From NCBI RefSeq assembly GCF_007713715.1, contig NZ_VJWX01000003.1:1-54458 (forward strand): a stretch of 54,458 nucleotides of DNA. The letters run 5' to 3'. Shown here in pieces: positions 1 through 54,458 of the stretch; the first letter of the stretch is position 1, and every line of letters starts with the position of its first letter. Source of the DNA: Amycolatopsis rhizosphaerae. Lineage in GTDB: Bacteria > Actinomycetota > Actinomycetes > Mycobacteriales > Pseudonocardiaceae. Under the pieces are notes generated by a model. That model saw nothing but the letters and a program-made list of their open reading frames with translations, was not told the origin of the DNA and did not search any database. A program made the position numbers and the translations under genes.

Positions 1-10
1 TCTCCAACAA
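1..10 (-). rRNA. 5' end of 16S rRNA gene (cut by window edge)
   Basis: Read on the minus strand the window ends in TTGTTGGAGA, which in actinobacteria runs directly into the 16S start (GTTTGATCCTGG). Only the first few bases of the mature 16S, if any, are inside the window, so the exact 5' end cannot be placed. The rRNA operon continues leftward beyond base 1. Confidence 0.6.
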
Positions 11-125
11 TGTCAGAAAATCCGATCGACTCAAACAGTCAATCTCAAAGGAACCCACAAAGGGTTCAAATATACAAAGCTCTACTGGCTTAGTTCATTA
101 GCACACTGTTGAGTTCTCAAACAAC
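11..125 (-). promoter_or_regulatory. rRNA leader with boxA-like antitermination element
   Basis: On the minus strand the stretch at 102-120 reads TTGAGAACTCAACAGTGTGC, the conserved leader element found upstream of actinobacterial 16S genes and linked to Nus-dependent antitermination and rRNA processing. It is followed by the AT-richer leader that ends at the 16S gene. No ORF here is credible. Confidence 0.75.
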
Positions 126-165
126 ACGCAACCGCAGTTGCCTTCTGCTCTTGTTGTCAGGCCAG

Positions 166-196
166 ACTCTACCCCGAGTCGAATCTTCCGATTCAA
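166..196 (-). promoter_or_regulatory. candidate rRNA operon promoter
   Basis: The minus strand carries TTGAAT (191-196) and TAGAGT (166-171), separated by 19 bases, about 45 bases upstream of the boxA-like element. Position and -10 resemble actinobacterial rrn promoters, but the spacer is longer than the optimum. Further promoters may lie in 197-295, where nothing stronger was seen. Confidence 0.35.
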
Positions 197-295
197 CCGG
201 GGGGTGTCCAACCCGGCAGCCTGGTACCCCGCTCCTTTGGACTTTCGCCCGCCGGCCCGGTCTCCCTGGCGACGAAGAGAAGATTACACGGGCCG

Positions 296-317
296 AAAAC
301 CCCCCTGGAACAGGGGG
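296..317 (-). terminator. rho-independent terminator of the aromatic operon
   Basis: A perfect 7-bp inverted repeat (301-307 with 311-317, loop 308-310) is followed on the minus strand by G and TTTT (299-296). It lies about 130 bases beyond the last gene of the minus-strand catabolic operon and should stop read-through into the rRNA promoter region. Confidence 0.7.
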
Positions 318-449
318 TCCCTTAAACACAAAACCGCTGATCAACGCCCTATCAGCGACTCCGACGGGCAACCGGCCACCGAATCCGCTCTCGCCGCGGA
401 ACCATCCATCGCACCGCAAGCCGCCGCGATGGCCGTTCGAATGAGCGAG

Positions 450-1286
450 TCAGGAGACGTCGCGGACGGTGTTGCGAAGCGTCCCGAGTTTGCCGACTTC
501 GACTTCGACGACGTCACCGTCGACGATGAATCCCGGCGGCTCCATGAAGAGCCCGACACCGCCCGGCGTGCCGGTGACGATGACGTCGCCGGGGGCGAGC
601 GGCGTGAACGTGGTGACGTATTCGATGATCGAGGGAATATCGTTGATCAGGTCGGCGACCCTGCCGCGCTGGCGTACCTCACCGTTGACCCGGGTCGTGA
701 GCTCGAGTTCGGTGACATCGCCGACCTCGTCGGCTGTTACCAGACAAGGACCGAAGCCTCCGGTCCCCGGCCAGGTCTTGCCGGGCAGCCACTGACTGGC
801 GGCACGCTGCCAATCGCGCACCGAGAAGTCGTTGTACACGGCATAGCCGGCGACGTGGTCGTAGGCCTCGGCCTTGGAGACCTGGTGCGCGGGCTTGGAG
901 ATGACCAGAGCCACCTCGCCCTCGTAGTCGAACTGCGCGGAGCCCGCCGGCTTGCGGGCGTCCTCGCCATGGCCCATCTGGCTGTCGGCGTAGCGGGCGA
1001 AGACGACCGGGGCCTGAGGAGCCGCCTTGCCGATCTCGTCCTGGTGGCTGCGGTAGTTGACCCCGATGCAGATGATCTTGCCGGGCTCCGGGATGACCGG
1101 AGCGAGCCGCACTTCGTCGAGCGCCACCGGGCGATCGGTGTAGTGGGCCAACGAATCGAGGGCGCCCGCTGCGATGGCTTCGGCAAGCGAAGGCGCTGTC
1201 GGGGTCGCGTCATAGATGGTCTCGGCGTCGAGACGCCCCCAGGCAATGCTGTGGTCGGCGCGGTAGTAGCTGACGAACTTGCTCAT
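450..1286 (-). CDS. fumarylacetoacetate hydrolase (FAH) family protein
   Basis: A 278-residue protein of the FAH superfamily, whose members hydrolyse or decarboxylate acylpyruvate-type products of aromatic ring cleavage using a divalent metal. Visible signatures are the GVNYRSHQDE stretch, the metal-binding EGE segment in FDYEGEVALVI, NDFSVRDWQ, and the C-terminal GDVIVTGTPGGVG motif. The ATG at 1286 has AGGAA upstream and starts at the usual family N-terminus; the frame stays open to 1532 but that extension is not protein-like. It is the last gene of the ten-gene minus-strand operon, 49 bases after a FAD hydroxylase. A terminator hairpin follows. The substrate is unknown; an acylpyruvate or hydroxymuconic intermediate fits the context. 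Confidence 0.85.
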   Translation of the reverse strand: MSKFVSYYRADHSIAWGRLDAETIYDATPTAPSLAEAIAAGALDSLAHYTDRPVALDEVRLAPVIPEPGKIICIGVNYRSHQDEIGKAAPQAPVVFARYADSQMGHGEDARKPAGSAQFDYEGEVALVISKPAHQVSKAEAYDHVAGYAVYNDFSVRDWQRAASQWLPGKTWPGTGGFGPCLVTADEVGDVTELELTTRVNGEVRQRGRVADLINDIPSIIEYVTTFTPLAPGDVIVTGTPGGVGLFMEPPGFIVDGDVVEVEVGKLGTLRNTVRDVS

Positions 1287-1335
1287 CGGGTTCCTGTTCA
1301 GTGGTGGGCGAGAGTGCGGGATCTCGGAGCATGGA

Positions 1336-2916
1336 TCAGTCCGGTCGGGAGCGGTCATCGATGAAGGCGCGGAGGCGCTCGACGACGCGTTGCTCGCCGG
1401 CGGAATCGAATACCGCCGCGACGTAGCGGTCGGGACGTACCGCGACGAAGACCGGAAGGGTGCCGGTGCCGGAGGTGAGCACCGCGGTGGTCTCGGTGAC
1501 CACGCTGTCGGCCGGCTCGCCGCCCGGTGCACGGACGCACAGCCGGTTCGCGCCGATCGCGTCCCAGTACGCGTCGACCGCCGCGTCGGGCGGACCTCCG
1601 ATCTGCAGCAGCGTCCACCCGCGCCCGAGGTGGGCGTCGAGTCCGCGCTCGGCGCCGATGGCGTCGCGTACGACCGGTTGGCTCAGGGCGCGGCCGACCG
1701 TCACGGCGTCGAGGGTGACGCCGTGCGCGGCAACGGCGACTCCGGCGGAGTAGTCGGGTGGTGCGATGAAGCGCATGTTGGCGAGGAATTCGCGGACACG
1801 GGGGATCAGGCCGACCGTGCGGACGACGGTGTCGCGTAAGCGCGTGACGACCGGGTGGGTCGCCATGACGACCGCGCCGATGCGGCGCGAGACCCTCACC
1901 ATCGCGGCTCCGTGGGTGCGGCGCTCGACCTCGTACGAATCCAGCAGCCGCTCGGTCGCACCGCCGCTGATCGCCTCGATCAGCTTCCAGGTGAGGTTGG
2001 TCGCGTCGCGGATACCGGCGTTCAGGCCCTGGCCCGCGAACGGCGGCATCAGGTGTGCGGCGTCACCGACGAGGAACGTGCGCCCCGCACGGTAGGCCCG
2101 CGCGACACGCTGGTGCGCGATATACACGGCCGCGCGGCGCACGTCATCCGGCGCCAGCTCGGCCCGGAAGCGCGGCACGACCAGCTCGCGGATCCGCTCC
2201 GGCGTCGTCATCTCCTCGGGGTCCTCGTCGTCGAAGAGCATGAACTCGATCCGTAGGCGTCCCTTGACGCCGGGCACGAGCACGTACGGCCGCTGCCCGT
2301 CGCCGTGGAATTCGGCGAACGGGCCCCGCGCGCGCGGCTCGTTGTGCAGATCGACGACGATCCACCGCTGCGGTTGGGTGGTGCCGGCCAGCTCGATCCC
2401 GACCGCCCGGCGGATGAAGCTGCGTCCGCCGTCGGCGCCGATCAGCCAGCCGGAGGTCAGAGTCCGTGTCTTCGCTCCGATGGTCACGGTCACGCTGGCC
2501 CCGTCGCCGTCCTGCGTGATCGCTGTTGCCTCGGCGCCGCGCAGGAATTCGAGTCCCTCGTGCGCGGCTGCTCGCTCCCACAGCAGCCGCTCCAGGATCG
2601 GCTGGTCGAACTGGGTCTTGGCGGGATGCCCCAGCCGGGACGCGACCGGCCTCGCTTCGAGCAGGAGGCGGTCCCCGAGCCCGAAGTAGCGACTGCCCGT
2701 GTCGAGCAGGGACTCGGCCTTGAGCGCGTCGGCCACACCGAGCTGTTCGAGGGTGCGGAACGACTCGTCCTGCAGGCTGATCGCGCGAGGCTGGTCGCCC
2801 GGTTCGGTCTCCTTCTCCACGAGCGTCGTACGCACACCCGCATCGGCGAGCAGGAGGGCGGCGACGAGCCCGATCGGACCGGCACCCACCACGAGCACGT
2901 CACGCCGCGCTGTCAC
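1336..2916 (-). CDS. FAD-dependent aromatic monooxygenase (phenol hydroxylase/MhpA-like)
   Basis: A 526-residue class A flavin hydroxylase predicted to insert one oxygen atom into a phenolic ring using NAD(P)H. FAD-binding motifs are in order: GAGPIG (res. 11-16), the GADGGRS segment (160-166, DG motif) and GDAAHLMPP (284-292, GD motif), followed by a thioredoxin-like C-terminal region as in MhpA and PHBH relatives. The start is GTG at 2916 with GGAGG just upstream; the GTGA overlaps the TGA stop of the preceding Baeyer-Villiger monooxygenase by 4 bases, indicating translational coupling. It is the second flavin hydroxylase in the operon, so the pathway probably needs two ring hydroxylations or handles two substrates. 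Confidence 0.87.
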   Translation of the reverse strand: MTARRDVLVVGAGPIGLVAALLLADAGVRTTLVEKETEPGDQPRAISLQDESFRTLEQLGVADALKAESLLDTGSRYFGLGDRLLLEARPVASRLGHPAKTQFDQPILERLLWERAAAHEGLEFLRGAEATAITQDGDGASVTVTIGAKTRTLTSGWLIGADGGRSFIRRAVGIELAGTTQPQRWIVVDLHNEPRARGPFAEFHGDGQRPYVLVPGVKGRLRIEFMLFDDEDPEEMTTPERIRELVVPRFRAELAPDDVRRAAVYIAHQRVARAYRAGRTFLVGDAAHLMPPFAGQGLNAGIRDATNLTWKLIEAISGGATERLLDSYEVERRTHGAAMVRVSRRIGAVVMATHPVVTRLRDTVVRTVGLIPRVREFLANMRFIAPPDYSAGVAVAAHGVTLDAVTVGRALSQPVVRDAIGAERGLDAHLGRGWTLLQIGGPPDAAVDAYWDAIGANRLCVRAPGGEPADSVVTETTAVLTSGTGTLPVFVAVRPDRYVAAVFDSAGEQRVVERLRAFIDDRSRPD

Positions 2917-4901
2917 GGCGTCGCCTCCGGTCGGGGGCGGAGCGTGAAGTCGGTGTCGAAGTCGGCGCCCCGGGTCAGCGCCCAGTACTCGAGATGGCTG
3001 TACGGCCATACCTGCGAGACCCGGCCGCGGGAGTTCTTGTACCAGGTGCGTACCTGCGGCTGCCCCCAGGCACACTCGGCATTGCCCTGGTCGATCCACG
3101 CGAGGAAGCGGTCCAGGGTCTCCTGCTTGACCTCGAGCGAGGCCGCCCCGCGGCGCAGCAACTGGTGGATCGCCTCGGTGGTGAACTCGACCCCGCATTC
3201 GATCATGAAGTGGAACTGGCCGTGCACGACGTAGTTCGTGTTGGGCCCCTGGATGAGGAAGAGGTTCGGGAAGCCGGGCACGGAGATGCCGGCCCAGGCC
3301 GTCGCATCACCGTTCCACTGCTCCTTGAGTGTCTGCCCGGACGGCCCGGTGACCACGATCGGGTCGAGGTAGTCGGACGCCTTGAACCCGGTCGCGTAGA
3401 TCACGGCGTCGACCGGGTGCCGCTCGCCGTCGGCGGTGACGATGCCGTCCGGCGTGAACCGTTCGATCGGGGAGGTGACGAGATTGGTGTGCTCGCGGTG
3501 CAGTGCGTGCGCCCACACGCCGTTGTCGCGGAGCATGCGCTTGCCGCCGGGCGGATACGCGGGCACGACGACGTCGAGCATGTCGGGGCGGTCCGCCCAC
3601 TGCTCGCGCATGATCGCGGTGAGTGCCTCACGCACCCGCAGGTTGGTTGCCGATACCGAGTCGGTGCGGTTCCACTCCGGATCGACCTTGACGGTGTGCA
3701 GCCGTCCCGTGCGCGCACCCCAGAACGCCTGGAACCGGAACCACTGCCCGTAGTGCGGGACGTGGTCGCTGAGCCAGGCCAGGGCCTGCGGTACCGGGTC
3801 GTGGTAGTTCGGGGCGGGAACCGTCCACGGTCCGGACCGCTGGAAGACGTCGAGGTGGGCGACCCGGTCGATGATGCCCGGGACGATCTGGTAGGCGCTG
3901 GCGCCGGTGCCGACCACGGCGACGCGCTTCCCGGTCAGGTCCACGCTGTGGTCCCACCGCGCGGAGTGCATCCGTACGCCGCCGAAGTCGTCCTGTCCGG
4001 GGATCTGGGGGATGTTCGGCTTCTCCAGCTGCCCGGTCGCGGCGATGACGGCGTGGAACCGCCGGTGCTGCTCGACGCCGTCGCGCCGTACGACGACCTC
4101 CCAGGTGGCCGATGCTTCGTCCCAGGTCATCGAGATGACCTCGGTGTCGAACTCGATGTGCTCACGCAGCTTGGCGCGATCGACGATCTCGACGGCGTAC
4201 GCCTCGATCTCCGCGCCCTCGGCGTACGCGTTGGGCCAGTCGGCCCGCTGGGCGAAGGAAAAGCTGTAGCCGAAGGTCGGGGTGTCCAGACGTACTCCTG
4301 GGTAGGTGTTGGCCCACCAGGTGCCGCCGACCTCGGGGTGCTTCTCGAACGCGACGAACCGTACGCCCGCCTGCCTGAGCCGGTACATGGCTGCGATGCC
4401 GCTCATCCCGGTGCCGATGACCGCGACTTCGAAGTCACGGTCGGGTGCGACCTCGTCGATGTGCCAAGTCGGTGCTCCCGGACGCTGTGTGACCAGGTCG
4501 AGCTCGTGCATCATCAGTGCCGCATCCTCGGCACTGGCCCCGCCCGTAACGAAGTCGACAATGGTGCGTGCTTCCTCGGGCTCCAGCAGGCGAGGCCTGG
4601 TGAGCCGCTCATCGCGGACGCGCTTGAGCGCGGGCAGCGCGAGCTCACGCGCATGAGCCTGCGCGGCCTCGCTCATGCCGCCATGTGCAGGCGGGGTCGT
4701 GTCGACGGGAGGAAGCGGGGGGCGCAGCTCCGCCGGGATCAACGCGTGATCTCCGGTCAGGGCTGCCAACGCCGTGAGCAGCGACGGCAGGTCGGCCTCG
4801 GCGACGATGCGTTCGAGGAAGGCGTCGTCCTCCGTGATGGGCGTGTACTCGTCGCGCCAGTACACGTCGTCGATCTCGGCGGCCTCGCTCGGGTCGGGCA
4901 T
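2913..4901 (-). CDS. type I Baeyer-Villiger monooxygenase (4-hydroxyacetophenone monooxygenase-like)
   Basis: A 662-residue flavoprotein predicted to convert a ketone to an ester by NADPH-dependent oxygen insertion. Two Rossmann motifs are visible, GTGMSG (res. 163-168, FAD) and GTGASA (331-336, NADPH). Between them is an exact match to the type I fingerprint FxGxxxHxxxW: FGGVRMHSARW (306-316). An N-terminal extension of about 150 residues, as in 4-hydroxyacetophenone monooxygenase, sets it apart from cyclohexanone-type enzymes. The ATG at 4901 is preceded by GGAGC. It lies between two flavin hydroxylases of the operon and overlaps the downstream one by 4 bases. Its presence suggests the operon's substrate carries an aryl-alkyl or aliphatic ketone; the exact ketone cannot be read from sequence. 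Confidence 0.9.
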   Translation of the reverse strand: MPDPSEAAEIDDVYWRDEYTPITEDDAFLERIVAEADLPSLLTALAALTGDHALIPAELRPPLPPVDTTPPAHGGMSEAAQAHARELALPALKRVRDERLTRPRLLEPEEARTIVDFVTGGASAEDAALMMHELDLVTQRPGAPTWHIDEVAPDRDFEVAVIGTGMSGIAAMYRLRQAGVRFVAFEKHPEVGGTWWANTYPGVRLDTPTFGYSFSFAQRADWPNAYAEGAEIEAYAVEIVDRAKLREHIEFDTEVISMTWDEASATWEVVVRRDGVEQHRRFHAVIAATGQLEKPNIPQIPGQDDFGGVRMHSARWDHSVDLTGKRVAVVGTGASAYQIVPGIIDRVAHLDVFQRSGPWTVPAPNYHDPVPQALAWLSDHVPHYGQWFRFQAFWGARTGRLHTVKVDPEWNRTDSVSATNLRVREALTAIMREQWADRPDMLDVVVPAYPPGGKRMLRDNGVWAHALHREHTNLVTSPIERFTPDGIVTADGERHPVDAVIYATGFKASDYLDPIVVTGPSGQTLKEQWNGDATAWAGISVPGFPNLFLIQGPNTNYVVHGQFHFMIECGVEFTTEAIHQLLRRGAASLEVKQETLDRFLAWIDQGNAECAWGQPQVRTWYKNSRGRVSQVWPYSHLEYWALTRGADFDTDFTLRPRPEATP

Positions 4902-4945
4902 CAGCGCTCCATCGTGTTCGGGGTTCGATCAGGGATGTGCCGGGA

Positions 4946-6562
4946 TCACGCGATGCAGGCGGCCTCGAAGACCTTGCCGAGTACGTCGCCGAGTTCCTGG
5001 GCGAGGCACTCGGCGGCGATCACATGGTCGGGGCGGACGATGACCGCGCCGACCGGGTGTGCGTCGAACCAGGCCTGCAGGCTCGACTCCCCACCGAGGT
5101 CGCCGACGACCGTGACGCCGGCCGCGGCGTGCTTGCGCGCCCACGGCAACTGTGTCGTCGGCACGACCTGCACGAGGTGGGCGCCGAGACGCTCGAGCAC
5201 GGCGAGCCGCTCCCCCGGCAGGAAGGCCGTCGGGTCGTTGTTCCAGGTGATCACCCGCCAGCCCTGCCCGGTGGCCTCGTCGAGCAGCATCTCCACGCCG
5301 TCCGCGTCGGTGGCCCTCGGCTGCGGGAAGATCGAGCCGGCGAGACGCGGCACGTCACGAGCCGGCAGTGTCTTGAACGTCGGCAGCGGGGTGTGCACCA
5401 CGACGCCCCGTTCGAACTTCGGCTGCGGCTTGAACGCCTGCCGCTTCTGGGCCTCCCGCTCCTCCGGGGTGCGGTTGGCGGCGAGCCGGTCGCGCTCGGC
5501 GGCCTTTTCGGGATCGTGGTCGGTCATCTCCTTCGCCATCCCGAGGGAGACGGCCACCATCTGCGTGACGTGGCCCCGCCGTTCGGTCTCGTACGTGTCC
5601 AGCAGAGCGTCGGTCGAGAGGCCCTTGAGAACGGCGGCCAGCTTCCAGCCGAGGTTGAAGGCGTCACGAATCCCCGAGTTCCAGCCCTGGCCGCCGACGA
5701 CCGGCATGACATGGGCGGCGTCACCGGCGAGGAAGATCCGCCCATGGCGGAACCGCCCGGCGATACGGGCGTGGTGCCGGTACACGCGGCGGCGGATGAT
5801 GTCGAGCTTGCCCGGGTCCGGTACGTGCGGGGCGAGCAGCCCGAAGATGAACGCGTCGTCGTCGACGAGGTCGGCGGTCTCGTGCTCGAAGAGTGTGAAC
5901 TCCCAGCGCCGGATGCCGTGCGGCAGCGCGATGGAGGCGTAGCTGCGGGCCGGGTCCCCGCCGAAGACGGCGTGGGGCGTGCCGATCGGGTCGTTGGCGA
6001 CGTCGATCACGATGCCGTCGGTCGGCCGGGTCTCGCCCTCGAACGAGATGCCGAGGCGCTTGCGGGTGGGTGAAGCCCCGCCCTCGGCGGCGACCCCGTA
6101 CCGTGCGCGGACGGTCTCGCCGCCCGCGAGGGTGGCCACCACGCCGTCCGCGTCTTCGACGAGGTCGGTGACCTCGGCGCCGAACCGTACGGCGGCGTTC
6201 GGGAAGCGGTCCAGGCCGTCGAGCAGCACCTGGTCGACCAGCGGCTGCACGAATCCGTTGCGGCGCGGCCAGCCGAACTCACGCGTCGTCGGGTTCACTT
6301 CGGACAGGATCATCCGTTCCCCGTTGACCATGTAGATCTTCTGGTCGGGGATGGTGTGCGGAAGCACCTCGTCGACGAGCCCGGCGGTCTGCATCGCGCG
6401 CAGCGCCTCGTCGTCGACACCGACGGCCCGTGGGTAGTCGATCAGCTTCTCGCCCTGCTCGACGAGGAGGACTTCGACCCCCTGCTGCCCCAACAGGTTC
6501 GCGAGGGTGAGGCCGACGGGCCCCGCACCGATGACGACGACATCGACGGCGGTCTTGCTCAT
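4946..6562 (-). CDS. MhpA-like FAD-dependent 3-(3-hydroxyphenyl)propionate hydroxylase family protein
   Basis: A 538-residue class A flavin hydroxylase closest in layout to MhpA, which makes a catechol from 3-(3-hydroxyphenyl)propionate. Motifs are GAGPVG (res. 12-17), GDAAHVMPVVGGQGWNSG (from 280), and a thioredoxin-like C-terminal part. The DG motif is atypical: AAEGGAS (158-164) instead of GADGxxS, so the conserved Asp is replaced by Glu. The ATG at 6562 overlaps the stop of the upstream aldolase gene (ATGA). A 44-base gap separates it from the Baeyer-Villiger gene. With the dioxygenase, C-C hydrolase and hydratase genes it completes the meta-cleavage set; actual substrate specificity is inferred from context only. 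Confidence 0.85.
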   Translation of the reverse strand: MSKTAVDVVVIGAGPVGLTLANLLGQQGVEVLLVEQGEKLIDYPRAVGVDDEALRAMQTAGLVDEVLPHTIPDQKIYMVNGERMILSEVNPTTREFGWPRRNGFVQPLVDQVLLDGLDRFPNAAVRFGAEVTDLVEDADGVVATLAGGETVRARYGVAAEGGASPTRKRLGISFEGETRPTDGIVIDVANDPIGTPHAVFGGDPARSYASIALPHGIRRWEFTLFEHETADLVDDDAFIFGLLAPHVPDPGKLDIIRRRVYRHHARIAGRFRHGRIFLAGDAAHVMPVVGGQGWNSGIRDAFNLGWKLAAVLKGLSTDALLDTYETERRGHVTQMVAVSLGMAKEMTDHDPEKAAERDRLAANRTPEEREAQKRQAFKPQPKFERGVVVHTPLPTFKTLPARDVPRLAGSIFPQPRATDADGVEMLLDEATGQGWRVITWNNDPTAFLPGERLAVLERLGAHLVQVVPTTQLPWARKHAAAGVTVVGDLGGESSLQAWFDAHPVGAVIVRPDHVIAAECLAQELGDVLGKVFEAACIA

Positions 6563-7329
6563 GCGGTGCTCCCAGAAGATCGTGCCGAGTCCAGCCCGGC
6601 GATGGTGTCGGCGAACGCACGGTTCAGCAGGACGAGGTCGATGCCGAGGGCCACGTAGTCGACCAGGCCGGCGGCGAACAGGCCGGCTGCGTACGCCGGC
6701 TGCCCCGAGTAGATGCCGAGGGTGACGCCGTGCGCCGTCGTCACCTCACGCAGGTGCGCGATCGCCTCCCGCACGGGGCCGTCCGCCCAGTCGCCCCGCC
6801 CGGGCAGTCCGTGGGAGACGGCCAGGTCGGCCGGGCCGATGTAGATGGAGTCCAGTCCCGGGGTCGAGATGATCTCCTCGGCCCGGTCCACGCCGGTCTT
6901 CGTCTCGATCTGGGCGATGGCGGATACGGCACGGTTGCCTGCCTCGGTGTACGAGGCGCCCTGGTACAGCGCCGGTCTGGACGGGCCAAGGCTGCGGTTG
7001 CCGACCGGGGGGTAGTGGACCGCGGCGACCAGCGCCTCGGCCTCGGCCCGGGATTCGATCGCGGGCGCGATGATGCCGCGGGCCCCGCTGTCGAGCAGCC
7101 GCAGGACCGGCGCGGGATCCAGCGAGCCCACCCGCGCGTACGAGTACGCGTTCTGACGCGGCAGCGAACGCAGGATCCCGCATGCCGCCTCCAGGCCCAG
7201 TTCGCCGTGCTGGAGGTCGAGTACCACCCCGTCGTAGCCGGCTGCCGCCGCCCACTCCGGCATCGAGAACGACGGCACCGACTGGTGGTACAGCACGGGG
7301 TTGCCGTCGCCGAGAGCCGCCTGCTTCAC
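6559..7329 (-). CDS. HpcH/HpaI family aldolase
   Basis: A 256-residue class II, metal-dependent aldolase of the HpaI family, which splits 4-hydroxy-2-oxo acids into pyruvate and an aldehyde. Family signatures are VVLDLQHGEL with the active-site His, GARGIIAPAIES, IAQIETKTG with the metal-ligand Glu, and YIGPADLAVSHG with the ligand Asp. GTG at 7329 gives the standard N-terminus and overlaps the stop of the SnoaL-like gene by 4 bases; the longer frame to 7548 is an antisense-type extension. It occupies the place where mhp operons carry MhpE, a DmpG-type aldolase, and no acetaldehyde dehydrogenase (MhpF) is present, so the aldehyde product must be handled elsewhere. Confidence 0.88.
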   Translation of the reverse strand: MKQAALGDGNPVLYHQSVPSFSMPEWAAAAGYDGVVLDLQHGELGLEAACGILRSLPRQNAYSYARVGSLDPAPVLRLLDSGARGIIAPAIESRAEAEALVAAVHYPPVGNRSLGPSRPALYQGASYTEAGNRAVSAIAQIETKTGVDRAEEIISTPGLDSIYIGPADLAVSHGLPGRGDWADGPVREAIAHLREVTTAHGVTLGIYSGQPAYAAGLFAAGLVDYVALGIDLVLLNRAFADTIAGLDSARSSGSTA

Positions 7330-7790
7330 TGTGCCGGCCCCTCTCGCCCGGCCAGCCGCGCGGCGTGCGCCGCGGCCGCCTTGCCGCCGAAGACCGGCAC
7401 GATCTCGCGGCGGGCGAACCGCCACTGCCCGTCGACCCTGCGGTACCGCTCGCGGAACTCGCCGACCGAAGCGGGCTGCGTCTGCGGCTCGTTGGTGTCG
7501 CGGAAGGTCAGGTACTGCACCGTGCCGTCGACCTCCTCGCCGTCCCACACGAGGCGGATCCCGCCGATGAAGTGCCGGCTGACGATGTCGGTCTGCTTGG
7601 CGCGCCTGGTACCCCAGGCCTTCATGGCCTCGCGGTCCATGTCGCCCAGTGGGCCGGCCGAGACGCCGTCCTCGGTGTACAGCTCCCAGGTGGTGTCCGC
7701 CCGGTTGTGGTCGAGGCGGTACAGCATCTCCGCGATCAGCTGCTCGATCTCGACGCGGGTCGTCGCGTCGACGGGGCGGTAGTCGCTCAT
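7326..7790 (-). CDS. SnoaL-like / NTF2-fold protein
   Basis: A 154-residue single-domain protein with the alpha+beta pattern of the SnoaL-like/NTF2 fold: an N-terminal helix (EIEQLIAEMLYRLDHNR), a DG-containing first strand region, FRERYRRVDGQWRFARREIVPVF near the end. Members act as small cyclases, hydratases, isomerases or as the small subunit of ring-hydroxylating dioxygenases; no large subunit is present here. ATG at 7790 follows AAGG. It begins 2 bases after the hydratase stop and overlaps the aldolase start by 4 bases, so it is translated as part of the pathway. A specific reaction cannot be named. Confidence 0.8.
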   Translation of the reverse strand: MSDYRPVDATTRVEIEQLIAEMLYRLDHNRADTTWELYTEDGVSAGPLGDMDREAMKAWGTRRAKQTDIVSRHFIGGIRLVWDGEEVDGTVQYLTFRDTNEPQTQPASVGEFRERYRRVDGQWRFARREIVPVFGGKAAAAHAARLAGREGPAQ

Positions 7791-7792
7791 GT

Positions 7793-8587
7793 TCAGCCTT
7801 TCGAATCCGCGGTCGCGACCACGCGACCGAGCCCGGTGATGGTGGCGACGCACTCGACGTCGGCGGGCCACGGCTCGATGTAGCCGATGGACCCGGACAG
7901 CAGCACCTCGCCGGCCCGCAGCGGTTCGCCGGTGCGGATCGCGGTCCCGGCCAGCCAGATCACCGCGTTGACCGGGTCCCCCAGCACGTTGCCGCCGACG
8001 CCGCGGGTGATCTCCGTGGCGCCGCCGGTGATGATCATCTCCACCTTGGTGAGGTCGACCTCGCCGTACGGGTGCTGCTCCTCGCCGAGCACGATGCCGC
8101 TGCAGCCGGCGTTGTCCGCGATGGTGTCGACGATCTGCCCGACCGAGCCGCCGTAGCGGAAGTCGACCACCTCGAACGCCGGTGTCACGTAGTCGATCGC
8201 GGCCTCGACGCCCTCGCGAGAGGCCTCGAGGATGTCGCTCTTCAGCACGAAGGCGACCTCGGCCTCGATCAGCAACCGGTTGTACTGCGACAGCGGCAGA
8301 TGCGAGCCCGAGGGGTGCACCATGTCGTCGTGGATGATCCCGTAGTCGGGCTCATCGATACCCACGCGCTGCTGTACGAGGGGGTTGGTCAGGCCGACCT
8401 TGCGGCCCACCCGCTTCACCCCCAGCTCGCGCTCGCGGAGGGCGGCGAACTCGGCGGAGATCGCGTACGCCGCGTCGAGATCACGCTCGGGGAGCCGGGG
8501 GCTCACGTACGGCACGGTGTACACGCCGCGCTTCGCCTCGAACAGCTCGCGCGCGATCCGGTCGATGGTCTCCTTGGTGACACTCAC
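7793..8587 (-). CDS. 2-keto-4-pentenoate hydratase family (MhpD-like)
   Basis: A 264-residue enzyme of the hydratase/decarboxylase branch of the FAH superfamily. MhpD-type members add water to 2-hydroxypenta-2,4-dienoate after ring cleavage. Signatures include VGRKVGLTN, GIIHDDM, the metal-binding EAEVAFVL segment, and GDPVNAVIWLA near the C-terminus. GTG at 8587 overlaps the upstream stop codon (GTGA); a second GTG at 8583 (two codons in) would also serve. It follows the C-C hydrolase gene and precedes the SnoaL-like gene, in the biochemical order expected for meta-cleavage. Confidence 0.88.
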   Translation of the reverse strand: MSVTKETIDRIARELFEAKRGVYTVPYVSPRLPERDLDAAYAISAEFAALRERELGVKRVGRKVGLTNPLVQQRVGIDEPDYGIIHDDMVHPSGSHLPLSQYNRLLIEAEVAFVLKSDILEASREGVEAAIDYVTPAFEVVDFRYGGSVGQIVDTIADNAGCSGIVLGEEQHPYGEVDLTKVEMIITGGATEITRGVGGNVLGDPVNAVIWLAGTAIRTGEPLRAGEVLLSGSIGYIEPWPADVECVATITGLGRVVATADSKG

Positions 8588-9486
8588 TGCCGGTCCATTC
8601 CGCTCGCGTGCTTCTTCAGGAAGGCGACCGCCGCGGCGTTGAACTCCGCCGCGCCCTCCCACTGCGGCCAGTGCGCGGCCCCGCGGACCAGCAGGTACTC
8701 GCCGTCCGGCAGCAGCCCGCACAGCCGCTCGCCCTCGGCCTCGTCGCCGGTCGGCTCGTTGTCGGTCCACACCATCAGGGCCGGGACCGGCACCGCGGCG
8801 AAGTCTTCGTCCGTGACCCGGTTGCGCCACCGCCGCTCCGGCTCCCGCAGCGCGGACACGTTCGCCATGCTGAACCCGTCCCGGGCGTAGATCGCCTGGC
8901 GGACGCGTACCAGCTCGTCGGTGATGTTGTCCGGGTCGTGGATGACGACCTGCAAGCGCTTCTTCACGTTGTCGAAGGTCGGCTCGCTCACCGCCTGGGT
9001 GCTCACCGACTGCGTCTTGTCCAGCCGCGCTTCGGCGATCATCCGCCCGCCCGGCGCGGACAGGATCACCGTGTGCAGCCGCTCGGGGTGCTTCGGCGCG
9101 AACTTCAGTGCGAGCCACCCGCCCAGCGACTCGCCGGCGAGGTGCACACGCTCCAGCTCCAGCGTGTCGAGCAGCGCGAGCAGGTGCTCCTCGTAGTCGC
9201 GGATCTCCAGCGGATGATCTGCTGGCGAGGTGTAGCCGTGGCCGGGGTAGTCGTAGCCGACCACCCGGAAGCCCGCCTCGACGAAGGCGCGGACGTTCTG
9301 CGTCCACGCCTCGATGTGGCCGCTGGTGCCGTTGGCGAGTATGACCGTCTGCGCCCCGGGGCCCGCTCCGGTGAAGTCGAGGACCCGGGTGCGGTAGCCG
9401 CGCACGTCCACGTACCGCAGCGTGTGCTCCAGGTCCGCGATCTCCTCCCAGAAGGTCGCGAGGTGCCTCTTTCCTCCGCGGTTCAC
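8584..9486 (-). CDS. alpha/beta hydrolase, C-C bond hydrolase of meta-cleavage (MhpC-like)
   Basis: A 300-residue alpha/beta hydrolase. The nucleophile elbow is GESLGG (Ser about residue 120), with the oxyanion region ANGTSGHIEAW and a C-terminal RGAAHWPQWE carrying the catalytic His. In this context it should cleave the C-C bond of the ring-opened dienoate made by the dioxygenase. GTG at 9486 overlaps the dioxygenase stop codon by 4 bases. A GGAGGAAAGAGG tract lies just inside the predicted start, and no better start follows it in frame, so the N-terminus is a little uncertain. Confidence 0.85.
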   Translation of the reverse strand: MNRGGKRHLATFWEEIADLEHTLRYVDVRGYRTRVLDFTGAGPGAQTVILANGTSGHIEAWTQNVRAFVEAGFRVVGYDYPGHGYTSPADHPLEIRDYEEHLLALLDTLELERVHLAGESLGGWLALKFAPKHPERLHTVILSAPGGRMIAEARLDKTQSVSTQAVSEPTFDNVKKRLQVVIHDPDNITDELVRVRQAIYARDGFSMANVSALREPERRWRNRVTDEDFAAVPVPALMVWTDNEPTGDEAEGERLCGLLPDGEYLLVRGAAHWPQWEGAAEFNAAAVAFLKKHASGMDRQ

Positions 9487-10418
9487 GCGGTCACCGCCGC
9501 CTGGATCGCGAAGCCGGCGCCCCACTTCTCGACCGCCCAGTAGTGGTCGACGGCCAGGCGGTACGGGCCCGCCGTGGACAGTGCCGCGTAGGCGGCGATC
9601 CAGCTGCGCATCTCGTGCGCGGCCGAGCCGCCCTCCGCCAGGAACCAGCCGTTCTCCCAGCCGTCCACCGGATCGAGGTCGCCGGAGCGGAGCACGTCGA
9701 GGACGAGCGTGTCCCATTCCTCGTTCAGCGGGTCGCTCGGGGCCTTGCCGTCGGCGATCGCCTGGATGCCCTTGACGATCATCTGCTCGCGCTCGTGCCG
9801 TTCCTCCGGCGAGGGCGCGTACCTGACCAGGCGCTCTTGCACGGTGTCGGGGGCACCCTCCCAGCGCGGGATCGGCGGGCTGTGGGAGATGCCGCCCGAG
9901 GCGAGGAACAGCACCTTCTTGTCCATCGCCTTGGCGGCCCGGCCGAACGCCTCCCCCATGAGGCGCACCCGCTGCATGGGGGAAAGCGGCAGGCCGATCG
10001 AGTTCACGAACACCGGCACGATCGGCTGCGTGAAATCCTTCCCGAACACGAAGTCGAGCGGCTGCACCACGCCGTGATCGACCTTCATCTGCTCGCTGCG
10101 GCCGATGTCGATGCCTTCACCCAGCACTGCCGTGTGGAAGGCCCGGGCGGCGCCGCCGTCGACGGGGAGCGGACCCGCGGTGGTGCCGTAGTCACCGACG
10201 CCTTCGGCGACCGCACCGATCACCCACGGTGTGATCAGCGAGTAGAGCTGGCCGTTGAAGTGGTCGGGCCCGAACACCACGACCAGGTCGGGGTCGTACT
10301 CGGCGACGAACCCCCTGACCTCGTCGATGGCGGCATTGATCTCGGCGAACGTCTCCCCGCCCGGGTCGACATTGCCGAAGGACGGTGCATGGGAGAGCGC
10401 TGCGACGGCCAGCGGCAT
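9483..10418 (-). CDS. mhpB: class III extradiol dioxygenase (MhpB-like 3-carboxyethylcatechol 2,3-dioxygenase)
   Basis: A 311-residue LigB-type extradiol dioxygenase. It should open a catechol ring next to the hydroxyls using Fe(II) and O2. Conserved histidine segments are visible in order: LSHAPSF at the N-terminus (His 10), FGPDHFNGQ, DHGVVQPLDF and GGISHSPPIP, matching the MhpB family in spacing and total length. ATG at 10418 follows an AAGGGA ribosome site. It is the first enzyme gene after the importer gene, 35 bases downstream of it. MhpB itself acts on 2,3-dihydroxyphenylpropionate and the related cinnamate; here the natural catechol is inferred, not shown. Confidence 0.9.
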   Translation of the reverse strand: MPLAVAALSHAPSFGNVDPGGETFAEINAAIDEVRGFVAEYDPDLVVVFGPDHFNGQLYSLITPWVIGAVAEGVGDYGTTAGPLPVDGGAARAFHTAVLGEGIDIGRSEQMKVDHGVVQPLDFVFGKDFTQPIVPVFVNSIGLPLSPMQRVRLMGEAFGRAAKAMDKKVLFLASGGISHSPPIPRWEGAPDTVQERLVRYAPSPEERHEREQMIVKGIQAIADGKAPSDPLNEEWDTLVLDVLRSGDLDPVDGWENGWFLAEGGSAAHEMRSWIAAYAALSTAGPYRLAVDHYWAVEKWGAGFAIQAAVTA

Positions 10419-10453
10419 GGCCTGTTTCCCTTCTCGAAAATGGTGGACGGCTG

Positions 10454-11803
10454 CTACGCGGACGTACCGGCGAGCTGGGCATCCGGTGCATCGGAGCGGC
10501 GCAGGCCCAGGTGCAGACCCACGACGCAGAGGCCGGTGACGAGCAGGGGCAAAGCGAAGACCGTGAAGGCCTCCCCCATCCCCATGCCCGCGTCGAAGGC
10601 CGCCCCGCCGAGGATCGGCGCCGCGATGCCGCCGAACCGGCCGACGCCGATGACGACGCCGAAACCGGTCGAGCGGGCCAGTGTCGGGTACAGCGTGGGG
10701 ACGATCGCGTAGAAGGCGGCGGTGCCCGCGCAGACGAAGAACGAGGCCAGGAACAGGGTCCACCAGGCGGTCGGCATCCCCGGGCCGGCGATGCCGAACA
10801 GCGACAGGGCGGCGGTGGCCAGGAACAGGAAGACCGGGGCGAGGAAGCGGACGTTGAGCTTGCCGCCGAGGAAGCCGAAGAGCACGTTGCCGAGGATGCC
10901 GCCGATGCTGAAGGCGGTGACGAGCTGCGGGGCGAGTGCCGGTTTGTGGTTGGCGGACGCGACAGCGCTCGGTGCCCAGGTCGTCATGAAGTAGAAGCTG
11001 AGCATGTACGCGACGTACCCGACGACCATCAGCAGCGTGTAGAAGCCGGTCCGGCCGGTGAACACGGTGCGCAGCGAGCCCTTCGCCTTGACGCCCGTCG
11101 AGTCGGACTCCGGGAGCGCTTCGAGTGCGGGGCGGCGCATCTTCGTCAGGAGCGCGTTGAGCCGCTGCAGGGAGTCCCTGTGACGGCCCTCGGAAAGCCA
11201 GGCGAGCGATTCGGGGAGGAAGGCGAACGTGGCGACCGCGGCGATCGCGCTCATGCCGAATCCGACCCACCAGCCGAACTGCCAGCCGTGTGCGCCGAGC
11301 ATCGGGCCGACGATCATGGAGCCGAGCAGCCCGCCGATGTTGATCGCGGCGGCGTAGACGGCCATCACCAGCGAGTACACGCGCTTGCCCGTGTACTCGG
11401 CGAGGATGACGCCGACCGCGGCCACCAGGGACCCGACGCCGATGCCGGTGATGATGCGGCTCACGACGAGGGGCCCGGTCCCGGTCTCCGGCGTCGCGAA
11501 CGGGCCGATGAGCATGCCCACCGCAATCGTCACGGTGGAGATGACGCCCAACTTGCGTCTGCCGATGCGGTCGGCGAGCGGCGCGACGATGATCGAGCCC
11601 ACGAGCATGCCGATCAGGGCGCCGGACATGACGAGTCCGAGCTCGGCCTTGGAGATCCCGAAGCCCTTCTCGACGTACGGGGCGGCGAACGACGAGAGCG
11701 AGACGTCGTAGCCGTCGAGTACGACCAGGGCGATCGCGACGCTGACGGCGCGGATCTGTAGGCCGCTCATCTTCTCTTGAGTGATCTGGTCATTGATCCT
11801 CAT
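10454..11803 (-). CDS. MFS transporter, aromatic acid:H+ symporter type
   Basis: A 449-residue integral membrane protein with about twelve hydrophobic segments. Features of the AAHS group (PcaK/MhpT-like) are DGYD in the first membrane segment and the loop motif ADRIGRRK between helices 2 and 3. It probably imports the aromatic substrate of the operon. ATG at 11803 gives MRINDQITQEKM; an internal ATG 11 residues on is an alternative and the frame is open upstream to 11842. It is the promoter-proximal gene of the minus-strand operon, facing a divergent TetR gene across 210 bases that contain a palindromic site. Confidence 0.88.
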   Translation of the reverse strand: MRINDQITQEKMSGLQIRAVSVAIALVVLDGYDVSLSSFAAPYVEKGFGISKAELGLVMSGALIGMLVGSIIVAPLADRIGRRKLGVISTVTIAVGMLIGPFATPETGTGPLVVSRIITGIGVGSLVAAVGVILAEYTGKRVYSLVMAVYAAAINIGGLLGSMIVGPMLGAHGWQFGWWVGFGMSAIAAVATFAFLPESLAWLSEGRHRDSLQRLNALLTKMRRPALEALPESDSTGVKAKGSLRTVFTGRTGFYTLLMVVGYVAYMLSFYFMTTWAPSAVASANHKPALAPQLVTAFSIGGILGNVLFGFLGGKLNVRFLAPVFLFLATAALSLFGIAGPGMPTAWWTLFLASFFVCAGTAAFYAIVPTLYPTLARSTGFGVVIGVGRFGGIAAPILGGAAFDAGMGMGEAFTVFALPLLVTGLCVVGLHLGLRRSDAPDAQLAGTSA

Positions 11804-11902
11804 GAAGGTCTCTCTATCTCGGCTCGAGCGGACATGCGCCATCGCAGTGGCCCGCTGGGATGAGGTGGACCGCGCACCGGGTCGCGTTCCGTCAGAGCTA
11901 AC

Positions 11903-11920
11903 CTAGAAGCAGGGTTCTAG
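11903..11920. promoter_or_regulatory. candidate TetR operator between transporter operon and tetR
   Basis: A perfect inverted repeat CTAGAA-N6-TTCTAG sits about 100 bases from each divergent start codon. Its position and symmetry fit an operator for the neighbouring TetR protein controlling both the catabolic operon and itself. No second copy was seen nearby. Confidence 0.5.
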
Positions 11921-12013
11921 AATCGCCATTACAATGACCACGGCCATCGCCGGTGTCAAGGGTTGGCGCCGATTTGGTAGAACTACTGCAGTCCGAGAGC
12001 AGCGAGGGGACCG

Positions 12014-12649
12014 ATGACCACGAGGCGGAAGACCCGCCAGGCGTCCGAGTCGTCGAAGCGGGCGATTCTCGAAGCCGTGCTCTCGCGCGCGGTCGAGGCC
12101 GGGTACGAGGGCACCACCATGGCCGATGTCGCCGGCGCGTCCGGTCTGCCGATCGGATCGGTCTACTGGCACTTTCAGAACAAGGAGCAACTCTTCGTCG
12201 AGCTGCTCGACTACTGCTTCGAGGTCTGGAAGCAGGCCAACGCGTCCGTCGGTAGCATGCGCGACCTGCTACGACGCAGCATCAGCGAGTCGGCGGCAGC
12301 CTCGGCGAGCCTGGCCGAGCCGGCCGCCGCGTTCTGGAGCATCGGTCTCGTCTTCGCGTTCGAGCGGCGCCTGGAGGACAACCTCGCACGGCAGCGGTAC
12401 CTGGCCATCCGCAAGGAGATGTTCCAGTTCGTCACCGGCCAGCTGCGGGCCTCGTACCCGGAGGTACCGGAGGATGTCGCGGAAGAGTTGGCGCACGACA
12501 TGGCCGTCATGGGGCGCGCGCTCACCGACGGCTTCCGGGTAGCCGCGGCCGCCGGCGATGACATCGACTTCGCCCGGTACGCCGAGCTGGCTGCCGACGC
12601 GCTCGAGTCCCTGGTCTCCACCCGCCTGAAGGAGTACGCGCATGGCTGA
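12014..12649 (+). CDS. TetR family regulator of the aromatic operon
   Basis: A 211-residue TetR protein. The N-terminal helix-turn-helix is clear (TMADVAGASGLPIGSVYWHFQNKEQL, about residues 36-61, quoted in parts: ADVAGASGLPIGSVYWHF), followed by a helical ligand-binding domain. AGGGGA lies upstream of the ATG at 12014. It is divergent from the catabolic operon with a shared palindrome between them, so it most likely represses the operon until an aromatic ligand binds. Its last 8 bases overlap the start of a downstream SDR gene, so the two are co-translated. Confidence 0.88.
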   Translation: MTTRRKTRQASESSKRAILEAVLSRAVEAGYEGTTMADVAGASGLPIGSVYWHFQNKEQLFVELLDYCFEVWKQANASVGSMRDLLRRSISESAAASASLAEPAAAFWSIGLVFAFERRLEDNLARQRYLAIRKEMFQFVTGQLRASYPEVPEDVAEELAHDMAVMGRALTDGFRVAAAAGDDIDFARYAELAADALESLVSTRLKEYAHG

Positions 12650-13370
12650 GACCACCTCGTCCGCATCCGAGAAGGTCGCGATCATCGTCGGTGCCGGATC
12701 CGGAATCGGCGCCGCGTGCGTGCGGGAGTTCGCCGCGAACGGCTACCGGGTGGTCGCGATGTCGCCGTCGGGCCGGGCCCGAACCCTGGCCGAATCGCTC
12801 GGTGGCGCGGGTCTGGACGGCTCGAACACCAGCATCGAGGACCTTCAGGCGTGCGTCGACCTCACGGTGTCGCGGTACGGCCGGGTCGACGCGGTCGTCA
12901 ACAGCAGCGGTCACGCGGCACGCGGGCCGGTACTTGAGATCACCGACGAGCAATGGTTCGAGGGCGTCGACCTCTACCTGCTGAACGTCGTGCGCATGGC
13001 CCGCCTCGTGACGCCCCACCTGATCGCCTCCGGCGGCGGCGCGATCGTGAACATCTCCACCGCAGGCGCCTTCGAGCCCAGCCCGATGTTCCCCGTCTCG
13101 GTGACGATGCGAGCGGCGCTGGCCTCTTTCACCAAGCTGTACGCCAACGAATACGGCCCGCAGGGCATCCGGATGAACAACGTGCTCACCGGGCTGACCA
13201 AGGACGACCCCAGCGTCGTCCCGGCCGGGTGGACGAGCGGCATCCCACTGCGTCGAGCGCAGAGCACCGCGGAGGCCGCCCGGGTCGTACGCTTCCTGGC
13301 CGGCGAGGAGTCGGCCTACATGACCGGACAGAACCTCCGCGTTGACGGCGGAGAGACCAAGTCGGTCTGA
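12642..13370 (+). CDS. SDR-family protein lacking the usual Tyr/Lys catalytic pair
   Basis: A 242-residue short-chain dehydrogenase/reductase fold protein. The NAD(P) glycine motif GAGSGIG (17-23) and the C-terminal GQNLRVDGG are intact, and Ser 139 is present in IVNIST. At the place of the YxxxK motif the protein reads PVSVTMRAAL (151-160), so neither Tyr nor Lys is there whichever one-residue register is used; NNAG is also altered to NSSG. Divergent SDR subfamilies of this kind exist, but catalysis by the textbook mechanism is unlikely. It overlaps the TetR gene by 8 bases and ends at a short hairpin, so it may have a pathway-linked or sensory role. Confidence 0.82.
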   Translation: MAETTSSASEKVAIIVGAGSGIGAACVREFAANGYRVVAMSPSGRARTLAESLGGAGLDGSNTSIEDLQACVDLTVSRYGRVDAVVNSSGHAARGPVLEITDEQWFEGVDLYLLNVVRMARLVTPHLIASGGGAIVNISTAGAFEPSPMFPVSVTMRAALASFTKLYANEYGPQGIRMNNVLTGLTKDDPSVVPAGWTSGIPLRRAQSTAEAARVVRFLAGEESAYMTGQNLRVDGGETKSV

Positions 13371-13386
13371 GCGCCTGTTGGCGCTC
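13369..13386 (+). terminator. hairpin at the end of tetR-SDR
   Basis: A perfect 7-bp inverted repeat (13369-13375 with 13380-13386, 4-base loop) begins inside the SDR stop codon. No T tract follows, which is common in actinobacteria. Confidence 0.5.
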
Positions 13387-13621
13387 GCGAGGTGTTGCTG
13401 GCCGACTTCTCCATGTTGATCAGGTCCTTGAGGACCGGCGAGGTCGGCGGAGCCGAACAGTGCGAAGCCGACCGCGGCGCTCGGTTTGTCGGCGAGGACG
13501 TGCGCGAGAAAGCCCGCTATAGGGCTTTGTGCTCCTTCGAGTCGCCGACGCGGCGCGTTGAAGGCACCGTAAACTTGGAGCGCCCGTTTCACGGCGTCTC
13601 ACCGAGCGGCCGCGACCGAGT
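13387..13621. other. no supported gene
   Basis: This stretch has open frames on the minus strand but none with a convincing start, RBS or family signature. It may hold a decayed gene end. Confidence 0.4.
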
Positions 13622-13996
13622 TCACTGACACGTCGAGACGACATCGGAATTCCGGCCGGGGTCACTGCGACGGGACCGGTAGTCGTCCAGCAACCGGTAG
13701 AACAGTGCCAGCGGCTCTTCTTCCTCCGCGTGGTCTTCGATGGCCCGTGCCCACCCGCAGGCCATCGACCATCCGTGACGGGCTTGTACCCACTTGGCAA
13801 AGGCACCGCCACCCGCCGCGAAGACGAATGTGTCGTCGATTCCATGGACGGACAACGCCACGCCGTAACCATGGAGGATCAACTCAAGGTCCCGCAAGGA
13901 CTTGATCCACATGCTCGGGCGCAGCCGGATCTGCTCCAGCAGATCGTAGAGATCCTGGCATTCCCCGACCGGTTTCACCCGCGGATCAGTTGACAT
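13622..13996 (-). CDS. small conserved-type actinobacterial protein, unknown function
   Basis: A 124-residue acidic soluble protein. The layout LYDLLEQIRLRPSMWIKSL, then LELILHGYGVAL, a Trp-rich middle (FAKWVQARHGWSMACGWA) and EEEEPLALFYRLLDDYR is one I associate with short actinobacterial hypothetical proteins often found near immunity or toxin-related genes; that association is from memory and not tested. ATG at 13996. It stands alone, next to a region of decayed genes and a SUKH/DUF1963 pair, which makes an immunity-like role possible but unproven. Confidence 0.65.
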   Translation of the reverse strand: MSTDPRVKPVGECQDLYDLLEQIRLRPSMWIKSLRDLELILHGYGVALSVHGIDDTFVFAAGGGAFAKWVQARHGWSMACGWARAIEDHAEEEEPLALFYRLLDDYRSRRSDPGRNSDVVSTCQ

Positions 13997-14064
13997 GATC
14001 GGATATTACCGTCCGAGGTACCCAGCGGTCATGTCCGGCGGGGTGGTGTAAAGAGACTTATTGC

Positions 14065-14176
14065 TTGGAGACGAAGGTCACCGACCCCGCGCACCGGTTC
14101 TCCGTGGACGAACGCGGCCGCCGACTGCTACTCGAAGGCCTCGACACGGTCGGGGAAACACTTCGTTTCTCCTGCG
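14065..14176 (+). pseudogene. possible C-terminal remnant of a LeuD-like (isopropylmalate dehydratase small subunit) gene
   Basis: The plus-strand frame from 14065 translates to a short stretch resembling the LeuD C-terminus (HRFSVDERGRRLLLEGLDTVGETLR; compare the family's FEIDPFRR..LL.GLDDIGLTL). There is no start with an RBS and the rest of the gene is absent upstream, where a stop interrupts the frame. It is best read as a fragment. Similarity is short and judged by eye. Confidence 0.35.
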
Positions 14177-14210
14177 GTATTCGGGTGGAGAAGGATCTCC
14201 ACCCGAATAC
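14177..14210. terminator. perfect 15-bp inverted repeat, probable terminator
   Basis: Arms 14177-14191 and 14196-14210 are exact reverse complements around a 4-base loop. It lies 32 bases beyond the stop of the epoxide hydrolase gene on the minus strand. No T tract on either side. Confidence 0.6.
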
Positions 14211-14241
14211 GACAACAGACCGATACCCGGCTCTGGTCGGT

Positions 14242-15405
14242 TCAGGAACGAAGGGTGCGCAGGCCGGCGCGGATTTCGCGGACCAGGATCTCGGGCTGTT
14301 CCAGGGCCGCGAAGTGTCCGCCCTTGTCGGCCTCGCCGTAGTGGATCAGATTGCTGTAGGTGTCTTCGATCCAGGTTCGTGGCAGGCGTGGGATGTCCCT
14401 GGGGAAGACGGTCACCGCGACCGGAAGCGTCAGCTTCGGGCCGGCGAAAGTGAGCGATCTGTTCTCCCAGTAGATGCGGCCGGACGACGCTGCGCTGTTG
14501 GTGAACCAGTAGAGGGATATCGCGTCGAGCATGTCGTCGATGCCGAGGGTGTCCTCGGCGAGCCCGTGGTTGTCGGTCTTGGACTGGAACTTCTCGTAGA
14601 TCCAGGCTGCCTGACCAGCGGGAGAGTCCGCCAGGGCGAATCCGACAGTCTCCGGCTTCGTGCCCTGAAGGTGGTTCGACCCGCCGAGATCGCCGGTGTA
14701 GAGGGCGAGGGTCTCCACGGCGTGGCGCTGTTCGGGCGACAAGGTGTCGGGTATCTGCGCGGGAAAGGCGTACTGGGTGTTCAGATGAATTCCGACAAGC
14801 CCCTCGGGCTGCATGGCCCCGAGGGCGGTGGTGACGACGGCACCCCAATCGCCGCCTTGCGCGGCCCATCTCGTGTAGCCGAGACGCTTCATCAACTCCA
14901 CCCACGCGCTGGCGATGCGCGATACGGTCCATCCGGTCTCCGTGGGCTTCTGGGAGAACCCGAACCCGGGCAGCGACGGGACGACGACGTCGAAGGAATC
15001 GGCGGCGTCTCCTCCGAACGAAATCGGATCGGTCAGCGGGCCGATCAGCTTCAGGAACTCGACGATCGAGCCCGGCCATCCGTGCGTGAGGATCAGCGGC
15101 AGCGCGTGGGGATTCTTGGACCTGACGTGGATGAAGTGGATGTCCAGCCCATCGATCCCGGTCAGGAACTGGGGGAAGCGATTGAGCTCGGACTCGAAGC
15201 GCCGCCAGTCGTAGCCACGCTCCCAGTAGTCGACCAGAGATCTGGCGTTCTCCACGCGCACCCCTTGCGACCAGTCGCCCACCGTTTCCGGATCCGGCCA
15301 CCGAGTTCTGGCCAGTCGCTGCTTCAGGTCGTCGATCTGCGAATCCGGGATCGAGACGGTGAACGGGCGGACGAGGGCCGAGGTCGGCGGCGTCGGTGCG
15401 GTCAT
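14242..15405 (-). CDS. epoxide hydrolase (EHN-domain alpha/beta hydrolase)
   Basis: A 387-residue protein of the microsomal-type epoxide hydrolase family: an N-terminal EHN domain (res. ~10-115) with the WP(D)PET segment, then an alpha/beta hydrolase core. HGWPG (108-112) forms the oxyanion hole, GGDWG carries the nucleophile Asp (about 186), and DKGGHFAALEQPE near the C-terminus carries the catalytic His. The expected product is a diol from an epoxide, often in detoxification. ATG at 15405 has an AGGAGAAGAAGG ribosome site, better than the upstream alternatives. It is divergent from a TetR gene across two strong palindromes, which implies tight repression. Confidence 0.9.
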   Translation of the reverse strand: MTAPTPPTSALVRPFTVSIPDSQIDDLKQRLARTRWPDPETVGDWSQGVRVENARSLVDYWERGYDWRRFESELNRFPQFLTGIDGLDIHFIHVRSKNPHALPLILTHGWPGSIVEFLKLIGPLTDPISFGGDAADSFDVVVPSLPGFGFSQKPTETGWTVSRIASAWVELMKRLGYTRWAAQGGDWGAVVTTALGAMQPEGLVGIHLNTQYAFPAQIPDTLSPEQRHAVETLALYTGDLGGSNHLQGTKPETVGFALADSPAGQAAWIYEKFQSKTDNHGLAEDTLGIDDMLDAISLYWFTNSAASSGRIYWENRSLTFAGPKLTLPVAVTVFPRDIPRLPRTWIEDTYSNLIHYGEADKGGHFAALEQPEILVREIRAGLRTLRS

Positions 15406-15447
15406 GGCCTTCTTCTCCTGAGCGTCGAAGCGCGGCGCAACTCTCCG

Positions 15448-15465
15448 TTGCACACTGGTGTGCAA
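15448..15465. promoter_or_regulatory. TetR operator copy 1 (18-bp palindrome)
   Basis: TTGCACAC-TG-GTGTGCAA has perfect 8-bp half-sites with a 2-base centre. With copy 2 it fills the gap between the divergent epoxide hydrolase and TetR genes; centres are 27 bases apart. Confidence 0.75.
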
Positions 15466-15474
15466 CCTACTTCA

Positions 15475-15492
15475 TTGCACACCAGTGTGCAA
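15475..15492. promoter_or_regulatory. TetR operator copy 2 (18-bp palindrome)
   Basis: TTGCACAC-CA-GTGTGCAA, the exact reverse complement of copy 1. It lies immediately upstream of the likely TetR start, so autorepression is expected. Confidence 0.75.
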
Positions 15493-15502
15493 CAATGGTG
15501 TC

Positions 15503-16102
15503 GTGCCTGCCGAGTCCTCCCGTGCGCGCTCGATGAACGAGACACGCGATCGCATCCTCGACGTCGCCCTCGACGTGCTGGGAGAGAACCCCGACGCCGG
15601 AATGGGCGACATCGCCTCCGCTGCCGGCGTCGTCCGCCGCACCGTCTACGGCCATTTCCCCTCACGCCTGGACCTGGTCCGGACACTCACGGAACGGGCC
15701 GTCACCGAGATGACAGCCGTGCTCACCGAAGTCAACGCCTCCGACACGGAAGCGGACGCGACGTGGGTCGACTTCATCGCCCGCATCTGGCCGGTGGCCC
15801 ACCGGTACCGAGTGCTGTTGGCGCTGCGCCGCGGCGAGTACGGCGAGGCGATCCACAGCCTGCTCGGGCCAGTCGATGAACTCCTCGCCGACCTCGTGCA
15901 ACGAGGCCAGGACAGCGACGTGTTCGCACAGCACCTGCCGGCAGGCATTCTGAGCCAGCTCGCCTACGGCGCCGTGTTCGCCATCGCCGACAACGACCTC
16001 TCGAACGGAACCCTCGGCGCCCGGGCAGCGACGATCACGAGCCTGCTGATGCTGGGAGTTCCCGAGACGCGCGCACTCGCTCTCGTGGGCGACCAGCCCT
16101 GA
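15503..16102 (+). CDS. TetR family regulator divergent from epoxide hydrolase
   Basis: About 199 residues. The helix-turn-helix is visible in MGDIASAAGVVRRTVYGHFPSRLDLV, shown in parts as DIASAAGVVRRTVYGHF, followed by a helical C-terminal domain. The frame is open from 15458, but that start lies inside the operator palindromes; GTG at 15503 or ATG at 15533 are more likely. Neither has a clear RBS, so a leaderless transcript is possible. The twin palindromes between it and the epoxide hydrolase gene are its probable binding sites. Confidence 0.85.
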   Translation: MPAESSRARSMNETRDRILDVALDVLGENPDAGMGDIASAAGVVRRTVYGHFPSRLDLVRTLTERAVTEMTAVLTEVNASDTEADATWVDFIARIWPVAHRYRVLLALRRGEYGEAIHSLLGPVDELLADLVQRGQDSDVFAQHLPAGILSQLAYGAVFAIADNDLSNGTLGARAATITSLLMLGVPETRALALVGDQP

Positions 16103-16200
16103 CCCTCAGCACACGACTCGCTGCAAGACATGATCGCCCTGGCGGTCGAAGAATTTCTGACGAGGCTCGCTGATCCCAAGGCGGGGAAGCTGTGAGTGGG
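16103..16200 (+). pseudogene. short C-terminal protein fragment, unknown
   Basis: A plus-strand frame ending at the TGA at 16193-16195 encodes SLQDMIALAVEEFLTRLADPKAGKL. It has the look of the end of a helical DNA-binding or ribbon-helix-helix protein, but no start region remains. The identification is weak. Confidence 0.2.
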
Positions 16201-16204
16201 GCAC

Positions 16205-16402
16205 TCAATTGATCCGGTAGCGGGCGGCCAGGATGCGAGCCATGTCCGGGAACGAAATCTGTTCGCGGGCAAGGATGTAGCGGTTGCCCGCGGCCTGCGG
16301 TTTCGTCAATGCCAGCCGGTGCGCTACGGCCGCGTCTCGCACGTCCACGGTCGCGAACTCGGGTCGCGGCACGCCGGGCATCTCCCGAGCCGGCTTTGAC
16401 CT
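16205..16402 (-). pseudogene. C-terminal remnant of an NAD-dependent epimerase/dihydroflavonol reductase-like gene
   Basis: The minus strand translates to EFATVDVRDAAVAHRLALT and KPQAAGNRYILAREQISFPDMA, which matches the substrate-binding part of extended SDR epimerases (VRDVAxAHxxAL..PxAxGxRYI). The Rossmann domain is missing and the frame runs upstream into unrelated sequence with an A-rich tract near 16405-16412. It is a fragment left by deletion. Confidence 0.55.
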
Positions 16403-16433
16403 GCAAAAAAAAGAGGATCCCCAGCGTATTGGT

Positions 16434-17129
16434 CTAATTCTCGTCGTACAGCCATCCCAGGTACCAGTCACGAAAGTGCGGGCCGGGCGTCAGCCCGCCG
16501 TCGCTCGCGCGGTCGTCGAACCACACCTGCCCGCGCGCGGGACCGGACAGGATCAGACGAAAGAACGCGCCGCAACCGTATTCGGCGATCACCAAAGAGC
16601 CGGCGACCCACTCAGGCGCGAAATACTCCTCGTCGCTCATCCGATCCAGAGAGTCCGGGCCGTTGGGATTCCAGGCCGTGACATGCGGAAACGGGGTAGC
16701 GAGGAGACCAGGGACCCAGCGGTCCTCGCGATCTCGTTCAGCAATGTCCGAGCCGTCCAGCCGAAAGAGTCCGTAGTACGGCCCCGCGCCACCGTCTCCG
16801 ATCCCGACGAGGAAGGCACGATACGACTCAGGCAGCGTGACCTGGTGGCGCTGTTCGAACTCGATCACGGCGGACTCGCGCAAAGGCGCACCAAACCGAT
16901 AACGGTGTTTCGAGGCACCGAACACCACACACCCCGCATCAGCCGCCGCCATGCCGGAGAGCCGATCACGAACTTGGGTCACATCCCACACACCCGGCTC
17001 CTTCTCACCACACCCGGACCCCAAAACGATCCCGAACCCAAACGGTAAACGATCCTGCGCACGAACGGGTGTGCGCACGAAGAGAACCTCCTGACCCGGG
17101 CCGATACCCATGTCAGCAGACTCTTCCAC
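16434..17129 (-). CDS. SMI1/KNR4 (SUKH) domain protein
   Basis: A 231-residue protein (225 if it starts at ATG 17111, which has GAAGAG 9 bases upstream). The core segment ESAVIEFEQRHQVTLPESYRAFL followed by VGIGDGGAGPYYGLFRL is the SUKH signature: an acidic helix, LPxxYxxFL and a GxGGxGPxYGLxxL turn. SUKH proteins are common immunity proteins of bacterial contact-dependent or secreted toxins, but some have other roles. It lies 12 bases downstream of a DUF1963 gene and is probably co-transcribed with it. No toxin gene was seen beside the pair. Confidence 0.82.
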   Translation of the reverse strand: MEESADMGIGPGQEVLFVRTPVRAQDRLPFGFGIVLGSGCGEKEPGVWDVTQVRDRLSGMAAADAGCVVFGASKHRYRFGAPLRESAVIEFEQRHQVTLPESYRAFLVGIGDGGAGPYYGLFRLDGSDIAERDREDRWVPGLLATPFPHVTAWNPNGPDSLDRMSDEEYFAPEWVAGSLVIAEYGCGAFFRLILSGPARGQVWFDDRASDGGLTPGPHFRDWYLGWLYDEN

Positions 17130-17141
17130 GACCGTCGATTT

Positions 17142-18023
17142 TCAACCGCATTGCATCGTGAATCTCGCCCGGTCGAAACGACCGGCAGCGAGGTCATCAC
17201 GCCGGATGAGCCAGTAGAGTGCTCCCGCGTCTCCCCACAACATCTCGCCATCACTGTCGAACTGGGCAAGAAGCACCCACCGGGCAGCTTCCTCGGCAAA
17301 CCGCGGATCACCCCAGGGAACCCCATCCAGGACCAGGCCCGCGATTTCACTCTCCGCGGCACCCTGCCACGGATCGGAAAACCCGCCGACCTGATGATTG
17401 GGCCACCGGCCCTCATCGACCTGGTAGACGACCTCACAGAACACATCAGTGCCGGCATATCCGTTCACACTGAGACCATCAACGGCCTCAGCCAACGACA
17501 GCCCGCCGGGCACGCTGACCTGGTCGAGCAGAATGTGCTCCCGCTGCGGCCCCGTCATCATCGGCACCCCAGCCAGATCAACACGGGGATAGGGCCGCAA
17601 CCCCGGCGGCGCGGACCGCTCCCGCACCGCCACCCCGTCCGGAATGAAGACCACTTGGGCACCCTCAGGCTGATCGGGCTCCGCCATGTCGAGCCAAGGA
17701 TCGTCGTGGTCGAGTTGGTAACGCCCGTCGAAGTAGAAGAACAACAGGCGCCCGGCAGCAGGAAGGGGAATATCGAGCGCCTCCCGGGGCAAGCTCCCGC
17801 AGTCCAGACTCGCCACGTGGGTGAGTGGCCCAACGTCCGGCCATACCGGCCACGGCATCCCCACCGGCAACGACGGATTACCCCCCAAGTGGCCCACAGC
17901 CACCCCACTGCCAACAGCGATGAGACGGACCGCGGGACGGAACAACGCGATCCAGGCCTCAGCAACCGCGTCCGGCAGTTGTCCACGCGCAAGCTCAACG
18001 AGCCGATCTTCATGTCCGGGCAC
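17142..18023 (-). CDS. DUF1963 / YwqG-like protein
   Basis: About 293 residues. YwqG/DUF1963 features include GNPSLPVGMPWPVWPD near the N-terminus, LTHVASLDCGSLP, LLFFYFDG, the mid-protein HILLDQVSVPGG and a C-terminal WVLLAQFDSDGEMLWGDAGALYWLIRRDDLA, the typical aqueous-phase WxLLAQxDSD..GD.G..Y..I pattern. The frame is open to 18287, but that part runs over a transposase relic, so GTG 18023 (after AGGA) is preferred. The family is of unknown function and frequently sits with SUKH proteins in immunity islands, as here. Confidence 0.75.
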   Translation of the reverse strand: MPGHEDRLVELARGQLPDAVAEAWIALFRPAVRLIAVGSGVAVGHLGGNPSLPVGMPWPVWPDVGPLTHVASLDCGSLPREALDIPLPAAGRLLFFYFDGRYQLDHDDPWLDMAEPDQPEGAQVVFIPDGVAVRERSAPPGLRPYPRVDLAGVPMMTGPQREHILLDQVSVPGGLSLAEAVDGLSVNGYAGTDVFCEVVYQVDEGRWPNHQVGGFSDPWQGAAESEIAGLVLDGVPWGDPRFAEEAARWVLLAQFDSDGEMLWGDAGALYWLIRRDDLAAGRFDRARFTMQCG

Positions 18024-18197
18024 TCCCGCATCCTGCCAGGCAACCGCCCGACCACCAGCGACTCCCCTCGACCGCTCCCCCAATCGATCAGCAACGCTGG
18101 AAACACCGTTGCTGAGACCCACGCGCCCCGCGTGAACAGGCGGCTCAGGGGTACGTGGGGGCGAACAGCCCCGCTGTTCCAGGTCCAGCCGGGTCAC
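18024..18197. other. no supported gene upstream of DUF1963
   Basis: Between the likely DUF1963 start and the transposase relic no convincing ORF or site was found. 18366-18473, on the other side of the relic, is likewise empty. Confidence 0.4.
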
Positions 18198-18365
18198 CGA
18201 GATCGCCCATCCTGCGGATGGTGGAGGTGATGTAGGGCGATCACCGCTCCTGGTGCTCGGGATCATCGTGGCCGATCGGATTGCCACCGATCATCAGCCA
18301 TTCCGAGCAGCCGTGGAACGCCTCGGCCTTGTTCGTGACCGCGATGATCTGCTCCCGTGGCCGCA
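18198..18365 (-). pseudogene. Tn3-family transposase remnant
   Basis: The minus strand reads REQIIAVTNKAEAFHGCSEWL, then MIGGNPIGHDDPEHQER, a stop, and SPYITSTIRRMGDL. These match consecutive C-terminal blocks of Tn3-family transposases (NKxExFxxFxxW...NDPxEQEK and LSPYxTxHIxRFGDY), with the piece between them deleted. No terminal repeats were seen. It is a decayed insertion that borders the DUF1963/SUKH pair. Confidence 0.6.
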
Positions 18366-18473
18366 GAAGGCACGGTGGAGCGTCGCAATGAAAGCGGGCC
18401 GCTGGTGCACCCAGGCCGGTGTCGTGCCCACCCAGTCACGGCACCACACCGGCTGTTCAGAAAACCTTACCTG

Positions 18474-19208
18474 TCAGGGAATTACGCGGTTGCGCAGGTT
18501 GTTCGGGTACGGGCCTTCACCATGGATACGCAGTTCATCGGCGACGTCGAAGCTGTAGAACGGGTGCGAGCTGAAATAGCCGCCAAGGTCCGTGATGCTG
18601 CTCATGAAGCAGATACCGTCGGCGCCACCCGCGGAACGAGGACCGTTGCACAGGCTGAGCGTCGGGTACTTGAAGCCGTCAAGCGGCCGGAGCCCGGATC
18701 CGCCGGGGCCGGAGACCGGGATGTGCCCGATGAGGCCGCCCGGGTCGCCTGGCCAGTTGGACTCCTGCGACTGACGGCGACCGTCCGAGAACAGGATGCC
18801 CTGGATGTTCCGCCCAGGCGGCTCGGTCTCCAGCACGGTGCCCGCGACGAGCGCGCCGAGGCTGAACCCTGCGATGTACACCTTCGTGCCGAGGTCGCAA
18901 TTGGACTTCACGTACAGGTTGTACAACGCGGTGCGCAGGTTCGCGACGCCGGCGTCGACGTCAGTGTAGAGGTTGATGTCGGTGGCCGAGTTGGGATACG
19001 GGATGCGGACCGGATTCGCCCCCGCGGGGGCGTGGTCCAACATCTCATGGCCCCCGTCCTGGTAACCCGGAATCACGAACATGATCGGCCCGCACGCGTT
19101 TGCCGCGCGAGCCGGCGCGGCGCTCGCGGTAGCGGTACACGTCATGGCGAGCAGACTCCAGAGCATCAGCACCGCTGCCGCGGTGCGCCACCCTCGCCTG
19201 AAATACAT
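18474..19208 (-). CDS. secreted alpha/beta serine hydrolase (cutinase/PE-PPE-domain-like)
   Basis: A 244-residue exported protein. The N-terminus has a Sec signal: positive start (MYFRRGWR), a hydrophobic stretch and an AxA cleavage region (ASAAPARA). The mature part begins with CGPIMFVIPGYQDGG and has the nucleophile elbow GFSLGA in VYIAGFSLGALVAG, as in mycobacterial PE-PPE and cutinase-like esterases. A C-terminal SSHPFYSFD may carry the catalytic His. AAGGGGG precedes the ATG at 19208. It probably acts on lipids or esters outside the cell; substrate unknown. It is isolated between two patches of decayed genes. Confidence 0.75.
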   Translation of the reverse strand: MYFRRGWRTAAAVLMLWSLLAMTCTATASAAPARAANACGPIMFVIPGYQDGGHEMLDHAPAGANPVRIPYPNSATDINLYTDVDAGVANLRTALYNLYVKSNCDLGTKVYIAGFSLGALVAGTVLETEPPGRNIQGILFSDGRRQSQESNWPGDPGGLIGHIPVSGPGGSGLRPLDGFKYPTLSLCNGPRSAGGADGICFMSSITDLGGYFSSHPFYSFDVADELRIHGEGPYPNNLRNRVIP

Positions 19209-19291
19209 GAGCCCCCTTCACTTTCTGCTCGTTGTGAGCAATTCTTGGACGTACCGCACAAGGGTGATCCCGGCCGATTAAATTCTCGTGA

Positions 19292-19500
19292 AATGCAGGC
19301 GCTTTCCGGCAAGCCGGCAGTGACCCCGGCGAAACGGTTGCCACGATGGAGCTGTTCAAAGGCGCCATCGGCTTGGTCAAGAACCCGGCCGGTCATCGGA
19401 GAGCCGACCTCACGATCCCGCCGAAGCGGCAGAGATCGTTCTACTTCCAGACCTATTCCTTCGGCTCCAACCGGAGGACGAGGCCGCCGCCCGCGAGGCC
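19292..19500 (+). pseudogene. frameshifted TIGR02391 (Ymh-type) family remnant
   Basis: From 19301 one frame encodes AFRQAG...TMELFKGAIGLVKNPAGHR, and after a shift near 19400-19410 a second frame encodes DPAEAAEIVLLPDLFLRL. Joined, they match the C-terminal core of TIGR02391 proteins (FxGAIGxxKNPxxHR..DYDDPxEAAEIVLLADLLLRLL). A stop at 19289 cuts the 5' side. TIGR02391 proteins occur in accessory and phage-related regions. This copy cannot be functional as it stands. Confidence 0.65.
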
Positions 19501-19659
19501 GCGGCGAACCCGTGGTCCGAGTTCGGCGGCAGGCCAGTGGTCACCGCAGGTGGCGGCGAGCGCGTTCAGGACGGGCTTCCAGCACATCATCCATCGGGCG
19601 CCCCCGGGGCCGGAGCCAGTCTTACCTGCTGCAAAAAACTACGCAAACACACCTTGTCG

Positions 19660-19785
19660 GCGCTCGTGGACATCGTCTGCCGCGACGCCGTACACCTCGG
19701 CCAGGTGTGCGGCGATCTCCCCCGTGGTCTAACCCTTCGCGGCCAGGGAGATCACCATCTCATCGATCCCGGTGAGGCGTTTCTG
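19660..19785 (-). pseudogene. IS256-family transposase remnant
   Basis: The minus strand reads RLTGIDEMVISLAAKG, a stop, TTGEIAAHLAEVYGV and, after a frameshift, TMSTSADKV. This is the classic IS256 block (DEMVxSLYAKGxTTGEIxAHLAEVYG..ISTITDKV). Only about 40 codons remain and no inverted repeats were found. 19209-19291 and 19501-19659 hold nothing else I can identify. Confidence 0.65.
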
Positions 19786-19827
19786 TCATCGCACGAGGCG
19801 GCGCCTCGACACCTCCGGCCACGGCGG

Positions 19828-20559
19828 TCAGTCCGGTCTGCCGCTGCATCCGCGGCCGGGATTCAGCAGGTTGTTGCGGGCAGCGATCGCCACTGCTTCG
19901 AGCTTTGAGTGGGCGTCGAGCTTGGTGAGCACGCGTTGCACATGGTTGCGCACCGTGTTGACACTGAGGTGCAACTCGTCGGCAATGCCTTGGTTGGACA
20001 GGCCGGCACTGATCAGGTCGAGAACGTCGACCTCGCGGCGGGTCAGATCGCCTCCGACCGACGGGGGCCGCCGACCGACCAGACCGCCGGCCACGTCGGG
20101 CGAGATCGGTGTCTCGCCCCTCAAGACTGCCCCGACCGCCGCGATGACAGCGGCCACGTTCTGTCGCTTCGTGACGAAACCGTCACAGCCGGCGTCCATT
20201 GCCTCTTGCAGCACGCTGCGTTGGTCGGCGGCGGTCAGCATCAGCACGCGGGTCCGCGGCGCACGTCGCCGGACGGCCGCAATCCCGCTGGCCCCGCTCT
20301 CGGCCGGCAGGTGGTGGTCGAGGACAACGATGTCGGGCGAGGTGGCGGCGACGGAGTCGAGCGCCTCGGCGAGAGTCCCGCAGCACCCGATGACGTCCAT
20401 CCCGCTTGCTGTCAAGGCCTCCCCGAGCAGCTCGGCGAAAACCGGGTGGTCGTCCACGAGCAGCACGGTCGGCGCCGCTCGCGATGTTACGGTCTGAGCT
20501 ACGGCCGGGGGTATCCCCCGCGCCGCCGGCTCGCTGCGCAGGTTACGACGAGGTGACAT
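19828..20559 (-). CDS. NarL/FixJ-type response regulator
   Basis: A receiver domain (VLLVDDHPVF with the acidic pocket, phospho-acceptor Asp in IVVLDHHLP, Lys in FVTKR) is followed by a LuxR-type HTH (LTRREVDVLDLISAGLSNQ, then GIADELHLSVNTVRNHVQRV). About 243 residues from ATG 20559; GTG 20466, just before LLVDDHP, is an alternative that would leave room for promoters. It is divergent from a large sensor kinase whose ATG is only 3 bases away from 20559, an unusually close head-to-head pair, and is the probable DNA-binding partner of that kinase. Confidence 0.88.
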   Translation of the reverse strand: MSPRRNLRSEPAARGIPPAVAQTVTSRAAPTVLLVDDHPVFAELLGEALTASGMDVIGCCGTLAEALDSVAATSPDIVVLDHHLPAESGASGIAAVRRRAPRTRVLMLTAADQRSVLQEAMDAGCDGFVTKRQNVAAVIAAVGAVLRGETPISPDVAGGLVGRRPPSVGGDLTRREVDVLDLISAGLSNQGIADELHLSVNTVRNHVQRVLTKLDAHSKLEAVAIAARNNLLNPGRGCSGRPD

Positions 20560-20562
20560 GTC

Positions 20563-23523
20563 ATGCACGAGATCCTCCGGTCCGACGTCGCCACCGGGTT
20601 CGCCCCGGAGGAAGTCCGAGTGGTCCGCGTCGGCGAGGTCCCGTCGTTGCGGCAGTCGTCGCCGGATCTTCCCATTGTTGCGCTGGTCCGGTCGAGTTCA
20701 CCGGGCGAAATTATCGCGGCGCAGCTGGCCGGAGCCGATATCGTCCTGGCCTGCGCCGACGGGGAAAGGCCCGCACCGGACGATCTGGCGGCCGCGTGCG
20801 CGGCTGCCAGAGTGCTGGCCGCCAGGGCAGCCGTCCAGCGCGGTGAGACGCGACGCGCGGCCCATGAGATCGCAGGCAACGCTTCCGCGGTCTCGATGGC
20901 TGCCCAGCTTCTCGCTGCCGAGGTGCCCACGAAGTCTTTGCAACTGCAGACACTGGCGGACCAGGGTGCCGAACTCGCATGGCGTGCCGGGCGAGCGGCC
21001 CGATCCGGTCGTTCACCATTGGTGCAGCTGGACCTAGTCGCGGCAGTCCGCTCACTGTGCCGGAATTCGCGCCCCGGCGAGGTGGTGCCCACGGTCGATG
21101 CCGTCGATTGCCGGTCCGTCCGAGTGCTGGTGGACCGGCTCAGGTTCGCGCGGGCGATCACGAGTGTGCTGGACAACGCGCGACGGGCCGGCTCGACCTC
21201 CATCGAAGTACGGATAAGCCGCGGCTCGCCCGATCGGAACACGGTGGAGCTCACGGTGACCGACAACGGTCAGGGTCTGCCGGGCGATTGGGACGAGGGC
21301 ACCGCGCTACGGCCGTTCACCACCGGCTGGGCAACTCCTGGCGACGGACTCGGACTGACCGAGGCCGCGGAGTTCGCCGCTGATCACGGCGGCACCCTGA
21401 CGGTCGAATCCCGCGCGTGCGCGGCGGGGTCCGTGGTGCGGTTGCAGCTACCTGACGCAACGCCACACTCCCGGGGCCAGCGGGCCCCGATCGCCTCGCC
21501 GTCTTCGGACGGTGACTGGGCGATCGCCCGGATTCTCGAAGGCATCGCACGTCGCGATCCGCTCGAACACAGCCTTCAGGCACTGATCACGGCGATGGAA
21601 CAGCACCTGCCGGGGAGCACCTGCTCGATTCTGCTGCTCGACCAGTCGGCCAGCACATTGCACCACGGTGCAGGTGAGCGCCTCCCGGCACCGTACCGCG
21701 CGGCGATCGACGGAGTGCGCGTCGGCCCCTTCGCCGGCTCGTGCGGCACGGCCGCTTTCACTCGCAGTGAAGTCATCGCGGCCGACATCGGTACCGACGA
21801 ACGGTGGATCGACTACCGTGCCATCGCGTTGCCTCATGGGCTCAGGTCGTGCTGGTCGACACCGATTCTCGACGTCGATCGGGGGATCGTCCTCGGTACG
21901 TTCGCGGTGTATCACGCGGTCAGCTGGGTGCCCGACGCAGCGGCGACGGAACTCGTCCAGCGCCTGACCCACGTGGCCGCGATCGCGATCGGTACCGCCG
22001 AGCTGTACGAACACCTGCTCGAGAGTGAGGCACGATTCCGCAGTACCTTCGAAACGACCGGACTGGGGATCGCGCTGGTCAACCTGGACGGTCACATTCA
22101 GCAGGCGAACGCGGCGTTCTCGGCCATGGCCGGCCGGGCAGTCACCGGTCTGCGGCTGGCCGACGTGGTGGATCCCGGCGACGCGCGGGCGGTCGCGGCG
22201 GCGATGTCGGCCATGTCGGATCGGCAGTCGGGGCCCGGTGTGCCCGGCGACCGGCTGCCCTCCGCGGAAGTGCGGGTTTGGGTTGCCGGGCAGGAGGAGC
22301 CGCTGTGGGCAGCGCTGAGCGGATCGCTCATCCGCGGCCGCGACGGCGATCCGCGACACTTCTGCGTGGAACTGTTCGACCTGACCGAGCGCCGGCGGGT
22401 GGCCCAGGCATACCAGGACCGGGCGATTGCCGAGGCCGCCAACCACGCGAAGAGCGAGCTGCTCGCCTTGGTCAGCCACGAGCTGCGGACACCGCTCAAC
22501 GCCGTCATCGGGTTCGCGCAGCTCCTCAGCGCGAACAGGTTGACCAAACAGCAGGAGCGAGAGGGCGTGGGCCACATCCTGAGCGCTGGGCGGCATCTCC
22601 TGAGGCTGATCAACGACCTGATAGACCTGACCGGCGCGGAGAGCGGTCAGCTGCGGCTTACGCCAGAACCCGTCGCACTGTCGCACGCCGTGCGCGAGGC
22701 ATTGGAGATCGTCGCCGGGCTGGCCGACGAACGATCCGTCAAGCTGAGCGGTCCCGACGACGTACCGGAGGAATGGGCCGAGGCGGATCCCCAACGGCTG
22801 CGCCAGGTTCTGCTGAACCTGATCGGCAACGGCATCAAATTCACCCCCGCGGGCGGACGAGTGACGATCGGAGTCGAGCGGGGCGCGATCGTGGTGACGG
22901 ACACCGGGCCCGGCATTGCTCCCGAACAGCTCGAACAGCTTTTCCTGCCCTTCCACCGCGCGAGCGAGACAGGCGCTGAGGGGTCGGGACTTGGCCTGGC
23001 CCTTTCGCAGCGGCTGACTGCGGCGATGGGCGGGCATCTCACGGTTGCCAGCGAACTCGGCGTCGGCAGTACCTTCCGGGTGGAACTGGCCGCGTGTGCG
23101 CCGAAGCACGCCAACCCGGCACGAACCCGAGATGCGGTCTCGGATCACGAACCTCGGGGGCGCGTCCTCTACCTCGAGGATGATCCGGCGAGCCGGCTGC
23201 TGCTCTCGTCGGCCCTGTCTCGGTGGCCGACGGTAACGCTCGACCTGGCGGCCACGTGCGCGGAAGCGCGGTCGCTGCTCGCGAAGAGCCCGGCCGACCT
23301 GCTGCTGATCGACATCGGACTGCCCGACGGCAACGGTTGGGAGTTCGTGCAGGAACTTGCCGCCCATGCGAACGGACATCTCCCACCAACGCTCGTCGTG
23401 ACGGCAGGCCCCCGCACTGCGCCGCCGGCTTTGGCTGACGTCGAAGTCTTCGGCAAACCGTGGGTGGTCGACGAGATCCTCGGGGCGATCAGCCGTCGGC
23501 TGACGTCGAGCGCGCCGAGCTGA
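20563..23523 (+). CDS. hybrid sensor histidine kinase with two ATPase modules
   Basis: A 986-residue cytoplasmic protein with no membrane segment. Order: an N-terminal receiver-like segment (~1-95) lacking an evident phospho-Asp motif; a first kinase-like module with AHEIAGN (His 101), N-box SVLDNARRA (201-209), DNGQG (234-238) and DGLGL (261-265); a GAF domain (~330-485); a PAS domain (~487-610); a canonical HisKA with SHELRTPLNAVIGF (His 639); a second HATPase (NLIGNGIKFTP, GSGLGLAL); and a C-terminal receiver (LLLIDIGLPDGNGWEF). GAGGTGA precedes ATG 20563. Two HATPase domains in one chain is uncommon. It overlaps a convergent single-domain receiver gene by 35 bases. Confidence 0.88.
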   Translation: MHEILRSDVATGFAPEEVRVVRVGEVPSLRQSSPDLPIVALVRSSSPGEIIAAQLAGADIVLACADGERPAPDDLAAACAAARVLAARAAVQRGETRRAAHEIAGNASAVSMAAQLLAAEVPTKSLQLQTLADQGAELAWRAGRAARSGRSPLVQLDLVAAVRSLCRNSRPGEVVPTVDAVDCRSVRVLVDRLRFARAITSVLDNARRAGSTSIEVRISRGSPDRNTVELTVTDNGQGLPGDWDEGTALRPFTTGWATPGDGLGLTEAAEFAADHGGTLTVESRACAAGSVVRLQLPDATPHSRGQRAPIASPSSDGDWAIARILEGIARRDPLEHSLQALITAMEQHLPGSTCSILLLDQSASTLHHGAGERLPAPYRAAIDGVRVGPFAGSCGTAAFTRSEVIAADIGTDERWIDYRAIALPHGLRSCWSTPILDVDRGIVLGTFAVYHAVSWVPDAAATELVQRLTHVAAIAIGTAELYEHLLESEARFRSTFETTGLGIALVNLDGHIQQANAAFSAMAGRAVTGLRLADVVDPGDARAVAAAMSAMSDRQSGPGVPGDRLPSAEVRVWVAGQEEPLWAALSGSLIRGRDGDPRHFCVELFDLTERRRVAQAYQDRAIAEAANHAKSELLALVSHELRTPLNAVIGFAQLLSANRLTKQQEREGVGHILSAGRHLLRLINDLIDLTGAESGQLRLTPEPVALSHAVREALEIVAGLADERSVKLSGPDDVPEEWAEADPQRLRQVLLNLIGNGIKFTPAGGRVTIGVERGAIVVTDTGPGIAPEQLEQLFLPFHRASETGAEGSGLGLALSQRLTAAMGGHLTVASELGVGSTFRVELAACAPKHANPARTRDAVSDHEPRGRVLYLEDDPASRLLLSSALSRWPTVTLDLAATCAEARSLLAKSPADLLLIDIGLPDGNGWEFVQELAAHANGHLPPTLVVTAGPRTAPPALADVEVFGKPWVVDEILGAISRRLTSSAPS

Positions 23524-23881
23524 CCGCGACCAGGATCGCCAGGAACTCGGTGATATCGAAGGGTTTGGGCAGACACGCGTCGGCGCCGGCCGCCCGCGCT
23601 CGTTCCAGATCCTCGACGCTGGTCACGCCGGTCAGTGCCACGACCGCGACGCGGTCGTGCGCCGGGTCCGCCCGGATCTTGCTGATCAGGCGGTACCCAC
23701 CGTCTCGCCGGGCGCCCATGAGAAGGTCGGTGACCACGACCGCGGGGGGCGTCCCCTCAGCGAGCAGCCGCAGGCCCCCAGTGACGTCGACGCTCGTCCG
23801 CACCCGGTGGCCTGCCGACTCCATGACCAGTCTCAGCAATGCCAAGCCTGCGGCGTCGTCGTCGACGGCGACCACGTCCAT
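23489..23881 (-). CDS. stand-alone receiver (CheY-like) protein
   Basis: A 130-residue single REC domain: acidic pocket VVAVDDD, phospho-acceptor Asp in AVVVTDLLMG, Thr in VVALTGV and Lys in CLPKPFD. There is no output domain, so it probably relays phosphate or acts by protein contact. ATG 23881 has GGAGGAGG upstream; an upstream GTG start at 23914 is less likely. Its 3' end overlaps the kinase gene on the other strand by 35 bases. Confidence 0.85.
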   Translation of the reverse strand: MDVVAVDDDAAGLALLRLVMESAGHRVRTSVDVTGGLRLLAEGTPPAVVVTDLLMGARRDGGYRLISKIRADPAHDRVAVVALTGVTSVEDLERARAAGADACLPKPFDITEFLAILVAVSSARSTSADG

Positions 23882-24047
23882 CTCCGGCCACCTCCTCCTT
23901 CCGCGCACCACCACCCTAAATGGCGCGGCGGGTGCGGAGATGGTGCGAATGCACCAGTTGCAGGTGATGCGATGAGCCCTTCTGCGGCGCCGGACGCGTC
24001 CCTAGCGTGATCCCCATCATATCCGGCAGTGGTTAGCGGAGGACCCA

Positions 24048-24824
24048 GTGGGACGAGTCGAGGGCAAAGTCGCCCTGATCACCGGCGGCGCACGTGGCCT
24101 GGGCGAGGCGACGGGTCGCGTCATGGCTCAAGAAGGCGCGACGGTCATCCTCACCGATGTCCTGGATGCCGAGGGCGAGGCCGTCGCCAAGGACATCCTG
24201 GCCAACGGCGGCAAAGCCGCCTATCTGCACCAGGACGTCACCGACGAGGCGGTGTGGGCCGCGATCACCGATCGGATCGTGGCAGAGCACGGACGTCTCG
24301 ACATCGTGGTGAACAACGCCGGTATCGTCCTTGACGCAACCGTCGAGGACACGACCCTCGAGGGCTGGCGCCGAGTGAACGGTATCAACAACGAAGCGGT
24401 CTTTCTGGGGACGCGAGAGGCCATCCGGGTGATGAAGGCGCAGGACCCGAAAGGCGGCTCGATCGTCAACATCTCCTCGATCGCCGGTCTCGTCGGGATC
24501 GACAACCTGGCCGCATACAACGCCTCGAAGGGCGCAGTGCGGCTCTTCACGAAGTCCGCGGCGCTGCACGCCGCCAAGTCGGGTTACGGCATCCGCGTCA
24601 ACTCGGTGCACCCCAGCTACACCTGGACGCCGATGGTCCAGCACCTCGGTGACAACACCGGTGACCGCGACGCGTTCTACGAAGCGCTCGCCCAGGCACA
24701 CCCGATCGGCCGGCCCGGCCAACCGATGGACATCGCCTACGGTGTGCTCTACCTCGCCTCTGACGAAGCGTCCTGGGTGACCGGCTCCGAGCTGGTCATC
24801 GACGGTGGGATCACGGCGGCCTGA
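24048..24824 (+). CDS. SDR family oxidoreductase
   Basis: A 258-residue classical SDR with an intact active site: TGGARGLG cofactor motif, NNAG, Ser in VNISSIAG and YNASKGA (Tyr/Lys pair). Overall it looks like 3-alpha/20-beta-hydroxysteroid or cyclic alcohol dehydrogenases. GTG 24048 follows GGAGG. It leads a three-gene plus-strand group with an acyl-CoA ligase and an LLM-type flavin oxidoreductase, so it probably oxidises an alcohol or 3-hydroxy intermediate of the same pathway. The substrate is unknown. Confidence 0.87.
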   Translation: MGRVEGKVALITGGARGLGEATGRVMAQEGATVILTDVLDAEGEAVAKDILANGGKAAYLHQDVTDEAVWAAITDRIVAEHGRLDIVVNNAGIVLDATVEDTTLEGWRRVNGINNEAVFLGTREAIRVMKAQDPKGGSIVNISSIAGLVGIDNLAAYNASKGAVRLFTKSAALHAAKSGYGIRVNSVHPSYTWTPMVQHLGDNTGDRDAFYEALAQAHPIGRPGQPMDIAYGVLYLASDEASWVTGSELVIDGGITAA

Positions 24825-24965
24825 CCTGGCGTCGCGGGCCGGGCATGCCGGACGGCACCTCGGCCCGCGACCTCGGCGTTCCCGCCGACGGCCACCGCGT
24901 CACACCCGCTGTCCCCGCGCCGAGCACCAGGACGGCGCCCTGACGATCTCCGCAGAGGAAGCCCG

Positions 24966-26531
24966 ATGACCTCCGGTTCATTGACACTGCGCGACCTGTT
25001 CGTGCCCGCGCTCGACCGTTTCGCCAGCCAGCCTGCCGTCACCTCGGAGGGCATCACGCTCTCCTACCGCGAGGTCGTCGAACAGGCCAACGGATTGGCT
25101 CGATTCCTCCACGAAAACGGGATCTCTCCCGGCATGCCGGTCGCGCTCATGATGGGCAACGGAGTCGAGTACGTCGTCGCCGACCAGGCGGTGCTGCGGT
25201 GTGGCGGCGCGAAGGTGCCGCTCAATGACATGCTCGGCCGCCGAGAGTCGCAGTACATCCTGCGCGACAGCGGAGCCGTGGTCGCGATCGCGACTCCCTC
25301 GCAGCTGCCCAATGCCCGCGCCGCGCTGGCCGATCCCGAGATTCCGCTGCGCACGCTCGTGATCGTTGGGCCGGCACCGACACCGTCCCCGCCGGGCACG
25401 GTGTCGTGGGAAGCAGCCATCGGGCACGGTGCGGCGACCCCACCCGAGGTCGAGGTCGCGCCGTCCGACGTCGGCCTGATCATCTACACCGGGGGAACCA
25501 CTGGCGACCCCAAGGGTGTCGTGCACACCCAGCAGGGACTCGCGGTCAACGTGCTCGGCCACGTCGTCGAAATCGGGTTCGGCGACGACGAACGGCTTCT
25601 GCTCACCTCGCCGCTTCCTCATTCGGCGGGGTTCCACCTGCAGGCCGGGATGTTGAAGGGCGCGCACTCGTTCGCCGAGCCGGGCTTCTCTCCCGGCGTG
25701 GTCCTGGAGCGCATCGAGCGCGACCGCGTGACCTTCCTGTTCGCCGTGCCGACGATGATCTACCGGCTGCTCGACCACGTCGCGACGGTCTCCCGCGAGC
25801 GCGACCTCGATTTTTCGGCACTGCGGACGATTCTGTATGGCGCGGCACCGATCACCCCGGAGCGGCTCACCCAGGGCCTGGCGACCTTCGGTCCGGTTTT
25901 CATGCAGCTATACGGCCAATCCGAAGCGCCGAATTTCATCACCCGGCTGACTCGCGAAGACCACGATCCCACGAAGCCGCAACGCCTGACCAGTTGCGGC
26001 CGCCCGGTCGCCCTCGCGCGGGTTCGGATCGTCGACGACGAAGGCAACGAATGCCCTACCGGAGCCGTCGGCGAAGTCACTGCCCGCACGCCGTACACGA
26101 TGATCGGATACCACGGCCTGCGGGAGAAGACGGCGCAGACCGTCCGGGACGGCTGGCTGCACACAGGCGATCTCGGCTGGGTCGACGACGAAGGCTATCT
26201 CTACCTCGTCGACCGCAAGAACGACATGATCATCACCGGCGGGATGAACGTCTATTCCAGCGAGGTCGAGAACGTCATCGCCCAGGTCGACGGCGTTGGG
26301 CAGGTCGCCGTCGTCGGAATACCGGACCCGGTGTGGGGAGAAGCAGTCGTCGCGTTCATCGTCGCCTCCCCCAACCGCACCGTCGATCCGGATGTCGTTA
26401 CGGCCCACTGCCGAGAGCAGCTATCCCGCTACAAGGTCCCCAAGCAGGTGAGGCTTATCGAAACCCTGCCGCTGACCTCAGTCGGCAAGCTCGACAAGAA
26501 GGCCCTCCGGGCCATTGATTCTCCACGATGA
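24966..26531 (+). CDS. AMP-forming acyl-CoA synthetase / ligase
   Basis: A 521-residue ANL-family enzyme. Signatures: the phosphate loop YTGGTTGDPKGV, LYGQSEAP, the hinge region TGDLGWVDDEGYLYLVDRKND, and the catalytic Lys in SVGKLDKKALR at the C-terminus. It activates a carboxylic acid as acyl-AMP and transfers it to CoA; length and form suggest a medium or long chain or cyclic carboxylate. GAGGAAG precedes the ATG. It follows the SDR gene after 141 bases and precedes the LLM oxidoreductase gene by 46 bases, so the three are likely one unit. Confidence 0.88.
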   Translation: MTSGSLTLRDLFVPALDRFASQPAVTSEGITLSYREVVEQANGLARFLHENGISPGMPVALMMGNGVEYVVADQAVLRCGGAKVPLNDMLGRRESQYILRDSGAVVAIATPSQLPNARAALADPEIPLRTLVIVGPAPTPSPPGTVSWEAAIGHGAATPPEVEVAPSDVGLIIYTGGTTGDPKGVVHTQQGLAVNVLGHVVEIGFGDDERLLLTSPLPHSAGFHLQAGMLKGAHSFAEPGFSPGVVLERIERDRVTFLFAVPTMIYRLLDHVATVSRERDLDFSALRTILYGAAPITPERLTQGLATFGPVFMQLYGQSEAPNFITRLTREDHDPTKPQRLTSCGRPVALARVRIVDDEGNECPTGAVGEVTARTPYTMIGYHGLREKTAQTVRDGWLHTGDLGWVDDEGYLYLVDRKNDMIITGGMNVYSSEVENVIAQVDGVGQVAVVGIPDPVWGEAVVAFIVASPNRTVDPDVVTAHCREQLSRYKVPKQVRLIETLPLTSVGKLDKKALRAIDSPR

Positions 26532-26577
26532 CGCAGTCATCGACAAACCATTCCAGGCGCCAAGGAGGACGTCGGTC

Positions 26578-27570
26578 ATGAAGCTTGCTCTCTACCTGCC
26601 GAACTTCCGGGACAAAGTGACCGTCCAGGAGCTCGAAGACCTCGCCAAAACCGCCGAGCAGCTCGATTTCGACTCGGTGTGGACACTCGACCGGATCGTC
26701 GTCCCGGAAGCTTCCGACCGCGAGGAACTCCAGTACTCGTTCGGCATGATGGACGGTTTCCCCAAAGGCCTGCCGGTCTCCGCGCGAGGTGAGTTCCTCC
26801 AGGGGATGCCCCTGATTCCCTGGCTGGCCGCGAAGACGACCAACGTCCGGATCGGCATGAGCATCATCGACACCCCGTTCCGTGCGCCCGGAGTCCTCGC
26901 CGCGGAGCTCGCGACCATGGACCACCTCTCGAACGGCAGGCTCAACGTCGGCGTAGGGGCCGGCTGGATGCCCGAGGAGTTCGCCGCCGCGAGCGCCTCG
27001 CACATCTACCCGAAGCGGCACAAGCATGTGCGCGAGACGCTCGAGATCATGCAGGGTATCTGGACCAACGAGCTCTTCGAATACCACGGAGAATTCGCCG
27101 ACTTCGACAGTTGCGGGTTCGGTGCGAAACCCGTGCAGGATCCGCATCCGCCGATCTACTTCAGCGGACTCAAGGATCCGAAGCGCTCAGCCCTGCGCAT
27201 CGCGAAATATGGCCTGTCGGGCTGGATCGGAATCCAGGACACGCCAGACGAACTCAGCCGGTGGCGCGGCGCCATCCAGCAGGAACTCGAAGAGATGGGC
27301 AGCTCGCGGCGGGTCGACGAACTCGACATCTGCAGCATGCTCTGGTTCGTCATCACGGACGAAGAAACGGATCAGTCGCCGAACGGCAAGCTCACCAACC
27401 TGTTGGTGGGAACCGCCGCGCAGCTCACCGACCGGCTCAAGCGGTACCAGGAGGCCGGGCTCACGATGCCGCTGCTGTGGCCGCCGTTCCAGGACGTCCC
27501 GGTCGCCAAGACGCTCGACGACCTCAAGCGGTTGAAGGAAGAGATCCTGCCGAAGGTCGACGCCCAGTAG
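26578..27570 (+). CDS. LLM-class flavin-dependent oxidoreductase
   Basis: A 330-residue luciferase-like monooxygenase fold. Family features are MKLALYLPNF at the first strand, SVWTLDRI, the TTNVRIGMSI segment and GRLNVGVGAGWMPEEF, typical for F420 or FMN-using LLM proteins. AAGGAGGAC lies ahead of the ATG at 26578, which gives the standard N-terminus; the frame is open earlier. It ends the SDR/ligase/LLM group. A reaction cannot be assigned; oxidation of an acyl-CoA or a ketone intermediate is possible. Confidence 0.87.
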   Translation: MKLALYLPNFRDKVTVQELEDLAKTAEQLDFDSVWTLDRIVVPEASDREELQYSFGMMDGFPKGLPVSARGEFLQGMPLIPWLAAKTTNVRIGMSIIDTPFRAPGVLAAELATMDHLSNGRLNVGVGAGWMPEEFAAASASHIYPKRHKHVRETLEIMQGIWTNELFEYHGEFADFDSCGFGAKPVQDPHPPIYFSGLKDPKRSALRIAKYGLSGWIGIQDTPDELSRWRGAIQQELEEMGSSRRVDELDICSMLWFVITDEETDQSPNGKLTNLLVGTAAQLTDRLKRYQEAGLTMPLLWPPFQDVPVAKTLDDLKRLKEEILPKVDAQ

Positions 27571-27628
27571 CCAGTTCAGCGGCGCACCCCTGTCAAACCG
27601 TTGTGGCGCTGCGGAATGCCGGGCAGCA

Positions 27629-27655
27629 ACGTTGCCGACGTTGCCGACGTTGCCG
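27629..27655. repeat. 9-bp tandem repeat, three copies
   Basis: ACGTTGCCG occurs three times in a row without variation just downstream of the LLM gene. It is non-coding; short and possibly accidental. Confidence 0.6.
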
Positions 27656-27679
27656 GATGCCTGGTGTGGTTGCGGTTGT

Positions 27680-27717
27680 ATCACCAGCAGTACGGCCTGA
27701 TCCCGGCTGCTGGTGAT
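27680..27717. terminator. 11-bp inverted repeat between convergent genes
   Basis: ATCACCAGCAG (27680-27690) and its exact reverse complement (27707-27717) flank a 16-base loop, between the ends of the LLM gene and a minus-strand SDR gene. It may terminate both. The rest of 27571-27922 has no credible gene; a short plus-strand frame near 27810-27885 looks like a fragment I cannot name. Confidence 0.5.
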
Positions 27718-27922
27718 CAGCCGTTGTGGTAAACGTTGCGGCACCCGTATCGACGCCTGACATTTCACGCAGCGCACCGCATGTGGATCGTCGCCACGGA
27801 GGCTCACCACGAAACTGCTGCTCGACGCTTACCGGAAAGCGCACGGCGGCAGTTCGGACGACATCGCCGCACTGCGGTGGCCGCCCCCGGGAAGGCGGCG
27901 GCCACCGCGGCCGCGATGCCCC

Positions 27923-28669
27923 TCAAGCCCGTCGTCCGCCGTCGACCGACAGCGCGATCCCGGTGATGTAGGACGCGGCGTCCGAGCAGAGCCACACCGC
28001 CGCCTCGGCGGCCTCCTCCGGCGTGGCCAGGCGGCCGAGTGGCGTGATCGCCTCCTGCCGCACGATCATGTCCGTATCGCCCGCCCACTTCTCGAACCCG
28101 GGTGTGCGGGTCGGTCCGGGGCAGACGGCGTTGACGCGGACGCCCTCCGGGGCGTAATCAACCGCGGCGACCTTGGTAAGCCCGACGACGCCGTGCTTGG
28201 CGGCCACGTAGGCGGGGGCCTGCCCAATCGCGTACAACCCGCCGTTGGAGGCGATGTTGACGATCGCACCGCCACGTTTCCGGAGCAGGGGCAGTTCGTA
28301 CTTCATGCACAGGAACGTCCCGGCCAGGTTGACCCGGACCACCCGGTCGAACTCGTCCGGGGTCAGCTCGTCGAGCTTCCGGCGCGAGGACAGTCCGGCG
28401 TTGTTCACCGCGAAATCCAGGCCACCGTACTCCGTGCTCACGCGCTCGATGGCCGCCCGCACCGAGCGTTCGTCGGCGATGTCGACGGTGACGGCCAGTG
28501 CTTCCCCACCTTCGTCCCTGATCATCCCGGTGGTCTCGGCGGCTGCGGCCTCGTTGATGTCGAACACGCCCACCGCGGCACCGCTGCGCGCGAAGAGCAG
28601 CGCCGTCGCGCGCCCGATCCCGCTGCCGGCACCGGTGACCAGTCCGACCCGCCGCGAAACGTCGCTCAT
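27923..28669 (-). CDS. SDR family oxidoreductase
   Basis: A 248-residue classical SDR with TGAGSGIG, NNAG, Ser in NIASNGG and the YVAAKH catalytic pair, ending in GIALSVDGG. The ATG at 28669 overlaps the stop of a small Dabb-like gene on the same strand (ATGA), so the two are co-translated. A LysR gene is divergent from the pair and is the likely regulator. Substrate unknown. Confidence 0.87.
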   Translation of the reverse strand: MSDVSRRVGLVTGAGSGIGRATALLFARSGAAVGVFDINEAAAAETTGMIRDEGGEALAVTVDIADERSVRAAIERVSTEYGGLDFAVNNAGLSSRRKLDELTPDEFDRVVRVNLAGTFLCMKYELPLLRKRGGAIVNIASNGGLYAIGQAPAYVAAKHGVVGLTKVAAVDYAPEGVRVNAVCPGPTRTPGFEKWAGDTDMIVRQEAITPLGRLATPEEAAEAAVWLCSDAASYITGIALSVDGGRRA

Positions 28670-28983
28670 GCCAGCGGCTCGTGGTTCGCCCAGGCGACCT
28701 GGTACGGATGCCTCGACTGCCAGCGGTCGATGACTTCGTGCAGGCCAGGTGCCGTGAACGCCTTCGCCAGCGCGTCGGTGTCGGCGAGGGCGACCTGCAC
28801 GATCGCGGTCGCGATCAGGGCGGGAATGGCCTCCTCGCCGGGGATGGGCAGGTGGCGCCGGACCGCGACCGACTGCGCCAAACCGGTGTCGAGCATCGCC
28901 TGTTCAATGTCTGCGAGATATTGATCGAGTTCGGTATCGGGTATCGGCTGATCGAACGAAACGATCATCGTGTGGTGGATCAT
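28666..28983 (-). CDS. small ferredoxin-like-fold protein (Dabb/EthD-like)
   Basis: A 105-residue protein whose start MIHHTMIVSFDQP and following helix resemble the dimeric alpha+beta barrel (stress-responsive Dabb or EthD-like) group. The frame is open to 29352 but that runs over the LysR gene; ATG 28983 matches the fold's first strand. It is upstream of, and overlaps by 4 bases, an SDR gene. It may be a small cyclase or ring-modifying accessory protein; its identity is tentative. Confidence 0.65.
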   Translation of the reverse strand: MIHHTMIVSFDQPIPDTELDQYLADIEQAMLDTGLAQSVAVRRHLPIPGEEAIPALIATAIVQVALADTDALAKAFTAPGLHEVIDRWQSRHPYQVAWANHEPLA

Positions 28984-29053
28984 GCTTCGATTTTCGGCGC
29001 ACTGAGCCACTCGTGTCCAAGATCGACTCGGTCTTCGGCGATAACCTAGAGGA

Positions 29054-29929
29054 ATGGTCGAACTGGAGACCCGCGAACTCGCGTACTTCCTCGCCGTCGC
29101 CGACGAGCTGCACTTCGGCCGGGCCGCCGTCCGGCTCTCGATCGCCCAGCCCGCTCTCTCGAAGGCGATCCAGCGGATCGAAGCCCGGCTCGGTGTACCG
29201 CTGTTCGTCCGCTCCAGCCGGCACGTCGAGCTCACCCCTGCCGGAGAGGCGCTGCGAGAACACGGACGGCATGCGCTCAACGCGGTCAGCGCCGCCGTCC
29301 GCAGCGCGCGGCGCGCGGGCGACACCGAGGCCCGCCTGCGGCTCGTGCTCAAGCCCGGCGGCGACGCCGGGCTGCTGTCCGAGATCCTGGCCGCTTACGC
29401 CCTCCAGCCCCACGCCCGCAGGGTGGACATCCTGTTCAGCGGCCCCGCCGACCGCACCGACTTTCTTCAGGACGGCCGGGCCGACGTCGGACTGCTCTTC
29501 GCGCCCTTCGACGACCTCAACGGCTTGGCCCACGAGACGCTGTTCACCGAGGACCGCGTGGCCATCGTCCCGTCCGGACACCGGCTGGCCGGCCGTCCTG
29601 CCGCGCGAATGTCCGATTTGGCCGGTGAGACGCTACCGCGCTGGAAAGGGATCCCCGGAGGCGACGGCGCCGGCCCCGAGGTCGCCGACGTGGTCCAGTT
29701 GCTCGACATGATCAAGGTAGGCCGGATGATCGGAGTGCTGCCTCGCTCACTGGTCCAACCGGTCCCGGCCGGCCTGACCTGCGTCCCGGTGACCGACGCA
29801 CCGCCCAGCCGCCTCGTGCTCGCCTGGAACGAGCAGGATCGTCGGCCGCTGGTCGCCTCGTTCGTGGCCGCCGCGATCGAGGTCACCTCCGGTTCCTCGG
29901 GTACCCGCGGCAAACAGGGCGATCGGTAG
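29054..29929 (+). CDS. LysR family regulator
   Basis: A 291-residue LTTR. The winged HTH is at the N-terminus (ELAYFLAVADELHFGRAA, then SIAQPALSKAIQRIEARLGVPLF), followed by a shortened periplasmic-binding-like effector domain. It starts 70 bases from the divergent small-protein/SDR pair, a classic LTTR arrangement. The last ~180 bases are also covered antisense by the C-terminal part of the MFS gene. The tail after VAAAIEV appears to be a non-conserved extension. Confidence 0.87.
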   Translation: MVELETRELAYFLAVADELHFGRAAVRLSIAQPALSKAIQRIEARLGVPLFVRSSRHVELTPAGEALREHGRHALNAVSAAVRSARRAGDTEARLRLVLKPGGDAGLLSEILAAYALQPHARRVDILFSGPADRTDFLQDGRADVGLLFAPFDDLNGLAHETLFTEDRVAIVPSGHRLAGRPAARMSDLAGETLPRWKGIPGGDGAGPEVADVVQLLDMIKVGRMIGVLPRSLVQPVPAGLTCVPVTDAPPSRLVLAWNEQDRRPLVASFVAAAIEVTSGSSGTRGKQGDR

Positions 29930-31057
29930 CGCGAGCAGGGCGGCCAACAGCCCACCGGTTGCCACGGCGGGCCAGCCGGCGACGCTCCACAGCTGGATGC
30001 CCAACGCCGAACCGGCGGCGATGCCCAGGAAGCGGGTGACGAAGTAGAGGGTGTTGAGCCGATTGTGGATGGCCGGATCGGACTGGAACAGCGTGGCCTG
30101 GTTGACCACTTGGTTTCCCCACACGCCGACGTCCAGCAGGACCGTGCCCGCCACGAACGATCCCACGGCGTGCGGGTTGATCAGCAGGACGATCCAGCCG
30201 GTGGCCACGGTGCAGATCAGCATGAGCTGGCTCCGGCGCACGCCCCACCGGTCGGCCAGCCTGCCTGCCAACGGTGATGTGGTCGCGCTGGTCGCGGCGA
30301 CCAGTCCGAACAGGCCGATGACCGCCGGCCCGAAGCCGAACTCGCCGGCGAGCACGAACGACAGGGTGTTCCAGAAGGCGCCGAACGCACAGCCGATCAA
30401 CGCACCGGAAAGACATACCCCGGCCACACGGACGTTGCCGAACAGCATGACGGACAACGATCGCAGCAGCGCGGGGTAGCGCAGGGCCGTGTCGGCGCCC
30501 GGCATGGACGGTAGTTTCGCCTTCAGCGCGACGGTGGTGAAGATCATCAGAGCGGCTGAACACCAGTACACCAGGCGCCAACTGGCGAACTGGCCCAGCA
30601 GACCGGCGTAGGAGCGGGACGCCAGTAGCCCGACGAGCAGGCCGGCCTGCAGGGTGCCCACGATACGGCCGGGTTGGTGCCCGGCCAGTGCGACGCCCAG
30701 CGGCAGGACTACTTGCGGAATCGGTGTGAGGAAACCGAGTGCGGTCGCCGCGACCGCCAGCCAGGTGATGGTCGGCGAGACCGCGACACAGACCAGCGCG
30801 ATCGTGGTCAGTGTCATCATGGTCAGGATCAGCGGACGGCGGTTCACTCGATCGCCCAGTGGCACCAGCAACAGGATGCCGGCCGCGTAACCCACCTGGA
30901 TCAGGGTCGCGCACCGCCCGGCATCGGTTTGCGAGGCTCCGAAATCGTGGGCGACCTGACCGAGTAGCGGTTGGAGCAGGTAGATGTTCGATGACGTCAC
31001 CGCGCAGGTGACGGTCAACAGTGCGGTGATGCATCGAGTCGGTGCTGGGGCTGTCAC
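29747..31057 (-). CDS. MFS transporter (DHA1/Bcr-type exporter)
   Basis: A 436-residue protein with about twelve membrane segments; the loop motif PLGDRVNRRPLIL lies between helices 2 and 3 and LAGRLADRWGVRR between the halves. It resembles drug-efflux or sugar-efflux MFS members. GTG 31057 has no SD but a possible -10 (TAGCGT) a few bases ahead, so a leaderless transcript is possible. The natural membrane part ends near LPIALFAAGTRG (about 29925); the last ~55 residues are polar, arise from read-through antisense to the LysR gene and probably reflect a lost stop codon. An AraC gene lies upstream on the same strand. Confidence 0.82.
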   Translation of the reverse strand: MTAPAPTRCITALLTVTCAVTSSNIYLLQPLLGQVAHDFGASQTDAGRCATLIQVGYAAGILLLVPLGDRVNRRPLILTMMTLTTIALVCVAVSPTITWLAVAATALGFLTPIPQVVLPLGVALAGHQPGRIVGTLQAGLLVGLLASRSYAGLLGQFASWRLVYWCSAALMIFTTVALKAKLPSMPGADTALRYPALLRSLSVMLFGNVRVAGVCLSGALIGCAFGAFWNTLSFVLAGEFGFGPAVIGLFGLVAATSATTSPLAGRLADRWGVRRSQLMLICTVATGWIVLLINPHAVGSFVAGTVLLDVGVWGNQVVNQATLFQSDPAIHNRLNTLYFVTRFLGIAAGSALGIQLWSVAGWPAVATGGLLAALLALPIALFAAGTRGTGGDLDRGGHERGDQRPTILLVPGEHEAAGRCVGHRDAGQAGRDRLDQ

Positions 31058-31126
31058 GGAGGAATACGCTAGATTCGGTCGGCTGCCGGCGCCGCCGTAT
31101 TCGTGCCGGGCATCGTCGCGACCGGG

Positions 31127-31900
31127 TCAGTTCTGGAAGTAGCGGCTGGGCGGTACTCCGAGGGCCCTGGTGAACATGGCGGTGAACGCGCTGGGGCTGT
31201 CGTAGCCGAGTTCGGCCGCGATCGTGCTGACCGACCGGCCTTCGGCGAGCATCTGCACCGCGGCAAGCAGCAGCGCTTGCTGCCGCCATTTGCCCAGGCT
31301 GTAGCCGGTGGCGTCGCGGAATCTCCGGGCCAGGGTGCGCCGGCTGAGGTAACAACGCGCCGCCCACTCGTCCAGTGTCCGGTTCTCGTGCGGGGCCTTC
31401 ACGATCTCTTCGCAGATTTGGGCGAGGTCGGGATCGTCCGGCATCGGTAGGTGCAGCGCCGGCACCGCGGACGGCCGCAACTCGTCCAGCAGCAGAGACA
31501 TCACTTTGCCGTCCCGGCCGAACGGGTCGTAGTGCACCGGAACGCGGGTCGCCGCTTCGATCAGCTCCTTCAACAGCGCGCTGACCGCGATCACCGTGCA
31601 CCGGACCGGCAGGCCGATCCGGGCATCCTGGTCAATGTAGAGGGTGCGCAGGGTGACCGCACCGCAGGTGCGCATGGCGTGCCGCACTCCGCGAGGCACC
31701 CAGACCGCCCGGTGTCGTGGCACCACCCAGCTTCCGTCCGGAGTGGTCACCACAATCGCTCCGGACGTGCCGTAGATGAGTTGAGCGCGGCGATGTTCGT
31801 GTGCCGGGATCACGTGGCCATCAGGCAGGTCGCGGGCCATCGCCGCCATCGGGCCCGGCGTTTCCTGGTAGTCCGCTCGGTCCTCACTCTTTCCGAACAT
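31127..31900 (-). CDS. AraC family regulator with cupin sensor domain
   Basis: About 257 residues: an N-terminal cupin-like sensor (HVIPAHEHRRAQLIYG, then VPRHRAVWVPRGVRHAM) and a C-terminal two-HTH AraC domain (LDEWAARCYLSRRTLARRF, then VSTIAAELGYDSPSAFTAMF with FTRALGVPPSRYF). GGAAAGGG precedes ATG 31900; the frame opens upstream to 32086 but over the next gene. It precedes the MFS exporter gene on the same strand and is the probable activator of it. Confidence 0.86.
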   Translation of the reverse strand: MFGKSEDRADYQETPGPMAAMARDLPDGHVIPAHEHRRAQLIYGTSGAIVVTTPDGSWVVPRHRAVWVPRGVRHAMRTCGAVTLRTLYIDQDARIGLPVRCTVIAVSALLKELIEAATRVPVHYDPFGRDGKVMSLLLDELRPSAVPALHLPMPDDPDLAQICEEIVKAPHENRTLDEWAARCYLSRRTLARRFRDATGYSLGKWRQQALLLAAVQMLAEGRSVSTIAAELGYDSPSAFTAMFTRALGVPPSRYFQN

Positions 31901-32051
31901 GGCCCTTTCCCGACAGGCACTGGCACGGACACGCCAGTCTCCAACCAATAGCGGGGCGACGTTACCGCGTCCGCCCCGGTACCAAGGCGCCGCTCTCGAC
32001 CCCATCGCGGATAGGTACGGTCCGCTGGTTCGGTCCGACATTCGGCGGTGC

Positions 32052-33920
32052 TCAACCGAGTTGACGGTCGAGGTTGTAGGCGGCACTGATCAGCGCCAGG
32101 TGCGTGAAGGCTTGGGGGAAGTTGCCGAGCTGCTCGCCGGCCGGCCCGGTCTCCTCCGAGTACAGCCCGACGTGGTTCGCGTAGCCGAGCATCTTCTCGA
32201 AGGCCAGCCGCGCCTCGTCGAGCCGCCCGGCGCGGGCGAGCGCCTCGACCCACCAGAAGGAGCACATCGAGAAGGTCGCCTCTCTGCCGGCGAGCCCGTC
32301 GGGCGACGCGTCGACGTTGTATCGGTAGACAAGGCTGTCGGAGACCAATTCGGAGGTGATGGCGTCGAGTGTGGAGATCCAGCGCGGGTCGGTGGGTGCG
32401 ACGAACTTGCACAGGGGCATGAGCAACACGGAGGCGTCGAGCACGTCGGTGTCGTAGTGCTGGACGAAGGCCCGGGGGGAGGGATGCCAGCCGCGCTCCA
32501 TGATCTGGTGGTAGATGCGATCGCGGACCGCACTCCAGCGGGGAATGTCGCAGGGCAGGCCCCGTTGGCGGGCGATCCGGATGGCGCGCTCGACCGCGAC
32601 CCAGCTCATCAGTCGGGAGTAGGTGTAGTCGTGCCGTCCACCGCGCGTCTCCCAGATCCCCTCGTCGGGTTGGTCCCAGTGGCCCATGAGCCATTCGAGG
32701 GTTCGGGTGATCTCGATCCAGCCGTCGTGGTAAATGGGCAGGCCGTACTTGTTGCACAAGTAAAGGGAGTCCACCAGCTCGCCGTAGATGTCGAGCTGCA
32801 GTTGGGTTGCCGCCCCGTTGCCGATCCGCACCGGCGCCGAGCCCATATAGCCCTCGAGGTGTGAGAGCTCCTCCTCGGGCAGGTCCTCGCGCCCGTCGAT
32901 GCCGTACATGATCTGCAGCGGTCCGGACTCGCGGGCGGCCGCGTGGCGGACGCGCCCCTCGAGCCAGTTCATGAACGCGCCGGCCTCCTCGGTGAACCCG
33001 AGCCTGAGCAGCGCGTAGAGCGTGAAGGCGGAGTCGCGCATCCATGTGTAGCGGTAGTCCCAGTTGCGTGCGCCGCCGAGCACCTCGGGCAGACTGGTGG
33101 TGGGCGCGGCGACAATCGCGCCGGTGGGCGCGTACGTGAGCAGCTTGAGTGTGAGCGCCGAGCGATGCACCATCTCGCGCCAGCGCCCACCGTAGCGTGA
33201 GCGGCTCAGCCAGCGCCGCCAGAATTGCGCGGTGGAGTCGAACGCGGCCGCAATGTCGGCATCGGAGTAGGGCACCGGCGGCTGGCCGGGCTCGATGCGT
33301 TCGAGCACGAAGGCGGCGGTCTCCCCGGCCCGGAGGGTGACGCACGCGCGTACGTCACCGTCGACGATCTCGATCGGGCAGCGCGTCGAGAGGTTGAGTT
33401 CCAGCTCGGGCGTGCCGAAGTGCGCGCCGTGCGGGGTGAGCGCGACCTCGTGACGGGCGCGCGCGTAGTCGAAGCGGGGCGCGACGTCCACCACGAATCG
33501 CATTTCTCCGCGCACGGCAAGCACCCGCCGGATTATCCGGTGGCGGTGCGCGGACTCGACGGTACTCGGCGGGGGCATGAAGTCCTGCACCTCGCCTACC
33601 CCGTGGGGCATCAAGAACCGGGTGATGAGGATATTGGTGTCGGGGAGGTAGAGCTGCTTGGAGCTCCAGCCTTCGTAGCCGGGCGAGATCCGGAAGACAC
33701 CTCCACGCTCGGCGTCGAGGATTGCGGCGAAGACGCTCGGCGCGTCGAAGCGCGGGCAGCAGTACCAGTCGATCGTCCCGTCGGTGCCGACGAGCGCGAC
33801 GGTGTGCAGGTCGCCGATCAGGCCGTGCTCGGCGATGGGCAGGTAGCGCACCCGCGGTCTTTGCCGAGCCCCATCGGACACGGCGGCCGTCGCGGGACCA
33901 GAACGCCCGTCGCGTGCCAT
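32052..33920 (-). CDS. glycoside hydrolase family 15 protein (glucoamylase/trehalase-like)
   Basis: A 622-residue GH15 enzyme with the N-terminal beta-sandwich ([22 protein letters not shown]) and the (alpha/alpha)6 catalytic barrel ([40 protein letters not shown]). Actinobacterial relatives such as Rv2402 act on trehalose; glucoamylase activity is the other option. No signal peptide, so cytoplasmic. ATG 33920 has GGAGGGA 9 bases upstream. It follows an MDR-type oxidoreductase gene by 34 bases on the same strand. Intergenic 31901-32051 separates it from the AraC gene. Confidence 0.9.
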
Positions 33921-33954
33921 CGATACGCGTCCCTCCGATACGCGTCCTCGTCGC

Positions 33955-35007
33955 TTACGGGACGAGGACGATCTTTCCCTTCTCCGCCGAGCTCTCGAGC
34001 ATCTCGTGCGCGTGACGCGCTTCGGTGAGCGGCAGGCGCTTGGCCACCACCGGGTGGATCTTGTCGGCACGAAGCAGCCCGACCAGCACCGCTAAGTCCT
34101 CCCGGAAGTGCTCCGCGTTCATCGGCTCCCCGCCGGCTGCTCCGTCTCGCCTCGTCGCCTTGTCGCGGTACTTCTGGACGTGGTAGGCGTACACGTGCCG
34201 GCGAGGCGACACCTTGTCCCACAGCCAGACGGTCGCGATCGCGACGTACCACTTGAATACCGCCTGCCAGTCCTTGTGCCCTTCCTTGATCGTGCTGTAG
34301 CGGCCGAACACCACCAGCCTTCCGCCCGGCCGCAGCGCCCGGAACGAGCGCCGGGAGATCGGCCCACCCAGGCTGTCGACGACAACGTCCACGCCGCCGG
34401 CCTCCTGACGAACGCGCGCCAGGAAGTCCTCGTTCCGATAATCGATCGCCACCGCGCCGAGCGCCTCGACCTTGGCTCGGTCGCGAGCGGCCGCGGTCCC
34501 ATAGAGGCGGAGCCCGGCCTCCCTTCCCAACTCGAGAGCCGCAACGCCGACCCTGCCCGCCGCGCCGTGCACCAGGACCGTCTCCCCGGGCTTCACCTTG
34601 GCCGTGCGATGGAGCACTTGGTAGGCGGTCATGTACGGGAACAGCAAACTCAGGACCTCCCCTGGATCGAGGTCCTCGGGAACGTCCACGGCGCCGGACT
34701 CCGGCACACAGACGTGCTCCGCGTCCGCACCCCAGACGGTCAGCGCGCCGACACGGTCACCCACCCGCGCCCTCGAGCAACCCGGCCCGACCTCTTCGAC
34801 GACGCCGACAAGCTCGTACCCCGGCGTGAACGGCGGCTTCGGGGCGCCAGGGAGGTACGTCCCAGCGCGCAACTGCGAATCGGTGAACGACACCCCCGCC
34901 GCCAGAACCTTCACGAGCACCTCACCCGGCGCCGGTCGAGGAACCTTCTCCTCAACCACCTTCAGCACCTCGGGCCCCCCGAAATGGTCAACAACCACCC
35001 GCTTCAT
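33955..35007 (-). CDS. zinc-independent MDR alcohol dehydrogenase / quinone oxidoreductase
   Basis: A 350-residue medium-chain dehydrogenase/reductase. It has the GroES-like N-domain ([19 protein letters not shown]) and a Rossmann domain with the [15 protein letters not shown] motif, but no zinc-ligand pattern. This matches NADPH:quinone reductase or enoyl-reductase types. An AAAGGAGG ribosome site precedes ATG 35007. The frame extends to 35331 without protein-like content. It is 34 bases upstream of the GH15 gene, so probably co-transcribed. Confidence 0.87.
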
Positions 35008-35681
35008 CGCAAGCCTCCTTTGCGACGCCCACGGCGTTCCATCAAGGCGCATACTCCACCGCGTCGGTCGCCGGCACGAGGGCCATTGGACCCTGACGGC
35101 GTCCAGCGGTCGCTCCGGTTCTGAACGCGCGCGGGACGGAATTGCGTGCCCATCCCGCCGGACCATCACCAGGCGCGTCGGGACTTGATGAAGCAGAGGC
35201 TCCCGCGATCGTGCCGGCCGACGCATTGGCTCGCGCGGCGCTGCAAGCAACGGCCAACATCTGGTGTCTGGTCGATCCGCGTGTCGGGGCTCGGGCTCGG
35301 CGGCGCGTCTCCACGTCCTTGGCAGGGCCAACGATCGCTACTACCTGAGCACGCTTGGAGCGCAGAAAACACTGAGTAAGAAGGGGAAATGGGCGGGCGT
35401 CGAGGAGCAGGTTCTGCCGGGCTACGTCGCCCGGGTAGACCGGTACCTGACCGCCATTGGACATTCGGGCAGCGCCCAGTACAACTTTGCAGTTACTACA
35501 CGTTGCGGTTGGGGCGTCACTCGAAGGCCGGGCACCCGGCGGCTTCAGCTGTTGTCGGCGTACACGTAGGACGCCAACCGCGGTTCGGCGGCCACATGCG
35601 GGTGGAGCGCGAGCTCTTTCGCGACCACGGCGGCCGAGGAGGCGTAGTCGGTGGTGAAGGTGACCGGATCGACGCAACTAC
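35008..35681. other. no supported gene; probable gene fragments
   Basis: About 0.7 kb. A minus-strand frame ending at 35557 reads as a plausible protein C-terminus (VTFTTDYASSAAVVAKELAL and a stop) and a plus-strand frame around 35330-35500 contains RYYLSTLGAQKTL. Neither has a start with RBS or a family I recognise. They look like leftovers of deletions. Confidence 0.4.
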
Positions 35682-36083
35682 TCAAAACTCCCCCAAGTCC
35701 GCAAAATACTGAGCGACATCAAAATTGGCAATCAAACGGGCGAGACCAATCGGAGTCTGCCCGCTCGCGTTCTCAGCCATGGGGTCAGCACCACGCTCTC
35801 GCAGTAGGAGAATAAGATCGCCCCTGCCCCGGGAATTGAACACCGCAACAAATAGCGCGGTGTTTCCAAATCGATTTCTCCGATCGATCTCCGCGCCACC
35901 ATCCAGGAGCGCCCGCGCTGCACCGACGTGACCCTCCTGCGCCGCGAGATGCAACGGAGTGAACCCATTATTGTCGGCAGTACTGGGGTCAGCGCCAGCA
36001 GCAATCAGTTGCTCGACTTCAGCAGGATCCCCACGCAAAGCCGCAGCATGGAGCGGGGTCCGCCCCTGGTTATCAACGTACAT
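35682..36083 (-). CDS. ankyrin-repeat protein
   Basis: A 133-residue protein made of about four ankyrin repeats: repeated GxTPLHxAAxxGxxxxxxxLLxxGA patterns (GRTPLHAAALRGDPAEVEQL, GFTPLHLAAQEGHVGAARAL and two degenerate ones). Its base composition is visibly lower in GC than its neighbours, which suggests recent acquisition. Small solo ankyrin proteins commonly act as toxin immunity or binding proteins. No partner gene was recognised next to it. It ends 670 bases from the MDR gene and starts 68 bases from the TetR stop. Confidence 0.85.
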   Translation of the reverse strand: MYVDNQGRTPLHAAALRGDPAEVEQLIAAGADPSTADNNGFTPLHLAAQEGHVGAARALLDGGAEIDRRNRFGNTALFVAVFNSRGRGDLILLLRERGADPMAENASGQTPIGLARLIANFDVAQYFADLGEF

Positions 36084-36150
36084 TATGGCCCGATATGCCG
36101 GGCAAGATCATGGTCGAAAAACACCGCATGAACAGGCGTGTGGGGCCGGT

Positions 36151-36756
36151 TCACGCGCTGTCCGATCCCCCGGCGTGCCAGCCGCGGAGGAGCGCGCTGA
36201 GCGCCTGCCTGGCGAGCCGTTGCGCCCGCTCGGTCCCGATGGCGTCGTGGCGGCCGAGTGAAGCTATGCCGTAGAGCGTCCCCCACACGATCTCGCACGC
36301 GTCGGCGCTGTCGGCCAGTACGACGCCATGCGCGTCCGACCAGGTGGCGAGCAGGCCCAGCAGGAGGTTGATGGTCGGCAGTGCGGCGAGCCGGCGCCCG
36401 TCCGCGTCGACTGTGGTGTCGTTCATGGCCTGGTAAAGGTGCGGGTGCTCGTCGGCGAACCGCACGTACTCGGACGCGACGCGCAGCATGCGCCGGTCGA
36501 TGTCCGGTTCCTCGGCGGCCGCTCGCCCGACCTCTTCCGTCATCAGGCGGTAGCCGTGTGCGACCAGTTCCAGGACGAGCGCGTCCTTGTTGGCGAAGTA
36601 CTGGTAGACGATCGGCGGCGTGTACTCCACGTCGGCCGCGATGCGGCGGATCGTCAGTGCGGCGGCACCCTCGGTCTCGAGGACGTGCAGTGCGGCCTGG
36701 ATGATCCGGTCGCGAGTGCTCGCCCGTTCGCGGGCGCGTCGTGTGCTGCTCGGCAT
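36151..36756 (-). CDS. TetR family regulator
   Basis: A 201-residue TetR protein (TRDRIIQAALHVLETEG, then LTIRRIAADVEYTPPIVYQYF as HTH, plus a C-terminal TetR_C domain). ATG 36756 has GGAG 8 bases before it; two upstream starts at 36762 and 36765 have none. It is divergent from a Dabb-domain gene across two 15-bp palindromes that overlap the promoter of that gene, so it most likely represses both. Confidence 0.88.
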   Translation of the reverse strand: MPSSTRRARERASTRDRIIQAALHVLETEGAAALTIRRIAADVEYTPPIVYQYFANKDALVLELVAHGYRLMTEEVGRAAAEEPDIDRRMLRVASEYVRFADEHPHLYQAMNDTTVDADGRRLAALPTINLLLGLLATWSDAHGVVLADSADACEIVWGTLYGIASLGRHDAIGTERAQRLARQALSALLRGWHAGGSDSA

Positions 36757-36802
36757 GTCCATCACTCCGCTCAGGTGGTCCCCAGGACGGTAACCGTCCC
36801 TC

Positions 36803-36832
36803 TTGACAATGATCTCGCGGCATCCTTAGTCT
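36803..36832 (+). promoter_or_regulatory. promoter of the Dabb gene
   Basis: TTGACA (36803-36808) and TAGTCT (36827-36832) with an 18-base spacer. The -10 runs into the first TetR palindrome and the start point should lie within it, a steric repression design. Confidence 0.6.
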
Positions 36833-36844
36833 AACGACGTTAGA
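36830..36844. promoter_or_regulatory. TetR operator 1
   Basis: TCTAAC-GAC-GTTAGA, a perfect palindrome apart from the centre, next to a second copy 18 bases on (centre to centre). Confidence 0.75.
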
Positions 36845-36847
36845 AAA

Positions 36848-36862
36848 TCTAACCTCGTTAGA
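36848..36862. promoter_or_regulatory. TetR operator 2
   Basis: TCTAAC-CTC-GTTAGA, same half-sites as operator 1. It ends just before the Dabb ribosome site (AAGG). Confidence 0.75.
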
Positions 36863-36878
36863 AGTGAAGGTGCGGGCC

Positions 36879-37283
36879 ATGATCTACCACATCAATCGCG
36901 TCAAGGTGAAGGCCAGCGCGACCCCGGTGCAGATCGAAGCGGCGCTGGAGAGCTGGCGCTACCTGGGCCGGTCGGTCCCCTCGGTGAAGTCGTTCATCGT
37001 CGGCCGTGACCACGGCGGTGACTTCCAGTACAGCGCGGTGTTCGCCGTCGAGGACCTCGACGGCCTCTTCGAGTACCTCACGCACCCGGCGACCTACCGG
37101 ACCGACCACCTCGGGCTGAACCTGGCCGAGGACCTCCACATCTTCGACGTCAGCGACGACGACGATCCCGAGCTGAACGCGAAGATCCAGGAGCTACACC
37201 GGCGCCGCAACGAACTCAACCCCGAGGTGGCCGCGATGCTGGCCGACGTGCCCACCTACCACGGCGCCGGCGTGTCCGACTGA
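36879..37283 (+). CDS. Dabb (stress-responsive alpha+beta barrel) domain protein
   Basis: A 134-residue protein with the Dabb layout: IYHINRVKVKASATPVQIEA first strand and helix, then SVKSFIVGRDHGGDFQYSAVFAVEDLDGLFEYL and HPATYRTDHLG with the conserved His region (quoted in pieces). Dabb proteins are dimeric barrels, some binding small lipophilic molecules or acting as cyclases. ATG 36879 has AAGG 8 bases upstream; GTG 36864 is possible but inside the operator-flanked leader. It is under tight TetR control and is followed by a hairpin and an epimerase-like gene. Confidence 0.82.
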   Translation: MIYHINRVKVKASATPVQIEAALESWRYLGRSVPSVKSFIVGRDHGGDFQYSAVFAVEDLDGLFEYLTHPATYRTDHLGLNLAEDLHIFDVSDDDDPELNAKIQELHRRRNELNPEVAAMLADVPTYHGAGVSD

Positions 37284-37297
37284 CCCTCTCCGGAACC

Positions 37298-37345
37298 GAA
37301 GGTCCAGTGCCGCAAGCCCCGGACCTCGCGGCACTGGACCTTCGA
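37298..37345. terminator. 17-bp perfect inverted repeat after the Dabb gene
   Basis: Arms 37298-37314 and 37329-37345 are exact reverse complements with a 14-base loop. Fits a terminator between the Dabb gene and the next plus-strand gene. Confidence 0.6.
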
Positions 37346-37440
37346 CTCCGCTTCGTCCGGCCGCGCTCTTGATCCTCGTAACGCCGCTCCGGCAACGGTC
37401 GCTCTCGACAGGGCGAACTCTTCTCAAAGGAAAACCCACC

Positions 37441-38355
37441 ATGGTTCAACACATCATCATCGGGGCCGGCTCCATCGGCACGAACGTCGCGCGGCTGCTC
37501 GTCGAGCGCGGCGAGAAGGTCCGCATCGTCACGCGCAGCGGCTCGGGACCTGAGCACCCCCTGATCGAGCGGGTCGCCGCGGACGCCTCCGACGCGGCCC
37601 GCTTGACCGAGCTGTCCCGTGGCGCGGAGGTGATCTACCACTGCGCGAACCCGCCCGCATACACCTTATGGGAGCGTCAGCTACCGCCCCTGCAGACCGC
37701 GGTGATCGAAGCAGCGAAGGCCAACGACGCGGTCCTGGCGCTCACCGGAAGCCTCTACGCCTACGGCAAGCAACCCGGTGGCCGGATGAACGAGCACACC
37801 CCGATGGCCGCCACCGGACACAAGGGCCGCCTGCGCAAGCGCCTGTGGGAGCAGGCGGAAAACGCCGGCATCCGCACCTTCGAGGCCCGCGGTTCCGACT
37901 ACATCGGCAAGGACGCGGCAGGTATCTACTCCCTGCTCATCGCCCCGGCCATGGAAAAGGGCCGCGCCGCCGTCATCACCGGGCACCTGGACATGCCGCA
38001 CACCTTCACCTACAACGGCGACATGGCCAAAGCGTTGGTCACGCTCGCCCTGGACGAACGGGCGTGGGGCCGAGCGTGGCACGTGCCGTCCCCGCCGGCC
38101 ATCACCATCCGCGAGTTCGCGCGGCGCTGTGCCGCCGCCGCGGGCAAGCCCCCGATCAAGCTGATTCAGCTACCGCGCTTCGTCATGCGCGTGACCGGGC
38201 AGTTCGTGCCGATGGCCCGCGAGATGGCCGAGATGGACTACCAGTGGTATGCCCCGTTCCACATGGACGCGACCGAGACGGCCCAGGCCTTCGGCCTGAC
38301 CGCCACGGACCTCGACTTCGCCATTCGTGCCCAAGTCGGTGCGGCTACGGTCTAG
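37441..38355 (+). CDS. NAD-dependent epimerase/dehydratase family protein
   Basis: A 304-residue extended SDR. The nucleotide motif is GAGSIGTN in VQHIIIGAGSIGTNVARLL, followed by ADASDAARLTEL and the conserved EVIYHCANPP. The usual YxxxK is not evident: the corresponding part reads TGHKGRLRKRLWEQ, as in an atypical branch of the family, so the activity could be reductase-like or lost. AAAGGAAAAC precedes ATG 37441; the frame opens earlier at 37369. It follows the Dabb gene and a hairpin, and ends at another hairpin. Confidence 0.8.
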   Translation: MVQHIIIGAGSIGTNVARLLVERGEKVRIVTRSGSGPEHPLIERVAADASDAARLTELSRGAEVIYHCANPPAYTLWERQLPPLQTAVIEAAKANDAVLALTGSLYAYGKQPGGRMNEHTPMAATGHKGRLRKRLWEQAENAGIRTFEARGSDYIGKDAAGIYSLLIAPAMEKGRAAVITGHLDMPHTFTYNGDMAKALVTLALDERAWGRAWHVPSPPAITIREFARRCAAAAGKPPIKLIQLPRFVMRVTGQFVPMAREMAEMDYQWYAPFHMDATETAQAFGLTATDLDFAIRAQVGAATV

Positions 38356-38375
38356 ACCATTGGGTCGGTAAGAAA

Positions 38376-38413
38376 ACCGGTCCTGACCAACGAGAACGCC
38401 AGTCAGGACCGGT
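38376..38413. terminator. 12-bp inverted repeat after the epimerase gene
   Basis: ACCGGTCCTGAC (38376-38387) and its reverse complement (38402-38413) flank a 14-base loop, beginning about 20 bases past the stop codon. Confidence 0.6.
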
Positions 38414-38505
38414 CGCTGGGTCCGCTTCCTCAGCCGGCCACGTGCTTCCAGCCGACGTTCAACTTCTTTTCCACCGTCGAGATCGAACCCGGTTCAGTCT
38501 TCCCC

Positions 38506-38868
38506 TCATGCGGGTAGGCGCATCGCGACGAACACATGGGGGACGAGGTCCGAGCCCACGTCCTCCTGGATCGCGACGTTGGTGATGGCACCGTCGCCAC
38601 CGTGCAGGCTGGTCGTACCGTGATCGTCGAGGTTGGGCTGCACGAACTCGTCGGTGCGGGTGTAGATGTTGGTGTAGGAGATCCCGGGGAAGGTTTCCTG
38701 GATCGAGTTCATCGCCTGGGTGTAGTGCGAGTTGTAGGTTTGCTGCCACAGCGCCGGCGCGCAACCGACCACAGGCGGGCACATCGCGTCCACGACGACA
38801 CTGCCATGGTTGATGGCACCCAGCGCGATGTAATCGTCCACAATCGACCGCAGATCGAACCTCGGCAT
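38506..38868 (-). pseudogene. N-terminally truncated secreted lipase (CalB/lipase_2-like)
   Basis: The frame encodes SIVDDYIALGAINHGS, CPPVVGCAPALWQQ, TFPGISYTNIYTRTDEFVQP and SSLHGGDGAITNVAIQED, the C-terminal half of actinobacterial extracellular lipases. The catalytic Asp/His region is present but the signal peptide and the GxSxG serine domain upstream are missing. The frame stays open to about 38940 over non-homologous sequence. It is a non-functional relic. Confidence 0.6.
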
Positions 38869-38954
38869 GCCCCTCTTCCCCGCGCCACCAGGCCATGAAA
38901 ACAGCAGGCGGTCCCGTGCGCCGAGGACGCACGGGACCACCTGACGTGACCGGG

Positions 38955-39182
38955 CTACGACGACCTCTCGCTTGCGACGAACCCGTTCCTGGCATGAGCG
39001 CCGTCGCAGAAGGGCTTCTTCGCCGACATTCCGCAGCGGCAGAGGAGCTTCGTCCGGCCGGGCCCGAGGTCGTAGACGTTGTTGTCGTGGTCGACGAGGC
39101 GGACCGGCCCCCTGATCTGGTACGGGCCGTTGTCCACTGTCTTGATCACGACCTCCGGCCGGGCCGGGGGCTGCTCACTCAT
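38955..39182 (-). CDS. CDGSH iron-sulfur domain protein
   Basis: A 75-residue mitoNEET-type protein. The cluster ligands are visible as CRCGMSAKKPFCDGAH (C-x-C-x2-S-x3-P-x-C-D-G-x2-H), which binds a redox-active 2Fe-2S cluster. ATG 39182 overlaps the stop of the copper chaperone gene by 4 bases, so the two are co-translated. A CDGSH protein in a copper operon suggests a link between copper stress and Fe-S or redox state; this is inference. Confidence 0.88.
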   Translation of the reverse strand: MSEQPPARPEVVIKTVDNGPYQIRGPVRLVDHDNNVYDLGPGRTKLLCRCGMSAKKPFCDGAHARNGFVASERSS

Positions 39183-39391
39183 CCTCGGCTCACGACCTCG
39201 TAACCGGCACCGGCGATCGCCGTGGTGACCTGCCGCTCGTCGATCGGCGCGTCACTGGTCACCGTGACCTCGCCGGTCGCGATATCGACGTCGACGTCGG
39301 TGATGCCCGCGACGCCGGTCACCGCGGTGGTCACCTTGTTCATGCAGCCGGAGCAGGTCATGCCCTTGACGGTGTAGACGGCGGTGCTCAT
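39179..39391 (-). CDS. copZ: copper chaperone, heavy-metal-associated domain (CopZ-like)
   Basis: A 70-residue HMA-domain protein with the metal-binding GMTCSGC motif near the N-terminus, the expected fold and length for CopZ. It should carry Cu(I) to the CopA ATPase. AGGAGG precedes ATG 39391. It starts the minus-strand half of the copper locus, which faces the plus-strand exported protein/CopA pair across CsoR-type sites, so copper induction is likely. Confidence 0.9.
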   Translation of the reverse strand: MSTAVYTVKGMTCSGCMNKVTTAVTGVAGITDVDVDIATGEVTVTSDAPIDERQVTTAIAGAGYEVVSRG

Positions 39392-39426
39392 CAGTTGCCT
39401 CCTGGTCAGCCGTATCCAACTCACTG

Positions 39427-39446
39427 CCCCCTAGGGGTGGGGGGTA
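39427..39446. promoter_or_regulatory. CsoR-like operator site A
   Basis: The plus strand reads CCCCCTAGGGGTGGGGGGTA(T), a G-tract palindrome of the type bound by the Cu-sensing CsoR repressor. It lies close to the copZ start codon (39391). Confidence 0.5.
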
Positions 39447-39476
39447 TGTCGATCACGCTAGCACGCATATCTTCAA

Positions 39477-39493
39477 ATACACCAGGGGGGTAT
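39477..39493. promoter_or_regulatory. CsoR-like operator site B
   Basis: On the minus strand it reads ATACCCCCCTGGTGTAT, one or two bases from the CsoR consensus ATACCCCCCTGGGGTAT known in actinobacteria. Confidence 0.6.
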
Positions 39494-39551
39494 CTGCCGA
39501 AGGTGGTCCTCCTCAGGGCTCCGACACCAGCAGGCGATCACAGATTCGATC

Positions 39552-39580
39552 TTGACATCGATACCCCCCACCCGTATAAA
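39552..39580 (+). promoter_or_regulatory. promoter of exported protein/copA with CsoR-like site C in the spacer
   Basis: TTGACA (39552-39557), 17-base spacer, TATAAA (39575-39580). The spacer and -10 hold the palindrome ATACCCCCCACCCGTAT (39561-39577). Binding there would block RNA polymerase; copper release of CsoR would induce the operon. The 98 bases from here to the next ATG hold a further G-rich tract (39617-39637). Confidence 0.7.
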
Positions 39581-39677
39581 TGTCCCTGTCGGCGAACGAG
39601 CTCACCGCCGCTCCCCGGAATACCGGTAAGGGGTAGGTGACCGCACAACGGACAGCCCGAGGACAGGAAAGAAAGTC

Positions 39678-40652
39678 ATGAACACTGCAGGAAAGCTCTC
39701 CGTCTACGGTGCGGCGCTCGCCCTGGTCGCCGGTGGCGGCTGGGCGATCGGCACCGCTGCCGGTCCCTTCACCAGCGAAGCCGGCTCGCTCGGCACCAAG
39801 GACACCGGGCACGGGGACCACCACCACACCACCGCCGGGGAGACCGCACCCGACCAACCCGCGGGACTGTCGTCGTCCAAGGACGGCTACACCCTCTCCC
39901 CCGCCAGCGCCACGCTGACCCCGAGAACCACCAACGAGTTCTCCTTCCGGATCACCGGGCCCGACGGTAAGCCGGTCACCGGGTTCGACGTCGAGCACGA
40001 AAAGCGCATGCACCTCATCGTGGTGCGCCGCGACACCGCCGGGTTCCAGCACGTCCACCCGGCGATGGCCGCCGACGGCACATGGACCGTCCCGCTGGCC
40101 GTGGCGGACCCGGGCAGCTACCGCGCCTTCGCCGACTTCGCCCCGACCGGGGGGCGGGCCACCACGCTCGGGGTCGACCTGGCCGCGGCGGGAGACTTCC
40201 AGCCGGTGGCCTACCCGCCGTCGCGGGTGGCGGAAGTGGCGGGCTACCAGGTCCGCCTCGACGGTGACCTGACGCCGGGGCATACCGCGAAGGTGACGGC
40301 GACCGTCACCAAGGACGGCCGGGAGATCACCGACCTGCAACCCTACCTCGGCGCCTACGGGCACCTGGTCGCGCTTCGCGACGGGGACCTGGCTTACCTC
40401 CACGTGCATCCCGACGGGTCGCCGGGCGACGGGGCCACCCGCCCCGGCCCGGATGTGACGTTCCGCGCGGAAGTCCCCTCAGCCGGTACCTACCGGTTGT
40501 TCCTCGACTTCCAGCACGAGGGCACGGTCCACACGGCCGAATTCACCGTGTCCACCGTGTCCGATTCGGACACCGGCACCACCGAACCCCACCCGCAGTC
40601 CGCGTCTTCGCACCCCGAACCGTCCGACGACGGTCACGGCGGCCACGGCTGA
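39678..40652 (+). CDS. exported His-rich copper-associated protein
   Basis: A 324-residue protein with a single N-terminal hydrophobic segment ([19 protein letters not shown]) that anchors or exports it. The mature part has a His cluster (GHGDHHH), a repeated motif [18 protein letters not shown] and [27 protein letters not shown], and a His-rich C-terminal tail (DDGHGGHG). It looks like an extracytoplasmic metal-binding protein of copper loci. It starts the CsoR-controlled plus-strand unit, 28 bases before copA. The reaction or role is not established; copper storage or delivery is likely. Confidence 0.75.
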
Positions 40653-40680
40653 TCCGGCGATCGAGAAAGGGAACACCACG

Positions 40681-42954
40681 ATGACTTCCACTTCGCCCGA
40701 CTTGCGGCCCGCCGGCGAGCAGCGGGACATCGAACTGGCGATCGGCGGCATGACCTGCGCCTCCTGCGCGATGCGCATCGAGCGCAAGCTGAACAAGCTC
40801 GACGGGGTCACCGCGACCGTCAACTACGCCACCGAGAAGGCGAAGGTCGTTTTCCCCGTCGGCCTGGACCCGGCCACTTTGGTCAGTCAGGTCGAAGCGG
40901 CGGGCTACTCGGCCACCGTGCCGCAGCCCGAATCCACGGAACGGAAGGAGACGGACGCCGAAGAGGACGATCCGACACGACCGCTGCGGCAGCGCCTGAT
41001 CGGTTCGCTCGTGCTGTCGGTGCCGGTGATCGCCCTGGCGATGGTCCCGGCGCTGCAGTTCACCTACTGGCAGTGGATCTCGCTGACGCTGGCCGCGCCA
41101 GTGATCGTCTGGGCCGCCTGGCCGTTCCACAAGGCGGCATGGACGAACCTGCGGCACGGCGCGGCCACAATGGACACGCTGATCTCGATGGGCACCCTCG
41201 CCGCGTTCGCCTGGTCGCTGTACGCCCTGCTGTTCGGCAGCGCCGGCACACCCGGCATGACGCACCCGTTCGAGCTCACCATCGAGCGCATCGGCGGCGA
41301 CGGCAATATCTACCTCGAGGTCGCCGCCGGGGTCACCACGTTCATCCTCGCCGGCCGCTACTTCGAGGCCCGCTCCAAGCGGCGGGCCGGAGCCGCCCTG
41401 CGCACGCTGCTCGAACTCGGCGCCAAGGAGGTGGCGGTACTGCGAGGCGATCGGGAAGAGCGCATCCCGGTCGAGCGGCTGGTGGTGGGCGACCGCTTCG
41501 TGGTCCGGCCCGGCGAGAAGATCGCCACCGACGGCGTGATCGAGGAGGGCAGCTCCGCGGTCGACGCCAGCATGCTCACGGGCGAGTCGGTGCCGGTCGA
41601 GGTCGGCCCTGGTGACCCGGTCGTCGGCGCGACGGTGAACTCGGGCGGGCGGCTGGTGGTGCGGGCGACCCGGGTCGGTTCGGACACGCAGCTGTCGCAG
41701 ATGGCGAAGCTGGTCGAGGAGGCACAGACCGGCAAGGCGGCCGTGCAGCGGCTCGCGGACCGGATCTCCGGGGTGTTCGTGCCGATCGTGATCGCCCTCG
41801 CGGTCGGGACCCTGGCGTTCTGGCTCGGCGCGGGCGGGACCGCGTCCGCGGCCTTCACCGCGGCCGTCGCGGTGCTGATCATCGCGTGCCCCTGCGCGCT
41901 CGGGCTCGCCACGCCGACCGCTCTGCTCGTCGGAACCGGCCGGGGAGCCCAGCTGGGCATCCTGATCAAGGGACCGGAAGTGCTGGAGTCCACCCGGCGG
42001 GTCGACACGATCGTGCTCGACAAGACCGGCACGGTCACCACCGGCAAGATGGCGCTCATCGACGTGCACACGGCCGACGGCGTCGAGCCCGGCGAGGTGC
42101 TGCGGCTGGCGGGCGCGCTGGAGAACGCCTCCGAGCACCCGATCGCCCAGGCCGTCGCGAACGGTGCGCGGGACAGGGTCGGCGACCTGCCGTCCGTCGA
42201 AGGCTTCACCAACATCGAGGGTCTCGGCGTGCAGGGAATCGTCGATGGCAAGGCCGTCCTCGTCGGCCGCACCAGCCTGCTCGAGGACTGGAGTCAGCAC
42301 CTCCCACCCACGTTGGCCCAGGCGAAGGCCATGGCCGAGCAGCAGGGCAGGACGGCCGTCGCGGTGGGCTGGGACGGCCAGGCCCGGGCCGTGCTGATCG
42401 TCGCGGACACCGTCAAGTCCACCTCCGCCGAGGCGATCCGCCAGCTGCGCGAACTCGGCCTCACCCCGGTCCTGCTGACCGGGGACAACGCATCGGTGGC
42501 GAAGGCCGTCGCCGCCGAGGTCGGCATCGAGCAGGTGATCGCCGAGGTCCTGCCCCAGGACAAGGTGGAGGTCGTCAAAGGGCTGCAGGCCGAGGGCAAG
42601 GTCGTGGCGATGGTCGGTGACGGCGTCAACGACGCAGCCGCACTCGCCCAGGCCGACCTCGGGCTCGCGATGGGCACCGGCACCGATGTCGCCATCGAAG
42701 CCAGCGACCTGACCCTGGTGCGCGGCGACCTCAGGGTCGCGGCCGACGCGATCCGGCTGTCCCGGCGGACCCTCCGCACGATCAGGGGCAACCTGTTCTG
42801 GGCCTTCGCCTACAACGTCGCGGCGCTGCCACTGGCCGCGGCCGGCCTGCTCAACCCGATGATCGCCGGCGCGACCATGGCGTTCAGCTCCGTGTTCGTC
42901 GTCAGTAACAGCCTGCGGCTGCGGGGCTTCCGCAGCGCGATCACCGCGGGGTGA
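40681..42954 (+). CDS. copA: copper-translocating P1B-type ATPase
   Basis: A 757-residue P-type ATPase. One N-terminal HMA domain with GMTCASC (23-29), TGES (300-303) actuator loop, CPC metal site in membrane helix (403-405), DKTGT phosphorylation site (447-451), the SEHPIAQAV nucleotide-domain motif and GDGVND. CPC plus HMA indicates Cu(I) export. It follows the exported His-rich protein by 28 bases and is controlled by the CsoR-like promoter. A 14-bp hairpin ends the unit. Confidence 0.95.
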
Positions 42955-42978
42955 GCGATCCACGCGAGGCGGATGACA

Positions 42979-43013
42979 GGCGGTCGGCGTTCACGACAAG
43001 AACGCCGACCGCC
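42979..43013. terminator. 14-bp perfect hairpin after copA
   Basis: Arms 42979-42992 and 43000-43013 with a 7-base loop, 24 bases past the copA stop. Confidence 0.65.
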
Positions 43014-43059
43014 CGGTATTACTATGCCGGGTGGCGCGAGTCCTACCAACGCGGGATCC

Positions 43060-43385
43060 GGCCACCCCGGAACGGCCCGGAAAACATCGCGCACGCCACG
43101 TACACCACCGCACCCAGGCATGCACGGCCTGGGTCAGGTGCTCGTAGCCGGGATAGCCGTCGCGGACCAGGACACCGGTGAATTTGCCGATCACCGTCGC
43201 GCACCCCGGACAAACCTTCGACACCCGCTGCCACTCGGTGACCTCCAGCGGTGGCACCGGACCCGCGTCCACCACCTGGCGCCGCTCACGGCCCGCCTCA
43301 GCCGAATCATGAAGCGACAACGCACATTCCCGGCAGAACCGCGGCTCGATCACCACAGTCTCATCAGGATCACCGATCAGTGACC
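43060..43385 (-). pseudogene. IS66-family transposase remnant
   Basis: The minus strand encodes VVIEPRFCRECALSL, RRQVVDAGPVPPLEVTEWQR, then CPGCATVIGKFTGVLVRDGYPGYEHL. These are the zinc-finger part and the first DDE block of IS66 transposases (TEYxxxxxxCxxCG and VLVSDxYxGYxHL) with the part between them deleted. No start or inverted repeats remain. Confidence 0.6.
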
Positions 43386-44125
43386 GCGACGATGACGACG
43401 GTGCCGATCAGGCTTCGAGCCGGCTCACCGGTCGCACGCCGTCGCGACCCCAGGTCATGGTCAGCACGTCCTGGCCGCCCGCAGGGCGGGTGCTCTGTTC
43501 GACTGGTGGGAGTGAACCGCCCCGGCCGGCCCGCACGCCGCGAACACGACGGATAGGACACGGGAAACGACGAAGGAACCCGCCTCCGGTCCCCGGCACG
43601 GCGGCGATGCCTGGAGAGGCAATTCCCGCGGGTCGTTCGGCCAGCTTGCGCAGCCGAACCTTGCCCCTCGCCCGCCGGGTCTGCAACGCTGATCGCAAGA
43701 TCATCCGAAAGAGTCCACTGAGGAAATCCGCCGGGCCACCATCCCCGGCCCCTTCTGGTGCGGTCAGGACGTTCCGGGAGCATCGGCATCGCCGGGAAGG
43801 AAGCCAGCGTGCCGATGCGGACGTTCGCGTTCCTTCACCCAGCACCCCTGCCACTTCGACAGTCCGAAGGATATACGTGCGGATTCGCTTGCCCGGACCG
43901 GTGAAACTCCTGCGGACCGGCCGAACGGCGATCGGTCCCAGGAGCAGTGCGGTAGTGCCGCGGTGTTGGAGACGCACGCAACCTTTTCTCTGTCGCGTAC
44001 GTCTCGAAGGGAGGCTTGTATGAACGGGAGTCGGGGAAGGCAAGGCACGGCCATGCGATCACGCGTACCCGACGTTTCCCGTCGGCCATTGGATGTCCGA
44101 AGTGGACGAATGAAGGGGGATCGTG
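43386..44125. other. long leader/intergenic region before the MFS-NRPS-glyA unit
   Basis: About 0.74 kb. Both strands have long open frames here, but composition is arginine/proline-rich and unlike protein. A GGGAGG ribosome site precedes an ATG at 44020 that reads in a different frame from the MFS gene and stays open inside it. No riboswitch I recognise, no promoter pair I would defend. The length suggests either leader control of the next genes or decay from the IS66 insertion. Confidence 0.4.
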
Positions 44126-45544
44126 ATGAGCGCCGCGACTTCGCGGCCGGTTCGTACGCCGGAGACATGGGCAGGACGCACCCGCGGCGACCGGTACGAC
44201 GATACGTTGCCCGCGGTAGTTCGCGGGGATCTCATGCGGGGCGGACGGCTGCGCCACGAGCTGATGGTGACGTGGATCTATCTGGCGATCATGGCGGCGA
44301 GCGCCCTGCCCACCCCGCTGTACTCGATCTACCGGCAGCGGCTCGGCCTGGCCGCGCTCGACATCACCGTCCTCTACGCCTGCTACGCGCTCGTGGTACT
44401 GGCGACGTTGCTCCGATTCGGCTTCTTGTCGGACCGGATCGGCCGGCTCCCCGTGCTGTACCTGGCGGTCCTTTTGGCTGCTTCCGGCGAGGCCGTGCTG
44501 TTGATGCCGCCGTCACTTCCCGGGTTGTACGTGAGCCGGGTCCTGACGGGAATCGCGGTCGGGCTGGCGATCTCCGCTCTGCCCGCCCATCTCGCCGATC
44601 TGGCGGGGGACGACCATGTCGGGCGCGCGACCACGCTCGGCGTGGCGGCCAACATGGGCGGCCAGGCACTCGGCACCTTCCTCGCCGGATGGCTGAACGA
44701 GCTGACACACTCCGTGCTCGCGGCCCCGTATGCCGTCGGGTTACTCCTGCTCACCCCGGTGATACTGGTGCCGATGGCCCGCGTTCCCGAGACCGTTTTG
44801 CCGTCCCGGCTCGCCGGACAGCACCAGGAGAAACGGATCCCGGTCCGGCTCCGCACGGCCTACCGGGCCACCGCCGCCACCATGGTCGCCGCCTTCGCCA
44901 TGTTCGGTTTCCTGACCGCCATGACCGGCCAGATCCTCCAGCAGCTGATGCACGTGGCGAACACGTCGGTCTCGGGCATCGCCACCGCGGTGCTGTTCAC
45001 CACCGGTGCGGTCGGGCAGCTACTCGCGGGGCGGATCACCTCGGCGAGGAACCCGGCCGTGACGGTGATTCCGCTGCCGCTGGCGGCGTCTCTGTTGAGC
45101 GCGGCCGCGTTTCTGGGTTCGCTCCCGATTTTCGCTCTGGCCGTCGTGGTGTGCGGTATCGGCGGCGGTCTCTGTCTGCGTGCCGGCAGCACCCGGCTGC
45201 TCGCCCGTAGCCCCGCCGAGACCCGGGCGCACATGAGTTCCCGCCTGTTCGCCGCTCTGTATCTCGGCGCCTCGATACCGACCATCGCCACCGGTCTGCT
45301 CGCCACCACGCTCAACATCGTCGCGTCGATCTTCGGGCTGGCGCTGCTGGTCGTCACCCTTTCGGCCGCCGCGGCGGTGTTGCTGGCCAAGCTGCCCGCC
45401 GCCGAGCTGATGCACGCCGACACGGTCGTGCTTCCCGTCGTCCGCCACTGGACGGATGCGGCAACGGTCCAGTTCTTCGTGGCACCGGTTCCCCCTGCCC
45501 GCAGAAAGCCCGAAACCCGACACGGCCGGCAGAGAGTGAAGTGA
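44126..45544 (+). CDS. MFS transporter (drug/metabolite exporter type)
   Basis: A 472-residue protein with about twelve membrane segments (LMVTWIYLAIMAASALPTP first) and a GFLSDRIGRLPVL loop. A ~45-residue polar N-terminus precedes the first membrane segment. AAGGGGGATCGTG precedes ATG 44126. Its stop overlaps the ATG of the NRPS-like gene by 4 bases (ATGA), so it is probably the exporter or self-resistance pump for that gene's product. Confidence 0.85.
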   Translation: MSAATSRPVRTPETWAGRTRGDRYDDTLPAVVRGDLMRGGRLRHELMVTWIYLAIMAASALPTPLYSIYRQRLGLAALDITVLYACYALVVLATLLRFGFLSDRIGRLPVLYLAVLLAASGEAVLLMPPSLPGLYVSRVLTGIAVGLAISALPAHLADLAGDDHVGRATTLGVAANMGGQALGTFLAGWLNELTHSVLAAPYAVGLLLLTPVILVPMARVPETVLPSRLAGQHQEKRIPVRLRTAYRATAATMVAAFAMFGFLTAMTGQILQQLMHVANTSVSGIATAVLFTTGAVGQLLAGRITSARNPAVTVIPLPLAASLLSAAAFLGSLPIFALAVVVCGIGGGLCLRAGSTRLLARSPAETRAHMSSRLFAALYLGASIPTIATGLLATTLNIVASIFGLALLVVTLSAAAAVLLAKLPAAELMHADTVVLPVVRHWTDAATVQFFVAPVPPARRKPETRHGRQRVK

Positions 45545-48447
45545 TCGCCGACATGACACCGACCGCCTCTTCACCCGCGCAGGAACGCCTTTGGCTGCTC
45601 GAACAGGCACGCCCGGGCGAGGTTCGGCAGCGCACCCAACTGGTCGTCGAGCTCGCCGGGCAACTGGAGGTGGCGAGTCTGCGACGTGCGCTCGACGCCG
45701 TCGCGACGGCGAACGCCGCGGAACTGGCCTTCGACGATCGTCCGAATGCGCCCACGTCGTCCGATCCGGAATCGGTGGCCCGGTGGGTCCGGGAAGTCAT
45801 CCGTCAGCCGCTTCCGATGACGCCCGTACTCCGCGCGGTGTTGCTGCCCCTGGGGGCACGTGAGCACGTACTGGTGCTCGTGGCCCATCGCGCGGCGGTG
45901 GACGAGCGGTCGATGCGCGTCCTCTTCCACGATCTTGTCGCGGCCTACCGGAGCCCGGCCGAGGGCGAGGATCGCCCTGCGCCGACGCGGCGCGGGCAAC
46001 AGGCACCGATCCGCGACGCCGACCTCGGCTTCTGGCTGACGCAGCTCGCCGACGCCGATTACGGGGTGGTGCCACCGCCGGACCTGCCTCCGGCCGCCGA
46101 ACCGGCCGCCGAGACCGGACGAAGCAGTGTCTCGCTTGATCGTCAGGTGCTGACGAGCCTCGCCGGACGACTGACCGGTGAGGCGCCGCTGTCGGCGATC
46201 CTGCTGACCGCCTACGTTCAGCTGCTTGCCCGGTACACCGGAGAGTACGACCTCACCGTCGCGCTGCCCGGCATGGTGCTGCGCGTCGACCTCACAGACA
46301 ATCCGGCGTTCCGGCAGGCCGCACGGAGGGTGAATTCGGTCGTCACAGCCGCCGGAGAACACGACAGCGTTCCGGTTGAGATCCTGCTCGCCGAGCTCAC
46401 GCCAGAGCACTACCTCGCGCACGGGCCGCTGGCACAGGCGGGTTTCGAGTTCGCCGCTCCTCTTCCCGAGAGCGCCGAGTCCGCCGGACTCCGCATGACT
46501 GTCCTCGACATCGCACACCCGAACCCGGAATACCCGTTCACACTGCGCGTCAAGGCGCTGGCCGGCGAGCCGATCGTGGAACTGCTCTACCGCGCCGATC
46601 GCTACAGCGAGGGTTTCGCCACCACGTTTCTGCGTGCGTATCGCACGCTGCTGCAGCGCGTGGCGGCGAACCCCGGCCTGGCCGTCCAGGATGTGCGCCT
46701 CGCGGCCGTCGAGCCGAGAGGACCACAAAGGACGGTGCGCCGGTATCCGCGGGTCACCGAACTCGTGGAGCGGGCGATGGCGAACGATCCCGGCGCCCCG
46801 GCGATCGTGAGCGGCGACCGTTCGTGGTCCTACCGCGAACTCCACGAGCGGGCGGGCGAGTTCGCCGAGGGGCTGCGATCGGCGGGACACCGTACTGGAG
46901 AAACCGTGGCGCTGTGCACGGCGACACGCAGCTTCGACCTGTACGCGAGCCTGCTGGGGGTGTGGCGCGCGGGCGGAGTCCTCGTGCTCGTCGACCCCGC
47001 GCTTTCCGGACAGGCGCGCGAGCAACGGCTGAACCAGGCGCGAGCCCGCACCGTGGTGGTGTTCGACGACGAACAGGGCTTCTCGACCGTGCGCCGCGAC
47101 GGCAGCGCGGGGACCCGGTTCTCCGGCGACGATCCGGCCTACATCTTCTTCACCTCGGGCACCACCGGAACCCCGAAAGCGCTCCTCGGCGAGCACAACA
47201 GCCTGTCGCATTTCATCCTCTGGCAGCAGGAAGAGTTCGAGTTCCGGCCGTCCGACCGCTGCGCGCAGCTGACCAGCCTGTTCACCGACGGCATGCTGCG
47301 CGACATCTTCACGCCGCTGGCCAGCGGATCCTCGGTGCACATCCCCGCCGACGGCGCCGTCCACCCCAGCGACCCCGCAATCCTCGGGTGGCTCAAGAAA
47401 TCGGCGGTGACGCGGGCTCACACCATGCCCGCACTGTCGAGCCGCTGGCTGGGTGAGACCGCGGCCGTCGGCCCACTGGAGGACCTGCGGCTGCTCTTCT
47501 TCTCCGGTGAACCCCTGACCGGGGCACTCGCCACCCGATGGCATGCCGTGGCACCGGGCGCCGGCCTGGTCAACCTGTACGGGACCAGCGAATGCACGAT
47601 GATCCAGGCATTCCACCGTGTCGGCCGGAGCCAGGACACCCTTGTGCATCCGGCGGGACAGGCGATGGCCGGTGCGGAGTTGCTCGTGCGGACGCCGAGC
47701 GGAACATCGTGCGGACCCGGCGAGATCGGCGAGGTGCACATCCACACTCCCTACGCCAGTGCCGGCTACATCGGACGGACCGACTCGGCTTTCGTCCGAA
47801 GCGGCGACGATCCCGCTGCCCGCGTCTTCCGGGCGGGCGACCGGGCGCGACTCCGGGCGAACGGGACGCTGGAGGTTTTCGGCCGCTCGTCGGACGGCGA
47901 GCGTGGCCGTGCGGGCAAGGTCGATCCCGAACAGGTCAATGCGCTGCTCGCCCGGCAGCGCGGCGTCCGGGCTTCCGCGGTGGTGCGGCTGGACCGCGCG
48001 GAGCCGCTTCCCCGGTTCGCCGCCTTCGTCGTACTCGACCGCCCTCGCGCGACGACCCCCGCGGAGATCCGCCGGGCACTGCGCGCGCACCTTCCGCCTG
48101 CGGCGCTGCCCGACCACATCCGGCTCCTGCCCGATCTGCCGGTCAACGACGTCGGGAAACTTGACCGGCGCGCACTGCGAACCCTTTTCGCCGAGCAGCA
48201 GGCCACGGAAGGCGACGCGTTTTCTCGCAGTCCGGTGGCGCGGAAGGTCGCCGACGTCTGGTGCGAAGTGCTGCGGCTCGCCGGCATAGCCCCCGACGAC
48301 CACTTCTTCGAACTGGGCGGAGATCCGCGGGAGGCGGTCGACGTGGTGCGGCGACTGCGGAGCGAACTCGCGACGCCGCTCGATATCGACGCCGTTTTCA
48401 CCGCACCGGTTCTCTCGGAATTCGTGCTCACCGTCGAGCACGCCTGA
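45541..48447 (+). CDS. NRPS-like protein: degenerate condensation domain, adenylation domain, carrier domain without Ser
   Basis: A 968-residue C-A-PCP protein. Residues ~10-400 have the condensation fold ([13 protein letters not shown] start), but the HHxxxDG active site reads HRAAVDE (116-122), so the catalytic second His is Arg. The adenylation domain (~410-880) has A3 [13 protein letters not shown] (534 on), A5 [10 protein letters not shown]7 [11 protein letters not shown] and A10 [11 protein letters not shown] with the catalytic Lys. The carrier domain (885-960) has [13 protein letters not shown]: the phosphopantetheine Ser is Pro 929. Translationally coupled to the MFS gene (ATGA), 38 bases before a glyA-like gene. 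Probably it activates an amino acid without loading it in cis; another carrier or free transfer would be needed. Confidence 0.88.
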
Positions 48448-48485
48448 CGTCGTACACCATTTCCCGATTCAGAAGGAGATCCCGC

Positions 48486-49775
48486 ATGCCCGTAAAGGTC
48501 CAGACCGGACTACTCGACCGGACGATCAGCGAAGTCGACCCGGCGGTGGCCGCCGAGCTGTCCGGGGAATTGCTCCGCCAGCAGTCCACCCTGAGCATGA
48601 TCGCGTCCGAGAACTACACTCCCCTGGCGGTGATGACGGCGCAGGGTTCGGCGTTCATGAACAAGCTCGCCGAAGGGTACGCCGACCACCGGTACTGCAG
48701 CGGGTGCGAGCACATCGACGTGATCGAGAAGCTCGCGACGCAACGCGCGAAGGCCCTGTTCGGGGCCGAGCACGCCAACGTCCAGCCGCATTCCGGCGCC
48801 CAGGCCAACGCCGCCGCCTACGCCGCGCTCCTCGAACCAGGGGACACCATCCTCGCGATGGATCTCGCCCACGGCGGTCACCTCACCCACGGCATGCGCC
48901 TCAACTTCTCAGCGCAGTTCTACAACTGCGTCAACTACCACGTGAACGAAGCCGACGCGCAGGTCGACATGGACGAGGTCGCGCGGCTCGCCCGCGAACA
49001 CCGGCCGAAACTGATCGTCGCGGGCTGGTCCGCCTATTCCCGGCGCCTCGATTTCGCCGCGTTCCGCGCGATAGCCGACGAGGTGGGTGCCCGTTTCCTC
49101 GTGGACATGGCTCACTTCGCGGGACTCGTCGCGGCCGGGGAGCACCCCAATCCCGTGCCGTACGCCGACGTCGTGACCACCACGACGCACAAGACGCTCG
49201 GCGGACCGCGTGGGGGCCTCGTGCTGTGCCGGGAGCGGTTCGCCAAGGCCATCGACAGCGCCGTGTTCCCCGGCCAGCAGGCGGCACCGCTCGCGCACAC
49301 GATCGCCGCGAAGGCGGTCGCATTCAAGATCGCGGCCGGCGAGGAGTTCCGGGACATCCAGCGGCGCACGATCGAAGGCGCGCGGATCGTCGCCGAACGG
49401 CTCGCGGGCAGCGATCTGGCCGCCGAAGGCATCAAGATCCTCACCGGCGGCACGGATGTGCACCTGCTGCTGGTGGACCTGCGGGAAAGCGAGCTCACCG
49501 GCAAACAGGCCGAGGATCGGCTGAAGGAGATCGGCATCTCGGTGAACCGCAACACCGTGCCGTTCGACCCGCGGCCGCCGATGGTCACCTCCGGTCTGCG
49601 GATCGGCACGGCCGCGCTCGCCACTCGCGGCTTCGCTGCCGAAGATTTCCGCGCGGTCGCCGACATCATCGCCGACACGCTGATCTCGCCGGTCGGCGAC
49701 GAGTCGACGGTGCTGCTGCGCGACCGGGTCGCCACCCTCGCGGGCAAGTACCCCCTCTACGAGTCCGCCCGCTGA
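48486..49775 (+). CDS. glyA: divergent serine hydroxymethyltransferase
   Basis: A 429-residue PLP enzyme of the SHMT family, which interconverts serine and glycine with tetrahydrofolate. The PLP Lys is in [18 protein letters not shown] (position 37 region), [13 protein letters not shown] and ASAY-like SAYSRRLDF are present. It departs from housekeeping GlyA at [13 protein letters not shown] (usually RYYGGCEYVD) and other places, so it looks like a pathway-dedicated paralogue, perhaps for an alpha-substituted serine or for glycine supply. AAGGAGATCCCGC precedes the ATG. It closes the MFS-NRPS unit and is followed by a strong hairpin. Confidence 0.92.
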
Positions 49776-49854
49776 TCGGAGCCCGCACAGCCATTCCTCG
49801 CCGGCCGGACTGGGCCGTTGATCCCGGGCTGCCGCGCCGCTGGGTGGGAGGGCC

Positions 49855-49895
49855 GTCGTGCGGAATGGCCGAGTTGCTCGGCCATTCCGCACGAC
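49855..49895. terminator. 19-bp perfect hairpin after glyA-like gene
   Basis: Arms 49855-49873 and 49877-49895 with a 3-base loop, no mismatch. It ends the plus-strand MFS-NRPS-SHMT unit. Confidence 0.8.
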
Positions 49896-49999
49896 AGGGT
49901 GCCGCAGGCGGCGTCCTGCGGTGGGACAAGTGGCACCGACGCACACCAGGTTCGTGACCCGCCACTTCACGATGCGCACCACTCACTCCGCGAGCCCGA

Positions 50000-50488
50000 C
50001 TACAAGGAGGACACCGCCTCCCCGTTCTGCCAAGCAATCCGCGTCGGCATCGGTTCCCCTACGACCGAGTCCCGCAGGAACAGCGGTGTCGAGCCGGCCA
50101 TGCTCAAGTAGCCGTTCACACTCCGCGTGAGGGCGAAGCCGTACCCGTCGGGGGTGTCCGCCCAACCCGTGCGTGTAAGGGCATCCCCTTCGTCCCTGAT
50201 CGCCCAGCCCCACTCGCGCCACACCCCTGTGACCAGGTCGAAGTATCGGTCGCATGTGTTCGGCGTGGTTCCCAGTATCCAGTACCTGATGTCGAAGGTG
50301 GCCCACCCGTCTTCGGGATGGTTCAGGTCCCCGGACAGGACAACCCCGCCGTGCAGGCCCGCGTGGGGCAGGTCCGGGTGCCGTAGCGCCAGCGACACTT
50401 CCGGGGGCAGCGCACAGAGCGTCTCCGTGAAGTGCCGTAGCAGCTGAGTACGTGCCTCTGCCTGTGTTTTCGCCGTTCTCACCCGCAT
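50000..50488 (-). CDS. hypothetical protein
   Basis: A 162-residue soluble protein with no family I recognise. It has MRVRTAKTQAEARTQLLRHF at the N-terminus, a Trp-rich centre (WATFDIRYWILGTTPNTCDRYF, WREWGWAIRD) and a [16 protein letters not shown] region. Codon use is normal for the window. ATG 50488 has no clear RBS. It is divergent from a zinc-finger-containing gene whose possible starts are 4 and 37 bases away, so the two share a very short promoter region. Confidence 0.6.
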   Translation of the reverse strand: MRVRTAKTQAEARTQLLRHFTETLCALPPEVSLALRHPDLPHAGLHGGVVLSGDLNHPEDGWATFDIRYWILGTTPNTCDRYFDLVTGVWREWGWAIRDEGDALTRTGWADTPDGYGFALTRSVNGYLSMAGSTPLFLRDSVVGEPMPTRIAWQNGEAVSSL

Positions 50489-50524
50489 AGGATGCCCGTA
50501 ATCAGGCGAGAGAAGGGGGCTCCC

Positions 50525-51211
50525 GTGGGAGAAATACCTGGTGCGCGTGAGGAGTTGGACCGGCTCGGGCGTTCCCTGCGTGCGCACCTCGTCGAGCTGA
50601 TCAACGACCTGACCCCGGGTGCCGACCTCGGCCTCCTCTTCCTCGATTGGCCGGACGTCGCCGACTGGCACGAGCCTTTGCGCTACAGCTACTCGGCCGT
50701 GTTCCGTGGGAAACGCCCCGAAGGGGTCGGCGTTGCCGACGTCGCCTCCAGGGCAGCCAGCCTGTTCAACCCGGCCGTGTGGAGCATCGCCGGGCCGGAA
50801 GAGGAGATCGACGGCACGAAGCGCAGGTATGTCCTCACCGCCCGACATTCCAACGGTACTCACCTAGAGATCCGCACGAGCGACCGCAGCTCGTCCGTGC
50901 TCTACACCGGGTGGACCCCCGCCCTGGCCCTGCACGAACTGGAGGAGTTCCAGTGGCCGGAGCCGGTCCGAACGCCCGAGACCCTGACGTCCGGCTTCGT
51001 GCTCTGCTATGAGTGCGACGGCCTCGGCGCCTGCCACGACTGCGGCGGACGCGGCTGGGTGCCCAGCGAGCCCCACGGGCGTAGTAACTGCCTCCAATGC
51101 GGCGGGAAACACGTCTGCCCCATCTGCCGGGGCGCGGGCCAGCTGGCCGTCTCCGAGCTGTCGCCGTACCAGCTGACCTACTACCCCAAACTGGGTCAGA
51201 AGCCGCTATGA
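50525..51211 (+). CDS. zinc-finger protein with DnaJ-type CxxCxGxG repeats
   Basis: About 228 residues. The C-terminal third has four CxxC motifs, three in DnaJ style: CYECDGLG, CHDCGGRG, CLQCGGK and CPICRGAG, a pair of zinc sites. The N-terminal part (ELDRLGRSLRAHLVELIND, WHEPLRYSYSAVF, HLEIRTSDRSSSVLYTGW) is an unknown domain. GTG 50525 has AAGGGGG upstream; ATG 50492 is an alternative. J-domain is absent. It could be a specialised chaperone partner, or a nucleic-acid-binding protein. Confidence 0.7.
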   Translation: MGEIPGAREELDRLGRSLRAHLVELINDLTPGADLGLLFLDWPDVADWHEPLRYSYSAVFRGKRPEGVGVADVASRAASLFNPAVWSIAGPEEEIDGTKRRYVLTARHSNGTHLEIRTSDRSSSVLYTGWTPALALHELEEFQWPEPVRTPETLTSGFVLCYECDGLGACHDCGGRGWVPSEPHGRSNCLQCGGKHVCPICRGAGQLAVSELSPYQLTYYPKLGQKPL

Positions 51212-51578
51212 CCTGTTCGAAAGTGGATCCTCGACCCCCTATACGGCTGCATCCCACGCGCGGCTCGCCGCGTGAGCGTTCACCGAGATCCTTGGCCAGT
51301 CCGTGTCATGAGATCGGTGACAGCCAATGACCGGCCGTCCCCATTCACGAACAGCGTCCGGTCCCGCGCCGAGCGGAACAACTCCGGGCGTGGAGACTTC
51401 ACCGTTGGATCCACTCCCCACCCTCGCCTCCACGTCCTTCGGGGTGCCGAAGAGGTCGGCGGTGATGCCGCCCGTGAGATCGCCGGGCTCGGCCCGGCGT
51501 CCGCGATCGGTCACGGGCAAACCAGAAGGACAAGGACGGAACGTCTTCGGGCGGGGCAACGTGCGCCCGTCGCTGAGA
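51212..51578. other. no supported gene
   Basis: Between the zinc-finger gene and the next minus-strand gene no convincing ORF, repeat or signal was found. Confidence 0.4.
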
Positions 51579-52331
51579 CTACCGGACGCGCTTGATCCGG
51601 CGTACGTTCTCCCGGCCGCAGGCCACGCAGACGATCCACCCGCACAGCCAGCCGTCCCGGACGAACGTCTCGCTCGCCCGGTTGCACTCCTCCCCGCCGC
51701 AGAAAACGCAATCCCCGTCTTCGCCGGTCGGGCGCACGAAGGGGTGAAGGATCGAGCGACCCCCGAGATCAGGACGCCCCAGGAACCCGCAGCCGGGGCA
51801 CCTCCACCATTCGTCGGTGCCTTCGTGGCCCCCGTAGGCCGCATAACGAGTGATCTCCTGCACCAGGTCCTGCCCGCACTGCGGGCAGGACCTGGGCAGT
51901 GCGTCGGGACGGGCCGGGCCGAAATCCTCGCGCACTTCGATCAGCTCTTCCTCATCGTCGAAGACCTGTTCCTTGGCCAGGGTGCCATCGTGGTTCCAGG
52001 ACCGGAACACACCGCGGCAATGACCCCAGACCATGAGGCCCTCGGCCATCAACGGCCCGTCAGCCCACCACTCGCGGGCCAGTCCGTGCCGGTAGCCGTC
52101 GACATAGAAGTCCTGCCAAAGCAACTGATCACCGATGGCCTCCACCACCTCGCCGGTAAACGGCACGCCCTTGTACGTGAGAGGCGGCCCGTCGATGCCG
52201 CCGTCATCGATGTCCCGGCGATCCAGCCTCCAGTCGATCCGCACCTTAGGTGCCCTACCGTCCGATGCCTGTGTCTCGCAAGCCTGCCGGCCCTCACCGT
52301 CCACGTCCTGATCGTGCTCTCGCCCGGTCAC
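51579..52331 (-). CDS. MORN/YwqK-like protein with C-terminal zinc ribbons
   Basis: About 250 residues. The N-terminal half has MORN-type segments (YKGVPFTGEVVEAIGDQLL, FYVDGYRHGLAREWW, GLMVWGHCRGVFRSWNHDGTL) as in YwqK-like antitoxin proteins. The C-terminal half has zinc-ribbon Cys pairs: CPQCGQDL, CPGCGFLG, CVFCGGEEC and CVACGREN. The start is uncertain; GTG 52331 (VTGREH...) is chosen because the upstream frame to 52466 is not protein-like. It may be an immunity or antitoxin-type protein. It is not obviously tied to its neighbours. Confidence 0.65.
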   Translation of the reverse strand: MTGREHDQDVDGEGRQACETQASDGRAPKVRIDWRLDRRDIDDGGIDGPPLTYKGVPFTGEVVEAIGDQLLWQDFYVDGYRHGLAREWWADGPLMAEGLMVWGHCRGVFRSWNHDGTLAKEQVFDDEEELIEVREDFGPARPDALPRSCPQCGQDLVQEITRYAAYGGHEGTDEWWRCPGCGFLGRPDLGGRSILHPFVRPTGEDGDCVFCGGEECNRASETFVRDGWLCGWIVCVACGRENVRRIKRVR

Positions 52332-52443
52332 GCCGAGCACCGTACCGCTACCGGATGTTCGTGAGACAGCAGTTACGTCAGCCACCTGCGTAGGCGGCGG
52401 AGCGGCAGCTCGCGGGATCCGCCGACAACGACATCTCCACCCG

Positions 52444-53064
52444 GTGTGTGACGCCGCCGGGGTCACCCAGCCGGTGCTCTACCGCCTGTTCGGAGACAAG
52501 GAAGGTCTCCTCGACGCGGTCGCCGAGCACGGCTTCGAGCGGTATGCGTCGGGCAAGGCGGCCCAGCCGCGGACGGCCGACCCGGTGGCCGACCTGCGGG
52601 CGGGCTGGGACAACCACATGGACTTCGCCCGCCGGAACCCCGCGCTCTACCAGTTGATGTTCGCGCCTCGCACGCGATCACGCTCGGCGGCCCGGCAGCG
52701 CGTGTTCGACCTGCTGCAGGGCGGCCTCGTCCGCTGCGCGGCCGCCGGGGCGCTCAAGGTGGAACCCGAGGCCGCCGCACAGCTGATCCTGTCGGCCAAC
52801 GTGGGAGTGGCACTCAACCTGATCGCGCAACCGGACCTGTTCGACGACACGAACCTGTCCCACCGGATGCGGGACGCGATGTTCGGCACGGTCCTCACCG
52901 AACCCGCGCCACCGGCGCGAACCGATCCCGTACCCGCGGCGGCCGTCCGCCTCCGTGCCCAACTCTCCCTCACCGGCACCGACGCACTGGAACCCGCCGA
53001 GACCGCACTGCTCGATCGCTGGCTGGAACGCCTCTCCGGCGCGACCGCCCCCGAAGACCGCTAA
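52444..53064 (+). pseudogene. TetR-family regulator with broken N-terminus
   Basis: The frame begins in the middle of the DNA-binding domain (CDAAGVTQPVLYRLFGDKEG), without the first ~40 residues and helix. Just upstream another frame encodes ADNDISTR, which fits the missing piece, so a frameshift near 52440 has probably split the gene. The ligand-binding domain follows intact to 53064. As it stands, no normal TetR protein can be made unless the start is elsewhere. Confidence 0.65.
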
Positions 53065-53127
53065 GGCCGGTATCGGAGTGGTTTGCGCGGCGAGGGGCAC
53101 TCCTCCCCCGCCTCCGGACGCCCGCCG

Positions 53128-53940
53128 CTACTTCGGGTTGCGCCGCCGGCCGGTCCCGGTGGCGGTTGCCGACGCGCGGGCCACCCGCTTGTCGCCGGTC
53201 GTGGCGCTCGCCGGGGTCTTCCTGCGCTGCCCGGCAGAACCCGCGACGGTCTGCTGGGTGGTGGCGAACGTCGCCAGTCCGGCATCGATCAGCCGAGCCG
53301 CCCTCCGGACGTCGGCGCTGACCGCGCGTTCGACCTGGCCTGGTGTTCGTTTGCCGTCCAGATGTGTTCGCAGGCCGGCGAACTGGATCTGCCAGAGCCC
53401 CATCAGCGCGGTCGCGGCGATCCGCGGTTCGGGATCCTCGGCACGCATCCCGGCCCGATCGGCCAGCACCTCGGCGGCGACAGCCGCGAGCTGCACGGTC
53501 ATCTCGTGTTGGTACGCGCGCAACGCCGGGGTGGTCTGGATCATGGTGTTGAACCGGCTGAGCTGAACGCCGGCCTCGGCGGGGTCGTCGTGGGTGGCCA
53601 GCCAGGACGTCATGGCCTTCAACTCGCCGGCCAGGATCCGCAGGGCCGCCTCGACGGGGCTGACGTCGCGGTCGGCCAGCCCGGTACGCAGCGCGGCCAT
53701 CGTGGCGTCGGGCTGGTCCAGGACCAGCGCCTCCTTGGTGGGAAAGTGGTTGAAGACGGTCTTTTCGGATACGTCGCAGGCTTCGGCGATCTCCGCCACG
53801 CGGACGGCCTCGAACCCACGCTCGAGGAACATCGCGGTGGCGGTGTCGGTCAACTGCTGCCGCAGTTGACGCTTCTTGCGCTCGCGCAGCCCCTCGGTCC
53901 CGGAGGCGCCGGACCGGGCCGTCCAGTCCACAGTCTTCAC
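53128..53940 (-). CDS. TetR family regulator
   Basis: A 270-residue TetR protein. The HTH is FEAVRVAEIAEACDVSEKTVFNHFPTKEAL (cited in parts as VAEIAEACDVSEKTVFNHF), with a C-terminal domain ending in a basic Ala/Thr/Arg-rich tail (~50 residues) that lies outside the fold. GTG 53940 has GAGG 8 bases ahead; GTG 53946 is 2 bases from it and less likely. It is divergent from the ABM-domain gene at 54182, whose promoter it may control. Confidence 0.87.
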   Translation of the reverse strand: MKTVDWTARSGASGTEGLRERKKRQLRQQLTDTATAMFLERGFEAVRVAEIAEACDVSEKTVFNHFPTKEALVLDQPDATMAALRTGLADRDVSPVEAALRILAGELKAMTSWLATHDDPAEAGVQLSRFNTMIQTTPALRAYQHEMTVQLAAVAAEVLADRAGMRAEDPEPRIAATALMGLWQIQFAGLRTHLDGKRTPGQVERAVSADVRRAARLIDAGLATFATTQQTVAGSAGQRRKTPASATTGDKRVARASATATGTGRRRNPK

Positions 53941-54181
53941 TCTCACGGCCTCAGTGTAGTCCAGTCTCCCACTAAGTACAGCAAGGCAAATTTTTTAGCG
54001 GCAGAAGTGTTCGCGGCTTGCGGTCAAAGCTTCAGTCGCAGTAAAGTTACGGTGACAGTGAGTCTCGGGACGCCAAGGGGCACCGCAGCCACCTTCAGAT
54101 CACTCGCGGAAGGTCACGGCGTACCCGCTCACCATCGTCGACCTGGCGAAATCTTGTCCACGAATTCATCAAGGAGTCATC
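53941..54181. other. intergenic region between divergent TetR and ABM genes
   Basis: About 240 bases; a TTTTTT run near 53992 and AT-rich surroundings suggest promoters on both strands, but no palindrome was clear enough to call an operator. Confidence 0.35.
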
Positions 54182-54458
54182 ATGACCGCGCAGGACGAGC
54201 CACTCGTGCTGATCAACCTCTTCTCCATGCCCCCCGAGATGGTGGACAGGTTCGTGGCCGACTGGGAGCGCAGCACCCTGTCGTCCAGGGATGCGAAAGG
54301 CTTCCGAGGCACCCGGCTGCACCGTTCCCTCGATCCCGAGGCCGAATATCCCGTGGTCAACATCGCCCGCTGGGACTCGGTCGAGGACTGGCAAACCGCA
54401 ATCGAGAAGTTCTTCTCCGAACCCCGCCCGGACCACGAGGACGGAGGATGGTCCTCCC
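54182..54458 (+). CDS. antibiotic biosynthesis monooxygenase (ABM) domain protein, 3' end cut by window
   Basis: The first 92 codons of a small protein with the ABM ferredoxin-like pattern: LVLINLFSMPPEMVDRF, then FRGTRLHRSLDPEAEYPVV and NIARWDSVEDWQTA. ABM proteins are cofactor-free monooxygenases or heme-handling proteins. AAGGAG precedes the ATG at 54182. The gene continues beyond the right edge. It is divergent from the TetR gene at 53128-53940. Confidence 0.85.
   Translation, partial: MTAQDEPLVLINLFSMPPEMVDRFVADWERSTLSSRDAKGFRGTRLHRSLDPEAEYPVVNIARWDSVEDWQTAIEKFFSEPRPDHEDGGWSS

Follow-up and report, generated by a model that had tools for sequence, protein, structure and literature searches.

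A twelve-gene unit of Amycolatopsis rhizosphaerae that joins a Baeyer-Villiger monooxygenase to mhp-like ring-cleavage genes

Genes and boundaries of the unit

The window, by which we mean the whole 54,458-nucleotide stretch of Amycolatopsis rhizosphaerae DNA that was analyzed, carries ten contiguous genes on the minus strand between positions 450 and 11803 (coordinates of its open reading frames). In transcription order they encode an MFS importer of the aromatic acid symporter type (10454-11803; score below the subfamily cut-off), an MhpB-like class III extradiol dioxygenase (9483-10418; 38% to E. coli MhpB), a divergent MhpC/BphD-like hydrolase (8584-9486; 27% to E. coli MhpC), an MhpD-like 2-hydroxypentadienoate hydratase (7793-8587; 37% to E. 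coli MhpD), a SnoaL-like small protein (PF13577; 7326-7790), an HpaI-type pyruvate aldolase (6559-7329; by family match), a group A flavin hydroxylase, MhpA1 (4946-6562; 42% to E. coli MhpA), a type I Baeyer-Villiger monooxygenase (BVMO; 2913-4901), a second group A flavin hydroxylase, FMO2 (1336-2916; 32% to E. coli MhpA), and a FAH-superfamily hydrolase (PF01557; 450-1286). The Pfam and NCBIfam assignments agree with each named family, bearing out the ten-gene operon proposed by an earlier sequence-only reading, although most NCBIfam scores, including those of MhpA1, MhpC, and MhpD, are below the curated cut-offs, that of MhpB being above (434.8 vs. a cut-off of 291 for NF009910). The intergenic distances, in transcription order, are 35, -4, -4, 2, -4, -4, 44, -4, and 49 bases, so that the 4-base overlaps credited to most junctions are present at five of the nine.

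The same reading had placed the operon limits at 296 and 11803. The first of these coincides with the end of a terminator-like hairpin on the minus strand (296-318; RNA fold of -15.5 kcal/mol over a 41-base stretch), which lies past the final gene and has TTTT behind it; it was absent from the five sites returned by a generic terminator scan. At the other side the unit runs on to position 13370 and comprises twelve genes, as a divergent TetR-family regulator (12014-12649, plus strand) and an atypical SDR-fold protein overlapping it by eight bases (12642-13370, plus strand) adjoin the ten genes in all eight genomes that have the gene order of the window.

Between the importer and the TetR gene lies an inverted repeat, TTCTAGAAC-N5-TTCTAG (11903-11922, minus strand), which matched once in the window, as against no match over 100 shuffles. 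When other loci were scanned, all 12 close ones proved to carry some form of the repeat and none of five distant ones did, and we propose it as the putative TetR operator of the ten-gene operon. No sigma-70 promoter was found by our scan rule in positions 1-13500; a TTGACA is present at 11954-11959, and the TTGAC within it is conserved in all ten aligned intergenic regions. In G475, one of the core-only genomes described below, no close TetR homolog adjoins the importer gene.

The catalytic motif of classical SDR enzymes is Tyr-x3-Lys. At this position the SDR-fold protein has Ser-x3-Arg in all ten aligned sequences, the motif having been placed by eye on the consensus and two of the rows (G256 and G145) being 47% relatives. 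We considered that the protein might be an ordinary alcohol dehydrogenase making the ketone for the BVMO, and doubt it, since both the Tyr and the Lys are replaced and an alcohol-to-ketone step cannot be assumed.

Conserved motifs of the enzymes

The fingerprint reported for the BVMO was confirmed at residues 306-317 (FGGVRMHSARWD), where it fits the type I pattern FxGxxxHxxxW[P/D] between two Rossmann motifs, GTGMSG and GTGASA (consensus GxGxx[G/A]); its last position is N in Nocardioides luteus and R in G145. Compared with its best solved relatives, steroid monooxygenase and phenylacetone monooxygenase (PAMO), the protein matches in separate stretches, none of them full-length. Residue 12 of PAMO pairs with residue 152 of the BVMO, leaving an N-terminal extension of ~140 residues, and 4-hydroxyacetophenone monooxygenase (HAPMO) has an N-terminal extension of about 130-140 residues. 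The enzyme may therefore be HAPMO-type, as had been suggested, a label that draws on this extension.

MhpC has diverged at its motifs, with HGSGPGA replaced by NGTSGHIEA and GNSMGG by GESLGG, and in the alignment the acid of its triad is matched by Glu. Of the features of MhpC/BphD meta-cleavage-product hydrolases it retains the Ser and His of the Ser-His-acid triad, the Arg, and HWxQWE. Asp27 and His73 of the SnoaL-like protein are invariant in ten of ten aligned sequences, and the motif regions of FAH are mostly conserved across nine. Structure predictions for the SnoaL-like protein and MhpC (mean pLDDT of 44.9 and 60.5, respectively, each from five near-identical input sequences) were too poor to be used for a fold search.

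The operon had been described as a complete mhp-type set. Homologs of MhpA to MhpD are indeed present, but the set is incomplete because MhpE and MhpF lie outside the operon: neither an MhpE aldolase nor an MhpF acylating aldehyde dehydrogenase was found among the ten proteins by Pfam and NCBIfam, and an MhpE/MhpF pair is sited elsewhere in the same genome (G000:C810:6708-8623). HpaI-type aldolases can cleave 4-hydroxy-2-oxovalerate, and as MhpD is retained, this is most simply still the HpaI substrate. The earlier suggestion of a different final pair of products, drawn from the HpaI aldolase and the absence of an aldehyde dehydrogenase, is therefore unsupported.

Distribution and modularity

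The twelve genes occur in the same order in eight distinct genomes: the window, one congener, five Streptomyces, and N. luteus (loci: window, L009, L010, L011, L012, L013, G003, and G643). Among the Streptomyces with the full cassette are S. brasiliensis JCM 3086, S. spiralis JCM 3302, and S. carpinensis NRRL B-16921. A rearranged cassette, at 39-74% identity, is present in four further genomes of two genera. A published operon with this gene order, named in the sequence-only reading as grounds for refutation, was not listed in the literature searched. Six other genomes have a core-only form (MhpB, MhpC, MhpD, SnoaL, HpaI, MhpA1, and MFS), and whole-genome searches of these with BVMO and FMO2 gave no match to either protein at E ≤ 1e-90. 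Among 11 genomes picked for carrying full or core-only clusters, BVMO and FMO2 are both present in five and both absent in six. The BVMO thus belongs to the unit, as had been claimed, and the core-only genomes lead us to regard BVMO-FMO2-FAH as an optional module on a core pathway. Two loci were kept out of these counts, L015 (Streptomyces silvae For3), the contig of which begins inside MhpA1 and which is neither full nor core, and L079 (G1183), the contig of which begins at MhpB. The MFS row of G003 is incomplete at the locus edge, and the FMO2 row of G256 (36%), being its MhpA1, was excluded from the dN/dS and motif alignments.

Where the BVMO is at least 82% identical, the core accompanies it at five of six loci, the sixth being broken by a contig end. 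More distant relatives (about 50% identity) are unaccompanied by the core, namely a second copy in G003 and one on a Rhodococcus pyridinivorans plasmid, indicating that BVMO chemistry is not bound to the core route. A plasmid search with the BVMO gave 867 records, all below 60% identity, and the four plasmid regions with BVMO relatives that were inspected hold other clusters. In S. silvae For3 the BVMO and FMO2 are fused in frame, which we read as loss of both, misassembly being the alternative. Two genomes of one genus (G150 and G1002) have a carboxylesterase-family gene immediately 3′ of the BVMO, the only such neighbors among the loci searched with that protein, and in both a second MhpB (MhpB2) adjoins FAH; G1002 also has ABC-like genes.

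All 12 genes have dN/dS values of 0.12-0.38 in three comparisons. The cassette proteins are 88-96% identical to those of S. brasiliensis (dS 0.12-0.34), vs. 73% and 0.61 for YchF, a control of one gene, and the close form of the cassette is present in two of the 19 genomes searched within the window's own genus. The cassette is closely similar across orders and appears, on these comparisons, to have spread horizontally.

A possible aryl ketone pathway and its alternatives

The chemistry of the individual enzymes is familiar; it is the combination of a BVMO with mhp-type ring cleavage that looks undescribed. The substrate, reactions, and regulation set out here, as well as the roles of SnoaL, SDR, FMO2, and FAH, are what we infer from the genes. 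On balance we favor, with some reserve, an inducible, horizontally spread cassette of two modules, one turning an aryl ketone via its ester into a hydroxyphenyl-alkanoate for the core, and the other half of the ketone passing through FMO2 and FAH. The importer would take up an aromatic acid or ketone, and MhpA1 would convert the hydroxyphenyl-alkanoate to a 3-substituted catechol for ring opening by MhpB. MhpC would release an acid and 2-hydroxypentadienoate, the latter being hydrated by MhpD and the product split by HpaI into pyruvate and an aldehyde. In the add-on module the BVMO would form an aryl ester, an esterase would cleave it to a phenol and the hydroxyphenyl-alkanoate feeding the core, and FMO2 and FAH would hydroxylate and then finish the phenol half, FAH being proposed as an acylpyruvase-type C-C hydrolase. 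TetR bound at 11903-11922 would repress the operon until substrate arrives.

The opening of a ketone to an ester, also part of the sequence-only reading, is made likelier by the carboxylesterase-family gene in G150 and G1002; that no esterase is encoded in the window's own cassette, so that it would presumably lie elsewhere in this genome, counts against our explanation, as do the divergence of MhpC, the BVMO relatives that lack the core, the replaced motif of the SDR-fold protein, and the importer of G475 without a close TetR. BVMO and hydrolase routes have been proposed from expression data for acetophenone (AcpAB; PMC9618137) and anthraquinone (PMC9836352). In a bolder and distinctly tentative version, the cassette would be dedicated to two-ring aryl ketones, dihydrochalcones for example, and would "split and burn" them. 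The BVMO would place oxygen between ketone and ring, and the esterase would part the rings; MhpA1, MhpB, MhpC, MhpD, and HpaI would then degrade the phenylpropanoate half, while FMO2, an MhpB, and FAH would deal with the polyphenol half, the whole forming one mobile unit of recent spread in soil actinobacteria.

A ring-fused ketone of the 1-indanone, 1-tetralone, or chromanone type is a possible substrate that deserves to be kept in mind. The BVMO would yield a lactone, e.g., dihydrocoumarin, and from it a 3-(2-hydroxyphenyl)alkanoate that MhpA1 converts to a 2,3-dihydroxyphenyl-alkanoate for completion by the core, linking the BVMO straight to the MhpA-MhpB-MhpC route with no second ring. Consistent with this are a Baeyer-Villiger reaction that metabolites have suggested for Arthrobacter F101, which degrades fluorene by way of indanone (PMC9836352), and OhpB, which oxidizes 2- and 3-hydroxyphenylpropionate and is cited as MhpA-related (PMC6222606). 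However, FMO2 and FAH are left with no clear job, and G150 and G1002, where MhpB2 adjoins FAH, suggest that a second ring or ring-cleavage product is involved. That the BVMO-like protein instead oxygenates N or S, or serves detoxification and not carbon catabolism, we consider improbable: sequence does not fix its substrate and the solved relatives match it piecemeal, but it has the type I fingerprint with both Rossmann motifs and is paired with the phenol-hydroxylase-like FMO2 and, in two genomes, with the carboxylesterase-family gene.

The hap cluster of Pseudomonas fluorescens ACB, for 4-hydroxyacetophenone, has an N-terminally extended BVMO followed by an esterase and a hydroquinone dioxygenase. 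Our cassette likewise holds an extended BVMO within a catabolic cluster but has an mhp-like extradiol route, the hap-type esterase and hydroquinone dioxygenase being absent among the ten proteins. It is accordingly unlikely that the BVMO acts on simple acyl-phenols of the hydroxyacetophenone type, giving phenyl esters and simple phenols as in hap/acp, with the mhp-like genes of the operon serving a route of their own. The HAPMO-like extension and the BVMO routes for acetophenone and 4-hydroxyacetophenone cited in PMC9618137 fit such a reading, whereas no hydroquinone or intradiol dioxygenase was found among the ten proteins and the core is present at the five unbroken loci with a BVMO of at least 82% identity. 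The acpAB genes of Rhodococcus rhodochrous GD02 resemble G150 and G1002 in having a BVMO and then an esterase gene, with proposed entry to a phenol route, but form a two-gene cluster with a BVMO nearest PAMO and, in the part of PMC9618137 consulted, no meta-cleavage genes joined.

Flavonoid degradation as in the fde/ifc clusters is very improbable. These share a group A FAD hydroxylase and an extradiol dioxygenase with the cassette, and similar genes adjoin it in G003, where a second island (a glyoxalase-type dioxygenase, FAH, FAD hydroxylase, and another BVMO) is reminiscent of fde. Their dioxygenase (FdeC/IfcB), however, is glyoxalase-like and accompanied by cupins, with no BVMO mentioned in the part of PMC11069340 consulted. 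We rejected fde/ifc membership because the cassette dioxygenase is of the LigB type, and no glyoxalase-like one is among the ten proteins; the island is found in G003 only, the few neighbor genes scanned elsewhere and ten in the window being of other kinds.

If the favored pathway is correct, a single regulated unit combines BVMO opening of aromatic ketones with ring cleavage of the mhp type, and through it distantly related soil actinobacteria appear to feed on an aromatic ketone. Co-travelling genes now known by family alone would gain a function, a BVMO whose natural substrate is aromatic would become available for biocatalysis, and there would be insight into how ketones derived from lignin and flavonoids are turned over in soil. 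Because some strains have the core by itself and others the core with BVMO-FMO2-FAH, nature provides pairs that make the substrate directly testable.

Among other known systems, the E. coli mhp operon for 3-hydroxyphenylpropionate shares the MhpA to MhpD homologs and an aromatic-acid-type MFS importer; the cassette differs in having an HpaI-type aldolase without MhpE/MhpF, in adding SnoaL, BVMO, FMO2, FAH, and SDR, and in having TetR where mhp has the activator MhpR. With hpa/hpc, for 4-hydroxyphenylacetate, it shares the HpaI-type aldolase, an HpaG-like FAH protein, and an HpaH/MhpD-type hydratase, but HpaD, HpaE, and HpaF had no match in the ten proteins. The hcdABC operon of Pseudomonas mandelii (7-hydroxycoumarin) has a type I extradiol dioxygenase and no BVMO, as far as the consulted part of PMC6222606 goes, yet likewise combines a flavin hydroxylase, an extradiol dioxygenase, and a hydrolase acting on hydroxyphenylpropionate, and its proposed product, 2-hydroxy-4-oxopent-2-enoate, would fit a FAH-type acylpyruvase (PMC6222606).

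The cassette and its distribution

The ten genes named in the sequence-only reading were all found on the minus strand at 450-11803, and their families agree with Pfam and NCBIfam. The 4-base overlaps ascribed to most junctions are present at five of the nine, the other four being gaps of 2, 35, 44 and 49 bases, and the start proposed at 296 is accounted for by a terminator-like hairpin (296-318), which is absent from the sites found by a generic terminator scan. Genes for a TetR regulator (12014-12649) and a short-chain dehydrogenase (SDR, 12642-13370) are divergent from the ten. The unit is larger than the ten-gene operon, as both adjoin it in all eight genomes with the same order.

The suggested search of other actinobacteria for this gene order recovered it in seven genomes besides that of the window: Streptomyces brasiliensis (L009), S. 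shenzhenensis (L010), S. spiralis (L011), S. carpinensis (L013), Nocardioides luteus (L012), the congener G003 (L033, L034) and G643, where G671 and S. brasiliensis L009 are counted as one genome and G643, which belongs to the genus group of G671, is taken as Streptomyces. Outside the twelve genes, the compared loci (G643 left out) have no flanking genes in common, bar one pair, S. brasiliensis and S. spiralis, with common genes downstream of the FAH-superfamily hydrolase (FAH). More divergent forms were found in two genera. G145 and G1235, from one genus, have all twelve genes in a different order at ~39-56% identity, and G150 and G1002, from the other, have eleven of the twelve at up to 74%, with no match to the MFS transporter in their clusters.

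Close matches to the ring-cleavage dioxygenase MhpB (at least 85% identity) occurred in 7 of 392 genomes from the genus of G256 (two with the full order, five with the core only) and in 2 of 390 from the window's family, both in the window's genus (19 genomes searched), while 2 of 294 from the family of G150 had MhpB at 74%; these samples are subsets of larger groups and share genomes with another sample of 394. Neither SnoaL nor HpaI had a match in 20 further regions, some short, around MhpB matches of up to 51% (L049-L059, L080-L088).

In comparisons with S. spiralis, G003 and N. luteus, all twelve genes had dN/dS of 0.12-0.38. With S. brasiliensis, the cassette shares 88-96% protein identity (dS 0.12-0.34), vs 73% (dS 0.61) for YchF, the single control gene in this transfer comparison, for which the dS method ignores codon bias. 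The contig may be an accessory replicon or foreign, because the window is a complete 54-kb contig of an 896-contig assembly and has a GC content of 68.0%, vs 71.0% in 17 other stretches of the assembly. Either origin would leave the cassette of the culture-collection strains named above unaffected. The contig is longer than seven others listed for the assembly (3,930-15,363).

A palindrome, TTCTAGAAC-N5-TTCTAG, lies upstream of the operon's first gene at 11903-11922, and is the window's sole match at up to two mismatches (none in 100 shuffles). A form of it was found in 12 of 17 other loci, comprising every close locus (L009-L013, L033, L046, L070-L074), and was missing from all five distant loci scanned (L048, L060, L075, L077, L078), the scan taking in only part of the cluster for G150 and G1002.

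Core and add-on modules

Six genomes (G256, G475, G818, G508, G452 and G988, the first five from the S. brasiliensis genus group) carry the core, made up of MFS, MhpB, MhpC, MhpD, SnoaL, HpaI and the flavin hydroxylase MhpA1, and within the stretch read lack the Baeyer-Villiger monooxygenase (BVMO), the second flavin hydroxylase (FMO2) and FAH. A TetR match adjoins the core in five of them; in G475 it is distant and on the opposite side. Whole-genome searches (E<=1e-90) of 11 genomes, picked for clusters known as full (5) or core-only (6), identified BVMO in five and FMO2 in the identical five, both being missing genome-wide from the six core-only genomes. The add-on module is thus optional, and its two flavoenzymes travel together.

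S. silvae For3 carries an in-frame BVMO-FMO2 fusion (L015 1505-3205; BLAST matches to BVMO 1-254 and FMO2 197-524) that adjoins an FAH match; it is probably a loss by deletion, possibly a misassembly. The ABC-importer genes of G150 sit between the two modules. Immediately 3' of BVMO, both G150 and G1002 have a carboxylesterase-family gene; the G150 protein as query, covering G150-type esterases, gave one further match, a partial one in S. silvae that lies apart from what is left of BVMO there. A second MhpB-like dioxygenase adjoins FAH in both (L047 10470-11393 in G150; L076 about 1725-2654 in G1002), hinting at a second ring-cleavage step.

Enzymes and candidate substrates

MhpB scores above the NCBIfam cut-off for 3-carboxyethylcatechol 2,3-dioxygenase, and alignment found its Asp-His and His motifs kept, as are the metal and catalytic motifs of HpaI. 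MhpA1 is the closer homologue of E. coli MhpA (42%) and FMO2 the more distant (32%); the cassette MhpC differs from that of E. coli in two motifs and the triad acid. The SDR is of a conserved atypical kind, Ser-x3-Arg replacing the classical Tyr-x3-Lys in 10 of 10 aligned sequences. The best solved relative of HpaI is a hydroxyketoacid aldolase; the simplest pathway end, since MhpD is retained, would be its cleavage of 4-hydroxy-2-oxovalerate to pyruvate and acetaldehyde. That the operon has no dehydrogenase had been read as a pointer to other products, but this says little because the genome carries one MhpE/MhpF pair on a different contig.

Excerpts of PMC9618137 and PMC9836352 propose, from expression data, BVMO plus hydrolase as the entry to acetophenone and anthraquinone degradation, respectively, and 2-hydroxy-4-oxopent-2-enoate is a proposed product of 7-hydroxycoumarin degradation in an excerpt of PMC6222606. 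As the ester product of the BVMO must feed an MhpA-type enzyme, a hydroxyphenyl-alkanoate is the likeliest acid half. A ring-fused ketone of the indanone type would match the core and leave FMO2 and FAH unexplained. These two enzymes, like the additional MhpB in G150 and G1002, suggest a second aromatic ring as the other half of the ketone, one that would undergo meta-cleavage and give an acylpyruvate for FAH to act on. Two-ring ketones of the dihydrochalcone type fit both the core and FMO2/FAH as candidate substrates. BVMO relatives of ~50% identity occur without the core (a second copy in G003 and one on a Rhodococcus pyridinivorans plasmid), so the BVMO is not necessarily tied to the cassette route.

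A literature search, with subscription papers mostly outside it, found neither a published cluster of this composition nor a published operon of this order, which the sequence-only reading had set against its proposal; the excerpts cited above and the flavonoid-cluster Results of PMC11069340 likewise contain no such cluster.

Neighboring catabolic genes

A second catabolic island directly adjoins the cassette in G003 (L033 7554-16203) and resembles a flavonoid-type cluster, with genes for a carboxymuconolactone-decarboxylase-like protein, FAD hydroxylase, FAH, glyoxalase-type dioxygenase, MFS transporter, IclR regulator and a second, N-terminally extended BVMO 50% identical to that of the window. 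The R. pyridinivorans plasmid p_4-4_A, typed as conjugative, encodes a BVMO 52% identical to the window's (L029 11605-18139) among alpha/beta hydrolases, an SDR, a PDR/VanB-family oxidoreductase and a P450, with an IS3-family transposase near. Within the window, 24048-28669 is possibly another catabolic set, with plus-strand genes for an SDR, an AMP-binding enzyme and a luciferase-like monooxygenase, and a minus-strand SDR gene.
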